Shown here: one piece after another, positions 1 to 64,000 of the stretch | How positions within the stretch are numbered: the stretch's first letter is position 1 | Layout: every line of letters begins with the position of its first letter | IMG/VR virus record: IMGVR_UViG_3300010412_000003 | Coordinates: 20,547 to 84,546 of that record | Direction: 5' to 3' (one strand) | Length of the DNA: 64,000 nucleotides | Source: a virus | The notes under the pieces: model-generated | What the model was told of the DNA's origin: nothing | The model's database searches: none | What the model saw: the letters and a program-made list of their open reading frames with translations, nothing else | Made by a program: the position numbers and the translations under genes

Positions 1-1581
1 GGAATTTCCACACTAACCCTGATTCAAGAGATAATTAATGATGCTGGAATAGACGAATGGGAAATCAATCCCAACAACTATGAATTTTTGTCAAACAAAA
101 AGATGTGGGGCATTCTGCAAAATGCTCAAACAAATGGTGTTTTTCAAGTTGAATCCCAAGGTATGAAAGAGCTTTTATTAAGACTCAAACCAGAAACCCT
201 TAATGATGTTAGTGCTGTTTTGGCGTTATATAGACCAGACTCAATTCAAATGCTTGAAGACTATATTAGGTTTAAACAAAATCCAAATGAAATTGAGTTG
301 TGGCATGAAGATATGTATGATATTGTAAAAGATACATATGGAACAATTATTTTTCAAGAACAACTAATGGAAATTGTTAGGCTTTTTGCTGGCAGAAGCA
401 TGGGTGGTGCTGATCTTTTTAGAAAGGCAATTGGAAAGAAAGATTTGGAATTGGTAAGAAGAGAAGCAAGAAAACTTTATCAAGAAATTATTGATAATGG
501 ATACAGTCATGATCTTGCAATCAAAATTAGTCAGTACATGGAAGATAAGGGTGGGTATATGTTCAATGCATCACACTCTGCTCTCTATGCAGTAATTACA
601 TTGCAAACAGCATTTTTAAAAGCCAACTATCCAGAATTATTTTTCAAGGCACTACTGAATCAAAACACTGGTGATTATGGCTCTATCAATAAGTATATTG
701 TTGATGCACAAGAATTTGGTGTTGAAGTTTTGCCACCACACATCAACAAGTCAGAAAGGGGTTTCTCTGTTGTTGAAAATAAAGTTCTGTTTGGTATTGA
801 GGCAATAAAAGGAATTGGTCAAACATTATCAGACAAAATTGTTGAAGAAAGAATTAAGGGTGGGAAGTATGAAAACCTTTTTGATTTTATAGAAAGAACT
901 TCTCCAAATGTCTCTCAGGTAGTTTCTTTAATAAAGTCTGGTGCAATTCCAACTAAAAATAAACGTCAATATCTTATTGATTATGCACAAAGTTTATATA
1001 ATGAAAGAGAATACAAACCAGTAAAAACATTACCATCAGAAAAAATATTATTGGAAAAATGGCATTTATCATTTCCAAAAGAAATGAACAAAGACGAAAA
1101 GCTAGAGAGGTATAATAGTGCCAGAAAACTATCATTTGAATCAGAGCAAATTCAAAGATTGAAAAAACACATTGATACTTTTGTTGAGAAGTATCTTTCA
1201 AGTGAAAAATTGTGGGAGTTTGAAACTCTTTCAATTTTTCTAACAGGAAACCCATTCAAGTTGGCAAACAATTTTATTACACATTATTCTAATAATCAAA
1301 TTGGTGAAAAATGTGTTTTAGTTGGTGTTGTTGCAGACATTACAAAAAAGAAAGACAGGAATGGAAAGGCTTATTGTTTCATTAGTTTATATACTTCTCA
1401 TTCGGAAATAATTGATGTTACTTTTTGGAGTGGCAAGTATAGCGAATACATTCAGCATCTTGTAAAGGGAAATGATATTGCAGTTTTGTGCAAAATAACT
1501 GATGATGGAAGATTCGTTGCTGAAAAATTAAAAGAATATAAAACATGGCTAGAAGGAAGATTGGAGATTGTCAATGCATAA
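1..1581 (+). CDS. dnaE: DNA polymerase III alpha subunit (DnaE type), C-terminal part; 5' end outside window
   Basis: The reading frame is open from base 1, so 526 residues of a longer replicative polymerase are visible and the PHP and first palm segments lie upstream. The core shows the DnaE signatures GVFQVESQGM, ALYRPDSIQML and YGTIIFQEQLMEI followed by LFRKAIGKK. A helix-hairpin-helix stretch (FGIEAIKGIGQTLSDKI, roughly residues 265-280 of the visible part) follows. The C-terminus has an OB-fold-like segment (VLVGVVADITKKKDRNGKAY). The stop overlaps the start of the helicase gene, so the two are translationally coupled. The family polymerises DNA at the replication fork. A phage carrying its own DnaE rather than a family A or B polymerase fits a large genome with an autonomous replisome. 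Confidence 0.93.
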   Translation, partial: GISTLTLIQEIINDAGIDEWEINPNNYEFLSNKKMWGILQNAQTNGVFQVESQGMKELLLRLKPETLNDVSAVLALYRPDSIQMLEDYIRFKQNPNEIELWHEDMYDIVKDTYGTIIFQEQLMEIVRLFAGRSMGGADLFRKAIGKKDLELVRREARKLYQEIIDNGYSHDLAIKISQYMEDKGGYMFNASHSALYAVITLQTAFLKANYPELFFKALLNQNTGDYGSINKYIVDAQEFGVEVLPPHINKSERGFSVVENKVLFGIEAIKGIGQTLSDKIVEERIKGGKYENLFDFIERTSPNVSQVVSLIKSGAIPTKNKRQYLIDYAQSLYNEREYKPVKTLPSEKILLEKWHLSFPKEMNKDEKLERYNSARKLSFESEQIQRLKKHIDTFVEKYLSSEKLWEFETLSIFLTGNPFKLANNFITHYSNNQIGEKCVLVGVVADITKKKDRNGKAYCFISLYTSHSEIIDVTFWSGKYSEYIQHLVKGNDIAVLCKITDDGRFVAEKLKEYKTWLEGRLEIVNA

Positions 1582-3796
1582 TAGAGATTTAGGAAAAGAA
1601 TTTGAATTTGATGCAACAATTACATATGAAATGTTTTTTGATGATAGCACTCTTTGGGGTGCTTACGCATTTGAAACAGATCAAGAATTGCCAGAAACAA
1701 AGGAAAGACCTGACCCATTTGGGTTAGAACCCTCTGTTTATACTTCTAATCTTGTTGGGAAAACACAAAGGCTTGACCCATCAATGAAATATCATGTGAA
1801 GGCAAAGCTTGCTTATTCTAAAAAATATAAGTCATACAATTATGAAATTGTTTCTGTACAACATGAAGCACCACAAAGCCTTGAAGATCAAAAGACGTTT
1901 CTTAAAACACTTGTAACTGAAAGACAAGCGGAGACACTTCTTAACGTATATCCAAATATTGTTGAAATGGTTCTAAGTGGAGAATATGAAGTTGATCTAA
2001 GTTTATTAGATGGCATTGGAAAATTTACAATGCAAAGAATTGAAGAAAAAATACTTGATAATTATTTAATGGCAGACTTGATGGTTTTATTAGCACCAAT
2101 TGGTGTTAGTCTTGCAAAGATCAAAAAGATTTTTTCAATGGAAACAAATCCTGCTGTTGCAAAGGATATGTTTTTACAAAATCCATATGTTATCACAAAG
2201 CTGGATAGAATTTCTTTTGCACAAGCAGATAAAATTGCTGTGAAAATTAATCCAGAGCTTGAAGTGTCAATGGAAAGGTTGATGGCATTTATTGAATACT
2301 TTCTTGTTCAATTAGGTGAAAATGAAGGTCATACATGGACAACAATTGATACAATACGATATGGTGTTTTAGACTTTATACCAGAATGTGAAAAGCTTTT
2401 AGATGAATTGATTAAATTTGAAAAAGAAAATCCAAGTTTTCTATATATAAATAATGATAAAATTGGGTTGAATTATTATTATAATTCAGAAAAAGAAATT
2501 CTTGAAGTTGTTGAAATGATTTCATGCTCTAGTCCATTGGAAATTTCTCAGGAAGAAATAAACAATGGGATAAAAATTGCAGAAGAACAGCAGGGATTTA
2601 AATTTACAGAAGAGCAGGTTGAATTTCTGATTCAAATGACGAAAAATAATTTTAACATCATTACAGGAAAAGCAGGTAGTGGTAAAAGCACATTGTTACG
2701 TGGAATTGTCAATATCTACGGAAACAAACAAATTGCTCTTTGTGCATTGTCTGCAAAGGCATCAAAAAGAATTGAAGAAACCACAGGAAGAACGGCATCC
2801 ACAATACATAGACTTTTGGGTGCAATGGGAGAGAATCAGTTTTATTATGGTAGCAAAACAAAATTACCATATGATGTTATTATTGTTGATGAATCAAGCA
2901 TGGTAAATGCATATATTTTTCATCGTTTGTTTTTGGCAGTAAGAAGTGGTAGTAAGGTTGTTTTGTGTGGAGATTCAAAACAGCTTCCACCAATTGGTTA
3001 TGGAAATGTATTTGGAGACTTACTTGAAAAAGGAAATATTAATGTAAATAGACTGACCAAAATCTTGCGTCAAGCAGAAAAATCTGGTATAATTACAGAT
3101 GCAAATAAAATAAGGGATGGTATATCACCAATTGAAAAGCCATTGCGAAGAATTGTACATGGTGAAAATAAAGATATGTATTATATGTTCAGGGATGATA
3201 AAGCTGAATTGAGAAGAATTGCAATTGAAAGATATTTAGATGCTGTAAAAGATGTTGGTCTCGATGATGTTTTTATTCTCACACCAAGAAAAAATACTGT
3301 AATAAATAGCTCACTAGAAATAAACAAGAAGATTCAAGATATTTTGATTAATGATGATGTTCCACAAGTTAAGTTGAAAGATGGTCGTATTTATAAACAG
3401 GGTTGTAAAGTTATACACAGGGTTAATGATTACGATAAACAAATTTTTAATGGTGAGTTGGGGTATATTGTGGAAATAAAAACTGACAGCATTGGTGAGC
3501 CAACAGAAATAATCGTTGGCTACGGAGAAAATAAAATATCATATGCAGTTCACGAATTGTATGATATTGATTATGCTTATGCCCTTACAACACACTTATA
3601 TCAAGGTTCTGAGGCAGATACGGTTATAGGTATTATTGATAAGTCACATTATACATTGTTGGATGCAACATTTTTATACACAATGATAACAAGGGCAAGG
3701 TCAAGGTGTTTATTGTTGGCAGAACCATATGCCTACAAAAGATGTTTGAAAGAAAATAAAAGTATTAATAGACAAACTTGGATAAAGGAGTTGTAA
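1574..3796 (+). CDS. RecD2-like superfamily 1 DNA helicase
   Basis: This 740-residue protein has the RecD2 layout: a long N-terminal region with helix-hairpin-helix repeats (LLDGIGKFTMQRIEEKI near residue 148), then an SF1B helicase core. Walker A is GKAGSGKST near residue 365 and Walker B is IIVDESSM near 435. The last motifs are THLYQGSEADTV and MITRARSRCLL near 670-710. The ATG at 1574 is preferred over an upstream TTG because GGAG lies 7 nt before it. The start overlaps the polymerase stop. The expected role is 5'-3' unwinding in replication or recombination beside the polymerase. Confidence 0.88.
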   Translation: MHNRDLGKEFEFDATITYEMFFDDSTLWGAYAFETDQELPETKERPDPFGLEPSVYTSNLVGKTQRLDPSMKYHVKAKLAYSKKYKSYNYEIVSVQHEAPQSLEDQKTFLKTLVTERQAETLLNVYPNIVEMVLSGEYEVDLSLLDGIGKFTMQRIEEKILDNYLMADLMVLLAPIGVSLAKIKKIFSMETNPAVAKDMFLQNPYVITKLDRISFAQADKIAVKINPELEVSMERLMAFIEYFLVQLGENEGHTWTTIDTIRYGVLDFIPECEKLLDELIKFEKENPSFLYINNDKIGLNYYYNSEKEILEVVEMISCSSPLEISQEEINNGIKIAEEQQGFKFTEEQVEFLIQMTKNNFNIITGKAGSGKSTLLRGIVNIYGNKQIALCALSAKASKRIEETTGRTASTIHRLLGAMGENQFYYGSKTKLPYDVIIVDESSMVNAYIFHRLFLAVRSGSKVVLCGDSKQLPPIGYGNVFGDLLEKGNINVNRLTKILRQAEKSGIITDANKIRDGISPIEKPLRRIVHGENKDMYYMFRDDKAELRRIAIERYLDAVKDVGLDDVFILTPRKNTVINSSLEINKKIQDILINDDVPQVKLKDGRIYKQGCKVIHRVNDYDKQIFNGELGYIVEIKTDSIGEPTEIIVGYGENKISYAVHELYDIDYAYALTTHLYQGSEADTVIGIIDKSHYTLLDATFLYTMITRARSRCLLLAEPYAYKRCLKENKSINRQTWIKEL

Positions 3797-4219
3797 ATGA
3801 ATTCTGCTATTAGAGAAAAATATTTTAGAGAACATGAAAGATTACAAGATGCAATCACAAAAGAGGCAATGAGAGTAATCAACATTGTTAAAAAATCTCT
3901 TGGGGAACAAAGTATGGATAAAATGCTCAACAATGGTTTTACTCTTGATGAAACTTATATTGAACATGATGATGAACAAGTTGTTTTCAAACTAGAGGAA
4001 GATGGTTGCAGTTGTTGTCCAAGTGAATATCAATATCTTGCTGTGCCATTTTCAATTATGTTTGATGAATATGAGCTTAATGAACATATTGAAAAATTGA
4101 AGCAAAGAAAAATTGAATTAGAAGCCAAGAAGGAAGAGGAAAATCGTATAGCTCAACAAAAATCCTTAGATTATAAAAGGGAACTTTATGAAAGATTAAA
4201 AAGGGAACTTGGAGAATAG
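3797..4219 (+). CDS. Hypothetical protein with CxCC motif and C-terminal coiled coil
   Basis: A 140-residue protein that starts immediately after the helicase stop. The centre carries DGCSCCPSEYQ, a compact cysteine cluster that could bind metal or simply be structural. The last 45 residues are charged and heptad-like (KQRKIELEAKKEEENRIAQQ), suggesting a coiled coil. I do not recognise the family. Its position in the polymerase-helicase operon suggests an accessory role in DNA metabolism, but this is only context. Confidence 0.7.
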   Translation: MNSAIREKYFREHERLQDAITKEAMRVINIVKKSLGEQSMDKMLNNGFTLDETYIEHDDEQVVFKLEEDGCSCCPSEYQYLAVPFSIMFDEYELNEHIEKLKQRKIELEAKKEEENRIAQQKSLDYKRELYERLKRELGE

Positions 4220-4224
4220 CAACC

Positions 4225-4755
4225 ATGCAACCGCCACTTTCATTTTATAGCATTCGGGATAATAGTATTTCATATGGTGAAAATGGAAATTTTACTCTTA
4301 GAAAGAATGGAAGATTTCTTTATGTAAATGGGAAACGTGCAAGAAAATTTAAAGACCCTTATGAATGGGCAAATCCAAGCAGGTCTGTTTACACAATTGG
4401 AAATTTTATGATCAAAATTGATACAAGCAGATATGGGCAAATGAATCCACAGTGTAAAAGGGAAGTTGAAAAGTGGCTTGCAATGGATGAAAATGATAGG
4501 AAATACTTCCCATATGTTTTTGATTGGGGAGTTCTTGATGGAAGACATTGGATTGTTGTTGAGTTTGTTGAAATGAAAGAACCAAGTGACTACTCGGAAA
4601 TTATTGAATACCTTTGTGAAAAATATAAACTTAACGATTTGATTAATGATAAAAGAGAAAAAATAATGTATGGTCTTATGGATTTAGATTGTGCTGTCAA
4701 TTGGGCTATTAGGGAAGACACACAAGAACCAATTATTTATGATTTTGCATATTAG
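4225..4755 (+). CDS. Small protein-kinase-fold protein (possible pseudokinase)
   Basis: A 176-residue protein with a recognisable minimal kinase pattern. A beta-3-like lysine lies in FMIKID, a helix-C-like glutamate in KREVEKW, and a hinge-like strand in HWIVVEFVEM. The C-terminal pair DLDCAVNWAI and PIIYDFAY sits where the catalytic-loop D..N and DFG motifs belong. There is no HRD, and DFG reads DFA at the very end of the protein, so the C-lobe is severely shortened. Compact phage kinases of this type exist. Catalytic activity is uncertain because the usual activation segment is absent. GGAG lies upstream of the ATG. Confidence 0.55.
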   Translation: MQPPLSFYSIRDNSISYGENGNFTLRKNGRFLYVNGKRARKFKDPYEWANPSRSVYTIGNFMIKIDTSRYGQMNPQCKREVEKWLAMDENDRKYFPYVFDWGVLDGRHWIVVEFVEMKEPSDYSEIIEYLCEKYKLNDLINDKREKIMYGLMDLDCAVNWAIREDTQEPIIYDFAY

Positions 4756-4764
4756 GAGATTAAT

Positions 4765-5193
4765 GTGAATAACTTAAAAAAAGATGTTGCTGAATTGAGA
4801 AGAGAATGGATTGAAAAAGGAAGATTAATTCAAGAGTTGGAAGACCAAGTTAGAGTTGAAGAAAATTCAAAACTTATTGGCAAAAATTTTTGGTCAGCAA
4901 GTGATGGTGTTTTTCCATCAAATGTACCAAATGTGAGTAATATGCATGGCATTCCAGATCAATATTCATTTGCATATCGTGTTACAGGGGTTGATAAAAG
5001 GGGATTTTTACAAGGTATTGTTGTTGGTAGATTTTTTAATACATTCGGATTCTTTTCAAAATCACAGGTGAATGTTGATGTTTCTAATGGATTCAATGAA
5101 ATTTCAGATGATGAATGGAATGAATGGGTTGATATGTGTATTGAAGGTTTTGAAAAATTTATAGTAAAGGTAGAAAAAAATGAAACAGATTAA
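4765..5193 (+). CDS. Hypothetical protein
   Basis: A 142-residue protein that starts with GTG, chosen because TAGGAGATTAAT places a good ribosome site just upstream. The N-terminal 35 residues are charged and helical (coiled-coil-like), and the rest is mixed alpha/beta with many aromatics (YSFAYRVTG, FFNTFGFF). No family is recognised. The 3' end overlaps the next gene by 14 nt, so it belongs to the same translationally coupled series of small early proteins. Confidence 0.65.
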   Translation: MNNLKKDVAELRREWIEKGRLIQELEDQVRVEENSKLIGKNFWSASDGVFPSNVPNVSNMHGIPDQYSFAYRVTGVDKRGFLQGIVVGRFFNTFGFFSKSQVNVDVSNGFNEISDDEWNEWVDMCIEGFEKFIVKVEKNETD

Positions 5194-5506
5194 TTTGCCA
5201 ACAATGTCTATTACTAAAACAGAACCAGATATTGGGGTTGCTATTTGTTATAAAGAAGAATATTATGATGGAGATAAAATTCTTGTTGCAGAAACATATG
5301 TTGAAGTTTTAGGTCAAGATGGTTACAAAAGTAAGCAGGTTGTTTTTGAAATGGATTCTCATGATATGTTGATGATAGCTGATGTTTCAGCAGACGAAAT
5401 TATATATTTGATGGAAGATCAAGTTGAACACTTGGAAAAATTTTTAGAAACATATCGTATAAGAAAGGCTTTGCTAAAAGAAAATAAAAAACAAAATGAA
5501 AGATGA
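5180..5506 (+). CDS. Hypothetical protein
   Basis: A 108-residue acidic protein of predicted beta then alpha structure, ending in a basic tail (KENKKQNER). It overlaps both neighbours by 10-14 nt, typical of coupled translation. No motif links it to a known family and no membrane segment or signal peptide is visible. Confidence 0.65.
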   Translation: MKQINLPTMSITKTEPDIGVAICYKEEYYDGDKILVAETYVEVLGQDGYKSKQVVFEMDSHDMLMIADVSADEIIYLMEDQVEHLEKFLETYRIRKALLKENKKQNER

Positions 5507-5765
5507 ATTTGAAATACTTCTCAAAAGAATGAAAATTCTTGTAGACAGGATTGAGGCAGTTCAAACATCAAACTCACACATGAAAAATGGAAGTTTATAT
5601 AATTTAAATTATTATATTGAAAAAATAGAAAACAAATCTTTTTTCAATTTTGATAATCCAGAGCAAAAGGAATATGTATATAGAGAATATATGTATAGAG
5701 AATGTGATCGAGTAGATAAATTTTTAGAAAAAGAAGCAGTGAAGACAGGAGAAAAAAATGCTTAA
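5496..5765 (+). CDS. Hypothetical small protein
   Basis: An 89-residue, mostly helical, charged and tyrosine-rich protein (KEYVYREYMYRECDRV). It overlaps the previous gene by 11 nt and the next by 8 nt. The family is not recognised. Support comes from gene packing and from codon usage like the neighbouring genes. Confidence 0.6.
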   Translation: MKDEFEILLKRMKILVDRIEAVQTSNSHMKNGSLYNLNYYIEKIENKSFFNFDNPEQKEYVYREYMYRECDRVDKFLEKEAVKTGEKNA

Positions 5766-6147
5766 TGTTTATTTAGCAGGTGGAATGAGAACTGGTTGGC
5801 AAAAAAGTTTTACAGATTTAGAGGAAGATGAAATCTATGCCAATTTTGTTCACTTTATTGACCCTAGAAATAATGGAACAAAGGTTTTTGAAGAATTTAC
5901 TTTTTGGGATATGTTTGGTGTAGAGAAATGTGATTTAGTTTTTGCATATCTTGAGAAGTCTAATCCTGCTGGACATGCCATGATGGTAGAAGCTGGCTAT
6001 GCATTAGGACTTGGGAAAAGAGTTATCTTTGTAAATGAACAAAGTGATAATAAATACACTATGTTTTTAGCAAAATGTCCAAGGGTAATTTATTTTGATA
6101 ATTTTGATCAAGGATTTAATTACTTTTTAACCTTGACAAATATATAA
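5758..6147 (+). CDS. Nucleoside 2-deoxyribosyltransferase-like protein
   Basis: A 129-residue protein with the small Rossmann-like fold of this superfamily. It begins with the strand-loop VYLAGGMRTGW, which binds the nucleoside. The central segment DLVFAYLEKSNPAGHAMMVE then GYALGLGK supplies the expected glutamate nucleophile in the G-x3-E-x-GYA pattern. The family exchanges or hydrolyses bases on deoxynucleosides. A phage copy would act in nucleotide salvage or base modification, fitting the other nucleotide genes here. AGGAG lies 7 nt before the ATG. Some members of this fold only bind nucleotides, so the exact reaction is unproven. Confidence 0.72.
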   Translation: MLNVYLAGGMRTGWQKSFTDLEEDEIYANFVHFIDPRNNGTKVFEEFTFWDMFGVEKCDLVFAYLEKSNPAGHAMMVEAGYALGLGKRVIFVNEQSDNKYTMFLAKCPRVIYFDNFDQGFNYFLTLTNI

Positions 6148-6161
6148 AATTAAGATATACT
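6133..6161 (+). promoter_or_regulatory. Sigma70-type promoter (TTGACA-17-TATACT)
   Basis: TTGACA at 6133-6138 and TATACT at 6156-6161 are separated by exactly 17 bases. The -35 overlaps the 3' end of the deoxyribosyltransferase-like gene. It would start a transcript about 30 bases before the gene at 6198. The same -35 with a 17-base spacer recurs at three other intergenic places in the window. Confidence 0.65.
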
Positions 6162-6197
6162 TAATCTCAATACAAGTTTAAATAAAAGGATAATTTT

Positions 6198-6476
6198 ATG
6201 GATGATGTGAAGCATGTTTTATTTGAAAGATTAACTAAGGGAAAAAATTCATTAAAGTTTGCTTTTGAAAGTGCTGTTAGAATGGTCAATATAAAAAGCA
6301 AAACTATTTGGGATGAATCTTATTTCCTTGCAACTGTTTCAAAAGATGGAATTTTGTTTGAAGACAGTAGTGGAGATACTTGTTTTTGGATTACCAAAGA
6401 TCAGGTTGATCATATGAAAACAATTCTATCATTCTTTGAAAAAAGATTTGTAGAAGGAGTTGAAAATGAAGAATAA
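6198..6476 (+). CDS. Hypothetical small protein
   Basis: A 92-residue protein and the first gene after the promoter at 6133-6161. AAAGGA lies upstream of the ATG. The sequence mixes beta strands and helix (TCFWITKDQVDHMKTILSFF) with no recognised family. Its 3' end overlaps the HD hydrolase start, so the two are probably translated together. Confidence 0.65.
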   Translation: MDDVKHVLFERLTKGKNSLKFAFESAVRMVNIKSKTIWDESYFLATVSKDGILFEDSSGDTCFWITKDQVDHMKTILSFFEKRFVEGVENEE

Positions 6477-6978
6477 CAGAAAAGAACCACCTGTAGAACT
6501 TATAATGACTGAGAAAATTGCTTCTGCAATGATGTTTGCAATCAAGAAACACAAAGGTCAATTGTATAATGGTAAGGATTATTTTAAGGAGCATGTTTTA
6601 GATGTTTTGAAACTTGTTTGCCAAACACAATTTAGGCGCAATGAGGATGTTTTGGTTGCTACAATCTTACATGATATTGTTGAAGATACAGAGGTCACTC
6701 TGGAAGAGATCAAAAAAGAATTTGGTAGGAATGTGGCAAATCTTGTAGACCTTGTTACTCACAACAAAGTAGATGATCATTACAGTGCTTACACAGTTCG
6801 ATTGAAAAATAGTGGAAACAAAGGTGCTATAACCATAAAATTATGTGATCTTACTTCTAATTTGAGCAAATTAGAATGTGTTGATGATGAATTAAGAAAA
6901 TATCTTTTGAGAAAGAAGTACCTAAATGCTCTTACGTATTTGACGTTAGGATATTTTGAAGAAAAAACAAACTACTAG
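6466..6978 (+). CDS. HD-domain (p)ppGpp hydrolase-like protein (SpoT/MESH1 type)
   Basis: A 170-residue stand-alone HD protein with the RelA/SpoT hydrolase motif set. These are FAIKKHKGQLYNGKDYFKEH (first histidine), LHDIVEDTEVTLEEIKKEFG (the HD pair and EDT), and IKLCDLTSNL (the distal aspartate and asparagine). All metal-binding positions expected for Mn-dependent (p)ppGpp hydrolysis appear intact, and no synthetase domain follows. The ATG at 6466 is chosen over a TTG at 6460 because AAGGAG is correctly spaced. The likely role is removal of alarmone or related nucleotides during infection. NADPH phosphatase or other nucleotide pyrophosphohydrolase activity is an alternative. Confidence 0.82.
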   Translation: MKNNRKEPPVELIMTEKIASAMMFAIKKHKGQLYNGKDYFKEHVLDVLKLVCQTQFRRNEDVLVATILHDIVEDTEVTLEEIKKEFGRNVANLVDLVTHNKVDDHYSAYTVRLKNSGNKGAITIKLCDLTSNLSKLECVDDELRKYLLRKKYLNALTYLTLGYFEEKTNY

Positions 6979-6987
6979 GAAAATATA

Positions 6988-7359
6988 ATGACTAGAATAA
7001 ATTGCTTGCCAGTTGAAGAGTTGTCAGACCAACATCTGTTTGCTGAATATAGAGAGCTTCCAAGAGTGAGACATTTAGAACCTAGGCATAGTGATATTAA
7101 AGAATATAAATTGGGTGATGGTCATGTAAAATTCTTTTTGGATAAAGGTCTTTGGTTGCAACATCGTCATGAAGAATTAAAAAATGAATTAGATGCAAGG
7201 GGAATTCAAACAAGCATACCTGTATTATCACTTAGTTGGGATAGTGAATTTATGCTTGATTGGATTCCAACAGAAAAAGACATTGAAATTAATATTGAAA
7301 GAATTCTTGAAAGAATATATAATGGAAAAATAAAACATACATGGAGTAATAAAAAATGA
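6988..7359 (+). CDS. denV: Pyrimidine-dimer DNA glycosylase/AP lyase (T4 endonuclease V homologue)
   Basis: A 123-residue protein whose first 26 residues follow phage T4 DenV closely: MTRIN then VEEL then DQHLFAEYRELPRV. The catalytic pair is present: Thr2, whose N-terminal amine attacks the sugar after Met removal, and Glu23. The mid region GDGHVKFFLDKGLWLQHRH matches the DenV GAGHVTFFYDK stretch. The length is slightly below T4 DenV (138). The C-terminal third, which contributes to dimer recognition in T4, is divergent. It repairs UV-induced pyrimidine dimers. Its stop overlaps the RNA ligase start (ATGA). Confidence 0.9.
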   Translation: MTRINCLPVEELSDQHLFAEYRELPRVRHLEPRHSDIKEYKLGDGHVKFFLDKGLWLQHRHEELKNELDARGIQTSIPVLSLSWDSEFMLDWIPTEKDIEINIERILERIYNGKIKHTWSNKK

Positions 7360-8462
7360 GTGAAAGAACATTGGCAAGCATTCAGGTAATTGAAGACATT
7401 CAGCCAATCCCAAAATATGACAATATTGAATACGCACAAGTTTTGGGATGGTGGGTAATTGTTCGAAAAGGGGAATATGTTATTGGTGATAAAACAATTT
7501 ACATTGAAATTGATTCTGTTTTACCACCTAGAGAAGAATATGAATTCTTGAGAAAACGCAATTTCAGGATTAAGACAATGAGAATGGCAGGGGTTGTTTC
7601 TCAGGGAATTTGTTTCAAGCCAGAATTACTTTTACCAAATACAAGCAGGTATAAAGTTGGTGATGATGTAACTGAAATTCTTGGAGTTGAAAAATACGAA
7701 CCAGATCAATACAACAGAAAGCTACCCACAGGAAAAAAGGGTTCTCCAAAATATCCAAAATTTTTGCTTAGATTTAAATGGTTTAGAAATCTTGTTTTGA
7801 ATAGAAAAGACAATCGTGGATTTCCTAGATTTATTTCAAAGACTGATGAAACAAGAATTCAAAATATGCCATTTGTTTTTAAAGACAAAGAGACACAATA
7901 TATTGTAAGAGAAAAAATTGATGGACAAAGCACAACATTTTTTCTCGAAAAGAAAAAGCTTGGATGGTTGAGGAAAACAGAATTTGATTTTGGAGTATGC
8001 TCAAGAAATTTAAGATTGTGGAAAAAAGATGATAGTCCATTTTGGTTTATTGCAAATTATCATAAAATAGAAGATGTTTTAAAATCAATTTTTGTTATCA
8101 CTGATGCAAAACACTTTGTTGCAATTCAGGGAGAGACAATTTCTCCAAGCGCACAAGGGAATAAATACTTGGTCAGTGAGCCAGAATTTTATGCTTTCAA
8201 TTTTATTGTTGATGGTGTAAAAATAAATTCAATTACATCTAGTGAAATATTAATGGATTATGGAATATCTTGGTGTCCACTTGTTGCTACGAAATTTACA
8301 TTTGATGGAATTGATGATGTTGAAATGTTGATGCACTATGTTGATGGAAGATCGCATATAAATCCAAATGTTTTACGTGAGGGATTTGTTTTCAGAAATG
8401 AAAAGAAAGATGTTTCTTTCAAATGTGTGTCAAATAAATTTTTGTTAAAGTATAATGAATGA
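7356..8462 (+). CDS. ATP-dependent RNA ligase, Rnl5/DraRnl-like with N-terminal OB domain
   Basis: A 368-residue nucleotidyltransferase. The first ~120 residues look like the N-terminal OB domain of Deinococcus Rnl-type ligases (LGWWVIVRKGEYVIGDK). Motif I is REKIDGQST, with the adenylated lysine at residue 187. Motif Ia is CSRNLRL, the motif III region is HFVAIQGETISPS, motif IV is REGFVFRN and motif V is SFKCVSNKFLLKY. All elements for AMP transfer are visible. It probably seals nicked RNA, for instance tRNAs cut by host defence nucleases, which fits a phage with its own tRNA genes. It is co-translated with denV. Confidence 0.85.
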   Translation: MSERTLASIQVIEDIQPIPKYDNIEYAQVLGWWVIVRKGEYVIGDKTIYIEIDSVLPPREEYEFLRKRNFRIKTMRMAGVVSQGICFKPELLLPNTSRYKVGDDVTEILGVEKYEPDQYNRKLPTGKKGSPKYPKFLLRFKWFRNLVLNRKDNRGFPRFISKTDETRIQNMPFVFKDKETQYIVREKIDGQSTTFFLEKKKLGWLRKTEFDFGVCSRNLRLWKKDDSPFWFIANYHKIEDVLKSIFVITDAKHFVAIQGETISPSAQGNKYLVSEPEFYAFNFIVDGVKINSITSSEILMDYGISWCPLVATKFTFDGIDDVEMLMHYVDGRSHINPNVLREGFVFRNEKKDVSFKCVSNKFLLKYNE

Positions 8463-8474
8463 TTGGAGATTAAT

Positions 8475-8897
8475 ATGAGTAGATCAATTGAGGATATTCA
8501 CAAGGAAGCTAGAAGTGGTACTGGCTCACATATGTATCGTTGTTATAATTATCATGCTCTTCGGGTTGAATTTTATTGTGAAAACTGCATTGATGATTTG
8601 CCATCATACATAGATGTTGAGGGAAACCCAAAGGCAAATTTGTTTACAAAATGTGAATCTTGTGGGTTTCAGCACAAAGATCACTTGATGAATTTCTTTT
8701 TGTTTTGGATGTTTATTTATCCACTAATTACGCTAACTACTATATCAACAATGCATCACAACATGGAAATGGAATTTTTTATGGGCAAGAGTGTACTTGG
8801 TTATTGGATGTGGGTAGCAATGTTGTCTTGGTTGGGTGGTGGTTTTTTAATGTTTTGCATCAGAGCAATTCAGAAAAAAATAGCAAGAGAATGGTAA
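8475..8897 (+). CDS. Membrane protein with N-terminal zinc-ribbon-like cysteines
   Basis: A 140-residue protein. The ATG at 8475 is preferred over an in-frame TTG at 8463 because TTGGAGATTAAT gives a well-placed GGAG. Two CxxC pairs (YCENCID and KCESCGF) could form a small zinc ribbon. Two hydrophobic segments follow (FFLFWMFIYPLITLTTIST and WMWVAMLSWLGGGFLMFCI). The topology suggests an inner-membrane protein with a cytosolic zinc-binding head. No family is recognised. It is the last gene before a new promoter at 8907. Confidence 0.65.
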   Translation: MSRSIEDIHKEARSGTGSHMYRCYNYHALRVEFYCENCIDDLPSYIDVEGNPKANLFTKCESCGFQHKDHLMNFFLFWMFIYPLITLTTISTMHHNMEMEFFMGKSVLGYWMWVAMLSWLGGGFLMFCIRAIQKKIAREW

Positions 8898-8906
8898 GCG
8901 AGTTTC

Positions 8907-8935
8907 TTGACAAAAATAAAGTTTAATGGTAGAAT
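8907..8935 (+). promoter_or_regulatory. Sigma70-type promoter (TTGACA-17-TAGAAT)
   Basis: TTGACA at 8907-8912, 17 bases, then TAGAAT at 8930-8935, preceded by TTAATGG. The distal spacer and -10 (TTAATGGTAGAAT) are identical in sequence to the minus-strand promoter at 54273-54301. Transcription should start near 8942, immediately before the paired RNA hairpins. Confidence 0.78.
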
Positions 8936-8943
8936 GATATTAT

Positions 8944-9089
8944 ATTGGGCTATGGAGTGTCTTCCTTCTAAATTGAAATAGACTTTCACCGTTTAGATAT
9001 TCCAGTTTCCCAAAAACTTTTAAAATGGGCTATGGCATTCCTTCCTTCCAAAAAACCGCACACTTTTATAGGAATGCCAATTTCCCAAT
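8944..9089 (+). ncRNA. Tandem structured RNA leader (two copies of one hairpin motif), possible riboswitch or translational control element
   Basis: Two copies of one motif lie between the promoter and the gene at 9108. Copy 1 is 8947-9011 and copy 2 is 9027-9086. Each begins GGGCTATGG and ends with CCA, A or G, then TTTCCC, so GGG/CCC closes an internal loop. A 9-bp inner stem then pairs 8953-8961 with 8996-9004, and 9033-9041 with 9071-9079. Four base pairs of the inner stem change between copies while pairing is kept. Both apical loops start with TTCCTTC. TTCCTT is complementary to the AAGGAA of the downstream ribosome site (9098-9103), so the loops could mask translation. The RNA class is not recognised. 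Confidence 0.65.
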
Positions 9090-9107
9090 TTCACAAAAAG
9101 GAAAAAA

Positions 9108-11213
9108 ATGAATAATTCAGAAGCAACCTATTTTTTGATGGAAAGAAAAAATAAAGTTATTTTACCAGATCGTACATATCGTGATGCACATAACACAGCT
9201 TATGTTGCGACAATGATGTATGGTTTGGTAAATTTAGGTTACACATTTTCATCGAAACTATTTGATCATCTTTCAAAACACTCCAAGACAGATATTGATA
9301 ATGCTTTTGAAAGCATTATTGGTGTTTTAAATCAAAGATTGGGAAATGATGTTGTTCATAGAGCAATGTATCCAAATTTTCCAAGACAGGTAATGGAAGC
9401 ACATGAAGTTGAGTTGCTTATCAATGCCATTATGCACTATTGGTCTGGTGGAAATGTTACCCCTGTATATGAGAAACTTTCAAGACAAAAAATTGAAGTT
9501 AAAAAATTTGATGAATTAAAAGTTATTGATCTTGGAAAAACAAGAGACTTTTTTGAAATGTTTACCGCAATCTTGAAATCAAAAACATCAATTTCTCAGC
9601 GTGATGTTGCATATCTTGAATGGTATATGTCCTTTTTCCCAAGTGTGTTTTCTTTGGAAATTGAAAAAATTACCATGAAAGAGATTGTTGCAGTTTATTC
9701 TGGATTGATTATCAAACATCTTGGTGAAGATTTTTGGTTCAAATATATTTCAGATCACATCACAAACCCAAATGATGTTTTAAGAATTGCAACTTATCTT
9801 TCTGGTGGTGACGTAAGTCTTTCAACTAATACTGAATTCACCAATATGCCAAGAAGCATTAGAAGACTTTTAATTCAGTTATTAGATAATTTTGCAGAAA
9901 ACAATTTTTTGCTTTGGGTCATGGTTGAAATGAAACCCCATTTTAAGAAATGGATTAGATTGGGAGAGGTTCTTCACCCATTTGAAGATAGGTATTCAAA
10001 ATATAAGGGTGCAATTAGATTGTTTGACTTTGTGCGAAATAATGTTCACTCTGTAAAAACATACAACTCTCTTGTTGAAAAATATTTTAATCAACGTGAG
10101 TATGGTTTGCTTGTTTCAACGCTACGAGAAAAACCAACCATGTATGCCAGAAATTTGAATAGAATTATTAATACAATGGAGCATGTTACAACAAAAAAGA
10201 TTGTAATGGATTTCTGTGAGGTTATTGATAAAGTATCAACAACTGTTTTGATCAACATGGTTTCTCATTTTTCTAGTTTGATGAATATGAGATATAGAGT
10301 TTTCTTTCCAAAAAGCAATGTTGGAAAAGTATATGGAATGGTAAATAATCTTCCACTGATTGACAAGTATACTGTTGAAAATGTTATTTATCATATTAAG
10401 TTGGAATTGATCAAAAGATTTAGCAAACTTGAAAGTCTTGGAAATGTTTATATTAATCCAAATCTTTCTAAATATGCTGTTCCATTTTCTCAGAGATCAG
10501 CAAGCGAATCACTAATGGGTCTTACAAGAGGTAGTAAATTTGAATTCTCTGGAAACATTTTGAGATTTTTTATCTATTGGGAAAATAATATGAGCAGAGT
10601 TGATCTTGATTTATCTGTCACATTTTATGATGAAAATTTCAACATTGTTAATTCTGTATGGTATAGAAATTTGAGAAATCGTTTTTCTACTCACAGTGGG
10701 GATTTTGTCTCTGGTGAAAATGGTGTCAGTGAATTTGTTGATATTGATGTTCAAGATGCAGTTTATCTTGGTGCTGTTTATGCTGTGCCAAATCTAATCT
10801 CATTTACTGGTCAGGGATTCAAAGAGCTTGAAAAATGTTACATCGGCTGGATGGAAAGAAATGATATGATGTCTGGTGAAATTTATGAGCCATCAACTGT
10901 TGTAGATAAAATCAACGTATCGTCAGATTCGCAAACATATATTCCAGTTGTTTTGGATTTGAAAAATCGTGAGGCAGTTGTTGCTGACATTTCAGTTGCT
11001 GGTAGAAGACATGGAAACCAAGCAAGTAATTTGAAAATGTTAAAATGGGTTGGGTTGTCATTGATGAACTCAAAGAAAATGAATGTAAAAGAGCTTTTGG
11101 AATTACATGCTACTGCTAGAGGAAAAATTGTTGATAACATTGAAGATGCTGATACGGTATTCCTAGAGGGTTTCGGTTTAGAAACGGATGTAATTGTTTC
11201 AGAATTTTTATAA
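9108..11213 (+). CDS. Large protein with C-terminal TerD-like domain
   Basis: A 701-residue cytoplasmic protein. The first ~480 residues are helical with no domain I can name. The last ~200 residues resemble the TerD-like family: FSGNILRFFIYWENN, then RVDLDLSVTFYDENF, HSGDFVSGENGVSEFVDID, GWMERNDMMSGEIYEP, and PVVLDLKNREAVVADISVAG. TerD-like domains bind calcium and occur in tellurium-resistance and stress systems thought to act near membranes. The gene is the first after the promoter and tandem RNA leader, so its expression may be controlled post-initiation. The function in the phage is unknown. Confidence 0.62.
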   Translation: MNNSEATYFLMERKNKVILPDRTYRDAHNTAYVATMMYGLVNLGYTFSSKLFDHLSKHSKTDIDNAFESIIGVLNQRLGNDVVHRAMYPNFPRQVMEAHEVELLINAIMHYWSGGNVTPVYEKLSRQKIEVKKFDELKVIDLGKTRDFFEMFTAILKSKTSISQRDVAYLEWYMSFFPSVFSLEIEKITMKEIVAVYSGLIIKHLGEDFWFKYISDHITNPNDVLRIATYLSGGDVSLSTNTEFTNMPRSIRRLLIQLLDNFAENNFLLWVMVEMKPHFKKWIRLGEVLHPFEDRYSKYKGAIRLFDFVRNNVHSVKTYNSLVEKYFNQREYGLLVSTLREKPTMYARNLNRIINTMEHVTTKKIVMDFCEVIDKVSTTVLINMVSHFSSLMNMRYRVFFPKSNVGKVYGMVNNLPLIDKYTVENVIYHIKLELIKRFSKLESLGNVYINPNLSKYAVPFSQRSASESLMGLTRGSKFEFSGNILRFFIYWENNMSRVDLDLSVTFYDENFNIVNSVWYRNLRNRFSTHSGDFVSGENGVSEFVDIDVQDAVYLGAVYAVPNLISFTGQGFKELEKCYIGWMERNDMMSGEIYEPSTVVDKINVSSDSQTYIPVVLDLKNREAVVADISVAGRRHGNQASNLKMLKWVGLSLMNSKKMNVKELLELHATARGKIVDNIEDADTVFLEGFGLETDVIVSEFL

Positions 11214-11236
11214 AATAGAAAGGGGTATAAAGTAAA

Positions 11237-11788
11237 ATGGAAGTAATTGTTATGTGTGAACAGGGATACCAGCAAGCACTTGTCGGGTTATCTTTGAGGA
11301 AAAATGTTTCATTAGAAGAGGTTGAATTTAAACTAATGGAATATGCCAATCGTGATGATGGTCACGATAAGTTTTTAGAGGCAATGGTTGTTTGGATAGA
11401 TGTAATAGCACCAAGATATTTTTGGCAACAATTTGATAAAGTAAGAATTGGTGTGTCAACTCAGTCTGAATCAACAATGCATACGTTAAAACGTGGTGCT
11501 TTAACACAGGAAAGCTTTGAAGGTGGAATCAACGATTTGTATTTGAGATTTTTGAACAAACTAATAGAAGAGGGTATGTTAGAAGAGTTTAAAAAGCATC
11601 TTCCAGAATCTTTTCTGCAAAGAAGAATTGTTTGTACTGATTATAAAACATTAAAAAGGATTATACACTCAAGACATAAAGATAAAATGTGTGAATGGAA
11701 GAAATTTGTTAATTGTGTTTTGAGACAGTTGTCACATGCCGAACTTATTATGAATGGCACAAATATTGACGACTTTTTTAATTGTTAG
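11237..11788 (+). CDS. Hypothetical phage protein
   Basis: A 183-residue protein with a tryptophan- and arginine-rich core (IDVIAPRYFWQQFDKVRIGV, SESTMHTLKRG, ESFLQRRIVCTDYKTLKRII). The serine-rich STQSESTMH followed by an arginine-rich helix looks like a nucleotide-binding enzyme surface. I cannot place it in a family with confidence. GAAAGGGG lies 13-16 nt before the ATG. Its stop directly abuts the next gene. Confidence 0.6.
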   Translation: MEVIVMCEQGYQQALVGLSLRKNVSLEEVEFKLMEYANRDDGHDKFLEAMVVWIDVIAPRYFWQQFDKVRIGVSTQSESTMHTLKRGALTQESFEGGINDLYLRFLNKLIEEGMLEEFKKHLPESFLQRRIVCTDYKTLKRIIHSRHKDKMCEWKKFVNCVLRQLSHAELIMNGTNIDDFFNC

Positions 11789-12370
11789 ATGCCATCTGGA
11801 AAAATACATGATCAAATTTGGAGAGTGGGACTTGACTACATGCTTGTTGCAACATTATCTGTCATTTTCCCACTCATAATTTTTACAGGCGAAGTTGAAT
11901 TAATTGCAATTTTTTCTGGATATTTATTAGGTTCTTTTATAGAGCCAGATTTAGATCAGTATGCCATAACAACCTCAGAGGCAAGGCTATACAAGTGGTT
12001 CAAGGATGTTGGTGCTTTTATTGTTGGATATTTTACTTGGTATGCTTATCGTTTCAAACATAGGGGAATATCACACTTTCCAGTTATTGGAACACTAACC
12101 AGATGGATTTGGATGTTCTTTCCATTTATGATTTACTGGATATTATCAGGAAATTATGATGGATTTTTGATTTTAAAAAACAAATGGTTAATTTATATGT
12201 TTATTGGAAATTCAATTTCTGATCTTCTCCATATTGGTGCTGATCGTGATTGGTTTGTAATGAAAATATTTTATAGACAAATAAGAAAGAAAAAACAAAA
12301 AAAATACAAAATAGTTAATCCCTTAGATAAACTTACGTTAAGGGTTAATAAAATATTAAATAAAAGGTAA
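11789..12370 (+). CDS. DUF2227-like metal-binding membrane protein
   Basis: A 193-residue protein that starts MPSGKIHDQIW and contains LGSFIEPDLDQ and FKHRGISHFPVIGTLTRW. This set of H-D, PDLD and KHRGxSHxPxxGTxxR motifs is characteristic of DUF2227 and related LexA-binding membrane-hydrolase-like proteins. Hydrophobic segments are visible near residues 20-35, 40-55 and 105-125. The conserved histidines and aspartates suggest a metal site at the membrane. The cellular role of the family is not established. It begins immediately after the previous stop. Confidence 0.72.
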   Translation: MPSGKIHDQIWRVGLDYMLVATLSVIFPLIIFTGEVELIAIFSGYLLGSFIEPDLDQYAITTSEARLYKWFKDVGAFIVGYFTWYAYRFKHRGISHFPVIGTLTRWIWMFFPFMIYWILSGNYDGFLILKNKWLIYMFIGNSISDLLHIGADRDWFVMKIFYRQIRKKKQKKYKIVNPLDKLTLRVNKILNKR

Positions 12371-12394
12371 ATAAAATTTTAAGTAGAGGTAAAT

Positions 12395-12760
12395 ATGAGT
12401 GAAGAAAAAGAAACATTAAATCTTATGGCTTTTAGAGTGCCTATAAGTATATGCCCTAGATGTGGAGAAAGTCATGATGAAGTTCTAATCAAACAATTAG
12501 TAAATTCTTTTATTGTAAACGAAGATACAACACTGGAAGGTTATTCTTGGGTAAAGATTGTGAAAAATTTAGATACAACAGAACCAGTTCCGAATATGGA
12601 TAATTTTAACCCATCTTTATTTATCAATCCAATGGTGATTAAACTTAACAAAGAAGAAAATTGGCAAAATAATTATACTTTCTGGACACAATGCCCAACA
12701 AATGATGAACCAGTATTTTTAGCAATTCAAATCAAATATGTTGAGGAAGAAGATAAATAA
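12395..12760 (+). CDS. Hypothetical protein with CxxC
   Basis: A 121-residue protein with one CPRCGES motif near residue 21 and a tryptophan-rich C-terminal half. AGAGG precedes the ATG. A single CxxC is not enough to predict a zinc site unless the protein dimerises. No family is recognised. Confidence 0.6.
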   Translation: MSEEKETLNLMAFRVPISICPRCGESHDEVLIKQLVNSFIVNEDTTLEGYSWVKIVKNLDTTEPVPNMDNFNPSLFINPMVIKLNKEENWQNNYTFWTQCPTNDEPVFLAIQIKYVEEEDK

Positions 12761-12761
12761 A

Positions 12762-13064
12762 ATGATCAAAAGCAAAAAAAGAAAAGTTCTCAGATATACT
12801 TCTGATCTTTATGTAAAAAGTTCTTTTCCATTTGTTCATACAAACAATTTAGAGGAAGCAAAAAATTATTATCCATTTCACGAAATTGTTAGAACACTAA
12901 TTTACTGGAAATACAAAATTCGTGTTAAACCAATAAACCTTCTAAGTGTTAGTGGAAAGTTTGATGCAAGAATGGAAGTTGAAACTGGTGGTGTAAAGGG
13001 ATGGTGGAATAAATTATTATTGAAAATTGTAAGATATTTAGATGAAAAAAGGACTAGTTTATAA
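12762..13064 (+). CDS. Hypothetical small basic protein
   Basis: A 100-residue basic protein. An in-frame ATG at 12738 lies inside the upstream gene without a ribosome site, so the ATG at 12762 just after that gene's stop is preferred, with AGGAAG upstream. The stop overlaps the start of the dNMP kinase. No recognised motif. Confidence 0.55.
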   Translation: MIKSKKRKVLRYTSDLYVKSSFPFVHTNNLEEAKNYYPFHEIVRTLIYWKYKIRVKPINLLSVSGKFDARMEVETGGVKGWWNKLLLKIVRYLDEKRTSL

Positions 13065-13660
13065 TGGAAGCAATTATTACAATTTCTGGAAAAGCACAAG
13101 CAGGTAAGGATTTTTTTGCTCAGACGTTAAAGGAATACTTGGAAAAGGAGCATAACAAAAAAGTTGTTGTGATTCACTATGCAGATTATTTGAAATTTAT
13201 TTGTAAAGAGTATTATGGATGGAATGGAGAAAAAGATGAAGCTGGAAGAACACTGTTGCAAAAAGTTGGAACTGATGTTGTAAGAAAATTAAACAAAACA
13301 TTTTGGGTTGATACTGTTGTTAATTTCATCAATGCCTTTAGAAATGAATTTGATTGGTTTATTATTCCAGATTGTCGTTTCCCAAATGAAATTGATACAC
13401 TAAGATATATTTATGAAAATAAATTTGTTGCAGTAAATTTATACAGAACACAATATGGTGGTGTTTTTGAAAATACTCTAACAGAAGAGCAGAGAAACCA
13501 TCCATCAGAAATTGCTCTTGATGGCTACACTAAATACGACTTTACAATTGAAAATAATGGTTTGCAAAGCGGAATGAAATCTATGGTTCAATGGTTTGTT
13601 CATGAAGTTGAATATTTGTTTCAAGATAAAATTATATTAGAAAAGAGGGGAGAGTTTTAA
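13064..13660 (+). CDS. Deoxynucleoside monophosphate kinase
   Basis: A 198-residue P-loop kinase with Walker A GKAQAGKDFFAQTL at residues 9-22. The IIPDCRFPNEID segment is the substrate/lid-preceding strand typical of phage dNMP kinases (T4 gp1-like and adenylate-kinase-like relatives). It phosphorylates dNMPs to dNDPs for phage DNA synthesis. The stop overlaps the RNR start (TAATG), so it is directly coupled with ribonucleotide reductase. Confidence 0.8.
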   Translation: MEAIITISGKAQAGKDFFAQTLKEYLEKEHNKKVVVIHYADYLKFICKEYYGWNGEKDEAGRTLLQKVGTDVVRKLNKTFWVDTVVNFINAFRNEFDWFIIPDCRFPNEIDTLRYIYENKFVAVNLYRTQYGGVFENTLTEEQRNHPSEIALDGYTKYDFTIENNGLQSGMKSMVQWFVHEVEYLFQDKIILEKRGEF

Positions 13661-15648
13661 TGAAATTTCCAGTTTTAGAGAGGTTTAATTTTAGCAGTTC
13701 TTTTATTGAAGAGTGGAAAAATCAAAAACCAAATTTTGGATTTAATGGACTTGGAGAATTTGTTTTTTTTAGAACATATTCTCGCATTAAAGAGAATAGA
13801 TACAATGAACAGTGGTGGGAAGTTGTTCAAAGAGTTGTTGAAGGTGAATTTTCTCTTCAAAAACAGCATGTAATTGATGGCGGTTTGGGTTGGGATAATA
13901 GGAAGGCACAATCATCAGCAAAAGAAACATTTGAAAGAATATTCAATTTCAAAATGATTCCAAGTGGCAGAAGTCTTTGGGCTATGGGTACTCCACTTGT
14001 TATGGAGAAAGGTTTAACAAGTTCCTTGTTTAGTTGTGCATTTATTAGTACAGCCAACATGAAAGAAAATGCTGGACAACCATTTATGCAAGTGATGGAT
14101 TTGCTCATGACTGGTGTTGGGGTTGGTGGTGATATTTTGGGTGCTGGTTTAGAAATTAAAGAACCAAATAAATTGAAACTAAAATATACAATTCCAGATT
14201 CTAGAGAGGGTTGGGTAAATTCTGTTGGAATGGCAATCAATGCATTTTTTGGTGGAGATAATTATGAATTTGATTATTCTGAAATTAGACCATATGGTTC
14301 TCCAATAAAAACATTTGGTGGTACAGCAAGTGGTCATGAACCACTAAAAGAATTGCATGAAGCTATAGTTGAAATGTTTTATGGAAAAGCAGGTGAGGGA
14401 GTCACAGCAACAAACATTGTTGACATTTTCAATCTTATTGCCAAAGCTGTTGTTGCTGGTAATACCAGAAGATCAGCAGAGATTATGATTGGAGACAAAA
14501 CAGAAGAGTTTTTGAATTTAAAAAACTACGAAGTTAATCCTCACAGAGCAACATTTGGATGGGCAAGTAACAATACAATTTATGCAAAAATTGGTGATGA
14601 TTATTCACAGGTAGCAAAAAGAATTGCTGATAATGGAGAACCAGCACTTTTTTGGATTGACAATGCAAGAGAGTATGGAAGAATGAGGGATGGTGAAAGA
14701 AACTTTAAAGATATGAATGTTATGGGTCTGAATCCATGCGGAGAAATTACTCTCGAAGATGGGGAGTTGTGTAATCTTGTTGAGATTGTCCTTCCGAAAC
14801 AAGAAAATTTGGATGATTTTAAAAAGACAATTAAATATGCATATTTGTATGCAAAAACAATGACCTTATTGGGAATTGGATGGGAAAATACAAATCGAGT
14901 TCTTATGAGAAACAGAAGAATTGGATTGTCTCTTACTGGCATTGCCCAATTTGTTGCAAAGCATGGAATTAATACACTAATAGAATGGATGGAGGAAGGG
15001 TATAAAACAGCTAGGTACTATGATGATGTGTATAGCAAGTGGTTGGGAATTAGAGAAAGTATAAAAGTAACAACTGTAAAACCATCTGGAACTGTTTCTC
15101 TTTTGGCTGGATGTACTGCTGGTCTTCATTATCCAGAAAGTCAATATTATATTAGAAGAGTAAGAGTTGGCAAAGGTACTCAATTTGAAAAGATTTTATC
15201 TAGTGCTGGATTCCATGTAGAACCTGCATTTGGTCAAGAAGAATCAACTGTTGTTGTTGAGTTTCCAGTTTTTGCTGGTGAAAATGTAAAAACAATTAAA
15301 GATGTTTCTATGTGGGAACAAATGGCACTTGCTTCTTTAGCCCAAAAATATTGGGCAGACAATTCTGTTTCTGTTACAGTGACATTCGGAGAAGATGAAG
15401 TTTCTCAAATTGCCCAAGCACTAGATTTCTTTCAATACGGACTAAAAGCAGTTTCTTTATTACCAAGGGCAAAAGATGGAATGTACCCTCAAATGCCATA
15501 TGAGCCAATCACAGAACAAAAATATTATGAAATGTTGTCGAAACTAAATGAGATTGATTACTCTAGTTTGTTTGGTTCTGAGGCATTAGTTGAAAAGTTT
15601 TGTGCCAATGATGTTTGTGAAATTGATTTTGAACCAAGTGGGGATTAA
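13660..15648 (+). CDS. nrdJ: Adenosylcobalamin-dependent ribonucleoside-triphosphate reductase (class II, monomeric)
   Basis: A 662-residue RNR of the Lactobacillus leichmannii monomeric type (739 residues there). Cys126 in SLFSCAF and the cysteine in GELCNLVE form the expected redox pair. NPCGEI carries the radical-bearing Cys360. The C-terminal reducing pair is Cys648 and Cys653 (FCANDVCE), spaced C-x4-C as in that family. [13 protein letters not shown] is the usual late phosphate-binding loop. It makes deoxynucleotides without oxygen and needs vitamin B12, so it works in aerobic or anaerobic hosts. It sits between the dNMP kinase and the dUTPase. Confidence 0.92.
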
Positions 15649-15650
15649 AA

Positions 15651-16121
15651 ATGCTTTACAATTACTCATGTATTAATTACGATGCGGAGGAAGTCTTGAA
15701 AATAAAGATAAAGTATTTTACAGATATTGAAAAAATTGGAAAAATTGATATTGGGGACTGGATTGATCTAAGACTGGCAGAAGATGTTGGTATTTATAAA
15801 GGTGAACACAGGCTTTTACCACTAGGTATTGCAATGGAACTTCCAAAAGGATATGAAGCTCACATTTTACCTAGAAGCTCTACATTCAAAAATTGGGGAA
15901 TTTTGATTGCTAACTCTATGGCAGTAATTGATGAGTCATATAATGGGGATAGTGACCAATGGTTTCTAAGTGTTTATGCAACAAGGGATGTTCTTATCAA
16001 TAAAAATGATAGAATTTGTCAGTTTAGAATTATTGAAAAACAACCAGAGATCGAATTTGTTGAAGTAGAAACATTGGGAAATGAAGATCGTGGTGGTTTT
16101 GGAACTACAGGTACAAGATGA
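15651..16121 (+). CDS. dut: Deoxyuridine triphosphatase (dUTPase)
   Basis: The five trimeric dUTPase motifs are present: IDLRLAED (motif 1 region), [11 protein letters not shown] (2), [14 protein letters not shown] (3), RICQFRI (4) and [11 protein letters not shown] (5, the glycine-rich arm). It hydrolyses dUTP to dUMP. The ATG at 15651 gives 156 residues. A TTG at 15696 with GGAGG five bases upstream would give a 141-residue protein starting [10 protein letters not shown], closer to the usual length, and may be the true start. It overlaps the next small gene. Confidence 0.9.
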
Positions 16122-16303
16122 ACTCCCTATTTGAAAATGAAGATGGGTCTCCAAGAAAACTTGGCAAGGATGAAAAAGAATACTTGGAAATGATCTTGGG
16201 AAAAATGATCAAAGACTTACAAACATTTGGTTCTTTCAAATCATTTATAACCAGCATGTATTATGAAACAAACAAACAAAATAATAATTACAAGTTGAAT
16301 TAA
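16118..16303 (+). CDS. Hypothetical small protein
   Basis: A 61-residue protein coupled to the dUTPase by an ATGA overlap. It is charged in the first half ([19 protein letters not shown]) and predicted helical. No family is recognised. The overlap and similar codon use are the only support. Confidence 0.5.
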
Positions 16304-16349
16304 CTAACATTGAAAATTTTATTATAAAAGAATAAAAAAGGAGGTTGTA

Positions 16350-16448
16350 ATGGAAAAAGAAAAACCAAAAAAGATTAGCATAAGACCTTTATCATGGGCA
16401 ATTCTTTTGGCTACCAAAGGATTGACAATAAAAGAAGTAGTAAAATAA
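16350..16448 (+). CDS. 32-residue peptide with an ideal ribosome binding site
   Basis: AAAAAAGGAGGT lies directly upstream of ATG 16350, one of the best Shine-Dalgarno sequences in the window. The 32-residue product has a basic start (MEKEKPKKISIRPL) and a short hydrophobic stretch (SWAILLATKGL), so it could be an amphipathic or membrane-associated peptide. It is the last gene before the terminator. Function unknown. Confidence 0.5.
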   Translation: MEKEKPKKISIRPLSWAILLATKGLTIKEVVK

Positions 16449-16470
16449 GTGGTATAAAGTTAAAAAAACG

Positions 16471-16510
16471 TAAAAAAAATAGGATGCAATTTGGCATCCT
16501 ATTTTTTTAT
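16471..16510 (+). terminator. Bidirectional rho-independent terminator between convergent operons
   Basis: AGGATGC (16481-16487) pairs with GCATCCT (16494-16500). Flanking A-runs and T-runs extend the stem to about 14 bp, and on either strand a U-tract follows. It separates the rightward nucleotide-metabolism operon from the leftward late operon. Confidence 0.85.
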
Positions 16511-16594
16511 TAACTTTCCCCCTGTATGTGTGGTGTTTTCCCCTCTACATCCCCACATATTCGGTATTTTAATTTAATAAAACATCTATTTTAT

Positions 16595-17509
16595 TTAGAA
16601 CTTCTCTGCAAACCAATGAATGATAGATTTTATCACTTTTGATAAGAAATCAACAAACTTTTCAAACCAATTCATATCTTCCTCTTCCACAGGTGGTTCT
16701 GGTGGAGCAGGTGGTACAGGTTCAGAAGGTGGTTCTGGTTCTTCAACCTCATACCCACCCCACATTAACATTTTCTTTAAACTAGAATTACCCTCTAACT
16801 GAGGGGTTTGAGGATAGTTATATGATGGTAATTTTTCTCTAAGCTTTGTATAAAACTCTTCCCACGTTAATCCAAATGGATTTTCTTTTATGGTTAGAAT
16901 TGCATAATAAGACATTGCACCATAATATTTACTTCCAAAATAAGCATCATAACTATATTCAGAATCACTAGAACCAGTTAAAAGAAGTTCTTTCATTTGA
17001 AATTCTTGCAAAAATTTTCCAGTTCTTTTTAATTCTGGTGTTAATTGGGGTGTTGATTCGTGTTTAAGAAATCTTGGTTTTGCACTTTCGGAAAATGGAC
17101 TTGCGAATCTTGTTGAAGTTCCACTAAAACAAGAATCAAGTATAATGTAAACAGCAACACCATCTGGAACTTTATTAAGAACAGACCTTAACGAATCATC
17201 TAGCAAAACACCATCAGAAACATAAAGTGCTTCATCATAATAATCTGGTTCATCACCATTCTGATCTGGAACTTGAGTTCCATGACCAGAATATGTCATA
17301 ACAATTACATCACCATAAGATGATGCGCCAATCATGTTTTCAAGCTTTTCAAGAATAACTTGTTTTTTTGCTTCACGATCTAAGATCACACTTACATCAA
17401 AACCAAACTTAGTTAAAACATCAAGCCAACCCATAGCATCATTTATGCAACCATTTAGATTTGCAGAACCACCATAATCGTTAATTCCAATGCATATTGC
17501 TCTTTTCAT
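16595..17509 (-). CDS. Metacaspase / caspase-like cysteine protease (peptidase C14)
   Basis: A 304-residue protein, started at ATG 17509 because AGGAGAGA sits right before it; an upstream in-frame ATG overlaps the previous gene. The caspase p20-like domain has ALNGCINDA-type features (NLNGCINDAMGW), catalytic His76 in YSGHGTQVPDQ and catalytic Cys127 in LDSCFSGT. The p10-like part includes LTGSSDSEYSYDA, GAMSYYAI and YPQTPQLEG. A proline-rich linker (EPEPPSEPVPPAPPEPP) then leads to a 25-residue amphipathic tail rich in Phe and Trp (WFEKFVDFLSKVIKSIIHWF). It would cleave after basic residues if it acts like other metacaspases. It lies with the endolysin at the end of the late operon. Confidence 0.88.
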   Translation of the reverse strand: MKRAICIGINDYGGSANLNGCINDAMGWLDVLTKFGFDVSVILDREAKKQVILEKLENMIGASSYGDVIVMTYSGHGTQVPDQNGDEPDYYDEALYVSDGVLLDDSLRSVLNKVPDGVAVYIILDSCFSGTSTRFASPFSESAKPRFLKHESTPQLTPELKRTGKFLQEFQMKELLLTGSSDSEYSYDAYFGSKYYGAMSYYAILTIKENPFGLTWEEFYTKLREKLPSYNYPQTPQLEGNSSLKKMLMWGGYEVEEPEPPSEPVPPAPPEPPVEEEDMNWFEKFVDFLSKVIKSIIHWFAEKF

Positions 17510-17517
17510 TCTCTCTC

Positions 17518-18342
17518 CTAAAAAATCCACTCAATACCACTAGTTGGTTCAAAATATTCGACAACATCAGGGTATAACAAATAAAGTGGCAAGAAACCAC
17601 CTGCTTTCTTTTCTGGAAGATCATTTCTGAGATTGATTCCATCTACAATCTGTTCTTCCATTCCCAAAAATGCAAGGTTTCCACCATCAAACCCAAACGG
17701 TCTAATCTTTTGATTTTCAACACCTGCATATTGAGTTCCATTTGCATACACCATAAACCAACCACCAGATTTCAAAACAATTCTTTTGCCAGCGGTATTG
17801 TCCAATCCTCTCAACTCTGCATTCTCATATGGATAAAGAACATTGTCTTTTACAATTTGAATTGGCGTATCTTTTCCAACTTTAACATAACCAACTCTTA
17901 ACCCATTGACTTTTGTAGCCCACTTTTCTTGTGGCAACTGCTTGAAGTTGACAAAATCTAAAACAGGTGGTTCTACAGGTGGCTCTGGCTCTACAGGTGG
18001 CTCTGAAACACCACTATCATCTTCATGGGCATGATCAAAAACATATTCATATTTGTGAATGTGTTTTTTATATTCTTCAACATGCTCTTCGAATTTTGTT
18101 ACATACTGAGAAATTGCATTGAAATTTTCAGATATTTTTTGAAAATTTTCATTGATTCTTTGACCGTTTTCTGCAATTAATTCCTCAAGCCCAAGTTCCT
18201 CTACAGCCTTTAATCTGGCAGAAATAATCGAGAGAGCAGAGTCAACATCTTCCTTTTTTGCAAAAAGAGAACCATCAAAAAACTCTTTAACCTTTTCTTC
18301 AATAAACTCCCCAAATAATGAAATAAATATTTTTTTTAACAT
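17518..18342 (-). CDS. Coiled-coil protein with proline-rich linker, lysis-cassette neighbour
   Basis: A 274-residue protein. The ATG at 18342 is chosen over an in-frame TTG because AAGGAG is 8 nt upstream. The N-terminus is short, hydrophobic and amphipathic (MLKKIFISLFGEFIEEKV). A coiled coil of about 80 residues follows (ENGQRINENFQKISENFN), then a histidine-rich hinge and a PPVEPEPPVEPP linker. The last ~140 residues form a beta-rich domain that I do not recognise (KRIVLKSGGWFMVYANGTQY). The linker closely resembles those of the neighbouring muramidase and metacaspase. It could be a holin-like, tail-surface or anchoring protein. Confidence 0.65.
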   Translation of the reverse strand: MLKKIFISLFGEFIEEKVKEFFDGSLFAKKEDVDSALSIISARLKAVEELGLEELIAENGQRINENFQKISENFNAISQYVTKFEEHVEEYKKHIHKYEYVFDHAHEDDSGVSEPPVEPEPPVEPPVLDFVNFKQLPQEKWATKVNGLRVGYVKVGKDTPIQIVKDNVLYPYENAELRGLDNTAGKRIVLKSGGWFMVYANGTQYAGVENQKIRPFGFDGGNLAFLGMEEQIVDGINLRNDLPEKKAGGFLPLYLLYPDVVEYFEPTSGIEWIF

Positions 18343-18354
18343 ATACAAATCTCC

Positions 18355-19230
18355 TTATAAATAATCAACTGGATACATAAACACTTCAACCTTGTGTTCA
18401 TGCTCAATTGGCTCTGGTGGAACAGGTGGTTCTGGAATTGGTGGAACAGGTGGTTCTGGCTGAGAAACAAAACTCAACCAGTCATAAAACTCCTGCTTTT
18501 TTCTTCTTGTAATATTAAAATCCAATTCATCAGAATCAAAACCTAATTCAATTCCAATATTACTTGCAGAAACAACCTGCCACATTTCCCAATCATTTGC
18601 CTGTCTTTCTGGTGGCATAGTTGGCTTATATTCTAATGTCAAAAACACCTTTTCCCAAAAGGATTTAAACTGATCTGTTAACCCATTAGCCCAATTTGCA
18701 TATGGGTATTGTGCAATCCAAAATGGAAAATTTTTACCCTCTGATGTATACGGGGACAGCCAATCCTTGTAATCATATCTATTTGCATATAAAATAATTC
18801 TTTTATTTGGAAACCTTGTTTGAAGCTCTTTCATAAATTTTATTGTATTTAAAGCAAAAACACTTGATTTTTCATTATAATATTGTTCAAAATCCATAAC
18901 AAAAAATGAAAAATCTTTTCCCTCACAAAATAAAAGAAATGCACCCAACTGCCTTTTCCAATCAGAGTGGCTTGAAAAATACCAATATGCACCAAGAGGT
19001 ATTCCAAGCTTTGATGCTATAGAATAATTTTTATCAAAATTGACATCTTTATAAATTCCACCATTTTGTGCGCCATATCCAGCACGTAAAACAATAAAAT
19101 CCATAACCTTTTCAAATATCTCCATATCAACCTTGCTTAAATCCCAATTACCTTTGTGGTGACTAAAGTCAGCACCAGTTGCATATGGACTTTTTGAAAT
19201 TAAATCTAAAATCCATTCTGTTTGATTCAT
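18355..19230 (-). CDS. GH25 muramidase (endolysin)
   Basis: A 291-residue protein starting at ATG 19230, with AGGAGG 5-6 nt upstream. The GH25 lysozyme fold is indicated by TGADFSHHKGNWD (catalytic-region Asp21) and VMDFEQYY (Asp113 and Glu115 in the DxE motif). IPLGAYWYFSS and the WIAQYPYANWA end of the barrel also fit. It cleaves the MurNAc-GlcNAc bond of peptidoglycan. After residue 245 it has a PEPPVPPIPEPPVPPEP linker and a short His-rich tail instead of a recognisable wall-binding domain. It is the likely lysis enzyme, though a tail-associated role is possible because it follows the fibre genes. Confidence 0.85.
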   Translation of the reverse strand: MNQTEWILDLISKSPYATGADFSHHKGNWDLSKVDMEIFEKVMDFIVLRAGYGAQNGGIYKDVNFDKNYSIASKLGIPLGAYWYFSSHSDWKRQLGAFLLFCEGKDFSFFVMDFEQYYNEKSSVFALNTIKFMKELQTRFPNKRIILYANRYDYKDWLSPYTSEGKNFPFWIAQYPYANWANGLTDQFKSFWEKVFLTLEYKPTMPPERQANDWEMWQVVSASNIGIELGFDSDELDFNITRRKKQEFYDWLSFVSQPEPPVPPIPEPPVPPEPIEHEHKVEVFMYPVDYL

Positions 19231-19239
19231 AAACACCTC

Positions 19240-20607
19240 CTAAAACCAAGATGAAATAACATTAGAAGATAAGGCTGTATAAGTCAATTCAAGCAATGGT
19301 CTATCACCAGCAGTTCCTGAACCACTTGAATAATACCATTTCCCTGTATAGTGACCGCCAGATTGTGTTTCAGCTATATTATAACCATTGTTTACATATG
19401 TTGAGTTAATCCAGTTGTCAAAATCTGTAATTAAAATATTAGAAAAAACAATGTCCGATGGTTCAGTTGGAGAAGTAGTATATTGATAACTTCCACTTAC
19501 TGTTGAAACAATATCACCGGTTGTGTTTGTACCCCCACCACTACTCCAGTTGTTGTTGGTTTTGTATATTTGCCATGTTGCCTGAGTCTCAACCCAATCC
19601 CTCTCGTCACGTATTCTTCTCATGCTATTTGTGTGGGGAAAGTCAAGGTTTTGTGAGCTATACAACCGAAGAGTTAAATCTGCCGAAACACCACTTTGGT
19701 AATCGTCAAGACCTGTAAAATCAAATCTTATCAGTGTTGTATTTGCATTCGAAGCACCATTAACTCTTCCAACAAGAACATTTGACCCATTAGAGTTTGT
19801 TGTTGGACTAACTTGGGAAAGATAACAATCCTGACCCGTTGTATCGTCTGGTTGATAATTCCATGTTGGGTCAATGACAACTGGAAATATAGCGTTTTCC
19901 AACCAACTTGATTTAACACCTGACAAAACATATACACCACTGGAATCCTCAATAAAAAACTGCTCAACAGACGCTTCTTTAGAGGCATCACCACTCGATT
20001 CTGTAGCAACACCACCAAATATAGAAATGCTTTCATTTTTTAAATTCTTGCTTTTTATTCTTTTTGATAAGTTGCTTATTTGAGAACCAACCTTTGTAAC
20101 AATTACAAGGTGAGTTCCATTTATAGATGGCATTTCGTTAATGTGAAGATTTTCCTTTATTCTTCCACTTTCATGAACAACATATTCAGATGAATAATTT
20201 TTATCAATTATTTTTTTAAAATTTTTTCCGTTAAAAAATCCAGTTTTTTTATCAAATGTAGATAAAATTTTGAGAGTGTTTGTTTTTTGGTCATAATCAC
20301 CAATCCCAATTGTATGATGATAAAAACCTCTTGATGGAATAAAAACACTTCCATCATCACCTATCTCAAAATCAATATTTATGTCCCTGATCTTTTTTTT
20401 TCCAGAATTTCCATTTTCGAATGTTGAAATAATTGGGAACATAGCCCTGTTAACCCGATCATATTTATGAACTGGAAACTGAGCCAAAACTGCCTTTACC
20501 ACACCCCTTTCCTCTGTTCTGTAAATTATACCATTGTGTATTCTTCTTTTAACTTGAAGGTTATCATTTTTTTTATTAACATGGCTTGTCCATTCACTTT
20601 CTATCAT
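19240..20607 (-). CDS. DNRLRE-domain virion protein
   Basis: A 455-residue protein. The N-terminal ~240 residues are beta-rich without a recognised domain. From about 245 the sequence follows the DNRLRE pattern: DCYLSQVSPTTNSNGSNVLV, TTLIRFDFTGL, TLRLYSSQN, ERDWVETQATWQIYKTNNNW and a late DFDNWINSTYVNNGYNI. DNRLRE domains are carbohydrate-associated beta-sandwich modules found in surface proteins. It is probably a receptor-binding or fibre component, consistent with its place between fibre genes and lysis genes. Confidence 0.68.
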   Translation of the reverse strand: MIESEWTSHVNKKNDNLQVKRRIHNGIIYRTEERGVVKAVLAQFPVHKYDRVNRAMFPIISTFENGNSGKKKIRDINIDFEIGDDGSVFIPSRGFYHHTIGIGDYDQKTNTLKILSTFDKKTGFFNGKNFKKIIDKNYSSEYVVHESGRIKENLHINEMPSINGTHLVIVTKVGSQISNLSKRIKSKNLKNESISIFGGVATESSGDASKEASVEQFFIEDSSGVYVLSGVKSSWLENAIFPVVIDPTWNYQPDDTTGQDCYLSQVSPTTNSNGSNVLVGRVNGASNANTTLIRFDFTGLDDYQSGVSADLTLRLYSSQNLDFPHTNSMRRIRDERDWVETQATWQIYKTNNNWSSGGGTNTTGDIVSTVSGSYQYTTSPTEPSDIVFSNILITDFDNWINSTYVNNGYNIAETQSGGHYTGKWYYSSGSGTAGDRPLLELTYTALSSNVISSWF

Positions 20608-20622
20608 TATATAATCTCCCTG

Positions 20623-21990
20623 TTATGGTAATCTGACTTCCATTGTTATAGAACATCCTTGTGCTGGTGTTGTGTGAACAGAATCAATTGTCATTCTAAT
20701 CAAATCCGCAGTTTGAATATCATCATTCGATGTGTTAATTGTTACAGATGATATTGTTGTACTGCCACTATCAAATGTGATAAGCCCAGAGCAAATTTCA
20801 ACCCAAGAACCTCTGTACCTCTCAACCGAAACAATCATCGAACCAGTTGTTCCTGCTGTCATTGCAACACCTTCAAAGTTAACAACATTCATACCATTCC
20901 AAGCATCAGGAACTTTGAAAACAAATTTAACACCAGTAGAACAATCTGTTGATGGCTCTACAAGTTGTACAATAATACCCTTTGTTCCCAAGTTAGAACC
21001 AGCCAGCGCATCTGGTGTAATTGTTCTTGATGTGTCAGTTCCAGTATTGACCTCTGCAACTGTTGCAAGTTCTGATTTTCCAGCCAATGATGTTGTTGCC
21101 TGACTAACCGCTGATGTCACATCACCAGACCAAGCTGGAACACCACCACTAACAGTTAATACATTTCCAGATGAACCAATTGGCAAAGATGTAATTTCAG
21201 AAGCACCAGATGCATACAAAATGTCACCAGTCGTTCTTGCAAATGGGGAAATGTACCCCCTCCAAGATGTTCCATTAGAATAAAAATATCCAACCTGATT
21301 CTGCCTTACAGTTCCAATTGTTGTTGTTCCACTATCTTCTTTTACAACAAGGTCTTCATCACCATCAGCAGTATTATGAATAATAAAAATTGGATTAAAA
21401 GCACTTTCTGCTGGAAGAAGAATATCACGATTCACCCCATTAGGGTCTAAATATTGAATTGATGCGCTATAATCATTTAAAGTTTTTGTTGTAGATAATG
21501 TCTCTGTATTTTTTTTATAAACCCCAACATTTTGAATTGCAGAGACAACAACCCAAGCTGTTCCATTATATTTTAAATAATACTCTCTATTCTTTCCAAG
21601 ATCATTGCCATCAATGTTTTGTACATTACCATCATTGTCAATCTTATATACTGTTTTAACACCCAATGAGTTGATGTTCAAGGTAACTGCTCCATTAGAT
21701 GTTTGACTCAGTTTTAATATGATCTTAAGATCAGTTGTATATGATGTGATTGCGCTAATTCCAGTTGCCTCATAAAGACTTCCAGAATTATAAGTTGCAC
21801 TAACTGGAATAGCACCCCTCTGTGTTTCAAGAGTGTCTATACTTGATTGAATATCGGTTAGTGCTGTTTCAATTTTTGTCATATTGCTATTTGTAGTGCC
21901 ACACATATCAAGACGATAATCCAAAAATAATTCTATTGTGTCACTTGAATCATAAAGAGTTAGGTTATAATTCGTTGTAGTTGATACCAT
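20623..21990 (-). CDS. Tail fibre / baseplate appendage protein
   Basis: A 455-residue protein with the N-terminal pattern of Gram-positive phage baseplate fibres (NYNLTLYDSSDTIELFLDYR, then NSNMTKIETALTDI). This pattern probably attaches to the tail tip. The centre is a chain of beta-strand segments with LKLSQTSNGAVTLNINSLG and YLKYNGTAWVVVSA repeats typical of fibre shafts. The C-terminal ~110 residues form a compact beta domain (TGVKFVFKVPDAWNGMNVV) that may bind the receptor. Strong GGAGG site before the ATG. Confidence 0.7.
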   Translation of the reverse strand: MVSTTTNYNLTLYDSSDTIELFLDYRLDMCGTTNSNMTKIETALTDIQSSIDTLETQRGAIPVSATYNSGSLYEATGISAITSYTTDLKIILKLSQTSNGAVTLNINSLGVKTVYKIDNDGNVQNIDGNDLGKNREYYLKYNGTAWVVVSAIQNVGVYKKNTETLSTTKTLNDYSASIQYLDPNGVNRDILLPAESAFNPIFIIHNTADGDEDLVVKEDSGTTTIGTVRQNQVGYFYSNGTSWRGYISPFARTTGDILYASGASEITSLPIGSSGNVLTVSGGVPAWSGDVTSAVSQATTSLAGKSELATVAEVNTGTDTSRTITPDALAGSNLGTKGIIVQLVEPSTDCSTGVKFVFKVPDAWNGMNVVNFEGVAMTAGTTGSMIVSVERYRGSWVEICSGLITFDSGSTTISSVTINTSNDDIQTADLIRMTIDSVHTTPAQGCSITMEVRLP

Positions 21991-22011
21991 AAAGTCCTCC
22001 TTATGTTATTT

Positions 22012-22485
22012 TTATGTAGCCACATAATCCAAGTCTCCTAATGTCTCAACGTCAAGAGTTCCAAGTGTTGACGCATCCCAATCTGAAAGGTTATAAAATA
22101 CCGCTAAAATTGGAGTAAATGCATTAGAAAAATTAAAATTTGAAATTGTGGTTATAACTTTACTATTTTCTTTCCATGTAAGTGATAAAACACTAACCTG
22201 AGAAATTGTTTTTGATAAATACTCTTTAAACTTCATAGAAAAAGTATTTACCCTTCTACCACCATTTAAGTCAAAAGTCAAATATTCTTTAAATTTAATA
22301 TTATAAGCAACATTTATCAAAGCACTCATTGTTATACTAAATTGCTTACTTACTTTCATTGCGAAAGTTATTGGAAATTTTTGAACAATTTGAACAAACC
22401 AACTATCAGATGGTGTAAACCCTCTAATTACTAGATCAAAGGCTTTTTTTGTAACAATATTAACATTAAAAGATATAGATGGCAT
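22012..22485 (-). CDS. Hypothetical structural protein
   Basis: A 157-residue beta-rich protein in the fibre cluster. It has recurring hydrophobic-polar strands and two similar segments (NIKFKEYLTFDL and SMKFKEYLSKTI), suggesting internal duplication. It ends with SDWDASTLGTLDVETLG. No family is recognised; a minor virion component is likely from context. Confidence 0.55.
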   Translation of the reverse strand: MPSISFNVNIVTKKAFDLVIRGFTPSDSWFVQIVQKFPITFAMKVSKQFSITMSALINVAYNIKFKEYLTFDLNGGRRVNTFSMKFKEYLSKTISQVSVLSLTWKENSKVITTISNFNFSNAFTPILAVFYNLSDWDASTLGTLDVETLGDLDYVAT

Positions 22486-22502
22486 TTCTACCCCTTTGTC
22501 TT

Positions 22503-22910
22503 TTATGAGTTAACAATGCTAACAACAATTGCACCAACCGCAAAATAAACTACAGTACCAGATTGCACAACTCTTGATGGAGACAAAGCACCAAAATAAA
22601 GCATGTTTCCACTCGTTAATGCATCAGAAATGAAAACATATGTAATTGTACCCCAAGATGCAGAGCTTTCTGCGAAAGAAACCTGAACAGTATTTGATAA
22701 AGAACCACTTGATGCGTTTCCCCATTGCGATTTTGTATTTGTTAAACTTGCCCTAGCATATGAACCACCAACTGGTTCTGTTGCACCAGTTCCATCATTG
22801 TTAATTGTTGTAGTAGAAAGACCAAAGTACAATGTTGATGGAACTGTATAGTTTGTAGCACCAAAGTCTTTGTCTAAAATTCTATTAGATTGATAATAAG
22901 TAATACTCAT
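22503..22910 (-). CDS. Minor virion protein (small tail appendage/collar type)
   Basis: A 135-residue protein with a pattern common in phage minor structural proteins: STLYFGLSTTTI, then GGSYARASLTNT, QWGNASSGSLSN, ASWGTITYVFISDA and GNMLYFGAL. It is beta-rich with no signal peptide. Position between fibre genes and the BppU-like protein supports a place at the tail tip. AGGAGG lies upstream. Confidence 0.6.
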   Translation of the reverse strand: MSITYYQSNRILDKDFGATNYTVPSTLYFGLSTTTINNDGTGATEPVGGSYARASLTNTKSQWGNASSGSLSNTVQVSFAESSASWGTITYVFISDALTSGNMLYFGALSPSRVVQSGTVVYFAVGAIVVSIVNS

Positions 22911-22922
22911 GTGTATAACCTC

Positions 22923-23273
22923 CTAGTCATTTTGTATTCTTGGAACAATTGTCAGGATGCCCTGTGATGGTCTAAATTCATTTTGATCTAAGTCTGTAAT
23001 TACTGGTTGATGAATAAATTTTCCCTCTAAGTCAACCGTATCTACTGAATCAATTTCTATCTCAAATGTATTTGTTCCAGTTTTAGTTCCAGTTTTAGTT
23101 AAAATGGCAGTGTCAGGTTGCCCATAATAACTCATTGTCCATTCAACTGTTGATGATGTGATGTCAATTAAAACACCAAGTTCATCATACACATTGAATT
23201 CTAAAATATAATTTGTACCACCAATGAAAATAATTTCCTCAAGATCATTGATGTTAGAGTAAACATTTCTCAT
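22923..23273 (-). CDS. BppU-N-like Ig-fold baseplate protein
   Basis: A 116-residue all-beta protein: FIGGTNYILEFNVYDELGVL, then IDITSSTVEWTMSYYG, then TNTFEIEIDSVDTVDL. This is the layout of the N-terminal Ig-like domain of baseplate upper proteins (G-T-x-Y-x-L-x-F followed by D-hydrophobic-T). It probably decorates or links the baseplate and fibres. Confidence 0.55.
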   Translation of the reverse strand: MRNVYSNINDLEEIIFIGGTNYILEFNVYDELGVLIDITSSTVEWTMSYYGQPDTAILTKTGTKTGTNTFEIEIDSVDTVDLEGKFIHQPVITDLDQNEFRPSQGILTIVPRIQND

Positions 23274-23292
23274 TTATATTCACCCCACTTTT

Positions 23293-23556
23293 CTAAATAT
23301 GTTTTTCAACTATTTCTTTATTAGGAACTTCAAGATTCATAACCTCTTCTAAAACCATTTCCAATACTTGATCAAGATCAATTATTGTATTCATTGACTT
23401 CATAAACATTTGCATGTTTCCATGACCTCTAACCTCTACTGCTTGAAGACCATTATACATTTCTATCAATGATTTTTTTACAACATCAATTTTTTGACCT
23501 AAACTTAAATCCCTAATATCTTTTTTTTGTTGATTGTCACCAACTACGTCATTCAT
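23293..23556 (-). CDS. Hypothetical small helical protein
   Basis: An 87-residue acidic, mostly helical protein (KIDVVKKSLIEMYNGLQAVE, then IDLDQVLEMVLEEVMNLE). AGGAG precedes the ATG. No motif is recognised. Position between Tal and the baseplate proteins suggests a chaperone or small structural role. Confidence 0.55.
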   Translation of the reverse strand: MNDVVGDNQQKKDIRDLSLGQKIDVVKKSLIEMYNGLQAVEVRGHGNMQMFMKSMNTIIDLDQVLEMVLEEVMNLEVPNKEIVEKHI

Positions 23557-23564
23557 TTTATCTC

Positions 23565-26231
23565 CTAAATACCAATTGAATAAGAATATAATATGCCTTT
23601 ATAAAACCTAAGTGTAGCATATCCAGTATAAACAACTGCTGTGAGTCCATAAGTTCCGTTTATAACAAAATAATCTGTATCAACTCTAAATGTAACAGTG
23701 TTACTTCTTATCTGGCTATTACCAGTGAGATATAAAATACCACCCTGCAAGTCAAGATAAGAACTTCCATAAAGCAATAAGTTTGTTGCTTGAAATGATG
23801 TTACAGTAGAGCCAAGATTTATTTGTGCATTACCAGCACCACCAATAGTTCCACCCCAAACCCTACTGCCACTCATACTTCCAGTAGTAACATAACCTGC
23901 ATTAATACCACTTCCAATTTGCCCACCATTAATAGTTCCATAAATGTTGTCAGCATAAATTGTTCCAGAGAAACTTGCTGTACTGCCATCTATGCTCAAA
24001 GCACCCAATTTTATTTTACCATTGCTCCTGATGTAATTTCCAAGATTATCATACAGACTGTTTGAATTAATATTCCAACCACCAATAGTACCACTACTGG
24101 CACTAATACTCCCGCTAAAAGTTCCAGTAGCACCAGATAAATCACCAGAAAAAACCAAATTTCCACTTCCATCAGCATAAAACCTATCAACCCAAGTACC
24201 ACCAGTGTTACCTTGAATTTTTATTCCATTTGTTGGGTCAATATAAACCCTACTGCTATCTGTTTCAAGAGAGATACTACCATTTGATATTGAAACACCA
24301 GTTGCATCAACAACAAAACTCAAATCCTCATTTTGAATTGTCAATGTGTTTCCAGCAATTAAATTTCCAACAATTGTATCAGCAACCAGACCATAATGTG
24401 TAACCCCACCAACATCCACTCTTCCAAGTGCAACTTTTGCTGTTGCCCAATCATCATCTGTAAAAGCCAATACATTGTTTGTTAGCCAAACCTGTTCATC
24501 ATCAAATGTTACACCATTCCATTGTCTTCCACGAAGACCAGCACCATCTATGATAATATCCTGATCTGATGTTGAAACAAGATTGTTCACTGTTGCATTT
24601 AATGCAGAGCTAATAAATGTTGTTACTTCATCTTTATGACTTTCACTCCAATTGTTCCAGTCCTGTTTGTTAAAGCTAACAGTTGCGCCAAGATTGTTTA
24701 TTTGACCAAAAAGATCACTAAATACATACGCACTTGTATCTGATCTAAGCCTATTGCTTAAAATTAAGGAAAATTTATCTGGATTGTCATAGTTTATTTT
24801 AACCTCTAGTATAATTGAAGTTGTAATTTGACCATTTGGAAGTTCAACTGTTACAGAAGAACCAACTTCGAGATCATTTGAAAAAGATTGAAATTCTTGC
24901 ATGGCAAGAAAATTTATACTATCTGCTTCAAAAATATATCTTGGTTGTGAAATTCTACCCAAAACACTTTTCCCTTGATCATACAACAATTGAGATTGAT
25001 CTTGTTTTTCAGAATCAGTCATAATATCAGTTTGAATTATATTTGGATTTTGATATGTGTTTTCAAAAGTAAATTCTGACAACTCAGCAAGTTCACTTTC
25101 TGTAAAATTGCTTTCAAATGAAACTATATTATTAATATCTACCAAAGATTGTTGCAAAACTATAATTTCATTTTGCTTTGAAATAATTTCAATGTTTTTA
25201 GAATTTATTAAAGCTTCTTGATTATCTATTTGTGTTTTTATATCATCTGTTGCCAATCCTTGTTGAATTCTGCTTGCTAATATTTCTTCAAGACCAGCAA
25301 GGGTTGAAAGTAAAGCTACCAACTCCCCTTGTAAAACAATTAAATCATCATATGCGGTTTTTAAAGTCGTTAACGTAGCACCATATGTTGATTCATAACT
25401 TGCCACCAAAGCTTCCCAAGCTGTTAATTTGGTAATCAAATTTTGACTCATCCAATCTGTATTTTTATAATATGAAAAGTCATATATCGTTGCAGAACCA
25501 AGTGGATTTACAGACCTGATGGTAAGATTTCCACCACCATAAACGCTTAGTGCAGTTGTTATTTCATCATCCATTTCTTGCAATTTTGCTTGTTTCAAAA
25601 GATTATCGAATGATAAAAATATATCCGTTTGCGAAACAGCACTATCAATTGAATCAACTTTTATTATATTATTTATGGTATCAAATGAAAAAATACATTC
25701 ATATGCATTAGAAACATCATTCATTAGAAAGTTGTAAACATTTGTATCCTGAACATCAAATGTTCTAAATTTTGCCGAAATAGAAGCATCAACACTTCCA
25801 ATGCTCCAAGATGGTAAAAGGTTTACAACTTCTTGTAAAAGAGTTCCATCTGGTGATACGGCATCATAAAACTGATATGTCCCACCAAAACCAGTTAGTC
25901 TTTTTTTTGACATTTTGAATTCAATAGAAATTGCAATTACATTTTTAATATCAACACCACCATTTGTATCCTCTGGTGCTTTAATAATTTCAAAATAACC
26001 AATACCTTCAACTTTAATTAATCTTTTAACTACAATGTAATTATAAACTGATAATTCGATGCCATTTACATTTTTTGGAATTGTAAATGATATTTCACTC
26101 ACTGCATTAAATCTTGGTGTATATTCAACATCATAAGCCATAGAAAGAGAATAAATTTCTGTTTTATCTGGATTACATAATGTCAATGCTGGTTTTTCAA
26201 GTCTGCTAAAAATGTCATATGAAACTTGCAT
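23565..26231 (-). CDS. Tail-associated (Tal-like) baseplate hub / minor tail protein
   Basis: An 888-residue protein immediately downstream of Dit. The first ~400 residues match the Tal/gp44-like hub (PALTLCNPDKTEIYSLSMAY, VSEISFTIPK, YFEIIKAPE, SIEFKMSKKRL). A coiled-coil region follows (residues ~290-370). The C-terminal ~350 residues are a repetitive beta shaft (GTIGGWNINSNSLYD, GSGINAGYVTTGSMSGSRVW) like tail-spike stalks. No peptidase motif is obvious. Its start overlaps the Dit stop (TAATG-like), showing coupled translation. Confidence 0.75.
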   Translation of the reverse strand: MQVSYDIFSRLEKPALTLCNPDKTEIYSLSMAYDVEYTPRFNAVSEISFTIPKNVNGIELSVYNYIVVKRLIKVEGIGYFEIIKAPEDTNGGVDIKNVIAISIEFKMSKKRLTGFGGTYQFYDAVSPDGTLLQEVVNLLPSWSIGSVDASISAKFRTFDVQDTNVYNFLMNDVSNAYECIFSFDTINNIIKVDSIDSAVSQTDIFLSFDNLLKQAKLQEMDDEITTALSVYGGGNLTIRSVNPLGSATIYDFSYYKNTDWMSQNLITKLTAWEALVASYESTYGATLTTLKTAYDDLIVLQGELVALLSTLAGLEEILASRIQQGLATDDIKTQIDNQEALINSKNIEIISKQNEIIVLQQSLVDINNIVSFESNFTESELAELSEFTFENTYQNPNIIQTDIMTDSEKQDQSQLLYDQGKSVLGRISQPRYIFEADSINFLAMQEFQSFSNDLEVGSSVTVELPNGQITTSIILEVKINYDNPDKFSLILSNRLRSDTSAYVFSDLFGQINNLGATVSFNKQDWNNWSESHKDEVTTFISSALNATVNNLVSTSDQDIIIDGAGLRGRQWNGVTFDDEQVWLTNNVLAFTDDDWATAKVALGRVDVGGVTHYGLVADTIVGNLIAGNTLTIQNEDLSFVVDATGVSISNGSISLETDSSRVYIDPTNGIKIQGNTGGTWVDRFYADGSGNLVFSGDLSGATGTFSGSISASSGTIGGWNINSNSLYDNLGNYIRSNGKIKLGALSIDGSTASFSGTIYADNIYGTINGGQIGSGINAGYVTTGSMSGSRVWGGTIGGAGNAQINLGSTVTSFQATNLLLYGSSYLDLQGGILYLTGNSQIRSNTVTFRVDTDYFVINGTYGLTAVVYTGYATLRFYKGILYSYSIGI

Positions 26232-27022
26232 TATCCACCAACCTTTCTTGCAAATTGATATGTCATGTCAACTTGAGATAAAGAACCAGAAAATGTTATT
26301 GTATTTCTTCCTTTGACAAGCCTGAACCAATTTTTATTAAAATTAGACAATCTTCTCAAGGCAGTTGAGCTTGAAATTGTTCCAAGCTCATTATTAATTG
26401 TAATTATCTCACCAGATGTTAGTCCAGTAAATTCAAAAAGCCTATCATTATCCTGAGATACTGATATGCTAAAGTCACCACCAAATTCATTTGCAGTTAT
26501 TTCTAAAGATGGATAATTATAATCATTATCATTTGATAGATTATAAAAATCTACTATGCTATTTACATCAGCATCAGTAAATGAATATGTTTTTGTTCTT
26601 GGAAAAGTCCACGCAAAAGGACTGTCGCAAACAACGGTTGCCTTTACACCACGAATAATGTTTCCAACTTTATTAACTTGTGGGTTTGTCAAAAAACAAT
26701 TAAAATAAACATCTTGCATATCAGATTGTAAAATTTGCAATTTTTTATATTGACTATGACCAAAAAGCCATGATTGAATATGCCCAATATCAGGAGAAGT
26801 TATTTCTCTTGGACTATTGAACGAAACATCAAATTCTAAAGCAGGAGATTGTTTTGCGCCAAGCAAATAGTTTTTTGACTTTCTGTAAAGACTTTCTACG
26901 TACAGTTCAACATTGCTTGAGCCAGTTACATCAACATCACCACCATTTGGTGATGCAATGTATAAAGAGTAGAGTTCTGATGGTTTTCCATCGAAAATAA
27001 AACTTGCTCCCCAAAAACTCAT
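26231..27022 (-). CDS. Distal tail protein (Dit)
   Basis: A 263-residue protein with the Dit pattern: N-terminal FWGASFIFDGKPSELYSLY, then a belt region with LEFDVSFNSPREI and IQSWLFG. KGVKAT-like IRGVKATVVCDSPFAWTFPR marks the end of the ring domain, followed by a C-terminal galectin-like beta domain. Dit forms the hexameric ring joining tail tube and fibres in siphoviruses. The order tape measure-Dit-Tal is the canonical order. Confidence 0.82.
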   Translation of the reverse strand: MSFWGASFIFDGKPSELYSLYIASPNGGDVDVTGSSNVELYVESLYRKSKNYLLGAKQSPALEFDVSFNSPREITSPDIGHIQSWLFGHSQYKKLQILQSDMQDVYFNCFLTNPQVNKVGNIIRGVKATVVCDSPFAWTFPRTKTYSFTDADVNSIVDFYNLSNDNDYNYPSLEITANEFGGDFSISVSQDNDRLFEFTGLTSGEIITINNELGTISSSTALRRLSNFNKNWFRLVKGRNTITFSGSLSQVDMTYQFARKVGG

Positions 27023-27039
27023 AGAAACCTCCTAAAATT

Positions 27040-27067
27040 ATATGGTGTGGATTTCTCCACACCATAT
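27040..27067 (-). terminator. Perfect 12-bp hairpin between tape measure and Dit
   Basis: ATATGGTGTGGA (27040-27051) and its exact complement (27056-27067) flank a 4-base loop that reads GAAA on the minus strand. AATTTT follows in the direction of transcription. It could be a weak terminator or an mRNA 3'-end stabiliser separating tape-measure from Dit levels. Confidence 0.6.
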
Positions 27068-30000
27068 TTATATTGAATAACTACCAGCACTTCTTGTAAA
27101 GCCTCTCAAATTCATTATTTGATTTATTTTATCAATAACCTGTTGAGAAATCTTTTCAATATCTGGTACAACATTTTCATCTAAATTACCTGCAACATTA
27201 ATTTCCATTAATTTTTCAACACTGAAATTAACCTCTTTCGTAACAATTCTTGGTGTTCCAGTTAGTGTTAAGTTTGCAAGGGCATCACCAGCAGATGCAA
27301 ATGCACCAGACATAGAAGAACCACCCATTGCTGTGCTTAGTGCCTGATTAGCAATCATTGCATCTGCACTTTGAATTGCGCTTGATGGTGCTGGTGTTGA
27401 CTGTTGTGTTGGAATATAGCCCAATGCCTCCCTCAATTTATTAATAAATTGTTGAACATTGTCAGCTTGAATGTTTTCGATAATAGAAATTGCATTTGCA
27501 ATTTGATCTTCAAACCTTTGCCTCTCTTCTTCAAGCATTGCTTGTTGTTGATCAACTGCATGTTCAAATTGAAATGTTTCCAACTCTTGTTGTTGTTCAG
27601 ATAGTTGTGCTTCTAATTCTTGTCTCCTTCTTTTTGCTTCTTCCGAAGTGTCTAAAGATAGTTCAAGAATTTCTTTTTGAAGATCAGCAATACTCTTTTG
27701 CTTATCTTGTAGTTCATCTTGGTAGCGTTTCTCAGCAACCATAGTATCTAAAAGCTGTTTTCTTTTATTAATAATTTTGTTGTAAGAATCCAACTGATCT
27801 TTGAGTGCTTCGATTTGCTTTTTACGCATTTCCTCAACTGCATCAGCAAGGTCATTTGTAGCACTTGTAGCACCAGATATAGCATCCTCAAGATCATCAT
27901 AAACATCAGTTACCTGACCACCAGCACCAGTAATTTGATTCAGTGGTTGTGTCAAATTGTAAATGTCATTGCCTAAATTGATATTGCTTGCCATTCCCTG
28001 CAAACTAGCACCAAATTGGCTAATAGCATTCCCAATAGATTGCATAGATGTGCTTGAGCCACTAATGTCAAGTTGAAAAGTTGGAATCCCAATGTAAGTT
28101 TGAAAAAGACCACCAGCATCTATTGGGAAATTAGTCATTCCCCCTGTCCACACTGGTTGGAAATTTATTTGAGCATCAAATTGACCAATTGCATCACCAA
28201 GAGTTACAAGCAAATCACCAGCAGACATTACAAGTGCTGAAATTGCATTTCCAGTTGCTCCTGCGGTTTGCTGTGTAAAGCTATTAAAGTTCTCTTGAGA
28301 TTGCATCATCCATGTTGCTATTTGACTTGCGCTAGAAAAAACATTTCCCTGCAAGTCTTGAACTTGAACACCAGCATTAAATGCCAGTTGTGCCATATTT
28401 TGTGCATAAGCCTGAAATTCTTGAGTTCCAATTCTTAAATTTTCAGTGGCTTGAAGTTGAACAACTTTCGCAATTTCGAAGTTTAATTTTTGAAGTTCTC
28501 CCAATTGAATTGTAGCATTAGACATTTGATCTAACGAATCACTAACTTCAATGCCACTTGCATCAGCAACAGAACCTAATTGCTGAAATACACCCATAAC
28601 CCCTATCAATTGCTCTGAATATGACAAAATATCCATTTCGCCAGCATCAAACATTGATGAAATTTGAGCAAGAGAACTTGATGCATCTGAAACTAATCCA
28701 GCAAACAATAACTGTTGTTGCTCACCAACTAAATCACCAAAGTCTGCTTCCGAAAGTTGTCTTTGCAATGCATCGAAATATTGTGTTGCAGAAAGCTCAC
28801 CCTCTTCAAATTGTCGAGATATTTCACCTATTGCTTCCGAAAAACCACCCAAGCTTCCAGTTAGTCCAGATGCTTGCAATGCAACATCTTGTAAAAACTG
28901 AGCATAGTCCCTAGACATGGGGATTGCTCTTTCAAGTTGGGATATGTATGCATCATAAAACTTAAGTTCTTTTTCACTAGCACCAGCCATCATTGCTTCA
29001 AATTTTGCCGTATATGCCTTTTGAACATTAAGTTTTTGAAGTTTTTCTGTGTTAAGAGTAATAATATCACCCTCAATTTCTAACAGATCAACCCAACTTT
29101 CATACTCTTCTGATAGAGCCATAATATCATCAATGGATAAAGCTCCCTCTAGTGATTTCTTTGAAATATCAATTGTTTTTGAAATTGAATTGTGAAGATC
29201 ACCAAATATATCTCTTAGGTCTTTTACCTCTTCTTCAACTTCCCCAAGACCAGATGCTAATCCATCTAGGTTTTCAAGATATTCCTCCATGAAAGAAGAC
29301 ATATCACCTGTTTCTTCACCTAATGCATTTTGTGCCTTCCATGCTTCGTATAATTCTTCACTATATGCTGGAAGTGTTGTGCTATAAAGCCTCTCAATTT
29401 GACCATTTGCCTTTTCATGTTCGGCATAAAGTCTTCCCTCTTCATCAATGTTTTTGTTTAATACTTTAGCACCATCTCTAAGAGCATTTAGATATTCTTC
29501 ATAAGATGTTGTTGATTTTCTAAGTTGCATTTCAAATGCTTCAAATGCATCAAGCTTTAATAATTCTTTGTTTATAAAACTTGATTCAATTCCGTCACCA
29601 ACGGCACTCTCTATTGCCTCTATTCCAGTTTTAAGTGTATCAGTTAATGCACCAAGATCATCACCAGTATCTTCTGCAACTTTTGCAAAAGTATCTTTAA
29701 ATTGTTGCTTTAAGTTCTCCGTTCCTTCTTCTGCTGTTCTTACAACATTATTATAAGCCTGAAAAGCTTTTATAACAGAATAAATTGCAATTGCAACAGC
29801 ACCACCAACAACTGCTGTACTACTCATTAAACCATTTAGGGTAAGTATAGTTCCATTAAGTATACCCAAGTTTGATATATTCGCAATCAGTATTGGAATT
29901 AAGTTACTTAATACAAGCCAAAAGTTTTGAAAAAATGTAATAATCCCAATTGCTTTTGTTCCGATTAGTTCTGCATTTAACAAAGCAATAAAGAAAACAA

Positions 30001-31225
30001 TTCTTTCTATAAGTTTCGGAATTCCACCTGCTTTGTCAAGAAGTTCAAGCATTGAAGTTCCAAGGTCATACATTCTTCCAATTGCTTCTGATGTTACTGC
30101 ATCCTGCCACAAACCTTCCCATGTAGCCTTAAATGTGTTAGCCCTAGCCTCCACACTTTTCATATAAATTTCAAATCTTTCTAATGCTCTTCCAGATGCA
30201 TCTGCTTGCATTTCCTGAAACTCTAAAACATCGTTAAAGTTTTCCATAAGCACAAGGAAGTTTTCTCTTTGCCTGACACCAGCAACAGCAATTGCTATAT
30301 ATGATTTTTCCTTTTGAGACAGAGTTTCCCATTCAAGAGACAATTCATATAAAACATCATCCATATCTCTAAATTGTCCCTTTGCATCAAAAAGAGTTGT
30401 GTTTGTAAATGCTTTTAAAACTTTTTCAACATCAGAAGCTGATTCTCCAACTTCATCCAGTTGGTTTAATTTCAAATTCTGCATACGTGCAAAAAGTGTT
30501 TTAAAAGATTCACCAATACTACCAGCACTCTTTCTTGTTACGCTAGAGACTGTTGCAATATAAGCCACAAGGGTATCAAAATCAACACCTGCCTGTTGTG
30601 CAGAATTTGACGACCTCTTTAATGCCTCTGCCAACTCAGCAACACTTGTTGCGCTTTGATTATCAACCTCAACCAACTTATCTAAAACTGTAATTGCATC
30701 CGTTGCCTCAAGCTTAAAACCATTTAAGATTGATGTTAGATATTCTGTCGCTTGGGCAGACTCCATGTTGGCAAGTTTACTTGCAATCAAACTTGCACGT
30801 ACAAGTTCTTGCGCTTCCTCTGCTGTCTTGCCTTGTCTAAACCACTCCAAAGAACCTTCTGCTACTTCAATCGTGGTAGCACCCATTTCTTTTGCAAGGT
30901 TATTAAATTCAGAAGAGAGTTGACGTATTTCATCACTTGTTTTTCCAGTAACAATTTGGACTGCTGTCATTGACTTGTCAAGGTCTTTGATATACTCAAC
31001 ACCCTTTCTAAGTTGTTGTAATGTACCAAAAACAGCACCTGTTGCCAATGTCCATTCAAGAGTTTTCTTTATTGCATCACCAATACTCTGAGACAAACCT
31101 TTAACATCTTTTTGCGCCTGTTTTGCGCCTATATTAATTTTCTTTTCAGAAATTTTTTTGGTTTGAGATTCTAACTCTTTGGTATCAATTGTTGCTGTAA
31201 AAATTACTTTATATTTATCAACCAT
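27068..31225 (-). CDS. Tape measure protein (TP901 core)
   Basis: A 1385-residue protein started at ATG 31225, preceded by AAAGGAGGGG. Residues ~35-330 carry the TP901-type core: TLEWTLATGAVFGTLQQL, DLDKSMTAVQIVTGKT, EMGATTIEVAEGSLEWFRQG and SAGSIGESFKTLFARM. Hydrophobic helices follow near 410-490. A long charged coiled coil lies near 1150-1260 (KRRRQELEAQLSEQQQELET). The length predicts a tail of roughly 200 nm by the usual ~0.15 nm per residue rule. It sets tail length and is probably ejected during infection. It is the first tail gene after the recombinase insertion. Confidence 0.88.
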   Translation of the reverse strand: MVDKYKVIFTATIDTKELESQTKKISEKKINIGAKQAQKDVKGLSQSIGDAIKKTLEWTLATGAVFGTLQQLRKGVEYIKDLDKSMTAVQIVTGKTSDEIRQLSSEFNNLAKEMGATTIEVAEGSLEWFRQGKTAEEAQELVRASLIASKLANMESAQATEYLTSILNGFKLEATDAITVLDKLVEVDNQSATSVAELAEALKRSSNSAQQAGVDFDTLVAYIATVSSVTRKSAGSIGESFKTLFARMQNLKLNQLDEVGESASDVEKVLKAFTNTTLFDAKGQFRDMDDVLYELSLEWETLSQKEKSYIAIAVAGVRQRENFLVLMENFNDVLEFQEMQADASGRALERFEIYMKSVEARANTFKATWEGLWQDAVTSEAIGRMYDLGTSMLELLDKAGGIPKLIERIVFFIALLNAELIGTKAIGIITFFQNFWLVLSNLIPILIANISNLGILNGTILTLNGLMSSTAVVGGAVAIAIYSVIKAFQAYNNVVRTAEEGTENLKQQFKDTFAKVAEDTGDDLGALTDTLKTGIEAIESAVGDGIESSFINKELLKLDAFEAFEMQLRKSTTSYEEYLNALRDGAKVLNKNIDEEGRLYAEHEKANGQIERLYSTTLPAYSEELYEAWKAQNALGEETGDMSSFMEEYLENLDGLASGLGEVEEEVKDLRDIFGDLHNSISKTIDISKKSLEGALSIDDIMALSEEYESWVDLLEIEGDIITLNTEKLQKLNVQKAYTAKFEAMMAGASEKELKFYDAYISQLERAIPMSRDYAQFLQDVALQASGLTGSLGGFSEAIGEISRQFEEGELSATQYFDALQRQLSEADFGDLVGEQQQLLFAGLVSDASSSLAQISSMFDAGEMDILSYSEQLIGVMGVFQQLGSVADASGIEVSDSLDQMSNATIQLGELQKLNFEIAKVVQLQATENLRIGTQEFQAYAQNMAQLAFNAGVQVQDLQGNVFSSASQIATWMMQSQENFNSFTQQTAGATGNAISALVMSAGDLLVTLGDAIGQFDAQINFQPVWTGGMTNFPIDAGGLFQTYIGIPTFQLDISGSSTSMQSIGNAISQFGASLQGMASNINLGNDIYNLTQPLNQITGAGGQVTDVYDDLEDAISGATSATNDLADAVEEMRKKQIEALKDQLDSYNKIINKRKQLLDTMVAEKRYQDELQDKQKSIADLQKEILELSLDTSEEAKRRRQELEAQLSEQQQELETFQFEHAVDQQQAMLEEERQRFEDQIANAISIIENIQADNVQQFINKLREALGYIPTQQSTPAPSSAIQSADAMIANQALSTAMGGSSMSGAFASAGDALANLTLTGTPRIVTKEVNFSVEKLMEINVAGNLDENVVPDIEKISQQVIDKINQIMNLRGFTRSAGSYSI

Positions 31226-31241
31226 AGATTCCCCTCCTTTC

Positions 31242-31284
31242 ATACGATATTAAATACGATGTTAATATTAAGTTAATATCGTAT
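31242..31284. repeat. 12-7-12 inverted repeat plus third copy; candidate recombinase core or operator
   Basis: ATACGATATTAA (31242-31253) is followed at once by ATACGATGTTAA (31254-31265). A 7-base centre (31266-31272) follows, then TTAATATCGTAT (31273-31284), the exact reverse complement of the first copy. Two inverted 12-mers around 7 bases is the geometry of tyrosine-recombinase core sites, and the adjacent third copy would be an extra binding arm. It lies between the recombinase stop and the tape-measure start. A repressor operator or poor terminator are alternatives. Confidence 0.55.
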
Positions 31285-31293
31285 TAAGTATAT

Positions 31294-32307
31294 TTATATA
31301 AATGCTTCATCTGCATTATCTTCTTCATCCCTAATTACATAAATCTCTGTGGTTGCAGAACTTTCATGTCCCAATAATTTTTTAGCAACCTCAATATCTT
31401 TGCCTTGTTCAACAACCAATGTAGTTGCTCTTGTTTCTCTAATCAAATGTGGGTGAACTCTTCTGCCAACAATTTCTTCAAATATTGTCCTGCACCACAA
31501 GTTAAAAGTTTCAACAGATATTCTCTTTGCAGTATCAGAACTTCCAGAAATAAAAACATACCTGCAATTATCATTTCCACGAAAATCTATCCACTTTCTG
31601 ATTGACTCCATAGCATCTTCATCAAATGCAAGTTGTCTAATCTTCCCTTCCTTAGAAGAACCTTTACAACGTATATCATGTGTCAAATAATATTTTGAAG
31701 TCCTTTCCTCTAAAACACCATCTTCATTTAAAACACTTATTGTTTTAATTTTTGGCTCATAATCAACGACCTCTTTTAATAGTTGTGCAACCTCTGATCT
31801 TCTAGCACCACTTGAAAAAGAAAATTTCAAATATGCCAAGTGTTGCCACAATCCTCTTTTTTCAAGTTCATTGCAAAGGTTTTTATATTCTTCAATTGTA
31901 AGAGGTTCTTTTTTGTTTACAAACTTCTGCTTTGGAGCAGGAATACCCTTGCTTACATAGTTTCTAAACGTGGGGTATTCATCTTCATAAAAAACCTCAA
32001 TATAATTATTCAAACTTGAAACGGCACTTCTCTTAAGTCTTATACCAGAAGAGGACATTCCCAATTTGGTTAAATAATTTTGATAAAACAAAAAGTCCTT
32101 ACTTCTAATTTCATAAAATTTTTTATTGCCCCTATTTTCATAAACCCAATAAAAGAAAATTCTTAATGCAGATGTATATTGCTTAAGGGTATGATCACTT
32201 AAATGAATTGATTGTTCTAAATATTCTTCAACAATCTTTCTATTTTCAGAATCAACCAAAGACCATTTTTCATCTGTAATTTCTTCCATCTTTGTTCTTT
32301 TCGCCAT
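31294..32307 (-). CDS. Tyrosine recombinase / integrase
   Basis: A 337-residue recombinase started at ATG 32307 (TTGGAGGTTTGT upstream; an in-frame TTG is less likely). The N-terminal SAM-like DNA-binding domain spans ~25-125 (LSDHTLKQYTSALRIFFYWV). The catalytic domain has the full set: Arg170 in GARRSEV, Lys215 in RCKGSSKEGK, His287 and Arg290 in HPHLIRETRAT, His314 in LLGHESSATT and the nucleophile Tyr323 in EIYV. It should be active. Its place inside the tail module, next to RusA, is unusual for a phage integrase, which normally lies with lysogeny genes. Confidence 0.88.
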   Translation of the reverse strand: MAKRTKMEEITDEKWSLVDSENRKIVEEYLEQSIHLSDHTLKQYTSALRIFFYWVYENRGNKKFYEIRSKDFLFYQNYLTKLGMSSSGIRLKRSAVSSLNNYIEVFYEDEYPTFRNYVSKGIPAPKQKFVNKKEPLTIEEYKNLCNELEKRGLWQHLAYLKFSFSSGARRSEVAQLLKEVVDYEPKIKTISVLNEDGVLEERTSKYYLTHDIRCKGSSKEGKIRQLAFDEDAMESIRKWIDFRGNDNCRYVFISGSSDTAKRISVETFNLWCRTIFEEIVGRRVHPHLIRETRATTLVVEQGKDIEVAKKLLGHESSATTEIYVIRDEEDNADEAFI

Positions 32308-32319
32308 ACAAACCTCCAA

Positions 32320-32763
32320 TTAAACTTCTTTTAAAACTATCTCTAACCTTGGATGATTCCTATCATATTCAAATGGTTTAATATGAATATAAAGATGTTT
32401 ACCATCATCATCAACCATAACACCAGAATCAACAAGTCCATCATTGATAAATTTTGGTGTCATGATCATATTGTCCATATCTCTTCTTCTATTATCACCA
32501 AAGTAAAATGTATATTCCATTTCTACATTGGTCATATTAAGATTTTCGATTCCATAAAAGCTCGACATCCATTTTGCAAATTCTTTATATTTCTGTTTCA
32601 CAGAATTTTGAACCATTCGCTTCATGGCTATGAAGGCATTTAGACTTGGTGGAAAAACACCCTTGATTGGTTTTACCTTTCTTCTTGGATAGGTCTCAAA
32701 ATAACACTCATGATACAAGTCTATTAACTCTTGATCTATTGTCAAATAAAATTTTCTTTTCAT
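32320..32763 (-). CDS. RusA-like Holliday junction resolvase
   Basis: A 147-residue protein with the RusA pattern: an aspartate cluster DNRRRDMDNMIMTPKFINDG, then LVDSGVMVDDDGKHLYIHIK. These supply the acidic residues that bind Mg at branched DNA. RusA enzymes resolve Holliday junctions. Here it pairs with the tyrosine recombinase rather than with replication genes. A strong terminator separates both from the upstream tail genes. Confidence 0.75.
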   Translation of the reverse strand: MKRKFYLTIDQELIDLYHECYFETYPRRKVKPIKGVFPPSLNAFIAMKRMVQNSVKQKYKEFAKWMSSFYGIENLNMTNVEMEYTFYFGDNRRRDMDNMIMTPKFINDGLVDSGVMVDDDGKHLYIHIKPFEYDRNHPRLEIVLKEV

Positions 32764-32832
32764 TTTTGATTCTTTCTTAATTTATTTTTAGTCTATTTTT
32801 AATTTAGTCTTAACTAAATTTTTAATAAAGGT

Positions 32833-32868
32833 AAAAAAAAGAGGGATGGGAAATTTATCCCATCCCTC
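32833..32868 (-). terminator. Strong rho-independent terminator after the holin-like gene
   Basis: GAGGGATGGGA-type stem (32841-32868) with near-perfect pairing around an A/T loop. It is followed on the minus strand by eight Ts (32833-32840). It should stop most transcription coming from the head-tail module before RusA and the recombinase. Confidence 0.88.
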
Positions 32869-32884
32869 AAAATAAAATACTTAG

Positions 32885-33073
32885 TTAAGCAACTGGTTCT
32901 TTGGTAAAGAAAATTCTGATAATAATATTTGCAATACCAACCAACAGCATGAAAATACCATTCACAGAAAGATCACCACCATTAAGAAACTCAATCACCA
33001 ACTGTACAATACCAGCCAATGCGGTCAAAATATTCAACCACACAGTTTTAGATTCAAACCATCTCTTAAACAT
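32885..33073 (-). CDS. Small two-TM holin-like membrane protein
   Basis: A 62-residue protein: FESKTVWLNILTALAGIVQL then IEFLNGGDLS then VNGIFMLLVGIANIIIRIFF. Two hydrophobic segments separated by a short turn, with a charged start, resemble small phage membrane proteins often annotated as holins. It is remote from the endolysin, so a lysis role is only possible. GGAG precedes the ATG. Confidence 0.6.
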   Translation of the reverse strand: MFKRWFESKTVWLNILTALAGIVQLVIEFLNGGDLSVNGIFMLLVGIANIIIRIFFTKEPVA

Positions 33074-33087
33074 AATTTCAAACTCCT

Positions 33088-33657
33088 TTAAATTTTTTTA
33101 ATTTGTATTCCAAGTGAACTTCCAATTTTTGCAAGTTCTTTTCTTGTATAAATTTCCAAACCCCTTTGATCAAACATTTTTTTCATTGTTCTATCCCAAT
33201 AGGGTTTCACCCTTCTAGCCAACCAGTGACTTGAAGTAAATCCATCTTTGTTCAAATATTCATCCAACATACTTCTAACATCACCCCAAGAGCTTTCGTT
33301 GCCATGTTTATACATGCCATCAGAGCCATCATATTCCATGCTTTGCCAATCATAAATCATTTTTGCAATAACTGACTGTGCTGTAAATTGAAGGTCTTTC
33401 CACTTAAAAGCCTCTAAAAATTCAAAAGAGGGTTGTCGTGTGCCACCCAAATACCAAGCTACACCACCAGAATATCTTGAAACAGTTCCATCTTTTTTTC
33501 TTCCGACTGGTCTTGCTTCATCACTCTGATAGGCATATTTCAAAATATTTTCCCTTAATTCTGCCAGAAAGTATTTGGTTGCTTTGTCAATCACTGGTTC
33601 TAAGATTTGTTTCCTCATAAACATTTGCACCGCAAATGTATTGCTTAGTCCACCCAT
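33088..33657 (-). CDS. Hypothetical tail-module protein
   Basis: A 189-residue basic protein rich in Trp, Tyr and Arg (GGVAWYLGGTRQPSFEFLEAF, SSHWLARRVKPYWDRTM). It overlaps the zinc-ribbon gene by 13 nt. No family is recognised; position between tail-assembly genes and the membrane protein suggests a virion or assembly role. Confidence 0.6.
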   Translation of the reverse strand: MGGLSNTFAVQMFMRKQILEPVIDKATKYFLAELRENILKYAYQSDEARPVGRKKDGTVSRYSGGVAWYLGGTRQPSFEFLEAFKWKDLQFTAQSVIAKMIYDWQSMEYDGSDGMYKHGNESSWGDVRSMLDEYLNKDGFTSSHWLARRVKPYWDRTMKKMFDQRGLEIYTRKELAKIGSSLGIQIKKI

Positions 33658-33878
33658 TTTTCATCAAACCCCCTAGTGATTTTTCTATTTATTCTCTCTT
33701 TTTTCTCACTCTTTTTTCTTTTTTGCTCTTCTAAAATGGCGAATATTTCATCATCATCTACTTCAACTTTGCAGGTTGGGCAAATTATAATTTCCTCACC
33801 CTCGTAACTATTAACTTGCAATTGCGTAGAGCAAGTTGGACATTTATTTTTTAGAGTTTTTAATTTCTTTCCAAGCAT
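33645..33878 (-). CDS. Small zinc-ribbon protein
   Basis: A 77-residue protein with two CxxC knuckles (NKCPTCSTQ and IICPTCKVE) 20 residues apart, a clear zinc ribbon, then a very basic helix (EEQKRKKSEKKERINRKI). It could bind nucleic acid or act in tail assembly. It starts 5 nt after the preceding gene; I looked for a slippery site that would fuse the two and found none. Confidence 0.65.
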   Translation of the reverse strand: MLGKKLKTLKNKCPTCSTQLQVNSYEGEEIIICPTCKVEVDDDEIFAILEEQKRKKSEKKERINRKITRGFDEKWVD

Positions 33879-33883
33879 TTTAC

Positions 33884-34468
33884 TTACTTTCTGTTAGCAT
33901 CCTCAATGATTTGCCCAACAGGAGAATCTTTAAGGGTTTCACCAACCTGCTTTATGCTTTTAGTTAAGGATTCAAGAGATTCTTCCGTACCCTCTTCTGA
34001 AATTCTTTCAACAAAAGCTATAATAGAATTAATAAGGCTTTGTAGTGCCTTTTCAAAAGAGTTCTTCATGAGCATTTCGTTTTTGTAATTATCAACAGCA
34101 ATCATAATATTACCAATAACATCATGGTAGTTTTCAATGGCATATGTAATTTCTTCCCACAAGCCACTTGCAAGAAAACCATCAAGATCAAGAACGAAGT
34201 TTCCCTCTTCATCAAAAACCATAATGTTAGTATATTTGTCAACGACCTCCATTGTAAATGCATGTTCAGCACCAAAGTAATTCCAACCAGATAAAAACAT
34301 TTCTGTTTCAACTTCTTCTGAAAGAAAATATGTCTCCATATATTTTGATGCTAAAACTAACATATCTTGATATGGAATATATCGAAATACTTTGATTTCC
34401 TCTCCCCCAAATTTTCCATCCAATGTTTTCAATTCCTGCTTCTGAAAACTTAACTTTTTTTTCTCCAT
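33884..34468 (-). CDS. Probable tail assembly chaperone
   Basis: A 194-residue acidic, helical protein with no recognised motif (FRYIPYQDMLVLASKYMETY, LASGLWEEITYAIENYHDV). In siphoviruses, the acidic helical proteins between the major tail protein and the tape measure act as tail assembly chaperones. The assignment rests on position, size and charge only. The ribosome site is weakly placed (GGAG 12 nt upstream). Confidence 0.5.
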   Translation of the reverse strand: MEKKKLSFQKQELKTLDGKFGGEEIKVFRYIPYQDMLVLASKYMETYFLSEEVETEMFLSGWNYFGAEHAFTMEVVDKYTNIMVFDEEGNFVLDLDGFLASGLWEEITYAIENYHDVIGNIMIAVDNYKNEMLMKNSFEKALQSLINSIIAFVERISEEGTEESLESLTKSIKQVGETLKDSPVGQIIEDANRK

Positions 34469-34521
34469 TGTTTAAAAATTCTCCAATTTAATTTAATAAA
34501 AACAATATTTTATTATGTGGA

Positions 34522-34989
34522 CTATTTGTTGCCCACTTCCGCTATAATACCAATTATCTTTTCAATGCCTTGCCATATTGCTACCAAAATACTCCCACCA
34601 AATAATGCTGGAACTCCCTTTTCTTTAATAAGAGATAAAATATCAATCTTACCTCTATCTTCAAGTTCATCAATTTGTGTTTTAACTTCATCAATTGCCT
34701 TCCCAACATTATTTTCTAACCCCGAAAGTCTTTGTGATAGGTTTCCCTCAATCTCTGCTGTTTTAGCTGTTCCTGCAACGATCTCAGATCGCATTTCGGT
34801 CATAGCAATTCTCATGGACACAATAGCCTCAGATAACTCTTTTTGTATTGCGACAGAACCTTCATGGATTTCATTTGATCTTTCTAAGTACGCACCAAGA
34901 ATGCCAACAGATTTTTCCAATTCAGAAATGTCTTCTTCTATTTTGCCAACTCTATTTTCAAGACTAATTAATCTGCTATCTTCTGCCAC
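34522..34989 (-). CDS. Coiled-coil protein with C-terminal hydrophobic segment
   Basis: A 155-residue protein. GTG 34989 is preferred over an in-frame TTG because GGAGGG is 7 nt upstream. Residues 1-110 are a continuous coiled coil (LISLENRVGKIEEDISELEK). A C-terminal hydrophobic stretch follows (VPALFGGSILVAIWQGIEKI), probably a single membrane span. The layout recalls haemolysin XhlA-like phage proteins that work with holins. The cellular role is unproven. Confidence 0.6.
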   Translation of the reverse strand: MAEDSRLISLENRVGKIEEDISELEKSVGILGAYLERSNEIHEGSVAIQKELSEAIVSMRIAMTEMRSEIVAGTAKTAEIEGNLSQRLSGLENNVGKAIDEVKTQIDELEDRGKIDILSLIKEKGVPALFGGSILVAIWQGIEKIIGIIAEVGNK

Positions 34990-35011
34990 TATGTCACCCT
35001 CCAAAACAAAA

Positions 35012-35206
35012 TTATACTTCTATAGTGTCTCCAACTTTGTATTTTTTGCTGTCTGTGATTTGCATCCATACATTACCCTGTTTTGTTTTATAAACAAGAT
35101 ATTTTTCAGCAACAAGAATTATTTCATATTTGCTTTTTAAAGACTTTGGCTTCTTTTTTGGCAAATCCTTCTTATCACCTTCAACAACATTTTCTTCATC
35201 AACCAT
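35012..35206 (-). CDS. Hypothetical small protein
   Basis: A 64-residue protein: an acidic then lysine-rich start (KKDLPKKKPKSLKSK) and a small beta-rich end (LVYKTKQGNVWMQI, KYKVGDTIEV). AGGAG is placed 7 nt before the ATG. No family is recognised. It is the first gene after the hairpin that follows the major tail protein. Confidence 0.6.
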   Translation of the reverse strand: MVDEENVVEGDKKDLPKKKPKSLKSKYEIILVAEKYLVYKTKQGNVWMQITDSKKYKVGDTIEV

Positions 35207-35221
35207 AAAATGATCTCCTAA

Positions 35222-35255
35222 ATTATAGGGGTGTGTAGAAACACACCCCTATAAT
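35222..35255 (-). terminator. 15-bp perfect hairpin after the major tail gene
   Basis: ATTATAGGGGTGTGT (35222-35236) and its exact complement (35241-35255) leave a 4-base loop. No long U-tract follows on the minus strand, so it may protect the 3' end of the abundant tail-protein mRNA as much as terminate. Confidence 0.65.
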
Positions 35256-35269
35256 ATTTGTAATAAAAA

Positions 35270-36295
35270 TTAGCTGGCAGTTACAACTACATTAGCATCA
35301 ATCGTTGCCTTGGCAGTGATAGAGGCTTTTACAACTGCTGTTCCAGAAGAAACATAGGTCACAAGACCACTGGAAACTGTTACAACAGCAGGTGTATCTG
35401 ATGCCCATGTAATATCCGCATCAGGTGGAATAAATGGCGCACCAGTTTGCGGAACGGCATAAAGCACAAGTTGCTTAGTGCCACTTGCAATGGTGAAATC
35501 CCCACCCTGAATCGCAAGAGCAATAACTTCGTCATACCAGTTTGCACCATTAATAACTTCGATGATCTTTGCATATACAGGTTCATCAGTACAAGCACCT
35601 GTAGCAAGTTCATCAGATGCCAAAGCTCTAGCAGACAAAGGGGTAGACGACACACCATCTGCTGTCATTGAAATGCTGAAAGCACCAGTCAATGAAGCTT
35701 TTGGAACAATAATTTGAACCTCACCAATAACATTGGTTGCCGAATCCGAACTGTTCAATTGTGCAACCATAACCAGCCTTACAATGCTAGGAATAACATT
35801 AGCTGGAATGGTCACAGAACGAGCAGATGAATCCAAGGCGTAATATCTCACACACACAACATCATTTTCAGCACCAACGCCAGAAGTGAAGTTAGAGCCA
35901 GAGAATGTCACTCTTTCAACCGTACCATCTTGGAAAGTTACCCAACCATAGATGGAAGCACCTTGAATAGCCAGTGGTGTTCCAGTAACTGTACCAGTTG
36001 CACCAGCCCCCAATGTAATCGTTTCCTCAGTATAAATGTTAGAACCAGTTGCAATCTGTGCGCCCACAGAGTTAGCTAACAGGTCAAGATTCCACTGAGC
36101 ATCAGTGAGATTGATAGTTAATTCAGCAGTGTTATAATACACATATTGAAGCTGATTACCTCTACCAGCACGAACATCTGTGTTGCCAACGCTCGTTTCA
36201 ATCGAGCTATCAAGTAGAGTTTTCGCACTAAACAAAAGCACATCATTTTCATCATACGCATACACATCTGCAACTGACGTTAAAAATTTTCTCAT
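35270..36295 (-). CDS. Major tail protein with C-terminal Ig-like (Big_2) domain
   Basis: A 341-residue protein with clearly higher G+C and a different codon choice from most neighbours, as expected for an abundant virion protein. The first ~255 residues form the tube domain (VGNTDVRAGRGNQLQYVYYN, ELTINLTDAQWNLDLL). The last ~80 form an Ig-like Big_2 module (DITWASDTPAVVTVSSGLVT, GTAVVKASI) that would project from the tube surface. Its place between neck genes and tail chaperones supports the call. Confidence 0.78.
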   Translation of the reverse strand: MRKFLTSVADVYAYDENDVLLFSAKTLLDSSIETSVGNTDVRAGRGNQLQYVYYNTAELTINLTDAQWNLDLLANSVGAQIATGSNIYTEETITLGAGATGTVTGTPLAIQGASIYGWVTFQDGTVERVTFSGSNFTSGVGAENDVVCVRYYALDSSARSVTIPANVIPSIVRLVMVAQLNSSDSATNVIGEVQIIVPKASLTGAFSISMTADGVSSTPLSARALASDELATGACTDEPVYAKIIEVINGANWYDEVIALAIQGGDFTIASGTKQLVLYAVPQTGAPFIPPDADITWASDTPAVVTVSSGLVTYVSSGTAVVKASITAKATIDANVVVTAS

Positions 36296-36312
36296 TTAGC
36301 AATCCTCCTAAA

Positions 36313-37074
36313 TTATTTTTTTTGGTTCTCAAAATTAACTTGGCTTTGAATTTCATCAAGACCAATTGTTACACCTGCAAGCTTATCTTTATCCAAGTCT
36401 GCAAGCCAATGTTTTATAAATTTTTCATCTTTAAATTTTACCATTCCACTCATAGAAGCAGTAAGATAAATTTGATAATGAAGTTTATGATCTAGTCTTT
36501 CTATAATTTTGTTAAATTTTCGAATGCTTAGATTATAAATATCATCTATTTTAAAAGATGTAGAAATTAGAACAGCAACAACTAAGTCTTCAAGAGAACC
36601 CATTTTTGTTTGACTCATTTTTGCTTTTAGACGTTTTGCTTCCTCCATCTTGTCTCTAATTTCTTTTTGAATTGTTTCATCTGGTATCTCTACCATATTT
36701 TGTTCACAGATTATCAGCTTTATATTTTCAAAATCATCACTATCATAAGTTATTTTATCAACTAAGAATATTGGTTTAACATTTTCATTAAACTTAAGTT
36801 CAATTCTTGAGGAATCAATTCTTAAAACCATTGCCAAAAGTTCTTTAAACAATAATGCATATGGATTATCTTTTGTCGTATAACGATAAAGATATTCTAA
36901 ATATGTCATTGTAATAATTGAAACATCTGGAATGCTATTTTTTTCCATTAAAATTGATTGTACCAAAAAATAAAACTCATAATAATTATTCATTAAAGCT
37001 GGATATATTTTCAATCCTTTATATTCAACAGGAAGGTCGAATACAAGGTTTTTTTCGTAAACAGATTTTTCCAT
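36313..37074 (-). CDS. Hypothetical neck/tail module protein
   Basis: A 253-residue helical protein started at ATG 37074, directly after the upstream stop; an in-frame upstream start would overlap that gene by 56 nt. It has YPALMNNYYEFYFLVQSILM and a charged centre (EEAKRLKAKMSQTKMGS). I do not recognise the family. Large helical proteins in this slot in other Gram-positive phages are cytosolic assembly factors, so that is a possible role. Confidence 0.58.
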   Translation of the reverse strand: MEKSVYEKNLVFDLPVEYKGLKIYPALMNNYYEFYFLVQSILMEKNSIPDVSIITMTYLEYLYRYTTKDNPYALLFKELLAMVLRIDSSRIELKFNENVKPIFLVDKITYDSDDFENIKLIICEQNMVEIPDETIQKEIRDKMEEAKRLKAKMSQTKMGSLEDLVVAVLISTSFKIDDIYNLSIRKFNKIIERLDHKLHYQIYLTASMSGMVKFKDEKFIKHWLADLDKDKLAGVTIGLDEIQSQVNFENQKK

Positions 37075-37075
37075 G

Positions 37076-37633
37076 TTAACCTGACTTTGACGACATAAAT
37101 ATCTGTTTCCCCTTGAATGGAAGCTGACCAATTACGGAAAGTCTAGGTTGTTGACTTGTTAGCCTATCAAAAAATAACTTTCCAACAAGACCATCAATTT
37201 CAACCCCATTAAATGTTTTTAACAACTCTGTAGTAATAACATCAACTCTTGTTTTGTAGTTGCTAAGAGTGTTCATTTTATAATGAGAATATACCTCAAG
37301 ACTTACTGATACAGTTCCAACAGTTCTATTTTCTGGAAATATAACAATTGGAGAAATTCTCAAAATGCAATCTTCCCTTGTATGAACATCTGGACTTCCA
37401 TCATCTATAAAAACATTATATTTACTGGAATCATCTTGACCAGCATATATCAAACCACCTTTTTGCTCAAAAGTTAAGTTCGCATGTTTCCAAGCATCCC
37501 TATCATGATAAAAAAGAAGTTTCCAAATCATTTCATTATTCGCAACAAGATGTGAAACCATATTGTAAGCAATGCTATCGAAATGCTCATATAAGTTATA
37601 CCCAATTCTTGAATCATCAACATAATCTACCAT
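37076..37633 (-). CDS. Tail terminator or neck protein (tentative)
   Basis: A 185-residue protein whose ATG overlaps the preceding stop (TAATG), so it is co-translated with the Ig-domain neck protein. Mixed alpha/beta (CILRISPIVIFPENRTVGTV then SVSLEVYSHYKMNTL, TTELLKTFNGVEIDG), a pattern reminiscent of tail terminator folds. The assignment is from position and predicted fold only. Confidence 0.5.
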   Translation of the reverse strand: MVDYVDDSRIGYNLYEHFDSIAYNMVSHLVANNEMIWKLLFYHDRDAWKHANLTFEQKGGLIYAGQDDSSKYNVFIDDGSPDVHTREDCILRISPIVIFPENRTVGTVSVSLEVYSHYKMNTLSNYKTRVDVITTELLKTFNGVEIDGLVGKLFFDRLTSQQPRLSVIGQLPFKGKQIFMSSKSG

Positions 37634-38913
37634 TACCACATACCTCTAAGTTCTATTTCAAAATTTTTGATATGAATTCCAGAAGTACATTGAACAGTTA
37701 GAACATCATCTAAATATTTTTCTATATTATAAATGGAAAAATTATTTCCATCAATAACATTGAATTCATAATTTTCAGATGGAACTGTTCCAGAATTTAG
37801 AACAAAAGAAAATGTGTCTGCTTGTATAGCACCATTAAGATACAAACTAGCAGAAAATACTTTTGTGTCTGTCTCAAGAACGTAATTCTGATTTGGAGAA
37901 ATAACAACTTGATATTCATTTACTGGTGCTACAGTCACAGATATAGCGCATGTATCAAAAACATATGAATTATTTGCAATTGAGCATGTAATTGTGCAAC
38001 TTCCCTCAGAAACAAATGTAACTAATCCATTACTATCCACTGTTGCAATCTTTGCATCAGAAGAAGACCAAGATAATGATTTTTCAACTGTTTTTCCATT
38101 CAGTGTTACAACAGAATAGAGTTGAATTTGATCTGATGGATTTCCACTCAAAGAAGAATTTGATAACTCAAGAACATATGTGTTATCATTATATTCAGCA
38201 ATTCCATTAACCAGATCATCAGTGTCTGGATTGACATAATCTGCATTTAATGTAAGAATTAAATATCCAGCCAATGTATTGCTATCAAGTGTAGACAAAT
38301 TATTAAAATTTTCTATACCACCACCCATGACTCTATATGCTGTCCAATTATTCGGATTGCCAAATAAAAATCTTTGATTTGCTTGAATTGTGTTTGTATT
38401 AGAATTTAACTGTGTAGCTATTCTTAACATACCAGATGGACTAACCACTTTAGAGCCAGCAGTTGCATAGTCCCTGTTTTCCTTAATTCCATAATCAATA
38501 GCACATGGATAAGAAAAAACAGCACCATCTTCCGTTACCCACCTTAGAAGATTATTGCACCTTCTTACAACAGCACTGGTATGAAGACTTGACTTGCTTG
38601 TAATATTTATAACAATCCAATAATTATCATCAAAAATATAATACCAACCAAGTGACACTTGATGGTCTATGTCCTTAAATAGCAAAACCTTATAATCATC
38701 ACCTTGAGGCATACCAGTTCTTCCAAAAACAACATTGTTGATTCTAACATCAATTTCTTTATATTCACCAGATGCAAATTCAGTTTCCTCTTGTATTGTG
38801 TACCAATCAGAAGACCTATAAAATAATTCATCAACTGCCTTCTGGTATGCCTCTCTTTTTTGATCTTTTGGAGTTTGAGATAAGTAACTGTTATAAGCAT
38901 CTAAATATTTCAT
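37633..38913 (-). CDS. Neck/head-tail joining protein with Ig-like domains
   Basis: A 426-residue protein. The N-terminal ~225 residues resemble phage neck proteins (SLGWYYIFDDNYWIVINITS, RRCNNLLRWVTEDGAVFSYP). Residues ~245-330 form a Big_2 Ig-like domain (KSLSWSSSDAKIATVDSNGL, GSCTITCSI). The C-terminal ~90 may be a second beta-sandwich. Ig-like additions to neck and tail proteins often mediate weak carbohydrate binding. Coupled to the following gene. Confidence 0.65.
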   Translation of the reverse strand: MKYLDAYNSYLSQTPKDQKREAYQKAVDELFYRSSDWYTIQEETEFASGEYKEIDVRINNVVFGRTGMPQGDDYKVLLFKDIDHQVSLGWYYIFDDNYWIVINITSKSSLHTSAVVRRCNNLLRWVTEDGAVFSYPCAIDYGIKENRDYATAGSKVVSPSGMLRIATQLNSNTNTIQANQRFLFGNPNNWTAYRVMGGGIENFNNLSTLDSNTLAGYLILTLNADYVNPDTDDLVNGIAEYNDNTYVLELSNSSLSGNPSDQIQLYSVVTLNGKTVEKSLSWSSSDAKIATVDSNGLVTFVSEGSCTITCSIANNSYVFDTCAISVTVAPVNEYQVVISPNQNYVLETDTKVFSASLYLNGAIQADTFSFVLNSGTVPSENYEFNVIDGNNFSIYNIEKYLDDVLTVQCTSGIHIKNFEIELRGMW

Positions 38914-38915
38914 TA

Positions 38916-39374
38916 TTAAACTCCAAACTCACCACTTGCCCATGAAGACCAATCAACCTTTCTAAATTGATAATCAACAAGCATTTGCGAACATTCTTCT
39001 GTTAACATAATAAGGAAATCTTGTTTTGATTTTAAATTTTGTGCCTCAGAGTAATGTTTGAAATCACGATCTGTAAGATTTAAATTCATTTGCAAAACAT
39101 CTTTTACTTCTTTGGCTAACCAAAACTTAACCATATATTTAGATAAAATGATCTGATTCTCTTCATCCAAATCAAAGCTAAAAGTTCCATTTGCATCATC
39201 CCTGTCAGTCAAATCTTGAGTGCAGTTATGAACAAATTCACCTATTGCCAAAACAAGAAATCCCTGTAAATATGTTTCAAAATCTGTGTCAGATAGGTTA
39301 TATAAATCAACAAGCGAATAATCTTTTATTTGTTGCATAAACAGATCATATACATCCGTATAAGGTGTTGCCAT
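38916..39374 (-). CDS. Head-tail connector-like protein
   Basis: A 152-residue helical protein (LQGFLVLAIGEFVHNCTQDL, KYMVKFWLAKEVKDVLQMNL, FLIMLTEECSQMLVDYQFRK). It lies just downstream of the capsid genes, where head-completion proteins are found. AGGAG precedes the ATG. The family is not certain. Confidence 0.6.
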   Translation of the reverse strand: MATPYTDVYDLFMQQIKDYSLVDLYNLSDTDFETYLQGFLVLAIGEFVHNCTQDLTDRDDANGTFSFDLDEENQIILSKYMVKFWLAKEVKDVLQMNLNLTDRDFKHYSEAQNLKSKQDFLIMLTEECSQMLVDYQFRKVDWSSWASGEFGV

Positions 39375-39413
39375 ATATATCTCCTAACTAACATATTTAA
39401 AATATGTTATATT

Positions 39414-40013
39414 TTATTCTTGTAATCTATTCTGTTTTAAATCCTCAGATGCCTCCACAAAACTAAATCCAGCTTTCTGTGAAATTGCTGAAATTAAATT
39501 CATATTCAAAACTTCACCATCTGCTAATTTATTTACAATCATGGTATGAATAAGCTCTTTTTGTCTTGGGTTTGCAGAAGCATAAATTTCTAATGCAGAT
39601 GCATCAGCATTTGTATCAAAAATTTTAACAATCTGATCTTCCCCAATAATTTTTTCATAAGCTTCATAAAGACCATGTTCTCTAATTACTCTCGAATCAG
39701 CAATATAGAAAAATCCAGATTCAAGAAATCCACTATTATTTTCCATGATCAAAACAAGATCAGAATATAAAAATTTCTTTCTTTCACCAAATCTTTTAAA
39801 TGTAAAAACTTTTCCTCTGCCAAACCCCAATGTAGATAATGTTAGCTGGACAGGGCATAAGCTGATTACAGTAATATAATCATCTGGTCTAAGTTTTTCT
39901 ACCTGCTGTTCCCCCTCTAATTCAAGCAAACGTGCTTGAAGTCTTTCAACCTCTTGAAGTAATTCATCCTTCTTAAGAGAAGAGAGGTTTTGTGTTTCAT
40001 TTTTCGTGTTCAT
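39414..40013 (-). CDS. Hypothetical head-module protein
   Basis: A 199-residue protein. The second of two tandem ATGs is better spaced from AAAGGA. An N-terminal coiled coil (KKDELLQEVERLQARLLELE) precedes an alpha/beta domain (YITVISLCPVQLTLSTLGFG, FLESGFFYIADSRVIREHGL). No family is recognised. Located after the major capsid gene, it may be a head-completion protein. Confidence 0.58.
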   Translation of the reverse strand: MNTKNETQNLSSLKKDELLQEVERLQARLLELEGEQQVEKLRPDDYITVISLCPVQLTLSTLGFGRGKVFTFKRFGERKKFLYSDLVLIMENNSGFLESGFFYIADSRVIREHGLYEAYEKIIGEDQIVKIFDTNADASALEIYASANPRQKELIHTMIVNKLADGEVLNMNLISAISQKAGFSFVEASEDLKQNRLQE

Positions 40014-40047
40014 CATATCCTTTAGAATTTAAAATTTATTTTATTTT

Positions 40048-40078
40048 ATCTTGGTGGGGTTTTTCACCCCACCAAGAT
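40048..40078 (-). terminator. 13-bp perfect hairpin after the major capsid gene
   Basis: ATCTTGGTGGGGT (40048-40060) pairs exactly with 40066-40078 around a 5-base loop that reads GAAAA on the minus strand. The downstream sequence is AT-rich but not a clean U-tract. It may be a partial terminator or stabiliser that sets high capsid mRNA relative to the next genes. Confidence 0.7.
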
Positions 40079-40094
40079 TTGCACCTTGCAAAAA

Positions 40095-41213
40095 CTAGGC
40101 AAGCGTGATGATACCAGCCAAAGCATTTGTTGCAATAGCAGTACCCCAAGCTTTGTAAAGAGTTGCATCCTGAGTCAAATTTGCTCTGTCATACATACCA
40201 GAAACATTGCTAAGAGTTGCACCTTCAAGAACCAGTTTCACCAGTTTGTTAGCAGACGGAGACAGAACATAAACATTGTTATCATCAAGCATCAGCTTGA
40301 ATTCAGTTCTCCAATCAGCAACTTGAGGCAAAGCCATTACATCATAACCAAAAGCAGTTCTGATGTAGCCGACTTTCACAAAATCGCTCTGGAAATCATA
40401 GCGATAATTTGAATCTGCTGGAAGAATGTTCTGCAAAGCAAGCTGAGTACCAGCAACAATTGCTCTCTGACCACCATTCCAAGCAGAAACCTTCTGAGCC
40501 AAAGCAACAAGGGTTGCCTGAGTGTATCCAGCATATCTCAAAGCATCATCACCAGCATTGTCAAGAGCTTCCATAGCAGTATTGAAAACAGAAAAGACAT
40601 CACGAGTCACTTCGCTTTCAATTGACATAATAGCCTTGGCAACAAATTCTGCCAACGATTCTTTTCCAGCCAAAACTTTGTAAAGAGCAACCTGAACACT
40701 GATCTGACGATTTTCAGGAAGAACAGTCACCTGTCCAGAAAATTGTTTTCTCATTTCAGCAGTTCTCTGCGCTCTGCCAGCCTTGCTGATTACAAACAGG
40801 TCTCTTGGCTTGACTTCAAAAGAAGCACTATCACCAAAACCAATAGCTCTAACATCAGTATACAGACCGATTGACTCGATCAGAGACTGAGGAAGAACCA
40901 TATCAATCATTGCAGAAATAACTGCAAAGGTAGCCCAACGAATTGAAGGGTGATTTGCCCACTGCTCAATTGGGAAAGCATCCAGTGTCGAAACACTGGC
41001 ATGTTTCATAATTTCATTTTTAAGAGCAAGATTCATTTGCTCTTCTTTCTCAGCAAAAGAGATAGGTGTACCATCTTCTTTCACTTTCATAAATTCAACA
41101 TTAGTCGCACCATTCAGTGCTTTATAATGATTCCAATAATCTTGAAACATAATATATGGTTTCAAGCCTTCGTCACCTAATGCAAAAGTTTTAATGTTAT
41201 CGGGAACTCTCAT
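40095..41213 (-). CDS. Major capsid protein
   Basis: A 372-residue protein in the position expected for the shell protein, after protease-scaffold and decoration genes. It has HK97-like features: an N-terminal helical arm, GLYTDVRAIGFGDSASFEVK and FVISKAGRAQRT in the E-loop region, and LALQNILPADSNYRYDFQSD toward the A-domain. Composition is markedly richer in G+C and in Ala than the surrounding genes, typical of a very highly expressed protein. No separate delta domain is visible because the scaffold is fused to the protease. Confidence 0.85.
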   Translation of the reverse strand: MRVPDNIKTFALGDEGLKPYIMFQDYWNHYKALNGATNVEFMKVKEDGTPISFAEKEEQMNLALKNEIMKHASVSTLDAFPIEQWANHPSIRWATFAVISAMIDMVLPQSLIESIGLYTDVRAIGFGDSASFEVKPRDLFVISKAGRAQRTAEMRKQFSGQVTVLPENRQISVQVALYKVLAGKESLAEFVAKAIMSIESEVTRDVFSVFNTAMEALDNAGDDALRYAGYTQATLVALAQKVSAWNGGQRAIVAGTQLALQNILPADSNYRYDFQSDFVKVGYIRTAFGYDVMALPQVADWRTEFKLMLDDNNVYVLSPSANKLVKLVLEGATLSNVSGMYDRANLTQDATLYKAWGTAIATNALAGIITLA

Positions 41214-41270
41214 GTATAAATCCTCCTAAATCCTTCATCAATATTATATTTGTATATATGGTAAAAACCA

Positions 41271-41804
41271 CTAAGCAATTGCTACAACTTCAAATTGGTA
41301 AGCGGTAACTCTCTGAGTTCCGATAGAACCAAGACCGATTGAAATATAGGTCGTTCCAAGCAATTTGAGGGATAGACCAGACACTGCGCTTGCACCCCAA
41401 TTCAACTGATAATCGGCATTGGTTGCAACAACAAAAGTGTTGGTTGATTTAGTGCCAGTAATTACATCATCAGTTAAAGTGATAATATCACCAATCTGAG
41501 GTTTGAAGCATGAAATTGGGTCTCCAATAGCATGAGCAAAGTTACGTGGGTCAGGGTCGAGACCTCTATACTGAGCATTCGTGTCAACGATTTCAGGCGA
41601 GTATGCCATCCACAGATGAGTCAAATTAGCACCAGTTGCAGGTTGAACTGCTGTCCACATTTCAGTTTCACCTTCGCCAGTTTCTTTTCCAGAAAGAGCA
41701 AACACCATACCATTCTCAATCAGTGCGCTCGATTTTGCGGTTCTGTTCAAAGCATCAATATTCATTGCCTGAACTTTATCTAAAACTACTACTCCATAAG
41801 CCAT
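41271..41804 (-). CDS. Capsid decoration / head protein
   Basis: A 177-residue beta-rich protein with codon use like the major capsid protein, indicating high expression. It starts MAYGVVVLDKVQAMNIDAL and has IGDIITLTDDVITGTKSTNT. Located between the protease-scaffold and major capsid genes, the usual place of decoration proteins. The family is not recognised from sequence alone. Confidence 0.65.
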   Translation of the reverse strand: MAYGVVVLDKVQAMNIDALNRTAKSSALIENGMVFALSGKETGEGETEMWTAVQPATGANLTHLWMAYSPEIVDTNAQYRGLDPDPRNFAHAIGDPISCFKPQIGDIITLTDDVITGTKSTNTFVVATNADYQLNWGASAVSGLSLKLLGTTYISIGLGSIGTQRVTAYQFEVVAIA

Positions 41805-41824
41805 AATTTAAAATCCTCCTAAAA

Positions 41825-43633
41825 TTATTTCCATAAACTTTTATGATTTTCCGATTTGCCAGAGTCAAACGGCATACCGATTACGATAAAATCTTTATTT
41901 TTTTTATCCTTGCCAATGCTGGATTCAAATGCCATTGATCTGACATAATTTTTCCAAGCATCCAGAGTGTCAAGAGAATATTCTTGTGATTTAACACGAA
42001 TCTCTGCAATCTGTTCTGATGTAAGAAATTCCGAAACTTCTGATACAATCTGCTCTACCTGAAATTCGAACTGTTTCTTTTCAACAGCTTCTTTATATTC
42101 TCGAAGCTCTTTTGCTTCTTCTTCAACAAAAACAAACTTTGCAAACAAAGAATTTACAAAACCAATCATTTCCTTAGAAATCTGTAATTCTTTTACTTCG
42201 CTTGCAACACCATCACCAACAAGTTCAAAGAGTTTTTCAGAATATTCCAAAGATTCAAGTGTCATATAAGGTTCTTCATCTTCTTCACTCTCTTCCTTTT
42301 CTTCTTCCTTCTCTTCCTCTTCTTCCTCTGCCATTTCAGTTTCTTGAGGCTTTTCTTCCTCTTCCTCTGCCATTTCAGTTTCTTGAGGTTCTTCTTGAGG
42401 CTTTTCTTCCTCAAATTCTACGTTGGTTTCTACTGGCGTGTCTTGAGTTTCTTGAAGTTCATCCTCGGTCTCGAAGACCTTTTTCTCTTCCTTTTCCATA
42501 AAACTCATTTCCTCCGTTTTTTCTGTGGGCATATCATCAATACTATTTTTCTTTATCCATTTCCCATTTTTTACAATGTGGGTTTTTTTGAAATTAGAAA
42601 TTGCAATTGCCCATCCGTTTTTTTCGCCATCTACGCCAATTGCTTCTGCTTGCCTCGCAATTGAGTTGGCTTGAGCTAATGTAACAGGGGGTTCAATTCC
42701 CCTGATTGCTGAATTAGCCTCTTTTAAACTTTTATAAACAAACATTTTGTTAATTTTTCCCATGTCAATGTCTCTGATTTCAGATTGTAAATCAGAAGAC
42801 CATTCCATTCCAGCACTCCCCCCATGAAGAATATAATCTAAAAATTTTTCACCATCCTCTTCAAATGGAACAGATTCAAGATTAGAAAAATACCCACTTA
42901 AATATTTTATTTTTTGTGGGGTAGCGAACTTTCTCTGTGATAAGAATTTTGCTGTGGAGACAGCAACACTCGTACCACGATAAGATTGATTTTTTCTAAG
43001 CTCCAATCCCCTTAGTGCATTTTTTTTAACTTGTTCTGGAATTGAAAAGTTCAATCTTGAGTATTTGCTAAAAAATTCTTCCTTATCCTCTTCTTCTTGA
43101 AAGCTTAGAATTTGGACATGAGCATTTGGACTTGCTTCTGTTACATATTTTCCAAGAACAGCTATTGCAGTATATGAAAAATCAAGCATCTTTTCTAGTC
43201 CAGTTTTTTCATCTTTCTCTGTCTCGAATAATTCCATTTCAACAGAAACTTTTCTTTTATTCTCAAGGTCTCTTTTGAAAACACTCATAAATTTCCTAGA
43301 GTATCTTTTCCATATTTTTGCAATGACCATAAGACCAATTCTTCCATCTTCTAATTCTTCAAAGCTGGCACTATTGGGAACAACAAATCCAGCAATAAAT
43401 GGTTGTTTTGCATGACCTTTGAAATCTTCGAACATATCATCATAATCAAAAACAACTGGTTTTTCAAAAATTGTGGGTGCTGTTCTTTGCAATGTTTCAA
43501 TATCACAGGTCATTTCATGTCTGTTTACACCACTGGAAAAAGCATGTATTTTGGCAACAGCAAAGTTTGGGTCTGACGCTTCGGAAATTTCTTCAACACT
43601 ATTTATTTCAAATGCAATCTTTTTATTCGTCAT
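41825..43633 (-). CDS. Prohead protease-scaffold fusion with acidic repeat region
   Basis: A 602-residue protein. Residues ~1-180 look like a phage prohead protease (FIAGFVVPN, with His in FKGHAKQ and Ser in KVSVEMEL as likely catalytic residues). Residues ~205-300 hold a domain often seen in phage scaffold-type proteins (ALRGLELRKNQSYRGTSVAV, HGGSAGMEWSSDL). Residues ~320-365 contain ANSIARQAEAIGVDG and GWAIAISNFKKTHIV. An extremely acidic repeat tract (~390-450) then leads to a helical C-terminus (ELREYKEAVEKKQFEFQVEQ) that would be the scaffold core. The protease is expected to digest its own scaffold during maturation. Confidence 0.72.
   Translation of the reverse strand: MTNKKIAFEINSVEEISEASDPNFAVAKIHAFSSGVNRHEMTCDIETLQRTAPTIFEKPVVFDYDDMFEDFKGHAKQPFIAGFVVPNSASFEELEDGRIGLMVIAKIWKRYSRKFMSVFKRDLENKRKVSVEMELFETEKDEKTGLEKMLDFSYTAIAVLGKYVTEASPNAHVQILSFQEEEDKEEFFSKYSRLNFSIPEQVKKNALRGLELRKNQSYRGTSVAVSTAKFLSQRKFATPQKIKYLSGYFSNLESVPFEEDGEKFLDYILHGGSAGMEWSSDLQSEIRDIDMGKINKMFVYKSLKEANSAIRGIEPPVTLAQANSIARQAEAIGVDGEKNGWAIAISNFKKTHIVKNGKWIKKNSIDDMPTEKTEEMSFMEKEEKKVFETEDELQETQDTPVETNVEFEEEKPQEEPQETEMAEEEEEKPQETEMAEEEEEEKEEEKEESEEDEEPYMTLESLEYSEKLFELVGDGVASEVKELQISKEMIGFVNSLFAKFVFVEEEAKELREYKEAVEKKQFEFQVEQIVSEVSEFLTSEQIAEIRVKSQEYSLDTLDAWKNYVRSMAFESSIGKDKKNKDFIVIGMPFDSGKSENHKSLWK
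42322..42388 (-). repeat. 39-bp period direct repeat encoding acidic tract
   Basis: A 28-base sequence at 42322-42349 recurs exactly at 42361-42388, a period of 39 bases (13 codons). It encodes repeats of EEEEEKPQETEMA in the scaffold-protease fusion. It is a likely slippage or expansion site. Confidence 0.8.
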
Positions 43634-43641
43634 TAAACCTC

Positions 43642-43839
43642 CTACAACTTTACTACCATTTTAATATAAAATGGCGCACTACCATATACAGACAAAAACT
43701 TTTTTGTTTTCTTAAAAATATATCTATTATCTTTTATTGAAAATAGGGGAACTCCCCTTTTTATAAAATAATCAGATACCAATTTTGTACAACTTGCATA
43801 GTTTTCATCCAAAATATATTTTTCTGGATTAATTATCAT
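43642..43839 (-). CDS. Hypothetical small basic protein
   Basis: A 65-residue basic protein with AGGAGGT 7 nt before the ATG. It is short, with SIKDNRYIFKKTKKFLSVYG and a hydrophobic end. It sits between the ferritin and the protease-scaffold gene. Function unknown. Confidence 0.55.
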   Translation of the reverse strand: MIINPEKYILDENYASCTKLVSDYFIKRGVPLFSIKDNRYIFKKTKKFLSVYGSAPFYIKMVVKL

Positions 43840-43850
43840 TTAAATACCTC

Positions 43851-44336
43851 CTAACCTAAAGAGGCATCATATAACAATATTGCTTTCCAGTCATTACCAA
43901 GTATTTCAGCCTTATCTAAAAATGTAAGTGCCTCTTCATACTCATGTTGTTGAAGTGAAATCATTTCTCTAATTTTTTCCTCAACAACAGGATTTCTTTC
44001 ATCAATTGCCAACTCTTTGATAACATTCAAACTTTCTGTAGTTTGTATTTCCCTATCAGCATACATTTTTGCTATCTCCATAAAAGAGACTTCACCCAAC
44101 CTAAATTCATCTATTGTTGGAGCATCAAATGGGGAGTTTAAATCTGTTAGCAAATTTAAAATAATTTGAGCATGATTTTGTTCTTCCTGATGTTGACCTT
44201 GAAATAATTTGGCAATATTATCAAGACCTTTATTTTTAAAAAAAGCCATGATTGTAATATATATATGTGAGTTGAAAACTTCATGTCCCCATTGTTCAAT
44301 TAGGGCATTGTTTAGCTCTTCACTTATTAATCTCAT
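43851..44336 (-). CDS. Ferritin (non-haem iron storage protein)
   Basis: A 161-residue four-helix protein that aligns along its length with bacterial FtnA. It has NALIEQWGHEVFNSHIYITI (ferroxidase Glu19), QHQEEQNHAQIIL (Glu52 and His55 in the ExxH motif), YADREIQTTESL (Glu96) and SLQQHEYEEALTFL (the fourth-helix Gln/Glu group). All iron-binding positions of the di-iron site seem to be kept, so it may be functional. It would oxidise and store iron as a 24-mer or, if incorporated in the head, sit in the virion. Location between portal and protease genes is unexpected. Confidence 0.85.
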   Translation of the reverse strand: MRLISEELNNALIEQWGHEVFNSHIYITIMAFFKNKGLDNIAKLFQGQHQEEQNHAQIILNLLTDLNSPFDAPTIDEFRLGEVSFMEIAKMYADREIQTTESLNVIKELAIDERNPVVEEKIREMISLQQHEYEEALTFLDKAEILGNDWKAILLYDASLG

Positions 44337-44370
44337 TATGATCTCACTTTCAATTTGGTAAAATCTCCTT

Positions 44371-44682
44371 TTACCAAACCAAATACATTAAAACATCACC
44401 TGCTGTTACCGCATAGGTTACACCACCATCAGAAACAGTCAGATCACCACCACTTGCTGTTACAATAGCATCTTCCATTACATTTACGCCTGATCTGTAA
44501 ATCTGAACAAACCATCCAGAAATAGCAGACAGTCCAGTTGCAATAACCATATCGCCATCAGTATCATCCTGTGCAACTGCCGTATAAGTACCCTTAACTC
44601 CCAATTCACTTCCTAAACTTGTAAGTTGAGCCACTTTACACATGCTATTTAGCTTGCTAATTTCACTTGCCGTTAAAGTCAT
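44371..44682 (-). CDS. Small head-module structural protein
   Basis: A 103-residue beta-rich protein (TYTAVAQDDTDGDMVIATGL, SGGDLTVSDGGVTYAVTAGD) with base composition like the other abundant virion genes. It may be a second decoration or a head-fibre protein. GGAGG is upstream. No recognised family. Confidence 0.6.
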   Translation of the reverse strand: MTLTASEISKLNSMCKVAQLTSLGSELGVKGTYTAVAQDDTDGDMVIATGLSAISGWFVQIYRSGVNVMEDAIVTASGGDLTVSDGGVTYAVTAGDVLMYLVW

Positions 44683-44713
44683 AGTTTAAATCCTCCTAAA
44701 ATAAAATAATTTT

Positions 44714-46309
44714 TTAAATATTCCCACCCTTCGAAATATTCCCACCATCTTCCCTAGTTTGACTTCCAGAATCTGTCAATTCAGATGCTGGTTTTCTAGG
44801 TCTTCCAGTCTCACCCTCGGAAACACCAGCAATACCACCCACATTTACCAAGGGAGTCAGTTTGTCAATAAAACCATCAGCTTCACCCATTTCCATTAAT
44901 CTAATCATATCATGATAATTCATTCCAAGTGATGCGCTAATTTTTTGAGGGAGAATGATTCCCTTGTCGGAAAGTCTCATTTGTCTTTCAAACCTTCTAT
45001 CTTTGTTAGTAGAAAATTCTGTTCCTTCAAGAATAAATTTAAATTTATATCTTTTTGTAAGTTTATTTACTTGATATTCAAGAAAATCTTCAAACATTGG
45101 ATAGGCATACTCAACCAAATATTCATCAACATCAATAGATAATTGAGATTCAATTGCATTTGGCTTTTCGGTTGAAAAAATTAAACGACTATTTATTCCA
45201 GAACTTGCTGTGGTTGTTTTTAAATAATCATCATACATATTTCTTTCATCTGATGGAAAGGAAATAGCTTGAACATCTTCTAATGGTGCGGAAGCAACTT
45301 TAATATTTTTATACAAACCTTTGCTTATTAGCCCCAAAAACTTACCCAATAATTCTGGACTAACTGCCACTTGATCTTTTGTAACAGAACCCTTTACATC
45401 CCTTTGCATTAATGGAACTTGACCAAAAAGAATCTTTGTTGCTGAAATAATATTTGAATCTTTTTGTAAATTTCTAATCAATGGTTGTAAAGCCAAGTCT
45501 GGAAATAAAGCACTCAGATATGGAATTCTAGTAATAAGTTCTGGCGATAACTTCCATGCCCAAAATCCATCTACTGGACTTGTGTCAACCCAATTTGCAA
45601 ATTGATTTTCTTTTCTTCCGCTAATATTCAAAGATGGAATATATTCTGAGTTTCCATCAAAATAATTGCTATACATTTCTTTGAAAATTGGTGGATACAT
45701 ATTTATATCAATGCCAGAATTTCTAAACCAATTAAAATCAAAAGAATAAAGCAACCCATAATCCCATCTTCCATCTATTTTGCAATAGCGATTTGGAAGT
45801 TCTTGAATTGTATATCTTTGTCCATCGTCACGAAAGATACCAAAAAAAACTTCTTGCCTTAGAAGTTGGGTCATTATTAGCTTGAACTCTTTTTTATGAT
45901 TGAATTTATCTAAAAAGTCATAAACAACATTTTGATCATTCTTGAATGTTCTTTTTGAAAAATCTTCTTTTTGAGCATTAGTTGGTATAACAACCAAATC
46001 AAAAGAAAGCATTTTAGCTAAATAATGCAACATTCTTTTATATGGCATTGATGTTAATTCAAAATGTTCTGAAAATCCAGCAAGAAATTCTTCGTTGCTT
46101 TTTGGAGTTTTTAATGCGGTTTCAACTTTTTCTACAGTTGCTTCAATTGGATTCAGAGTTATATCTTGCATTCTCTGATTCATAAGAATTGGTGTGAGAA
46201 CTTGCCCCATAATTTGACCAGATGTAATACTGTCTGCAAATTTAAGAACATCCCAAACTTCTTGCTCTGTAAGCTCTTCTTCACTTAATCTTTCATCATT
46301 TTCTGTCAT
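44714..46309 (-). CDS. Portal protein
   Basis: A 531-residue protein immediately downstream of the large terminase. Helical N-terminal wing and stem regions are seen in FADSITSGQIMGQVLTPILM and RMLHYLAKMLSFDLVVI. Also visible are QELPNRYCKIDGRWDYGLL, the crown-preceding stretch and an acidic/polar C-terminal tail. The order terS-terL-portal and the size support the call. It forms the dodecameric DNA channel at the capsid vertex. Confidence 0.78.
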   Translation of the reverse strand: MTENDERLSEEELTEQEVWDVLKFADSITSGQIMGQVLTPILMNQRMQDITLNPIEATVEKVETALKTPKSNEEFLAGFSEHFELTSMPYKRMLHYLAKMLSFDLVVIPTNAQKEDFSKRTFKNDQNVVYDFLDKFNHKKEFKLIMTQLLRQEVFFGIFRDDGQRYTIQELPNRYCKIDGRWDYGLLYSFDFNWFRNSGIDINMYPPIFKEMYSNYFDGNSEYIPSLNISGRKENQFANWVDTSPVDGFWAWKLSPELITRIPYLSALFPDLALQPLIRNLQKDSNIISATKILFGQVPLMQRDVKGSVTKDQVAVSPELLGKFLGLISKGLYKNIKVASAPLEDVQAISFPSDERNMYDDYLKTTTASSGINSRLIFSTEKPNAIESQLSIDVDEYLVEYAYPMFEDFLEYQVNKLTKRYKFKFILEGTEFSTNKDRRFERQMRLSDKGIILPQKISASLGMNYHDMIRLMEMGEADGFIDKLTPLVNVGGIAGVSEGETGRPRKPASELTDSGSQTREDGGNISKGGNI

Positions 46310-46332
46310 TCACTTAACCTCCTTTCCAAAAT

Positions 46333-48066
46333 TTACCAAAGACCTGTCACACTTAACATTTCTTCTTCATCGTTTTCTTCTTCATCTTTTAATAATTCTT
46401 GATCTAACAATGATGCGAAATAATTGGCGTAAGAAACAGCAGTATAACGATCTTTTCTAGCACCAGAAGGTTCAACAAGTTTAATATTTCCACCTGATAA
46501 AACCATTGATAAACTAATACATTCATTGATAAACAATTTTGTTTGAACATATGGATGTAATAAAAATGTTTTCTCAGATAAACCATCTGTTGTTTTAAAA
46601 TATTTATTATTATTTTTTATCAAAAAATCTTGTGCATCTGTTTCATCCACAAGAATTGAAAATAATCTTTTTTGCAACCTATCTCTCATTGAAACAGCAA
46701 TATCATTATTTAACTTAGCACCTGCTGAAATTGGAAAAACATTTGGAACTGCGTTCATTGATAATGTTCTTTCAAACAATTCATCATATGTTGATTTATC
46801 AATAAATGGATGGTACATAACCGTATATGCATCATAAGATAATCCCCTCTCTGCATCTTCTGTAATCACACCCAACTGATCATATAATGAAATTCCATTT
46901 TGAGCCAAGTCTAAAACAAAATAATCTGCATTAAAATCATGATATATCTGTTTAACTCTAAGAGTTTGTACAAGGGTATTTTCACCATTATGCGATTCTA
47001 AATAAACTAACATTCTTTCATAACCCTTGTGTGTTGGTATCAAACGTACACATGCTATAATTGTATTATCGTTTGCCTTACCTGCTCTTGTTGCAACATC
47101 AACACTAACTAACCTTACCTCACCCTCAACCTTTTGAAGATCATATGGATTTTTCTTTGGATTGTAATCAACAGTTCTCTGCGGATAAAATGCAATCTTT
47201 ATTTTTTTTGCAACTTCAAACATTCCCAATTTGAAATAAGCATCAGTTGCTTCTCCATATGGAATATTTTCATACTCCTGTGAGAATGTCAAAGAATCCA
47301 TATCACGTTTTTCACGTTGAATTTGACTTACAGTTTTAATACCATGTTTAATAGCTGTTAGATAGTCTGTTGCAAGAAACCCAACATTTTTACCCTCAAC
47401 CATTGCTTTTATAGTATCCAAAGTTGTCTTATACCACCACAAACTTTTATGGTAAGCAGATGATATAAAAGCTTCCTTTGGTTCTTCTTTTAAATGAGAG
47501 TAAATTGGATTTTTTAAATATGGTGGTTGTCTAACAAATGCAAAAGGTCTAATAACTGCATCCAAAATGTTCTTGTCAATTAGCCTAAATTCTTCATAGA
47601 TGGTAAATGTAGCACGTTTTCCACGACTACTATCACGACTAGCCACAACCACCATTCGACTTCCATTGTGAAACTCGACCTCATATTTATTCAAGTTTGT
47701 TGTAATACTTCTAATTTCTCTTTGAACATTTGGATAGTTGTCATTAAGCTCTTTTACTTTTTCTGAAACTATATTTCCAGCCTGTTCTTTTGTTGAACTA
47801 ACAATTACTATTTTTGAATTTGGATATAATATAGCCCTAGCAACAGCAAACACTGCAATTAACCAAGACTTTCCGACAGCACGACTAGCAATAGCAACCA
47901 TAGCATCAAAAACACCCATTAGGTAAATCCAAATGATTTGATATGGGTAGAGTTTTATTTGTAAATAATGTTCAACAAATCTATGCACATTTCTGCGATA
48001 ATATGTAATCCAATCAATTCTTCTCTCTCTAGTTTTTTGCTCAAATTCCTGAGACTTTCTAGCCAT
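46333..48066 (-). CDS. Terminase large subunit
   Basis: A 577-residue packaging motor. The ATPase has Walker A-like ASRAVGKSWLIAVFA near residue 60 and Walker B TFTIYEEFRLID near 178. The RNase H-like nuclease follows with SVDVATRAGKANDNT near 318 and VLDLAQNGISLYDQ near 386, the acidic residues that bind metal. Its ATG overlaps the small-terminase stop (TAATG). It cuts and translocates DNA into proheads through the portal. Confidence 0.9.
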   Translation of the reverse strand: MARKSQEFEQKTRERRIDWITYYRRNVHRFVEHYLQIKLYPYQIIWIYLMGVFDAMVAIASRAVGKSWLIAVFAVARAILYPNSKIVIVSSTKEQAGNIVSEKVKELNDNYPNVQREIRSITTNLNKYEVEFHNGSRMVVVASRDSSRGKRATFTIYEEFRLIDKNILDAVIRPFAFVRQPPYLKNPIYSHLKEEPKEAFISSAYHKSLWWYKTTLDTIKAMVEGKNVGFLATDYLTAIKHGIKTVSQIQREKRDMDSLTFSQEYENIPYGEATDAYFKLGMFEVAKKIKIAFYPQRTVDYNPKKNPYDLQKVEGEVRLVSVDVATRAGKANDNTIIACVRLIPTHKGYERMLVYLESHNGENTLVQTLRVKQIYHDFNADYFVLDLAQNGISLYDQLGVITEDAERGLSYDAYTVMYHPFIDKSTYDELFERTLSMNAVPNVFPISAGAKLNNDIAVSMRDRLQKRLFSILVDETDAQDFLIKNNNKYFKTTDGLSEKTFLLHPYVQTKLFINECISLSMVLSGGNIKLVEPSGARKDRYTAVSYANYFASLLDQELLKDEEENDEEEMLSVTGLW

Positions 48067-49028
48067 TATTCTTCATCCTCAAAATAATCAACATCTTGAA
48101 GCTGAATATCTCCATCTTCTTGAACATTAAAATCCCTAGAGCCAGTAATAAAGTTTCTGATTGGTCTTACAAAATAATCCTCAAAATATTGACTAAGATT
48201 GTCCATATCCTTGAACAATTCATGCTTATCGTGCCACTCAGCAGGAGTCAACTCTTCTATATCTTTTATCCATAAACCAAATGCCTCTGTGCTTTTATTG
48301 GCATTTGCTGTATTTGCAATATTTGGAGATATTGCCAAGCTTTTCATAATTTCCTGTAATGCTTTTACGTGAGAAGCAGTTGCCTTATTTTGCTGTCTTG
48401 CTTTTTGAATATCCAACAGCACAAAACAAACTTCCTTTAAAAGAACTAATTCGGAATATGTATCACTTTTATGTGTTTTTTTGAAATTTGCAAGTTCTGA
48501 TTCCAAAAATTGGTAATCTGTTGGGTCAAGACCTGCCCCCCAAAATTCAACTAAATCATAATGTTCTTCACCAACCTCTGGCTGTATTGCATCATAAACA
48601 TCTGGACTTGGTTCTTCAAAATATGTTGGCTGTGATGGGTTTAACCTTGCAAAAACACCAACTTTGCTTTTGTAAAATCCAAATGCATTATCAATATCTT
48701 CTCCACCTTTACGCCTATTTTCAATCCATGTCCTAGTTGCATCAATTGCAGAATCCATATATGCAACATTAAAAATTCTACAAGTTTTTAAAATGGAAGT
48801 TTCCAAATTTGGTTCAACATTGTAAACACTCATAAAGACTTCTGAAATACATGGTTTGCAAACACTCATATATCCATTTTTGTCAAGAACTTGATCTGTT
48901 GCTTCATAAAAAAGTCTAGGTGGTAATTCTTGTTGGCATCTTCTGCAATAGATGTGATCTAAAATCTTCCCATCAGGAGTCTTGAATATTTTGGTGCTAG
49001 GTCTACCTGCACCTTTTTTATTTGCCAT
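48066..49028 (-). CDS. Terminase small subunit-like protein with N-terminal zinc ribbon
   Basis: A 320-residue protein directly upstream of and overlapping the large terminase. Residues ~27-63 contain two cysteine pairs (IYCRRCQQELPPRLFY and SVCKPCISEV) that probably bind zinc and DNA. The C-terminal half is helical and acidic. Position, size and a DNA-binding-like N-terminus support a packaging-initiation role. GTGGAGGTTTT precedes the ATG, just downstream of a terminator. Confidence 0.68.
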   Translation of the reverse strand: MANKKGAGRPSTKIFKTPDGKILDHIYCRRCQQELPPRLFYEATDQVLDKNGYMSVCKPCISEVFMSVYNVEPNLETSILKTCRIFNVAYMDSAIDATRTWIENRRKGGEDIDNAFGFYKSKVGVFARLNPSQPTYFEEPSPDVYDAIQPEVGEEHYDLVEFWGAGLDPTDYQFLESELANFKKTHKSDTYSELVLLKEVCFVLLDIQKARQQNKATASHVKALQEIMKSLAISPNIANTANANKSTEAFGLWIKDIEELTPAEWHDKHELFKDMDNLSQYFEDYFVRPIRNFITGSRDFNVQEDGDIQLQDVDYFEDEE

Positions 49029-49046
49029 GTAAAACCTCCACGAATC

Positions 49047-49074
49047 AAAAAAGACTATGAACCCATAGTCTTTT
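49047..49074 (-). terminator. Rho-independent terminator between guaC and terS
   Basis: AAAAGACTATG (49049-49059) pairs with 49064-49074 around a 4-base loop. On the minus strand the stem ends in a run of Ts through 49047. It ends the GMP reductase transcript just before the packaging genes. Confidence 0.85.
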
Positions 49075-49121
49075 AAAATACATTGTTTTTAATATTTAAT
49101 ACAAGTTTAATATAATTGTTA

Positions 49122-50147
49122 TTACCATTTTAATTTTGAATGATCAATAGAGTTTCTACCGACTTCAATAAATTCAGCATTCGCTGAATATTCTAATAAA
49201 TTTGTAGCATTGACATATGTCATTGACGATCTTAGGCTTGATGAAATATCATTGATCATATCAACAAGATTAATCAACTTTTCTTCCTGTCTCGAAATTC
49301 CTTCAACTGATCTATGAGAACCACCCTTATTTCTTTTTTGGTTTTCCAAACTTGCCATCCCATAAATAGTCCCATCATGACCAGATTCAATAACCCTTCC
49401 AAACCATCCACCAATCATCACAAAATCAGCACCACCAGCCAATGCCTTACAAACATCACCAGCATTTCTAATTCCACCATCAGCAACGATTCCAGTATTA
49501 TAAAAAGCACAGTTCATTACTGCTGATAATTGAGGAAACCCAACACCAGTTTTGTTTCTTGTTGTGCAAAGAGAACCAGAACCAATACCAACCCTAAAAA
49601 GACCAGCACCATGAGATTCTAATCTATTTACACCATCTGGTGTTACAACATTTCCAGACATAATAATTACACTCTGATTTAAAAGAGCATAATAAATTTT
49701 GTTGATTCTATTATGAAGATCACTCAAATATCCATTTGCAACATCAACACAAACAACTACAATATTTTTATAAGTTTCAACAAGTCTTAAAATGTCACTT
49801 GGTTGTAAACCATTCATACCAACAGAAATTCCAAATGGAACACCAAACATATCAATTTTTTTAATCTCAGATTCATATCTTTCAAAATCAAAATTTCCTC
49901 TTTCATCTGAAAAGAAACGATGCAAAATTCCCAAACCACCTAATTTACCCAACCCAATAATAAGCTCAGATTCTACAATCCCTGCCATTGGGGATGCAAT
50001 AATTGGTATTTCAAGTGTAACATGATCTCCATTTTGAAGAACAATATCTCTTGAAATATTTGTTTCCATCCTAGAATTTACTTGAGAATATTTTGGGATG
50101 ATCATTAGATCATCATATTCGTAACCACGAATAATTTTGTTTTCCAT
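49122..50147 (-). CDS. guaC: GMP reductase (IMPDH/GMPR family)
   Basis: A 341-residue (beta/alpha)8 enzyme. The catalytic loop FRVGIGSGSLCTTRNKTGVG carries the nucleophile Cys194 and the Thr-Thr. KTGVGFPQLSAVMNCA is the GMPR rather than the IMPDH version of the loop. VADGGIRNAGDVCKALAGGA and DFVMIGGWFGRV form the phosphate site. YGMASLENQKRNKGG followed by a RSVEG flap is GMPR-like, and no CBS domains are inserted. It reduces GMP to IMP with NADPH. The gene and its small upstream partner lie between two terminators. Confidence 0.88.
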   Translation of the reverse strand: MENKIIRGYEYDDLMIIPKYSQVNSRMETNISRDIVLQNGDHVTLEIPIIASPMAGIVESELIIGLGKLGGLGILHRFFSDERGNFDFERYESEIKKIDMFGVPFGISVGMNGLQPSDILRLVETYKNIVVVCVDVANGYLSDLHNRINKIYYALLNQSVIIMSGNVVTPDGVNRLESHGAGLFRVGIGSGSLCTTRNKTGVGFPQLSAVMNCAFYNTGIVADGGIRNAGDVCKALAGGADFVMIGGWFGRVIESGHDGTIYGMASLENQKRNKGGSHRSVEGISRQEEKLINLVDMINDISSSLRSSMTYVNATNLLEYSANAEFIEVGRNSIDHSKLKW

Positions 50148-50420
50148 TTACCAGCCTTTCCAATTAGCCTCTGTATTTGCACCACGATATGATTTTCTAG
50201 GTTTTCTGTCAGAATCTAGTGCTTTATAATATTGTCTTCTTGATTTACTTAATCTCTTTTTATAATATTTTCCACGATCTGCCCATGTTGAGCCATAACT
50301 TCCACCAAACAATTTCCAAGTAAATCTCTTGGTTGTATAACCCATTGGATAACCATTATCTTCTGGAACAATAGGTTTCAGAACTTTTTCGATACCATGC
50401 TTTTCATTTTGCTTGTTCAT
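50148..50420 (-). CDS. Hypothetical small basic protein
   Basis: A 90-residue very basic protein rich in Lys, Arg, Tyr and Gly (YYKKRLSKSRRQYYKALDSD, RKPRKSYRGANTE), consistent with nucleic-acid binding. AGGAGG precedes the ATG, and its stop is adjacent to the guaC start. No family is recognised. Confidence 0.6.
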   Translation of the reverse strand: MNKQNEKHGIEKVLKPIVPEDNGYPMGYTTKRFTWKLFGGSYGSTWADRGKYYKKRLSKSRRQYYKALDSDRKPRKSYRGANTEANWKGW

Positions 50421-50453
50421 AAAACCTCCTATAAAATGAAAGTTTTATCTAAA

Positions 50454-50481
50454 AATGTAATGGGGTGATTTCTCACCCCAT
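50454..50481 (-). terminator. Terminator at the end of the tRNA/ncRNA array
   Basis: ATGGGGTGA (50460-50468) pairs with TCACCCCAT (50473-50481) around a loop that reads GAAA on the minus strand. TACATTTTT follows. It is the first terminator after the promoter at 51920-51948 and so defines the 3' end of the tRNA/ncRNA transcript. Confidence 0.8.
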
Positions 50482-50494
50482 CCTTATTTTTCGT

Positions 50495-51111
50495 GCTGAT
50501 ATAGCTAATAATAAAATAAAATCAAAGATCAAATTCTATATCAGCATAAAATGGGTTATAGCTACACATATTGCTCCCCATCAAAACAACATGCTTTACC
50601 AGCAGTTCCTATAGTGGAAATCCTTCTTAGGTAATTAGCAAGCTAGGAAACTTGCCTGTCCACACCTGCCTACGCTAGAGCTTCCAACAAGACTCGAACT
50701 TGCAACATACAGTTTGGAAAACTGTCGTTCTACCAAATTGAACTACAGAAGCTGATGGGGAGTTTAGTCTCTCCTAACATCCCCTTAGTCACACCACTTT
50801 CAGAATTTTCCTAGGCTGGTGTAGGTGTCACACAAACAAAAACTCAACCCCTGTAGCACTCTTCTCCAATGGTGGGCAAATCCATCAGTGAGTCTTCGTT
50901 TCTGGTTTTATCATCCATCACAAGCCCTTAATGACGACAACCCTGCCAGTATAACGCTACAGTCACCACAATAGCCTTCCCAAGCTACCTCAAACAAAAA
51001 ACCATATAACAAGTGGGGATTCCAACCCCATGCAATCTTACTGTGGATAACCACTCATTCAGATTATGTTATTATCTTTCACGATAGTTCGCACCTATCT
51101 GCTTGTTATAT
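50495..51111 (-). ncRNA. Large structured non-coding RNA region (candidate GOLLD/ROOL-type RNA), with embedded tRNA-Gly
   Basis: About 620 bases contain no credible coding region and look richer in G+C than nearby genes. Several long perfect helices are present. A 10-bp helix pairs 51004-51013 with 51102-51111, and directly abuts a TGGGG/CCCCA hairpin at 51014-51030. Other elements are a GTGG/CCAC hairpin at 51043-51054, a 7-bp helix pairing 50851-50857 with 50956-50962, and a 10-bp helix pairing 50495-50504 with 50536-50545. The known giant RNAs GOLLD and ROOL occur next to phage tRNA genes, which is the reason for the suggestion; I cannot confirm family membership. The boundaries are approximate. 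Confidence 0.5.
50679..50752 (-). tRNA. tRNA-Gly (anticodon UCC)
   Basis: A complete cloverleaf. The acceptor stem GCTTCTG/TGGAAGC has two G-U pairs. The D-arm is GTTC/GAAC with GG in the loop. The anticodon stem ACAGT/ACTGT encloses TTTCCAA, anticodon TCC. The T-arm is GCAAG-TTCGAGT-CTTGT. The discriminator is U, as usual for Gly, and CCA is not encoded. Confidence 0.9.
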
Positions 51112-51115
51112 TTAG

Positions 51116-51183
51116 CAGAGAGTGAAGGCATCGAACCTCCGTTAAGTGTTTTGGAGACACTTTTCTTGCCAAAAGAACCCTCT
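51116..51183 (-). tRNA. tRNA-Trp (anticodon CCA) with reduced D-arm
   Basis: The acceptor stem AGAGGGT/ACTCTCT has one G-U pair. The anticodon stem AGTGT/ACACT encloses CTCCAAA, anticodon CCA. The T-arm is GGAGG-TTCGATG-CCTTC. The discriminator is G, as expected for Trp. Only about 15 bases separate acceptor and anticodon stems, so the D-arm is shrunk to TCTT/AAGA around a 5-base loop. CCA is not encoded. Function may be altered by the small D-arm. Confidence 0.8.
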
Positions 51184-51404
51184 GTATTGTGTGGTTGTTT
51201 TTGATTTTGATCATCACAGGGTTTAGCTGATTAGATCATACCAGCATCCCTACCACACGAATCCGCTGGTTATTCTATAACTTTTTGGCTGGTAGTTGCA
51301 TAGCATCATTCCAGCCGACAAACATATAAAAACTATAACCATGTTTCGCTTGTCCGTTTACGGCTGTGTACACTTGCGCCTTGAAACATGAAAACATCTG
51401 CAAG
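51184..51404 (-). other. Structured spacer between tRNA-Trp and tRNA-Asn (tRNA-sized non-tRNA elements)
   Basis: No credible gene is present. A 70-base element is closed by a 7-bp stem (51189-51195 with 51252-51258) but lacks a T-loop. A 73-base element is closed by GGTTAT/ATAACC (51268-51273, 51335-51340), with an inner GGCTGG/CCAGCC stem. A third is closed by CATGTTTC/GAAACATG (51340-51347, 51383-51390). They could be decayed tRNAs or further domains of the large RNA. Confidence 0.45.
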
Positions 51405-51477
51405 CTGGCAAACTTGGATTCGAACCAAGAACCAATCGGTTAACAGCCGACTACTCTACCTGTTGAGCTACATGCCA
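51405..51477 (-). tRNA. tRNA-Asn (anticodon GUU)
   Basis: A complete cloverleaf. The acceptor TGGCATG/TTTGCCA has one T-T mismatch. The D-arm is GCTC/GAGT. The anticodon stem GTCGG/CCGAT encloses CTGTTAA, anticodon GTT. The T-arm is CTTGG-TTCGAAT-CCAAG. The discriminator is G. CCA is not encoded. A further perfect 9-bp stem (51481-51489 with 51513-51521) lies just upstream. Confidence 0.92.
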
Positions 51478-51693
51478 GTGTTGGTTGAAGGACTATTAAA
51501 TTCCCTTACGAATTCAACCAATCCGTTTTTTCTGCCGTTGCAACCAGAAGAGACAAAGTTGTACCACTCGCACTTGTCAAACGAGTACATGAAATGAGCA
51601 TATCATGTGGATGTAGCAGGACATTCTTTTTTTTACAAAGGGTACGATTATCTGCTCTTTTTGTATGTTCGACCAATCCCACACAAGTCCCTG

Positions 51694-51768
51694 TCGGAAA
51701 AGCTGGATTCGAACCAGCGACCTCTGCGCCCCAAACGCATTGCTCTAACCTGACTGAGCTACATTCCG
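51694..51768 (-). tRNA. tRNA-Pro (anticodon UGG)
   Basis: A complete cloverleaf. The acceptor CGGAATG/TTTTCCG has one T-T mismatch. The D-arm is GCTC/GAGC. The anticodon loop TTTGGGG reads anticodon TGG. The T-arm is GCTGG-TTCGAAT-CCAGC. The discriminator is A. CCA is not encoded. It lies 5 bases from the aberrant tRNA upstream. Confidence 0.92.
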
Positions 51769-51773
51769 ATTTT

Positions 51774-51845
51774 TCAAGACGAATGGATTCGAACCATTGC
51801 CACTACCTAAAAGGAATTGTGCTTGACCTCCTACACCACATCTTG
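51774..51845 (-). tRNA. Aberrant tRNA (isotype unresolved; possible pseudo-tRNA)
   Basis: The acceptor stem CAAGATG/CGTCTTG and the T-arm AATGG-TTCGAAT-CCATT are good, and a D-arm GTGT/GCAC is possible. The segment between D-arm and T-arm is about three bases short. It gives no well-paired anticodon stem: the best loop, CTTTTAG, would read UUU (Lys) but its stem has mismatches. It is the first RNA after the promoter at 51920-51948. Confidence 0.5.
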
Positions 51846-51919
51846 AAAGTGAGGGGACTACCCCTCAATTGTAAGTTGAATTTGAGTTCTTTTCAAAAAC
51901 CATGTTTTCAACTATGAAT

Positions 51920-51948
51920 AGTTTATCATTAATTTTCTTTTTTGTCAA
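51920..51948 (-). promoter_or_regulatory. Sigma70-type promoter for the tRNA/ncRNA array
   Basis: On the minus strand TTGACA (51943-51948), 17 bases ending TTAATGA, then TAAACT (51920-51925). The CCC before TTGACA and the TTAATG at the end of the spacer are shared with the promoter at 54273-54301. Transcription would start about 70 bases before the first tRNA. Confidence 0.7.
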
Positions 51949-52345
51949 GGGTCAATTTCTCTGAAAGTCTCTGTCTTGTTTCAGTCAAGTCTTTTAATCT
52001 GTCACTTGCCTGTTGCAAGGTTGAAATTGCATGTGAAATTTCCCTATCAACTTCTTCTAATGTTTCCATCTTATGAGTGTACTTTCCTGCTGGAAAGCTA
52101 TAAATAAACCTGTGTTTAGACCTATCTACTAAGATAAACTCAACCTGACTATCACCATCACAATCTGGAATAAACTTTTTTCTCAAAAGTCTGTAAACCA
52201 AATCATTTGTTTCAATCCAAATTTCCTTTGGTATATTACTCCATGAATCTCCATTGCCAAATCTTTCTGCAAGAAACCTTCTGATTTCAGAAAGAAACCT
52301 TTCCACTTCATCAACCCATTTTTCTTGCTCGGTTAGTTCTGTCAT
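51929..52345 (-). CDS. Hypothetical protein
   Basis: A 138-residue charged protein. The first half has Trp/Arg-rich helices (VERFLSEIRRFLAERFGNGD), the middle is beta (SQVEFILVDRSKHRFIYSFP), and the end is a coiled coil (ISTLQQASDRLKDLTETRQR). Its 3' end overlaps the tRNA-array promoter. GAGG is upstream. Not recognised. Confidence 0.6.
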   Translation of the reverse strand: MTELTEQEKWVDEVERFLSEIRRFLAERFGNGDSWSNIPKEIWIETNDLVYRLLRKKFIPDCDGDSQVEFILVDRSKHRFIYSFPAGKYTHKMETLEEVDREISHAISTLQQASDRLKDLTETRQRLSEKLTLDKKEN

Positions 52346-52360
52346 AAAATACCTCTTTTA

Positions 52361-52663
52361 TTAAATCATTTTCTCGAATTCAAAAAAGTCATAATCAGAT
52401 GCACTTTCAAGAAGTTTAATTTCTTCTTCAAGCTCTAATTCAGCTTTTATTTCATCCAAAGTTTTAGCACCATTACCATAATGATTTCTAGGATTTCCAC
52501 AACAATATTCGCTACATTGTGCTGGTGTTCTGGCAACCCTTCCAATTGATGTTGGGTTTGGTTCTGAAACATCAAGACCTTTAGACCAACGCTCAAGCCT
52601 TCTTTTTGCTTGTTTCTTTTTTTTCTCAAGATACATTCTTCTTTGGTCTCTTGTTCTGTTCAT
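52361..52663 (-). CDS. Conserved phage protein with CxxxCCGNPR motif
   Basis: A 100-residue protein started at ATG 52663 (GGGAG upstream; an in-frame TTG is less likely). A basic first half (RTRDQRRMYLEKKKKQAKRR) leads to RTPAQCSEYCCGNPRNHYGN. This cysteine-plus-GNPR motif is widespread in phage and bacterial small proteins that I recognise only as a conserved unknown, perhaps metal binding. An acidic helix ends the protein. It overlaps the phosphoesterase stop. Confidence 0.65.
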   Translation of the reverse strand: MNRTRDQRRMYLEKKKKQAKRRLERWSKGLDVSEPNPTSIGRVARTPAQCSEYCCGNPRNHYGNGAKTLDEIKAELELEEEIKLLESASDYDFFEFEKMI

Positions 52664-52665
52664 AA

Positions 52666-53997
52666 CTACTCCCAATAAATAGGGCTAAAAATAATTTGAG
52701 ATAATCCTTGGTCTTTTGTCCACATAAATGAAACTACTGCACGTTGATTTCCAATAAAAAGATTTTCATCATGCCATTCGTCAGGCTCACTAATTGTTGG
52801 TAAACTTCTCCAAACGAGACCACCAGTTTCAACTGTTTGTTGGTGATGAATATGCCCACTATGTATCTCGGCATATTTTGCCTTTCCCCAAAACTCTCTT
52901 GCCTCAATTTGCAAAAAATTAGACAGCATTCTTCCCTTGTTCACATCACCATGTATCCATCCAACTAAAGAATTACCAAACATTCTAAATTTTCTTGGAG
53001 AGTGATCAACATCTATTTTTACATTTTCATCACTTTTGAAATTCAACTCAAGAGCTTTTGCAAAATAATAAGATGTTAAACTATCATGATTTCCTGCAAC
53101 GTGAATATATTCAACTGGTGCTAAATCAGCAAACTGATTTATAATTTCAATAAATGCATCAAGAGCTTCATCAAAGTTCTGTTGTGGTGTTTTTCCATTT
53201 GTTGTAACAAATGTTCCACCTGTAGTTGTTCTTTTCTTGGTATCAAAATGAAAAATATCACCAAGACCAGTTATTACAATTTTTTCAAATCCATACTGAT
53301 CAACTTTTTCTATTAAATTTTCAACAGCAAACAAGAGGTTGCCATATGTTCCATCATCACCATCAGTACCCTTAATACCTACCTTCCCAAAATGAACATC
53401 TGCTAAATTAACTTCTAAAATGTAACCATTTTTTGAAAAGTTATTAACCAAATGCTTTCTTGGTTTGGGTGCTTTTTTGGTATCAAAATATCTGTCAATA
53501 TCCTCGGTTGTAATACCATTTAAACCCTTTGGTTGTAATGAAATCTTTGACTGATAACATACAATAATATTTCCACCACCAGATGGCATATTCCAACCAT
53601 TTGACTTTGCCCATTTTACTTCCCATAGATCAGGGTCGAACCCATGCATTTCAACTAAACGCCTTGGAGATTTTGCCCTTTCCATAAAAATTTCTTTCAA
53701 AACATCTGCTTCATCTTCTGGAAAATTAAATACAATACTTGATTCTCCACTAGAACCAGACATGGTTTGTTCTCTTTTGTTTACATAATTAAATGGCTCT
53801 AATTTTCCACCAACATTTTTATGTGTTTTTGCCACAAACCCCTTTGGTGGGATTCCCCTTCTTTTTCTTTCGGCTTTGAAAACTTGTCTTAGAGTTTCTC
53901 CATTTTCATATCCAAATTCGCTTGCTAACTCTTCCCAAAAACCCCTACCACCTTGCAGGTATCGTTGATAGCAAGCATTAAAAATATGATCTTCCAT
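52666..53997 (-). CDS. Calcineurin-like metallophosphoesterase
   Basis: A 443-residue protein. An N-terminal helix-turn-helix-like segment (~1-60, GYENGETLRQVFKAERKRRG) precedes the phosphoesterase core. The di-metal motifs are in order: LADVHFGKVG (D-x-H), ITGLGDIFHFD (GD), VAGNHDSLTSY (GNHD), GWIHGDVNKG and SGHIHHQQT (GHxH). It may be a nuclease or phosphatase acting on phage or host nucleic acid. It lies behind a long structured leader driven by the promoter at 54273-54301. Confidence 0.8.
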   Translation of the reverse strand: MEDHIFNACYQRYLQGGRGFWEELASEFGYENGETLRQVFKAERKRRGIPPKGFVAKTHKNVGGKLEPFNYVNKREQTMSGSSGESSIVFNFPEDEADVLKEIFMERAKSPRRLVEMHGFDPDLWEVKWAKSNGWNMPSGGGNIIVCYQSKISLQPKGLNGITTEDIDRYFDTKKAPKPRKHLVNNFSKNGYILEVNLADVHFGKVGIKGTDGDDGTYGNLLFAVENLIEKVDQYGFEKIVITGLGDIFHFDTKKRTTTGGTFVTTNGKTPQQNFDEALDAFIEIINQFADLAPVEYIHVAGNHDSLTSYYFAKALELNFKSDENVKIDVDHSPRKFRMFGNSLVGWIHGDVNKGRMLSNFLQIEAREFWGKAKYAEIHSGHIHHQQTVETGGLVWRSLPTISEPDEWHDENLFIGNQRAVVSFMWTKDQGLSQIIFSPIYWE

Positions 53998-54272
53998 TTT
54001 TTCTCCTTAATGAAATAAGAATGGTTATCTTTTTTTACCAAGTGGTTTCTACGCTCACACGCCTTACAAAATTTTAAAACTTTCTAAGATCATCCCCTAC
54101 CTATATACCACAAAACATTACAAACATTTTCATAATTGTCCTCTAAATATAGGCAGTTCTATGAAACCACGAAACAGTCCACAACATTTTTGTAAAAGAC
54201 TTCTCCAAAGAAATAAAAGTTAATAATATAAATAATAAACCTTTGGATAATCTTTTATTCAAATCTAAAAAG
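53998..54272 (-). ncRNA. Long 5' leader with nested long-range helices
   Basis: About 270 untranslated bases lie between the promoter and the phosphoesterase ATG. An 8-bp helix pairs 54042-54049 with 54163-54170. Nested in it, a 7-bp helix pairs 54100-54106 with 54147-54153. A 10-codon mini-ORF (54101-54133 on the minus strand) has AGAGGA five bases upstream, and its start lies in the inner loop. These features suggest regulation or a small RNA. No known class is recognised. Confidence 0.4.
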
Positions 54273-54301
54273 ATTCTACCATTAATTGATTTTATTGTCA
54301 A
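54273..54301 (-). promoter_or_regulatory. Sigma70-type promoter (TTGACA-17-TAGAAT)
   Basis: On the minus strand TTGACA (54296-54301), 17 bases ending TTAATGG, then TAGAAT (54273-54278). It begins 9 bases after the preceding gene's stop. Its last 13 bases are identical to the plus-strand promoter at 8907-8935. Confidence 0.75.
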
Positions 54302-54309
54302 GGGTCAGT

Positions 54310-56442
54310 TTACTCGAAATAAGAATTGTTGACGTAAAATACATCTTCTTCAACAGCATCCAAACCACCTTCTCCAATAAATGATACGTAATGTGGGTCA
54401 CTACTGGCAACTAAAATGTCACAGTAATAAACACCCTGAGATTCTCTAACAACCTCTGCGTCAGTGCCATAAACATATACAACTGGCGTACCAGTTTTTT
54501 TTACTTTATATTTAAATGTAACTGTAGTTGGGTCGTCTAAATCTCCACTTGGATTGCGAAATTCGATTTTAGTTCGAACAGCATCACCTATGTCAAAAAT
54601 ATCTTTTCTTCCCATATATCTCTTCTTTCCATAAATAGTTAATTTAGCCTTTCCATGCAATACATCTATTACAAGATATTCTAATACAGTTCCAATAAAG
54701 TCCGACAATCCAGAGAAAAATTTTCTCGTTTTCTTTTTTACAGTTCCAGAAGAACCCAAAATACCATAGATTGTCAATTTTGTTTTCTTGTAAACATTTC
54801 CACTAGAATCAAAACTTCCGAAAAGGTTTAAGAATAAAATTTTAAAATAGGAAATAATTCCAGAAGAATCCATTTGCCCTTCAAGAGTTTTTGAAATCCT
54901 TTTTAAAATATCACCAGAAAAATTACTGCTTCCTAATAAAGTTTTTCCAACTCTTCTTACAACCTCTCCCGAAGAATTCATACTTCCTGAAATAGATTGA
55001 TAAAATTTACTGCCCAACTTCAATGCATTTAATAAACCAGATGAACTCATATCACCAGATAAGAATTCAAATATTTTTTTAAAAACACTTCCCACAGAAT
55101 CCATTGTACCAAAAAATATTTTCTTTGTCAATAGATATATGCTTCCAGTTGAAGTTTCAGAACCAGTCAATGATTGATAATATTTTCTTGCAAGTTTAAG
55201 CGCATTTAAAATTCCTGATGAACCCATAGAGCCATCAAAAAATTTAATAACCTTCTTTGCTATAACTCCATTTGAATCATAACTTCCAAGAAAAAATTTG
55301 TTTGTTTTTTTTATAATAATTCCAGATGAATTCATTGAACCAGAATTAAACTGGCTGAAAAACTTTCTCAATAACAAAATTCCAGAAGAATTAAAAACCC
55401 CATCTAAAAATTTAAATATTTTTTTAGAAACATTTGATGTTGGTGTTTCATTTCCAGATAATAGTTTGAATATTGCTCTTGTTGTTATTCCAGATGAATC
55501 CATTGAGCCAGATAATAATTTGCTAAAAAATTTTCTTAAAAATAATGTTCCAGATGATGTAAAGTTTCCATCTAAAAATTCTTGTATTTTTTTGGATAGA
55601 TCACCAACAAATGCAGATGTTCCAGATAGAATTTTAGAAGTTGTTTTTGTAATATTTCCAGAAGAATCAAAGCTTCCCAATAATAGTTTTAATATTTTAA
55701 AACTTACAGTTCCAGATGAATTCATAGAACCTTCAAAAAGTCTAGCAAAAAATTTTGAAACAACAAGAGTTCCAGATGATGAAAATGCACCATCAAGAAT
55801 GGTATATGTTTTTTTTGCAAGATCACCAACAAAAGAAGAAATTCCAGATAAAATTTTTGATGTTTTTTTGATTAAAGTTCCAGAGTCTGTTTCAGAGCCA
55901 GCATTGCTTTGTTGATATATTGTAGTTTCTGAAACCGTTATCGTTGGCACTGATGGATATGAATCCATTGCAGTAGCACCAGAATAAATTTCAAGATTTA
56001 TTGTATCTCCATTTGTAACTTGCGCCGAATCAATTAAAAGACAATATTCAGCCTCAAAGTATTGGTTTATAGCACCTGAGTTTGTAACTGTTGCGGTTGA
56101 GTGTACCATTCCAGCATTACCTGAAAGAAACGTACCAACACCACCAGACAATCTTGAAACAGTGTTTGTGCCACTAGTGTAATTTAAACTGCTTGTATAT
56201 TGTATTGGTGAAGTATCAGTTACAGCACTATATCCCCCACCATTTATTTGATAATACAAGTTGAATGAAACATTAGACCAAGCTTTACTATTTTGTTCAT
56301 CCACCAAAAATCTTACTCTAAATTTTGTATCTACTGCTTGACTAAAGTTTGAAGATTGACTTCCTTTGAATGTTGCAGTGGATTCACTCCCATCATCTTC
56401 CCTTCCCCAAAATCCTGTTTGAAAAAATACTGGTTGTGCCAT
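54310..56442 (-). CDS. Fibre-like protein with about 22-24 copies of an 18-residue repeat
   Basis: A 710-residue protein. Residues ~1-185 form a beta domain (YQINGGGYSAVTDTSPIQYT, AVDTKFRVRFLVDEQNS). From ~188 to ~595 runs an array of an ~18-residue unit, L-x-G-S-x-x-S-S-G-x-hydrophobic-x-K-x-x-x-K-hydrophobic, for example LLGSFDSSGNITKTTSKI. A C-terminal beta domain (~600-710, TVTFKYKVKKTGTPVVYVYG) ends it. The array would form a regular elongated shaft. It shares its repeat and the preceding QQSNAGSETDSG junction with the gene at 56888. Probably a virion fibre. Confidence 0.65.
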   Translation of the reverse strand: MAQPVFFQTGFWGREDDGSESTATFKGSQSSNFSQAVDTKFRVRFLVDEQNSKAWSNVSFNLYYQINGGGYSAVTDTSPIQYTSSLNYTSGTNTVSRLSGGVGTFLSGNAGMVHSTATVTNSGAINQYFEAEYCLLIDSAQVTNGDTINLEIYSGATAMDSYPSVPTITVSETTIYQQSNAGSETDSGTLIKKTSKILSGISSFVGDLAKKTYTILDGAFSSSGTLVVSKFFARLFEGSMNSSGTVSFKILKLLLGSFDSSGNITKTTSKILSGTSAFVGDLSKKIQEFLDGNFTSSGTLFLRKFFSKLLSGSMDSSGITTRAIFKLLSGNETPTSNVSKKIFKFLDGVFNSSGILLLRKFFSQFNSGSMNSSGIIIKKTNKFFLGSYDSNGVIAKKVIKFFDGSMGSSGILNALKLARKYYQSLTGSETSTGSIYLLTKKIFFGTMDSVGSVFKKIFEFLSGDMSSSGLLNALKLGSKFYQSISGSMNSSGEVVRRVGKTLLGSSNFSGDILKRISKTLEGQMDSSGIISYFKILFLNLFGSFDSSGNVYKKTKLTIYGILGSSGTVKKKTRKFFSGLSDFIGTVLEYLVIDVLHGKAKLTIYGKKRYMGRKDIFDIGDAVRTKIEFRNPSGDLDDPTTVTFKYKVKKTGTPVVYVYGTDAEVVRESQGVYYCDILVASSDPHYVSFIGEGGLDAVEEDVFYVNNSYFE

Positions 56443-56825
56443 TATTCAAACCCCTCTTTGGTTTCATATCTGTGTAATGCAGTTTGCAGTTTGAAATCAG
56501 GGTCTTCTCTTGCCATGATTACAGCCTTTGTCCACTTTTCATGGTTTACCATAGCACCTATCAAATATCTTTTTTCAAGACCTTCTCTTGCCATGTACAT
56601 ATTTCTTGTTTCACCATCACATGACAACCATTTTTTATTCTCAGATTCCCAAACATAATAGTCACCACCAGATACCAATTTCCTACCATGAACATCATCT
56701 TTTTCAACTATAAGCAAAACTTCGTAAATTGGTGTCCTTCCAACATCCTCTAGCGTATATGCAGAGAATGTTGAAAGGTCAGAGTAATAAACTTTAAACA
56801 AAGGAGAGTTGTTATTTTTGCCCAT
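56442..56825 (-). CDS. Hypothetical virion-module protein
   Basis: A 127-residue protein of alpha/beta type (TPIYEVLLIVEKDDVHGRKL, DYYVWESENKKWLSCDGETR). AAAGGAG precedes the ATG and the stop overlaps the repeat protein start (TAATG). Lying between two repeat-fibre genes, it may be an assembly factor or attached small domain. Not recognised. Confidence 0.55.
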   Translation of the reverse strand: MGKNNNSPLFKVYYSDLSTFSAYTLEDVGRTPIYEVLLIVEKDDVHGRKLVSGGDYYVWESENKKWLSCDGETRNMYMAREGLEKRYLIGAMVNHEKWTKAVIMAREDPDFKLQTALHRYETKEGFE

Positions 56826-56887
56826 ATTGGTCTCCTTTTATATTCAATTTTACCACAATTGTTTTCATGATTTTTCTATATATATTG

Positions 56888-59800
56888 TTATTTGGGCTTG
56901 TTGTTTATTGTCATTGAAGATTTGTTAATTTTTTCAAGCGTAATCTCTGAAAGAATATAATCACCACTTGCATCAACAAAACTATCATCTTCAATTGTCA
57001 ATCTTGTAATTGTCATATCTATGGAACTTGATGAAGTCATTGATAACAATGCTTCTTGTGCTTTATAAAATGAAATGGTTGCAGTTCCAAACTGACGTTC
57101 ACCAGCCATATAGTGGTAAACAAGTCCTATAAAATTTTGAATACCATTAAGTATTTTTGAAATTTTTTTGGAAATAGTACCACCAAATGCCGTTTCCCCA
57201 AACAAAGTTCTTTTTGTTGTTTTAAACACATCACCTGTTGATGAAAAAATTCCAGAAATAATAATATAATATTTTCTTAAAAACGAAATACTTCCAGAAG
57301 AATCCATTTCACCAAAAAGAGATTTGAAAATTTGTCTAACAATATTTCCTGAAAAATCACCTTCTCCAAAAACAACCTTAAATACTTTGCGTTTAATTTC
57401 TCCACTGAAATCGGAAGTTCCAACCAAAGTTTTAATAATTGTTTTCGCTATAGTTCCAGAAGAATCCATTGCACCAGAAAGTAACTGATAATAAACTACA
57501 GCACCTTTGATTGCATTTAAAAATCCAGAGCTATTCATAGAACCACTCAAAAGTTCAAACATCTTTTTTGAAACAGTTCCACTAAAATTAGAATCACCAG
57601 CAACAGTTTTGAAAACTACTTTCAATATGTCACCCGATGAATCCATTGAGCCGAATAACGATTGATAGTATTTAGCTGATAATTTAATTGGCGTTATAAT
57701 TCCAGAAGAATTAAACTGACCAGATAAATATTCAAATATCTTTTTAGAAACGCTACCCGAATCTGTCTGATCTCCCACAATGCTTTTGTATATTTTTCTT
57801 AAAATATCACCAGAAGATGATAGAGAACCAGATAAATTTTCAAACATCTTTTTGGTTATTTCGCCAGAATCTGTTTCGGAAGCAAATAGAAATTCAAACA
57901 TTTTCTTTGAAACATTACCAGAGAATGTAGAATCTCCAAAAAGTGCTTTACTTATTGATCTGTATATATCACCAGATGAATCCATAGAGCCAGTAAATGT
58001 TCTATAATATACACCTGCTTGTTTAAAAGCACTTAAAATTCCAGAGGAATTTAAGCTTCCAGATAATGTTTTAAATGTTTTCTTGTAAACATCACCAGAT
58101 AAAGATTGTGTTCCATCAATTATTTTTTTTATAACTCGGAATATTTCACCAGATGAATCAAAAGAACCAGATAAAATTTTACCTGTTTTCTTTAAAATAT
58201 CACCAAAGTCGGTTTGATTTCCAAGCAAAGCCTCATACATTTTTTTACTAACTAACCCATCCGAGTCAAACAAACCACCAAGCGTTTTATAAATTATTCT
58301 ATAAATGTTTCCACTACTTGTTTCACTTCCAAGTAAAAACTTTTGTGTCATTTTATACAAAACACCAGAGCTATTCATTGAACCAGAATTGCTTTGGAAA
58401 AAAACATTTCCCAATCTAAAGGCATTCAAAATTCCAGAGGAATTAAAACTTCCTAAAAGGTTTTTAAATGTCTTTTTTATAATTTCGCCAGAGCTAGATT
58501 CAAAACCAGACAATATTTTCTTTATATTTTTTAGAACATCACCAGAAGAATCCATTGAACCCAATAAGGTTTTCATTGTATTCTTTACTAGATCACCAGA
58601 AGAATCCATTGAACCAGATAATGAATAAAAGATACTTTTTATTGAGATTACAACACCAGATGAGTCAAAGCTTCCAAGAAATGCTTTTTTAATTAAAAGA
58701 AACAAAGCACCAGAAGAATCTTCTAAACCAGACAAAAATATATTTATTTTTTTGCTAATATCACCAGATGAACCCATGTCACCTGATAAAAATTTAAACA
58801 TAGATTTTGACACTTGCCCTGTTGATGTTTCACTTCCAAGCAAAATTCTCTTTATATTTTTAGAAACAGTTCCACTTGTCGTTTCACTTCCAAACAATGA
58901 TAAAAACATTGATTTCAATGTTGAAACAACACCAGAAGAATCAAAGCTTCCAGACAACATTTTCATTGTTGTTAGTGATAACGCACCACTAGAACCCATA
59001 GAGCCATCTAAAAATTTTTGAATAAGTCCAGATTGAAATACAGCATTTAAAAATCCACTTGCCGTTTCTGAACCCGTTAATGTTTTTAATATTTTTTTAA
59101 AAATGCTTCCACTACCAGTTTCCGAGCCAACAAATGATTTGAATGTTTTCTTTAAAATATTACCACTACCTGTTTCCGAACCCACCAATGTTTTAAATAT
59201 GCTTCTTAAAATATCACCAATATCAGTTTCAGAACCAGATAAAGTCTTGAGTGTTTTTTTAATAACATTTCCAGCATCCGTTTCAGAACCTGATAATATT
59301 TTTGCAATATTTTTAATTAAACTTCCAGAATCTGTTTCAGAACCAACTAATGTTTTTAGTATATTTCTTAAAATGTCACCAGAGGAGGTTTCGCTTCCAG
59401 CTAAAAGTTGCGTTGCTCTTTTTGACGAAGCAACTATACCTGTTGCAGTTTCAGAGCCAGCAAGTGATTTAAAAATTTTTTTAATTAAATTACCAGTGTC
59501 TGTTTCACTGCCACTTAATGATTTAAATATTTTTCTAAGAATATTTCCAGAATCAGTTATAGAACCAGATAAAGCTTTTTTAATTTTCCTTAAAATAGCA
59601 CCTGTGTCAGTTTCAGCACCAGCATTAGATTGATAATAGGTTGTTCCAGTTGATTCAGAATATGTTTGGATAAACCAAGCACCAGTTTCATAAACATGAA
59701 GGTCTTGTGCGCCAGATATTAATATACCCCATGCAAAAGAATCGGAAGTTGTCGTTGGTGCATTTCCACCTATATTTGCAAAATAATAATCTGATGTGCT

Positions 59801-60739
59801 TGTGCTAATTGTTGTTAAATTTGCTGTTAAATTATAAGTTGAACTTGCATAACGACCAACCTTCAAATAATGATTTGTACCACCACCACCATCACGACTG
59901 GCACGAATCCACCATTTTGCCAAAACAACTGTACCAGTAATATCTGTTGTAGCACCTGCCCCTGTTCCATCAGCAACCCAATCAGCACTATCGGTAGAAC
60001 CTGTCCACTCAGCTTCATTACTATCATTCAATGGGTTTTCACCCAAGTTGGCAATAGAGCCAACTGCTGGTGTTGTTCCCTGACTAATTCCACCTGTTCT
60101 TGGTTGATAATAACTTGGAACTTCCCAATCAAGAGAGCTACTTGTATAATAAAGATCACCTGTTGATGGGTCGCTATTAGTTCCACAGATATATAAATCA
60201 TCATAATAAAATGTAGAAAGTCCTTGAGTTGAGTTTCTCAGTTGAACCTCAGTAAGACCAGAACTAGTGTCAGCACTAGTCAATGTGCATTCTAATGTTC
60301 CATCAACATAAAGATAAATAAATCCAGAAGTGGAATTTGCATAAACTCTCAATTCAAGCCTATACCAAGTGTTATCTTGAACTGTTAGCGTACTATCAGA
60401 ACTTTGAGTTGAAGCAGAATCTGTAACCCTAAACTTTCCGTTAGTCATAAGACGCAAAGTTCCAGCTACACTACCACCAGTATAAAACCTTAAAACAGAA
60501 CCATCTACTGTTGGCGTTGCATCATTAGTTTGCCAATATACACCAAAAGATATGTAGTCATATGTTGTAGACGGGCTTTGTGCATTAACATAATAATTTA
60601 CATCATCAGAAGGTTCAAGAATAAGAGAATATGTTCCATGTTTAACTACACTTGTAGAGAAAGTTGGAGTTCCACTTGATGAAACTGCCTCTTGAAGATT
60701 TCCTGTTTCAAATCCACAAAAGTTAAGTATGTTTGCCAT
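56888..60739 (-). CDS. Giant fibre-like protein: LamG-like domain plus about 43 copies of an 18-residue repeat
   Basis: A 1283-residue protein. Residues ~1-200 resemble a concanavalin/LamG-like jelly roll (FCGFETGNLQEAVSSSGTPT, NTWYRLELRVYANSTSGFIY, YVDGTLECTLTSAD), a likely glycan binder. A second beta domain follows to ~370. From ~375 to ~1205 there is an uninterrupted series of ~18-residue units such as LSGSETDSG then SLIKNIAKI. Early units have SETxxG cores and later ones SMDSSG. The last ~75 residues are a small beta domain. It is probably a long virion fibre; the repeat spacing predicts a regular solenoid-like or hairpin-stack shaft. Confidence 0.65.
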   Translation of the reverse strand: MANILNFCGFETGNLQEAVSSSGTPTFSTSVVKHGTYSLILEPSDDVNYYVNAQSPSTTYDYISFGVYWQTNDATPTVDGSVLRFYTGGSVAGTLRLMTNGKFRVTDSASTQSSDSTLTVQDNTWYRLELRVYANSTSGFIYLYVDGTLECTLTSADTSSGLTEVQLRNSTQGLSTFYYDDLYICGTNSDPSTGDLYYTSSSLDWEVPSYYQPRTGGISQGTTPAVGSIANLGENPLNDSNEAEWTGSTDSADWVADGTGAGATTDITGTVVLAKWWIRASRDGGGGTNHYLKVGRYASSTYNLTANLTTISTSTSDYYFANIGGNAPTTTSDSFAWGILISGAQDLHVYETGAWFIQTYSESTGTTYYQSNAGAETDTGAILRKIKKALSGSITDSGNILRKIFKSLSGSETDTGNLIKKIFKSLAGSETATGIVASSKRATQLLAGSETSSGDILRNILKTLVGSETDSGSLIKNIAKILSGSETDAGNVIKKTLKTLSGSETDIGDILRSIFKTLVGSETGSGNILKKTFKSFVGSETGSGSIFKKILKTLTGSETASGFLNAVFQSGLIQKFLDGSMGSSGALSLTTMKMLSGSFDSSGVVSTLKSMFLSLFGSETTSGTVSKNIKRILLGSETSTGQVSKSMFKFLSGDMGSSGDISKKINIFLSGLEDSSGALFLLIKKAFLGSFDSSGVVISIKSIFYSLSGSMDSSGDLVKNTMKTLLGSMDSSGDVLKNIKKILSGFESSSGEIIKKTFKNLLGSFNSSGILNAFRLGNVFFQSNSGSMNSSGVLYKMTQKFLLGSETSSGNIYRIIYKTLGGLFDSDGLVSKKMYEALLGNQTDFGDILKKTGKILSGSFDSSGEIFRVIKKIIDGTQSLSGDVYKKTFKTLSGSLNSSGILSAFKQAGVYYRTFTGSMDSSGDIYRSISKALFGDSTFSGNVSKKMFEFLFASETDSGEITKKMFENLSGSLSSSGDILRKIYKSIVGDQTDSGSVSKKIFEYLSGQFNSSGIITPIKLSAKYYQSLFGSMDSSGDILKVVFKTVAGDSNFSGTVSKKMFELLSGSMNSSGFLNAIKGAVVYYQLLSGAMDSSGTIAKTIIKTLVGTSDFSGEIKRKVFKVVFGEGDFSGNIVRQIFKSLFGEMDSSGSISFLRKYYIIISGIFSSTGDVFKTTKRTLFGETAFGGTISKKISKILNGIQNFIGLVYHYMAGERQFGTATISFYKAQEALLSMTSSSSIDMTITRLTIEDDSFVDASGDYILSEITLEKINKSSMTINNKPK

Positions 60740-60740
60740 A

Positions 60741-61115
60741 TTACACTCTCGCTACATTTGGGTCTGTGTTTCGAATTGTTAAAACATATTCTTCTCTATT
60801 TACATCCCAAATAACTTGTGTGCAAACAGCTTCCATAAAAACTACTTCATCTGCTACATCATCATACCATAATCTTTCCGAATCTGTAAATGGCATAGGT
60901 GAATTTGGACTTAAATCTTTGCTTTGCAACCATACCCTTCTACTAGTTCTTGCTTCAATTTGACCATTTATATAGTTTTTTACAAAATCCACATATAATG
61001 TTGGGTCTTGCTCCCAAGTGGGAGGCAAGTTTGCATAAATTAATTGAATTGTTTTATTTGGTAGTGTAATAGTTAGTGTTCGACTTTGAGGGTCATGTAC
61101 TATGGAAATAATCAT
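60741..61115 (-). CDS. Hypothetical virion-module protein
   Basis: A 124-residue protein that starts with beta strands (IISIVHDPQSRTLTITLPNK) and ends similarly (VNREEYVLTIRNTDPNV), with a Trp-rich acidic middle. AAAGGAG is upstream. It directly precedes the giant fibre gene, whose start is 2 bases after its stop, so a joint role is likely. Not recognised. Confidence 0.58.
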   Translation of the reverse strand: MIISIVHDPQSRTLTITLPNKTIQLIYANLPPTWEQDPTLYVDFVKNYINGQIEARTSRRVWLQSKDLSPNSPMPFTDSERLWYDDVADEVVFMEAVCTQVIWDVNREEYVLTIRNTDPNVARV

Positions 61116-61146
61116 GTTAACATTCTCCTTTAGTCAAATTAAAGAT

Positions 61147-61177
61147 AAGTGCCAACTGAATTTCTCAGTTGGCACTT
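61147..61177 (-). terminator. 13-bp perfect hairpin after an abundant virion gene
   Basis: AAGTGCCAACTGA (61147-61159) pairs exactly with 61165-61177 around a 5-base loop (GAAAT on the minus strand). ATCTTTAATTTG follows. Probable terminator or stabiliser. Confidence 0.72.
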
Positions 61178-61202
61178 TATAAAAGTTATTTTTTATTAAA
61201 AA

Positions 61203-61820
61203 TTACCCACCAGCGTTAGCAGTATATTCGTAAGTAAATTCAATCTGATCAGTGTTTACAACATTGATTGCAGTGAACGTATGACGATCAACCATCGTTC
61301 CACCAGTTACCTGAGTAAAAACACCATGTTCAGTAATAGCCTTGGTTGTAGTGTAGGTAATTGTTCCAACAGTTTTATAAATATTAGCCGAAGCACCCTC
61401 TGTCTGTGTTCCAGTCACCCTTGCCTCACCATCAGTTGTTTCCATGTCAGTATCACCAATAGTTGCGCCAGTTACACCAACACCAGAGTCATGATACTTC
61501 AAATCGCCAAATTCAGTTGTTTCAGCTTGAAGATTATCAACCAAGAAGTTAACCCATGCGGTTGTAACCAAACCCCTACCAACAACACCATAGTCAATCC
61601 TAGTCCCATCTGCCTTAACCAAAATTGCTTTAAGCTGACCAGTCAAAGTAATGATGCCTGTGACTTTTGTAAATAATTTTGCCAAATAATAGGTAAAGGA
61701 ATTCCAAAGGTAATTCCATGTCAAGGTATTTCTAATTTTCCATGTAAGGGGAGCTTTCTGAGTTTTTGTAATTTTTCTAGTACCAAGCTTCCCAAAACTT
61801 TTCATTTCACTTCTATACAT
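61203..61820 (-). CDS. Virion structural protein (fibre-associated type)
   Basis: A 205-residue protein with base composition like the capsid and tail proteins, implying high expression. The C-terminal two thirds show a common phage surface-protein pattern: LVTTAWVNFLVDNLQAETTE, DLKYHDSGVGVTGATIGDTD, DGEARVTGTQTEGASANIYK, TEHGVFTQVTGGTMVDRHTF. The N-terminus is basic and aromatic (WKIRNTLTWNYLWNSFTYYL). The exact role in the virion is unknown. Confidence 0.68.
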   Translation of the reverse strand: MYRSEMKSFGKLGTRKITKTQKAPLTWKIRNTLTWNYLWNSFTYYLAKLFTKVTGIITLTGQLKAILVKADGTRIDYGVVGRGLVTTAWVNFLVDNLQAETTEFGDLKYHDSGVGVTGATIGDTDMETTDGEARVTGTQTEGASANIYKTVGTITYTTTKAITEHGVFTQVTGGTMVDRHTFTAINVVNTDQIEFTYEYTANAGG

Positions 61821-61853
61821 TATGTATTTCCTCCATAGTTTGTAATAATTTTT

Positions 61854-63557
61854 TTATAACATTTCTCTAAATGTCATACTTCCCAATATGTCTGCGTTTG
61901 CACTCAATGGAGCAACACACAAAACCAACGTATCCAATGTACCACTTATAGAACTTCCAATTCTCAAAGATGTTATAAGTTTTCTGTCGTCACCAACACT
62001 CGCCTTAAAACCAGATGGGACATATCCACTATCAATAATAAGACCATCAGCACTCAATGTATTAGTTGATACACCAATAGCACCTTGAACAGCACTATTT
62101 GAAATATCACCATATGTAAATGAACCAGAGATTGTTGGGTTTAAATGCAAAGACCACAAAAAGGGTGTGTCTGTCAATGTCATTAAATTTAAAAATTCTG
62201 GTATAACAGTAATATCTTTATAAGCTGATTTCAATCTAATTCCAAGAAGGGCATATGTTGTTCCAACAGAATTTGCATCAAGATGTGTTGTTCCAGTATT
62301 AATAGACCTAAGAATTCCAGTTTGTTCCTGACCACCCTCACTCATAACTGTAGAGCAAATGTGATCTAATGAACCTGCTCCTGCCCCACTTGATTGAATT
62401 GAATATCTCAATGGTAAGTTTGGTGTTGTCATATAAACTGTTGGATATGATGGGTCATTTGAATGGTTAAAATAATGACAATATCTAATGATACCATCAA
62501 TTACAAAACCAACTCTAACACGACCTACACCCAACCACTCAAAGTCAATAATTGCAATTTGACTACCACTCAAATCAAGAGTTATTCCACTATTTCCAGT
62601 TCCATCCAGCTTATCATAATTCCAATTAGATTGTGTTACCGTTTGGGTTGTTGTGCCATCTTTTGCAATATTCCAAGAAACACCTGTTCCAGTAATTTCT
62701 AAAAATATTCCATTATTTGGTGTTAGGTTATTAGTTCCTGTTCCATCAAATAACCCTATTCTTTTAGTAACAGATGTTTGATTATCACCAGAAAAAGTAA
62801 ATAATATCAATTGAGATTTTCCAGCCTGATAGTTAAATCTTTGTTTTGTTTGCCTAATAACAAAATCACTTACATTTGATGTCACAGACATTGTGGTACA
62901 TGCGTTTACAGGAAAATGCACACTTGTTGCACTTCCACCAATGCTTTCATCCCAAAATAAAGGTTGCTTATCATGCAACTGTTTTGAATCAAAAATTGTA
63001 AATGGTTCGCTAATTCTAAGCCTGTCAAATGCATCAATTGATTGTGTGTCACCATATTCTTGAATTGCAACCTTGAAGTTTCCCTGTCTTGTTGCACCAA
63101 AATTAACAAATCCGTTATTTGGTGTTTCACCAGTAATAACCGACTTTACCAACTCAGCATCATCATCTGTTTTAATTGAATCTTGTATTCTGTGTGTTGA
63201 TGGTTTTCCAGTTGATTTTAAAATACTTTGCAATTCAAAATGAGTTTGTGCAACACCACCATTTGTATATACAATTCTATAATATCTTGCATGTGGATTA
63301 ATTGAAAATGTTTTTGAAGAACCATCAACGATTGTAAAAACATCACCGAAATGCCAATCAATTCCATCCATACTTTGCTGAATATTTAAACCATCTGTTG
63401 CACTTCCAACATCAGAATGAACACTTACATAAATAATTCCATAATCAAGGGTTTCTGTGGCAACCCCTGTAAAAACTCCATCTATACCTAGAGGGGTACT
63501 TGTAGAGTTGTTCGAATCTATTGTTCCTTGAAGTTTTAATTTTCTCAGTTCTGTCAT
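61854..63557 (-). CDS. Large virion surface protein
   Basis: A 567-residue beta-rich protein. It has the motif YGDTQSIDAFDRLRISEPFT followed by IFDSKQLHDKQPLFWDE, which I recognise as a recurrent signature of structural proteins in large and environmental phages. Other beta segments such as IGLFDGTGTNNLTPNNGIFL and IDFEWLGVGRVRVGFVIDG resemble lectin-like folds. It is likely a head- or tail-fibre component. AAGGAGGGG precedes the ATG. Confidence 0.65.
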   Translation of the reverse strand: MTELRKLKLQGTIDSNNSTSTPLGIDGVFTGVATETLDYGIIYVSVHSDVGSATDGLNIQQSMDGIDWHFGDVFTIVDGSSKTFSINPHARYYRIVYTNGGVAQTHFELQSILKSTGKPSTHRIQDSIKTDDDAELVKSVITGETPNNGFVNFGATRQGNFKVAIQEYGDTQSIDAFDRLRISEPFTIFDSKQLHDKQPLFWDESIGGSATSVHFPVNACTTMSVTSNVSDFVIRQTKQRFNYQAGKSQLILFTFSGDNQTSVTKRIGLFDGTGTNNLTPNNGIFLEITGTGVSWNIAKDGTTTQTVTQSNWNYDKLDGTGNSGITLDLSGSQIAIIDFEWLGVGRVRVGFVIDGIIRYCHYFNHSNDPSYPTVYMTTPNLPLRYSIQSSGAGAGSLDHICSTVMSEGGQEQTGILRSINTGTTHLDANSVGTTYALLGIRLKSAYKDITVIPEFLNLMTLTDTPFLWSLHLNPTISGSFTYGDISNSAVQGAIGVSTNTLSADGLIIDSGYVPSGFKASVGDDRKLITSLRIGSSISGTLDTLVLCVAPLSANADILGSMTFREML

Positions 63558-63570
63558 TCACCCCTCCTTT

Positions 63571-64000
63571 CTAAATAATAAACCAACCACTTCCATTAGA
63601 TACAATATCTAGCGATTCATCTTCGTAAAGATCAAAAGTTCCATTACCATCTATTGTTTCCAAACCATTTCCATCTACAGTAACAATTCCAGTTCCAATA
63701 TTTTTTATTGTATATCTAAGACCAGAATTTGAAGCTACTTCTGGAAGATTTATTGTCACATCACCAGCACCTGTATCTACAATACAGATTGGTTCTACCG
63801 TACTAATTGAGTATGGTGAATCTGTATTGTCTATATTAGTTGTAAAGGTGTAGTTCAAAGATGGCAAATCTGTGTTTTGCTCCCATGTAGCACCATTATA
63901 TTTGTACCATTTTTTTTCTGCTGTTGCAAAAACTGTTGTTCCAGTTTCCCAATATTTAACTTCTGTCTCAATTGCAGAAAATTGTGATACAATTCTAAAT
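63571..64000 (-). CDS. Fibre-type protein, C-terminal part; 5' end outside window
   Basis: The minus-strand frame is open from base 64000, so at least 142 residues of a longer gene are visible. The C-terminal ~100 residues are a typical fibre beta domain (CIVDTGAGDVTINLPEVASN, YTIKNIGTGIVTVDGNGLET, GNGTFDLYEDESLDIVSNGS). The part before it (FATAEKKWYKYNGATWEQNT) resembles fibre shaft ends. Function as a fibre is inferred from the fold and neighbours. Confidence 0.6.
   Translation of the reverse strand, partial: FRIVSQFSAIETEVKYWETGTTVFATAEKKWYKYNGATWEQNTDLPSLNYTFTTNIDNTDSPYSISTVEPICIVDTGAGDVTINLPEVASNSGLRYTIKNIGTGIVTVDGNGLETIDGNGTFDLYEDESLDIVSNGSGWFII

What the first reader, a model, noticed from the sequence alone, without database searches (positions are those of the whole stretch)
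16595..17509. Phage-encoded metacaspase in the endolysin cassette
A caspase-fold protease with both catalytic residues intact (His76 in YSGHGTQ, Cys127 in LDSCFSG) lies two genes from a GH25 muramidase, at the very end of the late operon. A proline-rich linker connects it to an amphipathic Phe/Trp-rich tail suited to membrane contact. Caspase-like proteases in bacteria are known mainly from host-side programmed death and defence systems. An intact copy among phage late genes suggests a role in lysis timing, in killing the host, or in cleaving a host or phage protein at the membrane. The coupling to lysis is inference.
Basis: partly seen in the sequence, partly recalled or inferred. Interest (0 to 1): 0.78.

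Follow-up and report, generated by a model that had tools for sequence, protein, structure and literature searches.

The report
Phage metacaspase beside the endolysin
This phage carries an apparently intact metacaspase, a protease best known from cell death, at the end of its late genes next to the enzyme that dissolves the bacterial wall, and unrelated phages repeat the pairing with different wall enzymes, which suggests that some phages use such proteases to help burst their hosts.

Summary
Window 16595-17509 (minus strand) encodes a 304-aa p20+p10 metacaspase. The His76/Cys127 dyad is intact, and both residues are invariant in 40 homologues. An acidic Pro/Glu linker leads to a strongly amphipathic C-terminal helix. 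It is the last gene of the late operon, one gene from a GH25 muramidase and just upstream of a bidirectional terminator. Only these last three late genes carry the Pro/Glu linker.

An IMG/VR scan gave 52 viral metacaspase loci. Among 21 records with a recognisable wall hydrolase, the metacaspase lies within 1 kb and co-directional in 7 (about 0.7 expected). Six hydrolase families are involved, at about six places in the tree. The window's nearest relative also follows a GH25. Some others neighbour holin-like or lipoprotein genes, and several carry transmembrane, lipobox or amphipathic anchors. Two Magnetococcales proteins fuse Amidase_2 to a metacaspase.

Two limits apply. Close chromosomal bacterial homologues share the caspase-linker-tail architecture without wall hydrolases, so the tail is not a phage invention. 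Most distant viral homologues are not beside hydrolases. Best reading: a membrane-tethered accessory lysis protease, perhaps switched on by calcium at permeabilisation (untested). I found no earlier report in the papers searched.

The parts
16595..17509 (-). Metacaspase (Peptidase C14, p20 + p10), 304 aa, His76/Cys127
   Evidence: Pfam PF00656 4.1e-26; PDB profile match to yeast Mca1 1.3e-60 over p20 and p10; AF2 model pLDDT 90, pTM 0.80; Foldseek top hits metacaspases
16598..16675 (-). C-terminal amphipathic helix (MNWFEKFVDFLSKVIKSIIHWFAEKF)
   Evidence: Helix 280-303 in the model; moment 0.70, 0 of 5000 shuffles as high
16676..16760 (-). Acidic Pro/Glu-rich linker of the metacaspase (approximate bounds)
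   Evidence: Sequence; such linkers occur only in the last three late genes of the window
17518..18348 (-). Middle gene: N-terminal amphipathic segment, predicted coiled coil, Pro/Glu linker, unknown C-terminal domain; probable ATG start at 18342
   Evidence: model without an alignment is poor (pLDDT 41) but shows long helices 2-104; no family hit above cut-off
18355..19236 (-). GH25 muramidase (endolysin) with a C-terminal Pro/Glu-rich linker
   Evidence: PF01183 1.3e-11; PHROG 291 endolysin 1.4e-19
19240..20607 (-). 455-aa protein between the tail fibre gene and GH25, weak Disaggr_repeat similarity; part of the segment absent from relative L143
   Evidence: 3.5e-5, below the curated cut-off
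16473..16508 (.). Bidirectional intrinsic terminator closing the late operon
   Evidence: z = -5.6
20623..31243 (-). Tail genes upstream of the cassette in the same operon (fibre-like, minor tail, Dit, tape measure)

Best explanation
The gene encodes a catalytically competent, membrane-peripheral metacaspase that works as an accessory lysis protease, made late and together with the GH25 endolysin. Shown computationally: the metacaspase family and fold, an intact dyad, co-directional and tightly spaced position at the end of the late operon, Pro/Glu linkers shared by the three last genes, an amphipathic C-terminal helix, and recurrence of metacaspases beside unrelated wall hydrolases in other phages. 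Inferred: the tail holds the enzyme at the inner face of the cytoplasmic membrane; it stays quiet until the membrane is breached, because metacaspases with a p10 domain generally need calcium; it then cuts envelope or lysis proteins after Arg/Lys and so helps the muramidase to open the cell or release progeny.
For: Family and fold. Dyad plus the probable S1 acidic residues (D24, D125) invariant in 40 sequences. Cassette: last three late genes, gaps of 6 and 8 nt, shared linkers found nowhere else in the window, bidirectional terminator. Comparative: the sister sequence L010 (bootstrap 97/96) overlaps the stop of a GH25 gene; L009 precedes a PF11860 muramidase (1.7e-71), L011 follows an Amidase_2 and L028 precedes an Amidase_3; L019 lies two genes after a weak SLT match; L052 lies about 0.3 kb from an M15_4 peptidase, in a family searched without prior sight of adjacency. 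Overall 7 of 21 records within 1 kb and co-directional against 0.68 expected, none of 40,000 random placements as many; restricted to records of at least 35 kb, 4 of 18 against 0.40, P about 4e-4. Small transmembrane proteins are enriched at +/-1-2 genes (25/161 against 62/739, Fisher p = 0.006); L047 follows a holin (PHROG 1.1e-6). Terminal TM, lipobox or amphipathic segments in L010, L012, L014, L017, L020 and others. Amidase_2-metacaspase fusions in Magnetococcales. In the related phage L143 the late operon ends without the GH25-middle-metacaspase segment, so the three behave as one unit.
Against: No biochemical evidence. No holin was recognised beside the cassette in this phage. Close bacterial homologues have the same linker and tail but no wall hydrolase in the flanking genes printed. 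Most distant viral homologues are not adjacent to a recognised hydrolase; 14 of the 21 records with one do not have it within 1 kb and co-directional. Part of the hydrolase family set was chosen after adjacency had been seen. L019's SLT protein resembles a baseplate-hub domain and L009 lies among tail genes, which fits a virion role as well. Calcium dependence and the substrate are inference.
Confidence: 0.55

Rival explanations
1. Virion-associated entry enzyme: GH25, the middle protein and the metacaspase are tail or baseplate components that open the envelope (wall, S-layer, surface proteins) at infection.
For: The cassette directly follows tail genes; L009 lies between tail completion and sheath genes; L019's SLT protein resembles a baseplate hub; no signal peptide is obvious on the GH25 or metacaspase sequence.
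Against: Homologues with C-terminal TM helices (L010, L012), a lipobox (L014) or an N-terminal TM (L020) are poor virion parts; L047 sits beside a holin; in relative L144 the same end of the operon carries TM, holin-like genes.
Confidence: 0.15
2. Anti-defence or host-takeover protease: it cuts host membrane-associated defence proteins (for instance gasdermin-type or other death effectors) during infection, and its place next to the endolysin only reflects a permissive end of the late operon.
For: Bacterial gasdermin operons couple caspase-like proteases to pore formers, sometimes near lysozymes or amidases (PMC9612521); PADLOC's caspase profile matches; most distant viral homologues are not beside hydrolases.
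Against: Late position; no sensor, adaptor or gasdermin-like partner recognised in the adjacent genes; preference for hydrolase neighbours above chance.
Confidence: 0.13
3. Passenger or lysogenic cargo gene taken from bacteria, protecting the lysogen (superinfection exclusion, defence) or having no role in the phage.
For: Viral and bacterial sequences are interleaved in the tree, so transfers are frequent; bacterial homologues have the same architecture; a tyrosine recombinase-like gene in the 20 kb outside the window hints at lysogeny.
Against: Promoter-like matches are at the shuffled level and none marks a separate unit; co-operonic with GH25; dyad conserved throughout; shared linkers link the three genes.
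Confidence: 0.1
4. Maturation protease: it processes the GH25, the middle protein or a structural protein, rather than a host target.
For: Tight gene linkage and matching modular architectures; Arg/Lys specificity is usual for metacaspases (PMC5756287).
Against: Partners differ completely between phages (six hydrolase families); the shared linkers contain almost no Lys/Arg to cut.
Confidence: 0.07

Closest known systems
Bacterial stand-alone metacaspases of KSB1/Calditrichota/Chloroflexota/Bacteroidales (L061-L068)
   Same: 46-53% identity for the five best; caspase domain, Pro/Glu-rich or Gly-rich linker, C-terminal TM or amphipathic helix
   Different: Chromosomal single genes; no endolysin or phage genes seen among the flanking genes printed
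Type I metacaspases (yeast Mca1/Yca1, T. brucei MCA2), calcium-dependent
   Same: p20 and p10 align end to end; dyad and probable acidic S1 positions conserved
   Different: Viral gene, linker-tail at the C terminus, lysis neighbourhood; calcium dependence untested
Metacaspases of eukaryotic giant viruses (medusavirus, HaV01; PMC6450098)
   Same: Virus-encoded metacaspase; they make up the top structural hits in BFVD
   Different: Viruses of eukaryotes, thought to act on host cell death; no endolysin cassette
Bacterial gasdermin operons with caspase-like proteases (PMC9612521)
   Same: Caspase-like protease tied to membrane rupture; wall hydrolases sometimes nearby
   Different: Host defence; no gasdermin recognised here
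Holin-endolysin-spanin lysis cassettes of phages
   Same: Position at the end of the late operon with an endolysin and a coiled-coil/amphipathic partner
   Different: No protease of this family is described as a component, to my knowledge; no holin recognised here

Membership tests
Metacaspase (Peptidase C14B, clan CD) | p20 domain with His-Cys dyad | tested here: met
   PF00656 4.1e-26; His76/Cys127 invariant in 40; fold
Metacaspase (Peptidase C14B, clan CD) | p10 domain following p20 | tested here: met
   Profile aligns to yeast Mca1 through p10, positions 2-248
Metacaspase (Peptidase C14B, clan CD) | Acidic S1 pocket for basic P1 | tested here: inconclusive
   D24 and D125 invariant; their equivalence to MCA2 D95 and D211 rests on spacing from Cys and on memory
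Metacaspase (Peptidase C14B, clan CD) | Arg/Lys-specific, calcium-dependent activity | not testable with these tools
   Needs purified protein
Orthocaspase (p10-less) | Absence of p10 | tested here: not met
   p10 present
Phage lysis cassette component | Co-directional with an endolysin in the late operon | tested here: met
   recurrent in other phages
Phage lysis cassette component | Holin in the same cassette | tested here: not met
   No holin-like gene beside it; the middle gene could fill that place but is untested
Phage lysis cassette component | Required for or alters lysis | not testable with these tools
   Needs genetics
Bacterial gasdermin-caspase defence pair | Adjacent gasdermin or sensor domain | tested here: not met
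   No such hit for the three upstream genes tested in PADLOC or Pfam; only the caspase profile matches

The most novel reading that the evidence does not exclude
Phages have repeatedly recruited metacaspases from bacteria as membrane-tethered lysis executioners that calcium influx turns on when the membrane is breached: a proteolytic lysis function beside holins, endolysins and spanins.
Probability: 0.25. Interest if true: 0.9.

Novelty: new variant of a known kind. Interest (0 to 1): 0.66.

Why it matters
Metacaspases are studied as cell-death and defence proteases, and phage lysis is described with holins, endolysins and spanins. If phages use metacaspases in lysis, a protease joins that list, and the caspase fold acts on the side of the virus as well as the host. 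The claim is directly testable: one gene, one catalytic cysteine, a defined tail and a neighbouring muramidase. Nothing comparable turned up in the papers searched, though that library lacks most subscription journals.

Tried and rejected
Single-protein scans of IMG/VR with the metacaspase, GH25 and middle gene found no confirmed relatives. An eight-row alignment was too diverse to scan with; a five-row one worked. No phage-family name: PHROG 18397 (unknown function) matches only weakly. The middle gene could not be placed: no homologues and a poor model. The BFVD search gave giant-virus metacaspases and no confident phage protein. Considered and dropped: orthocaspase (p10 present), caspase-EACC1 effectors (far below the NCBIfam cut-off), gasdermin pair (no partner). 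L060's lysozyme is on the opposite strand and was not counted as co-directional. The MCA2 structure paper is not held, so the S1 mapping stays provisional. The amphipathic tail as a phage-specific adaptation was rejected, because bacterial homologues have comparable tails. No Rfam RNA in the region.

Full report
What is there. The window is bases 20547-84546 of an 84,546-base IMG/VR virus record with 33% GC. The finding's gene is on the minus strand, 17509..16595, 304 aa, with AGGAG five bases before its ATG. Pfam places residues 2-246 in Peptidase_C14 at 4.1e-26. phmmer against the PDB gives GSU0716 (1.9e-23) and plant and fungal metacaspases, and a profile of 40 homologues aligns through p20 and p10 to yeast Mca1 at 1.3e-60. 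The AlphaFold2 model (40 sequences, pLDDT 90, pTM 0.80) matches metacaspases best. His76 and Cys127 are invariant in those 40, as are D24 and D125, which by spacing should be the acidic S1 positions of type I metacaspases (from memory). Characterised metacaspases cut after Arg/Lys and, when p10 is present, generally need calcium (PMC5756287). That this one does is prediction.

Anatomy. After the caspase domain come an acidic Pro/Glu linker and the tail NWFEKFVDFLSKVIKSIIHWFAEKF, a predicted helix with hydrophobic moment 0.70 (0 of 5000 shuffles as high). The gene is the last of a minus-strand late operon and faces the convergent early genes across a 15-bp bidirectional terminator at 16473-16508. 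Upstream, with gaps of 8 and 6 nt, are a 276-codon gene with an amphipathic N terminus and coiled coil, and a GH25 muramidase. A scan of all ORFs in the window for such linkers finds them in these three proteins; the next two hits are weaker and look like non-coding frames. That argues for a three-gene unit. In relative L143, whose minor tail protein is 41% identical, the tail fibre gene is followed directly by the convergent dUTPase and RNR genes, and GH25, the middle gene and the metacaspase are all absent. In relative L144 the end of the operon has a multi-TM gene and a TM/coiled-coil gene of holin-like look. The end of the late operon thus seems to be a lysis-gene site in this lineage, though two relatives are few.

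Relatives. One of 50,697 INPHARED phage records has a homologue, a 485-kb huge phage at 30%. An alignment-based scan of IMG/VR found 52 loci. In a 75-row tree the window pairs with L010 (97/96), and viral and bacterial rows are interleaved: at least seven label changes are forced by well-supported branches. So these genes have moved between bacteria and viruses repeatedly. The nearest bacterial homologues (46-53% for the five best) are chromosomal, with the same caspase, linker and TM or amphipathic tail, and no wall hydrolase in the flanking genes printed. The architecture is therefore older than, or independent of, the lysis setting. C-terminal TM metacaspases are also known from cyanobacteria (PMC3501461).

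Test of the lysis link. L010 overlaps the end of a GH25 gene; L009 precedes a PF11860 muramidase; L011 follows an Amidase_2; L028 overlaps the start of an Amidase_3; L017 lies two genes after a glucosaminidase; L019 lies two genes after a weak SLT match. I then searched the whole records for nine hydrolase families. Twenty-one have at least one above cut-off; in seven it lies within 1 kb and co-directional, against 0.68 expected from random placement (none of 40,000 simulations reached seven). With records of at least 35 kb only, it is 4 of 18 against 0.40 (P about 4e-4). The families involved are GH25 (twice), Amidase_2, Amidase_3, SLT, PF11860 and M15_4. Caveats: several families were added because I had seen them beside a metacaspase; random placement ignores the clustering of late genes; M15_4 (L052) and Phage_lysozyme were searched without such prior sight, and of their four records one is co-directional within 1 kb and one (L060) is close but on the other strand. 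Small TM proteins are over-represented within two genes (p = 0.006), with one confident holin (L047) and weak ones at L045 and L030. Several viral proteins carry TM, lipobox or amphipathic ends, which fits membrane work in the infected cell better than a place in the virion. Independently, two Magnetococcales proteins join Amidase_2 and Peptidase_C14 in one chain.

Mechanism. The best-supported account is an accessory lysis protease held at the membrane by its tail and made with the endolysin. My preferred trigger is calcium entering through the first breach, as damage-triggered calcium activates plant metacaspases (Hander 2019, cited in PMC7206013); this step is hypothesis, and neither the substrate nor the calcium site was tested. 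An entry role, an anti-defence role, a passenger gene and a maturation protease remain possible, in that order (see rivals).

Novelty. Metacaspases in giant viruses of eukaryotes are reported (PMC6450098), and bacterial gasdermin operons join caspase-like proteases to membrane rupture (PMC9612521). I found no report of phage metacaspases in lysis cassettes in eight searches of an open-access library; subscription journals are mostly missing from it. The enzyme is a member of a known family. The phage setting, repeated with different wall hydrolases, is the new part.

Noticed in passing
L084:6060-8798 and L086:5922-8786: Magnetococcales chromosomal proteins of 913 and 955 aa that fuse an N-terminal Amidase_2 to a C-terminal metacaspase; the middle of about 480 aa is unassigned.
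   Followed up: partly
L070:6265-14438: A Rhodoferax metacaspase between a contractile tail-sheath gene and a 1838-aa protein with CHAT and TPR-S domains, suggesting an injection-system or effector setting.
   Followed up: partly
L009:10001-10963: The L009 metacaspase ends in a segment that reads like a SAP/LEM-type helical domain instead of a membrane tail; not tested.
   Followed up: no
L018, L020, L021, L029, L030: A viral clade with membrane or amphipathic segments and, in some, Pro/Glu linkers at the N terminus rather than the C terminus.
   Followed up: partly
L090:6739-8777: In Paenibacillus senegalimassiliensis a metacaspase directly follows a Trypsin_2 protease gene, and its nearest viral row is L040.
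   Followed up: no
50678-51846: Five tRNA genes (Gly, Trp, Asn, Pro, Lys) in a cluster on the minus strand.
   Followed up: no
G000:C1:5422-6279 (outside the window): An ORF that looks like a tyrosine recombinase, so the phage may be temperate; judged by eye only.
   Followed up: no
13660-16121: Ribonucleotide reductase with a class II (B12-type) insertion-domain match, followed by dUTPase, converging on the late operon.
   Followed up: no
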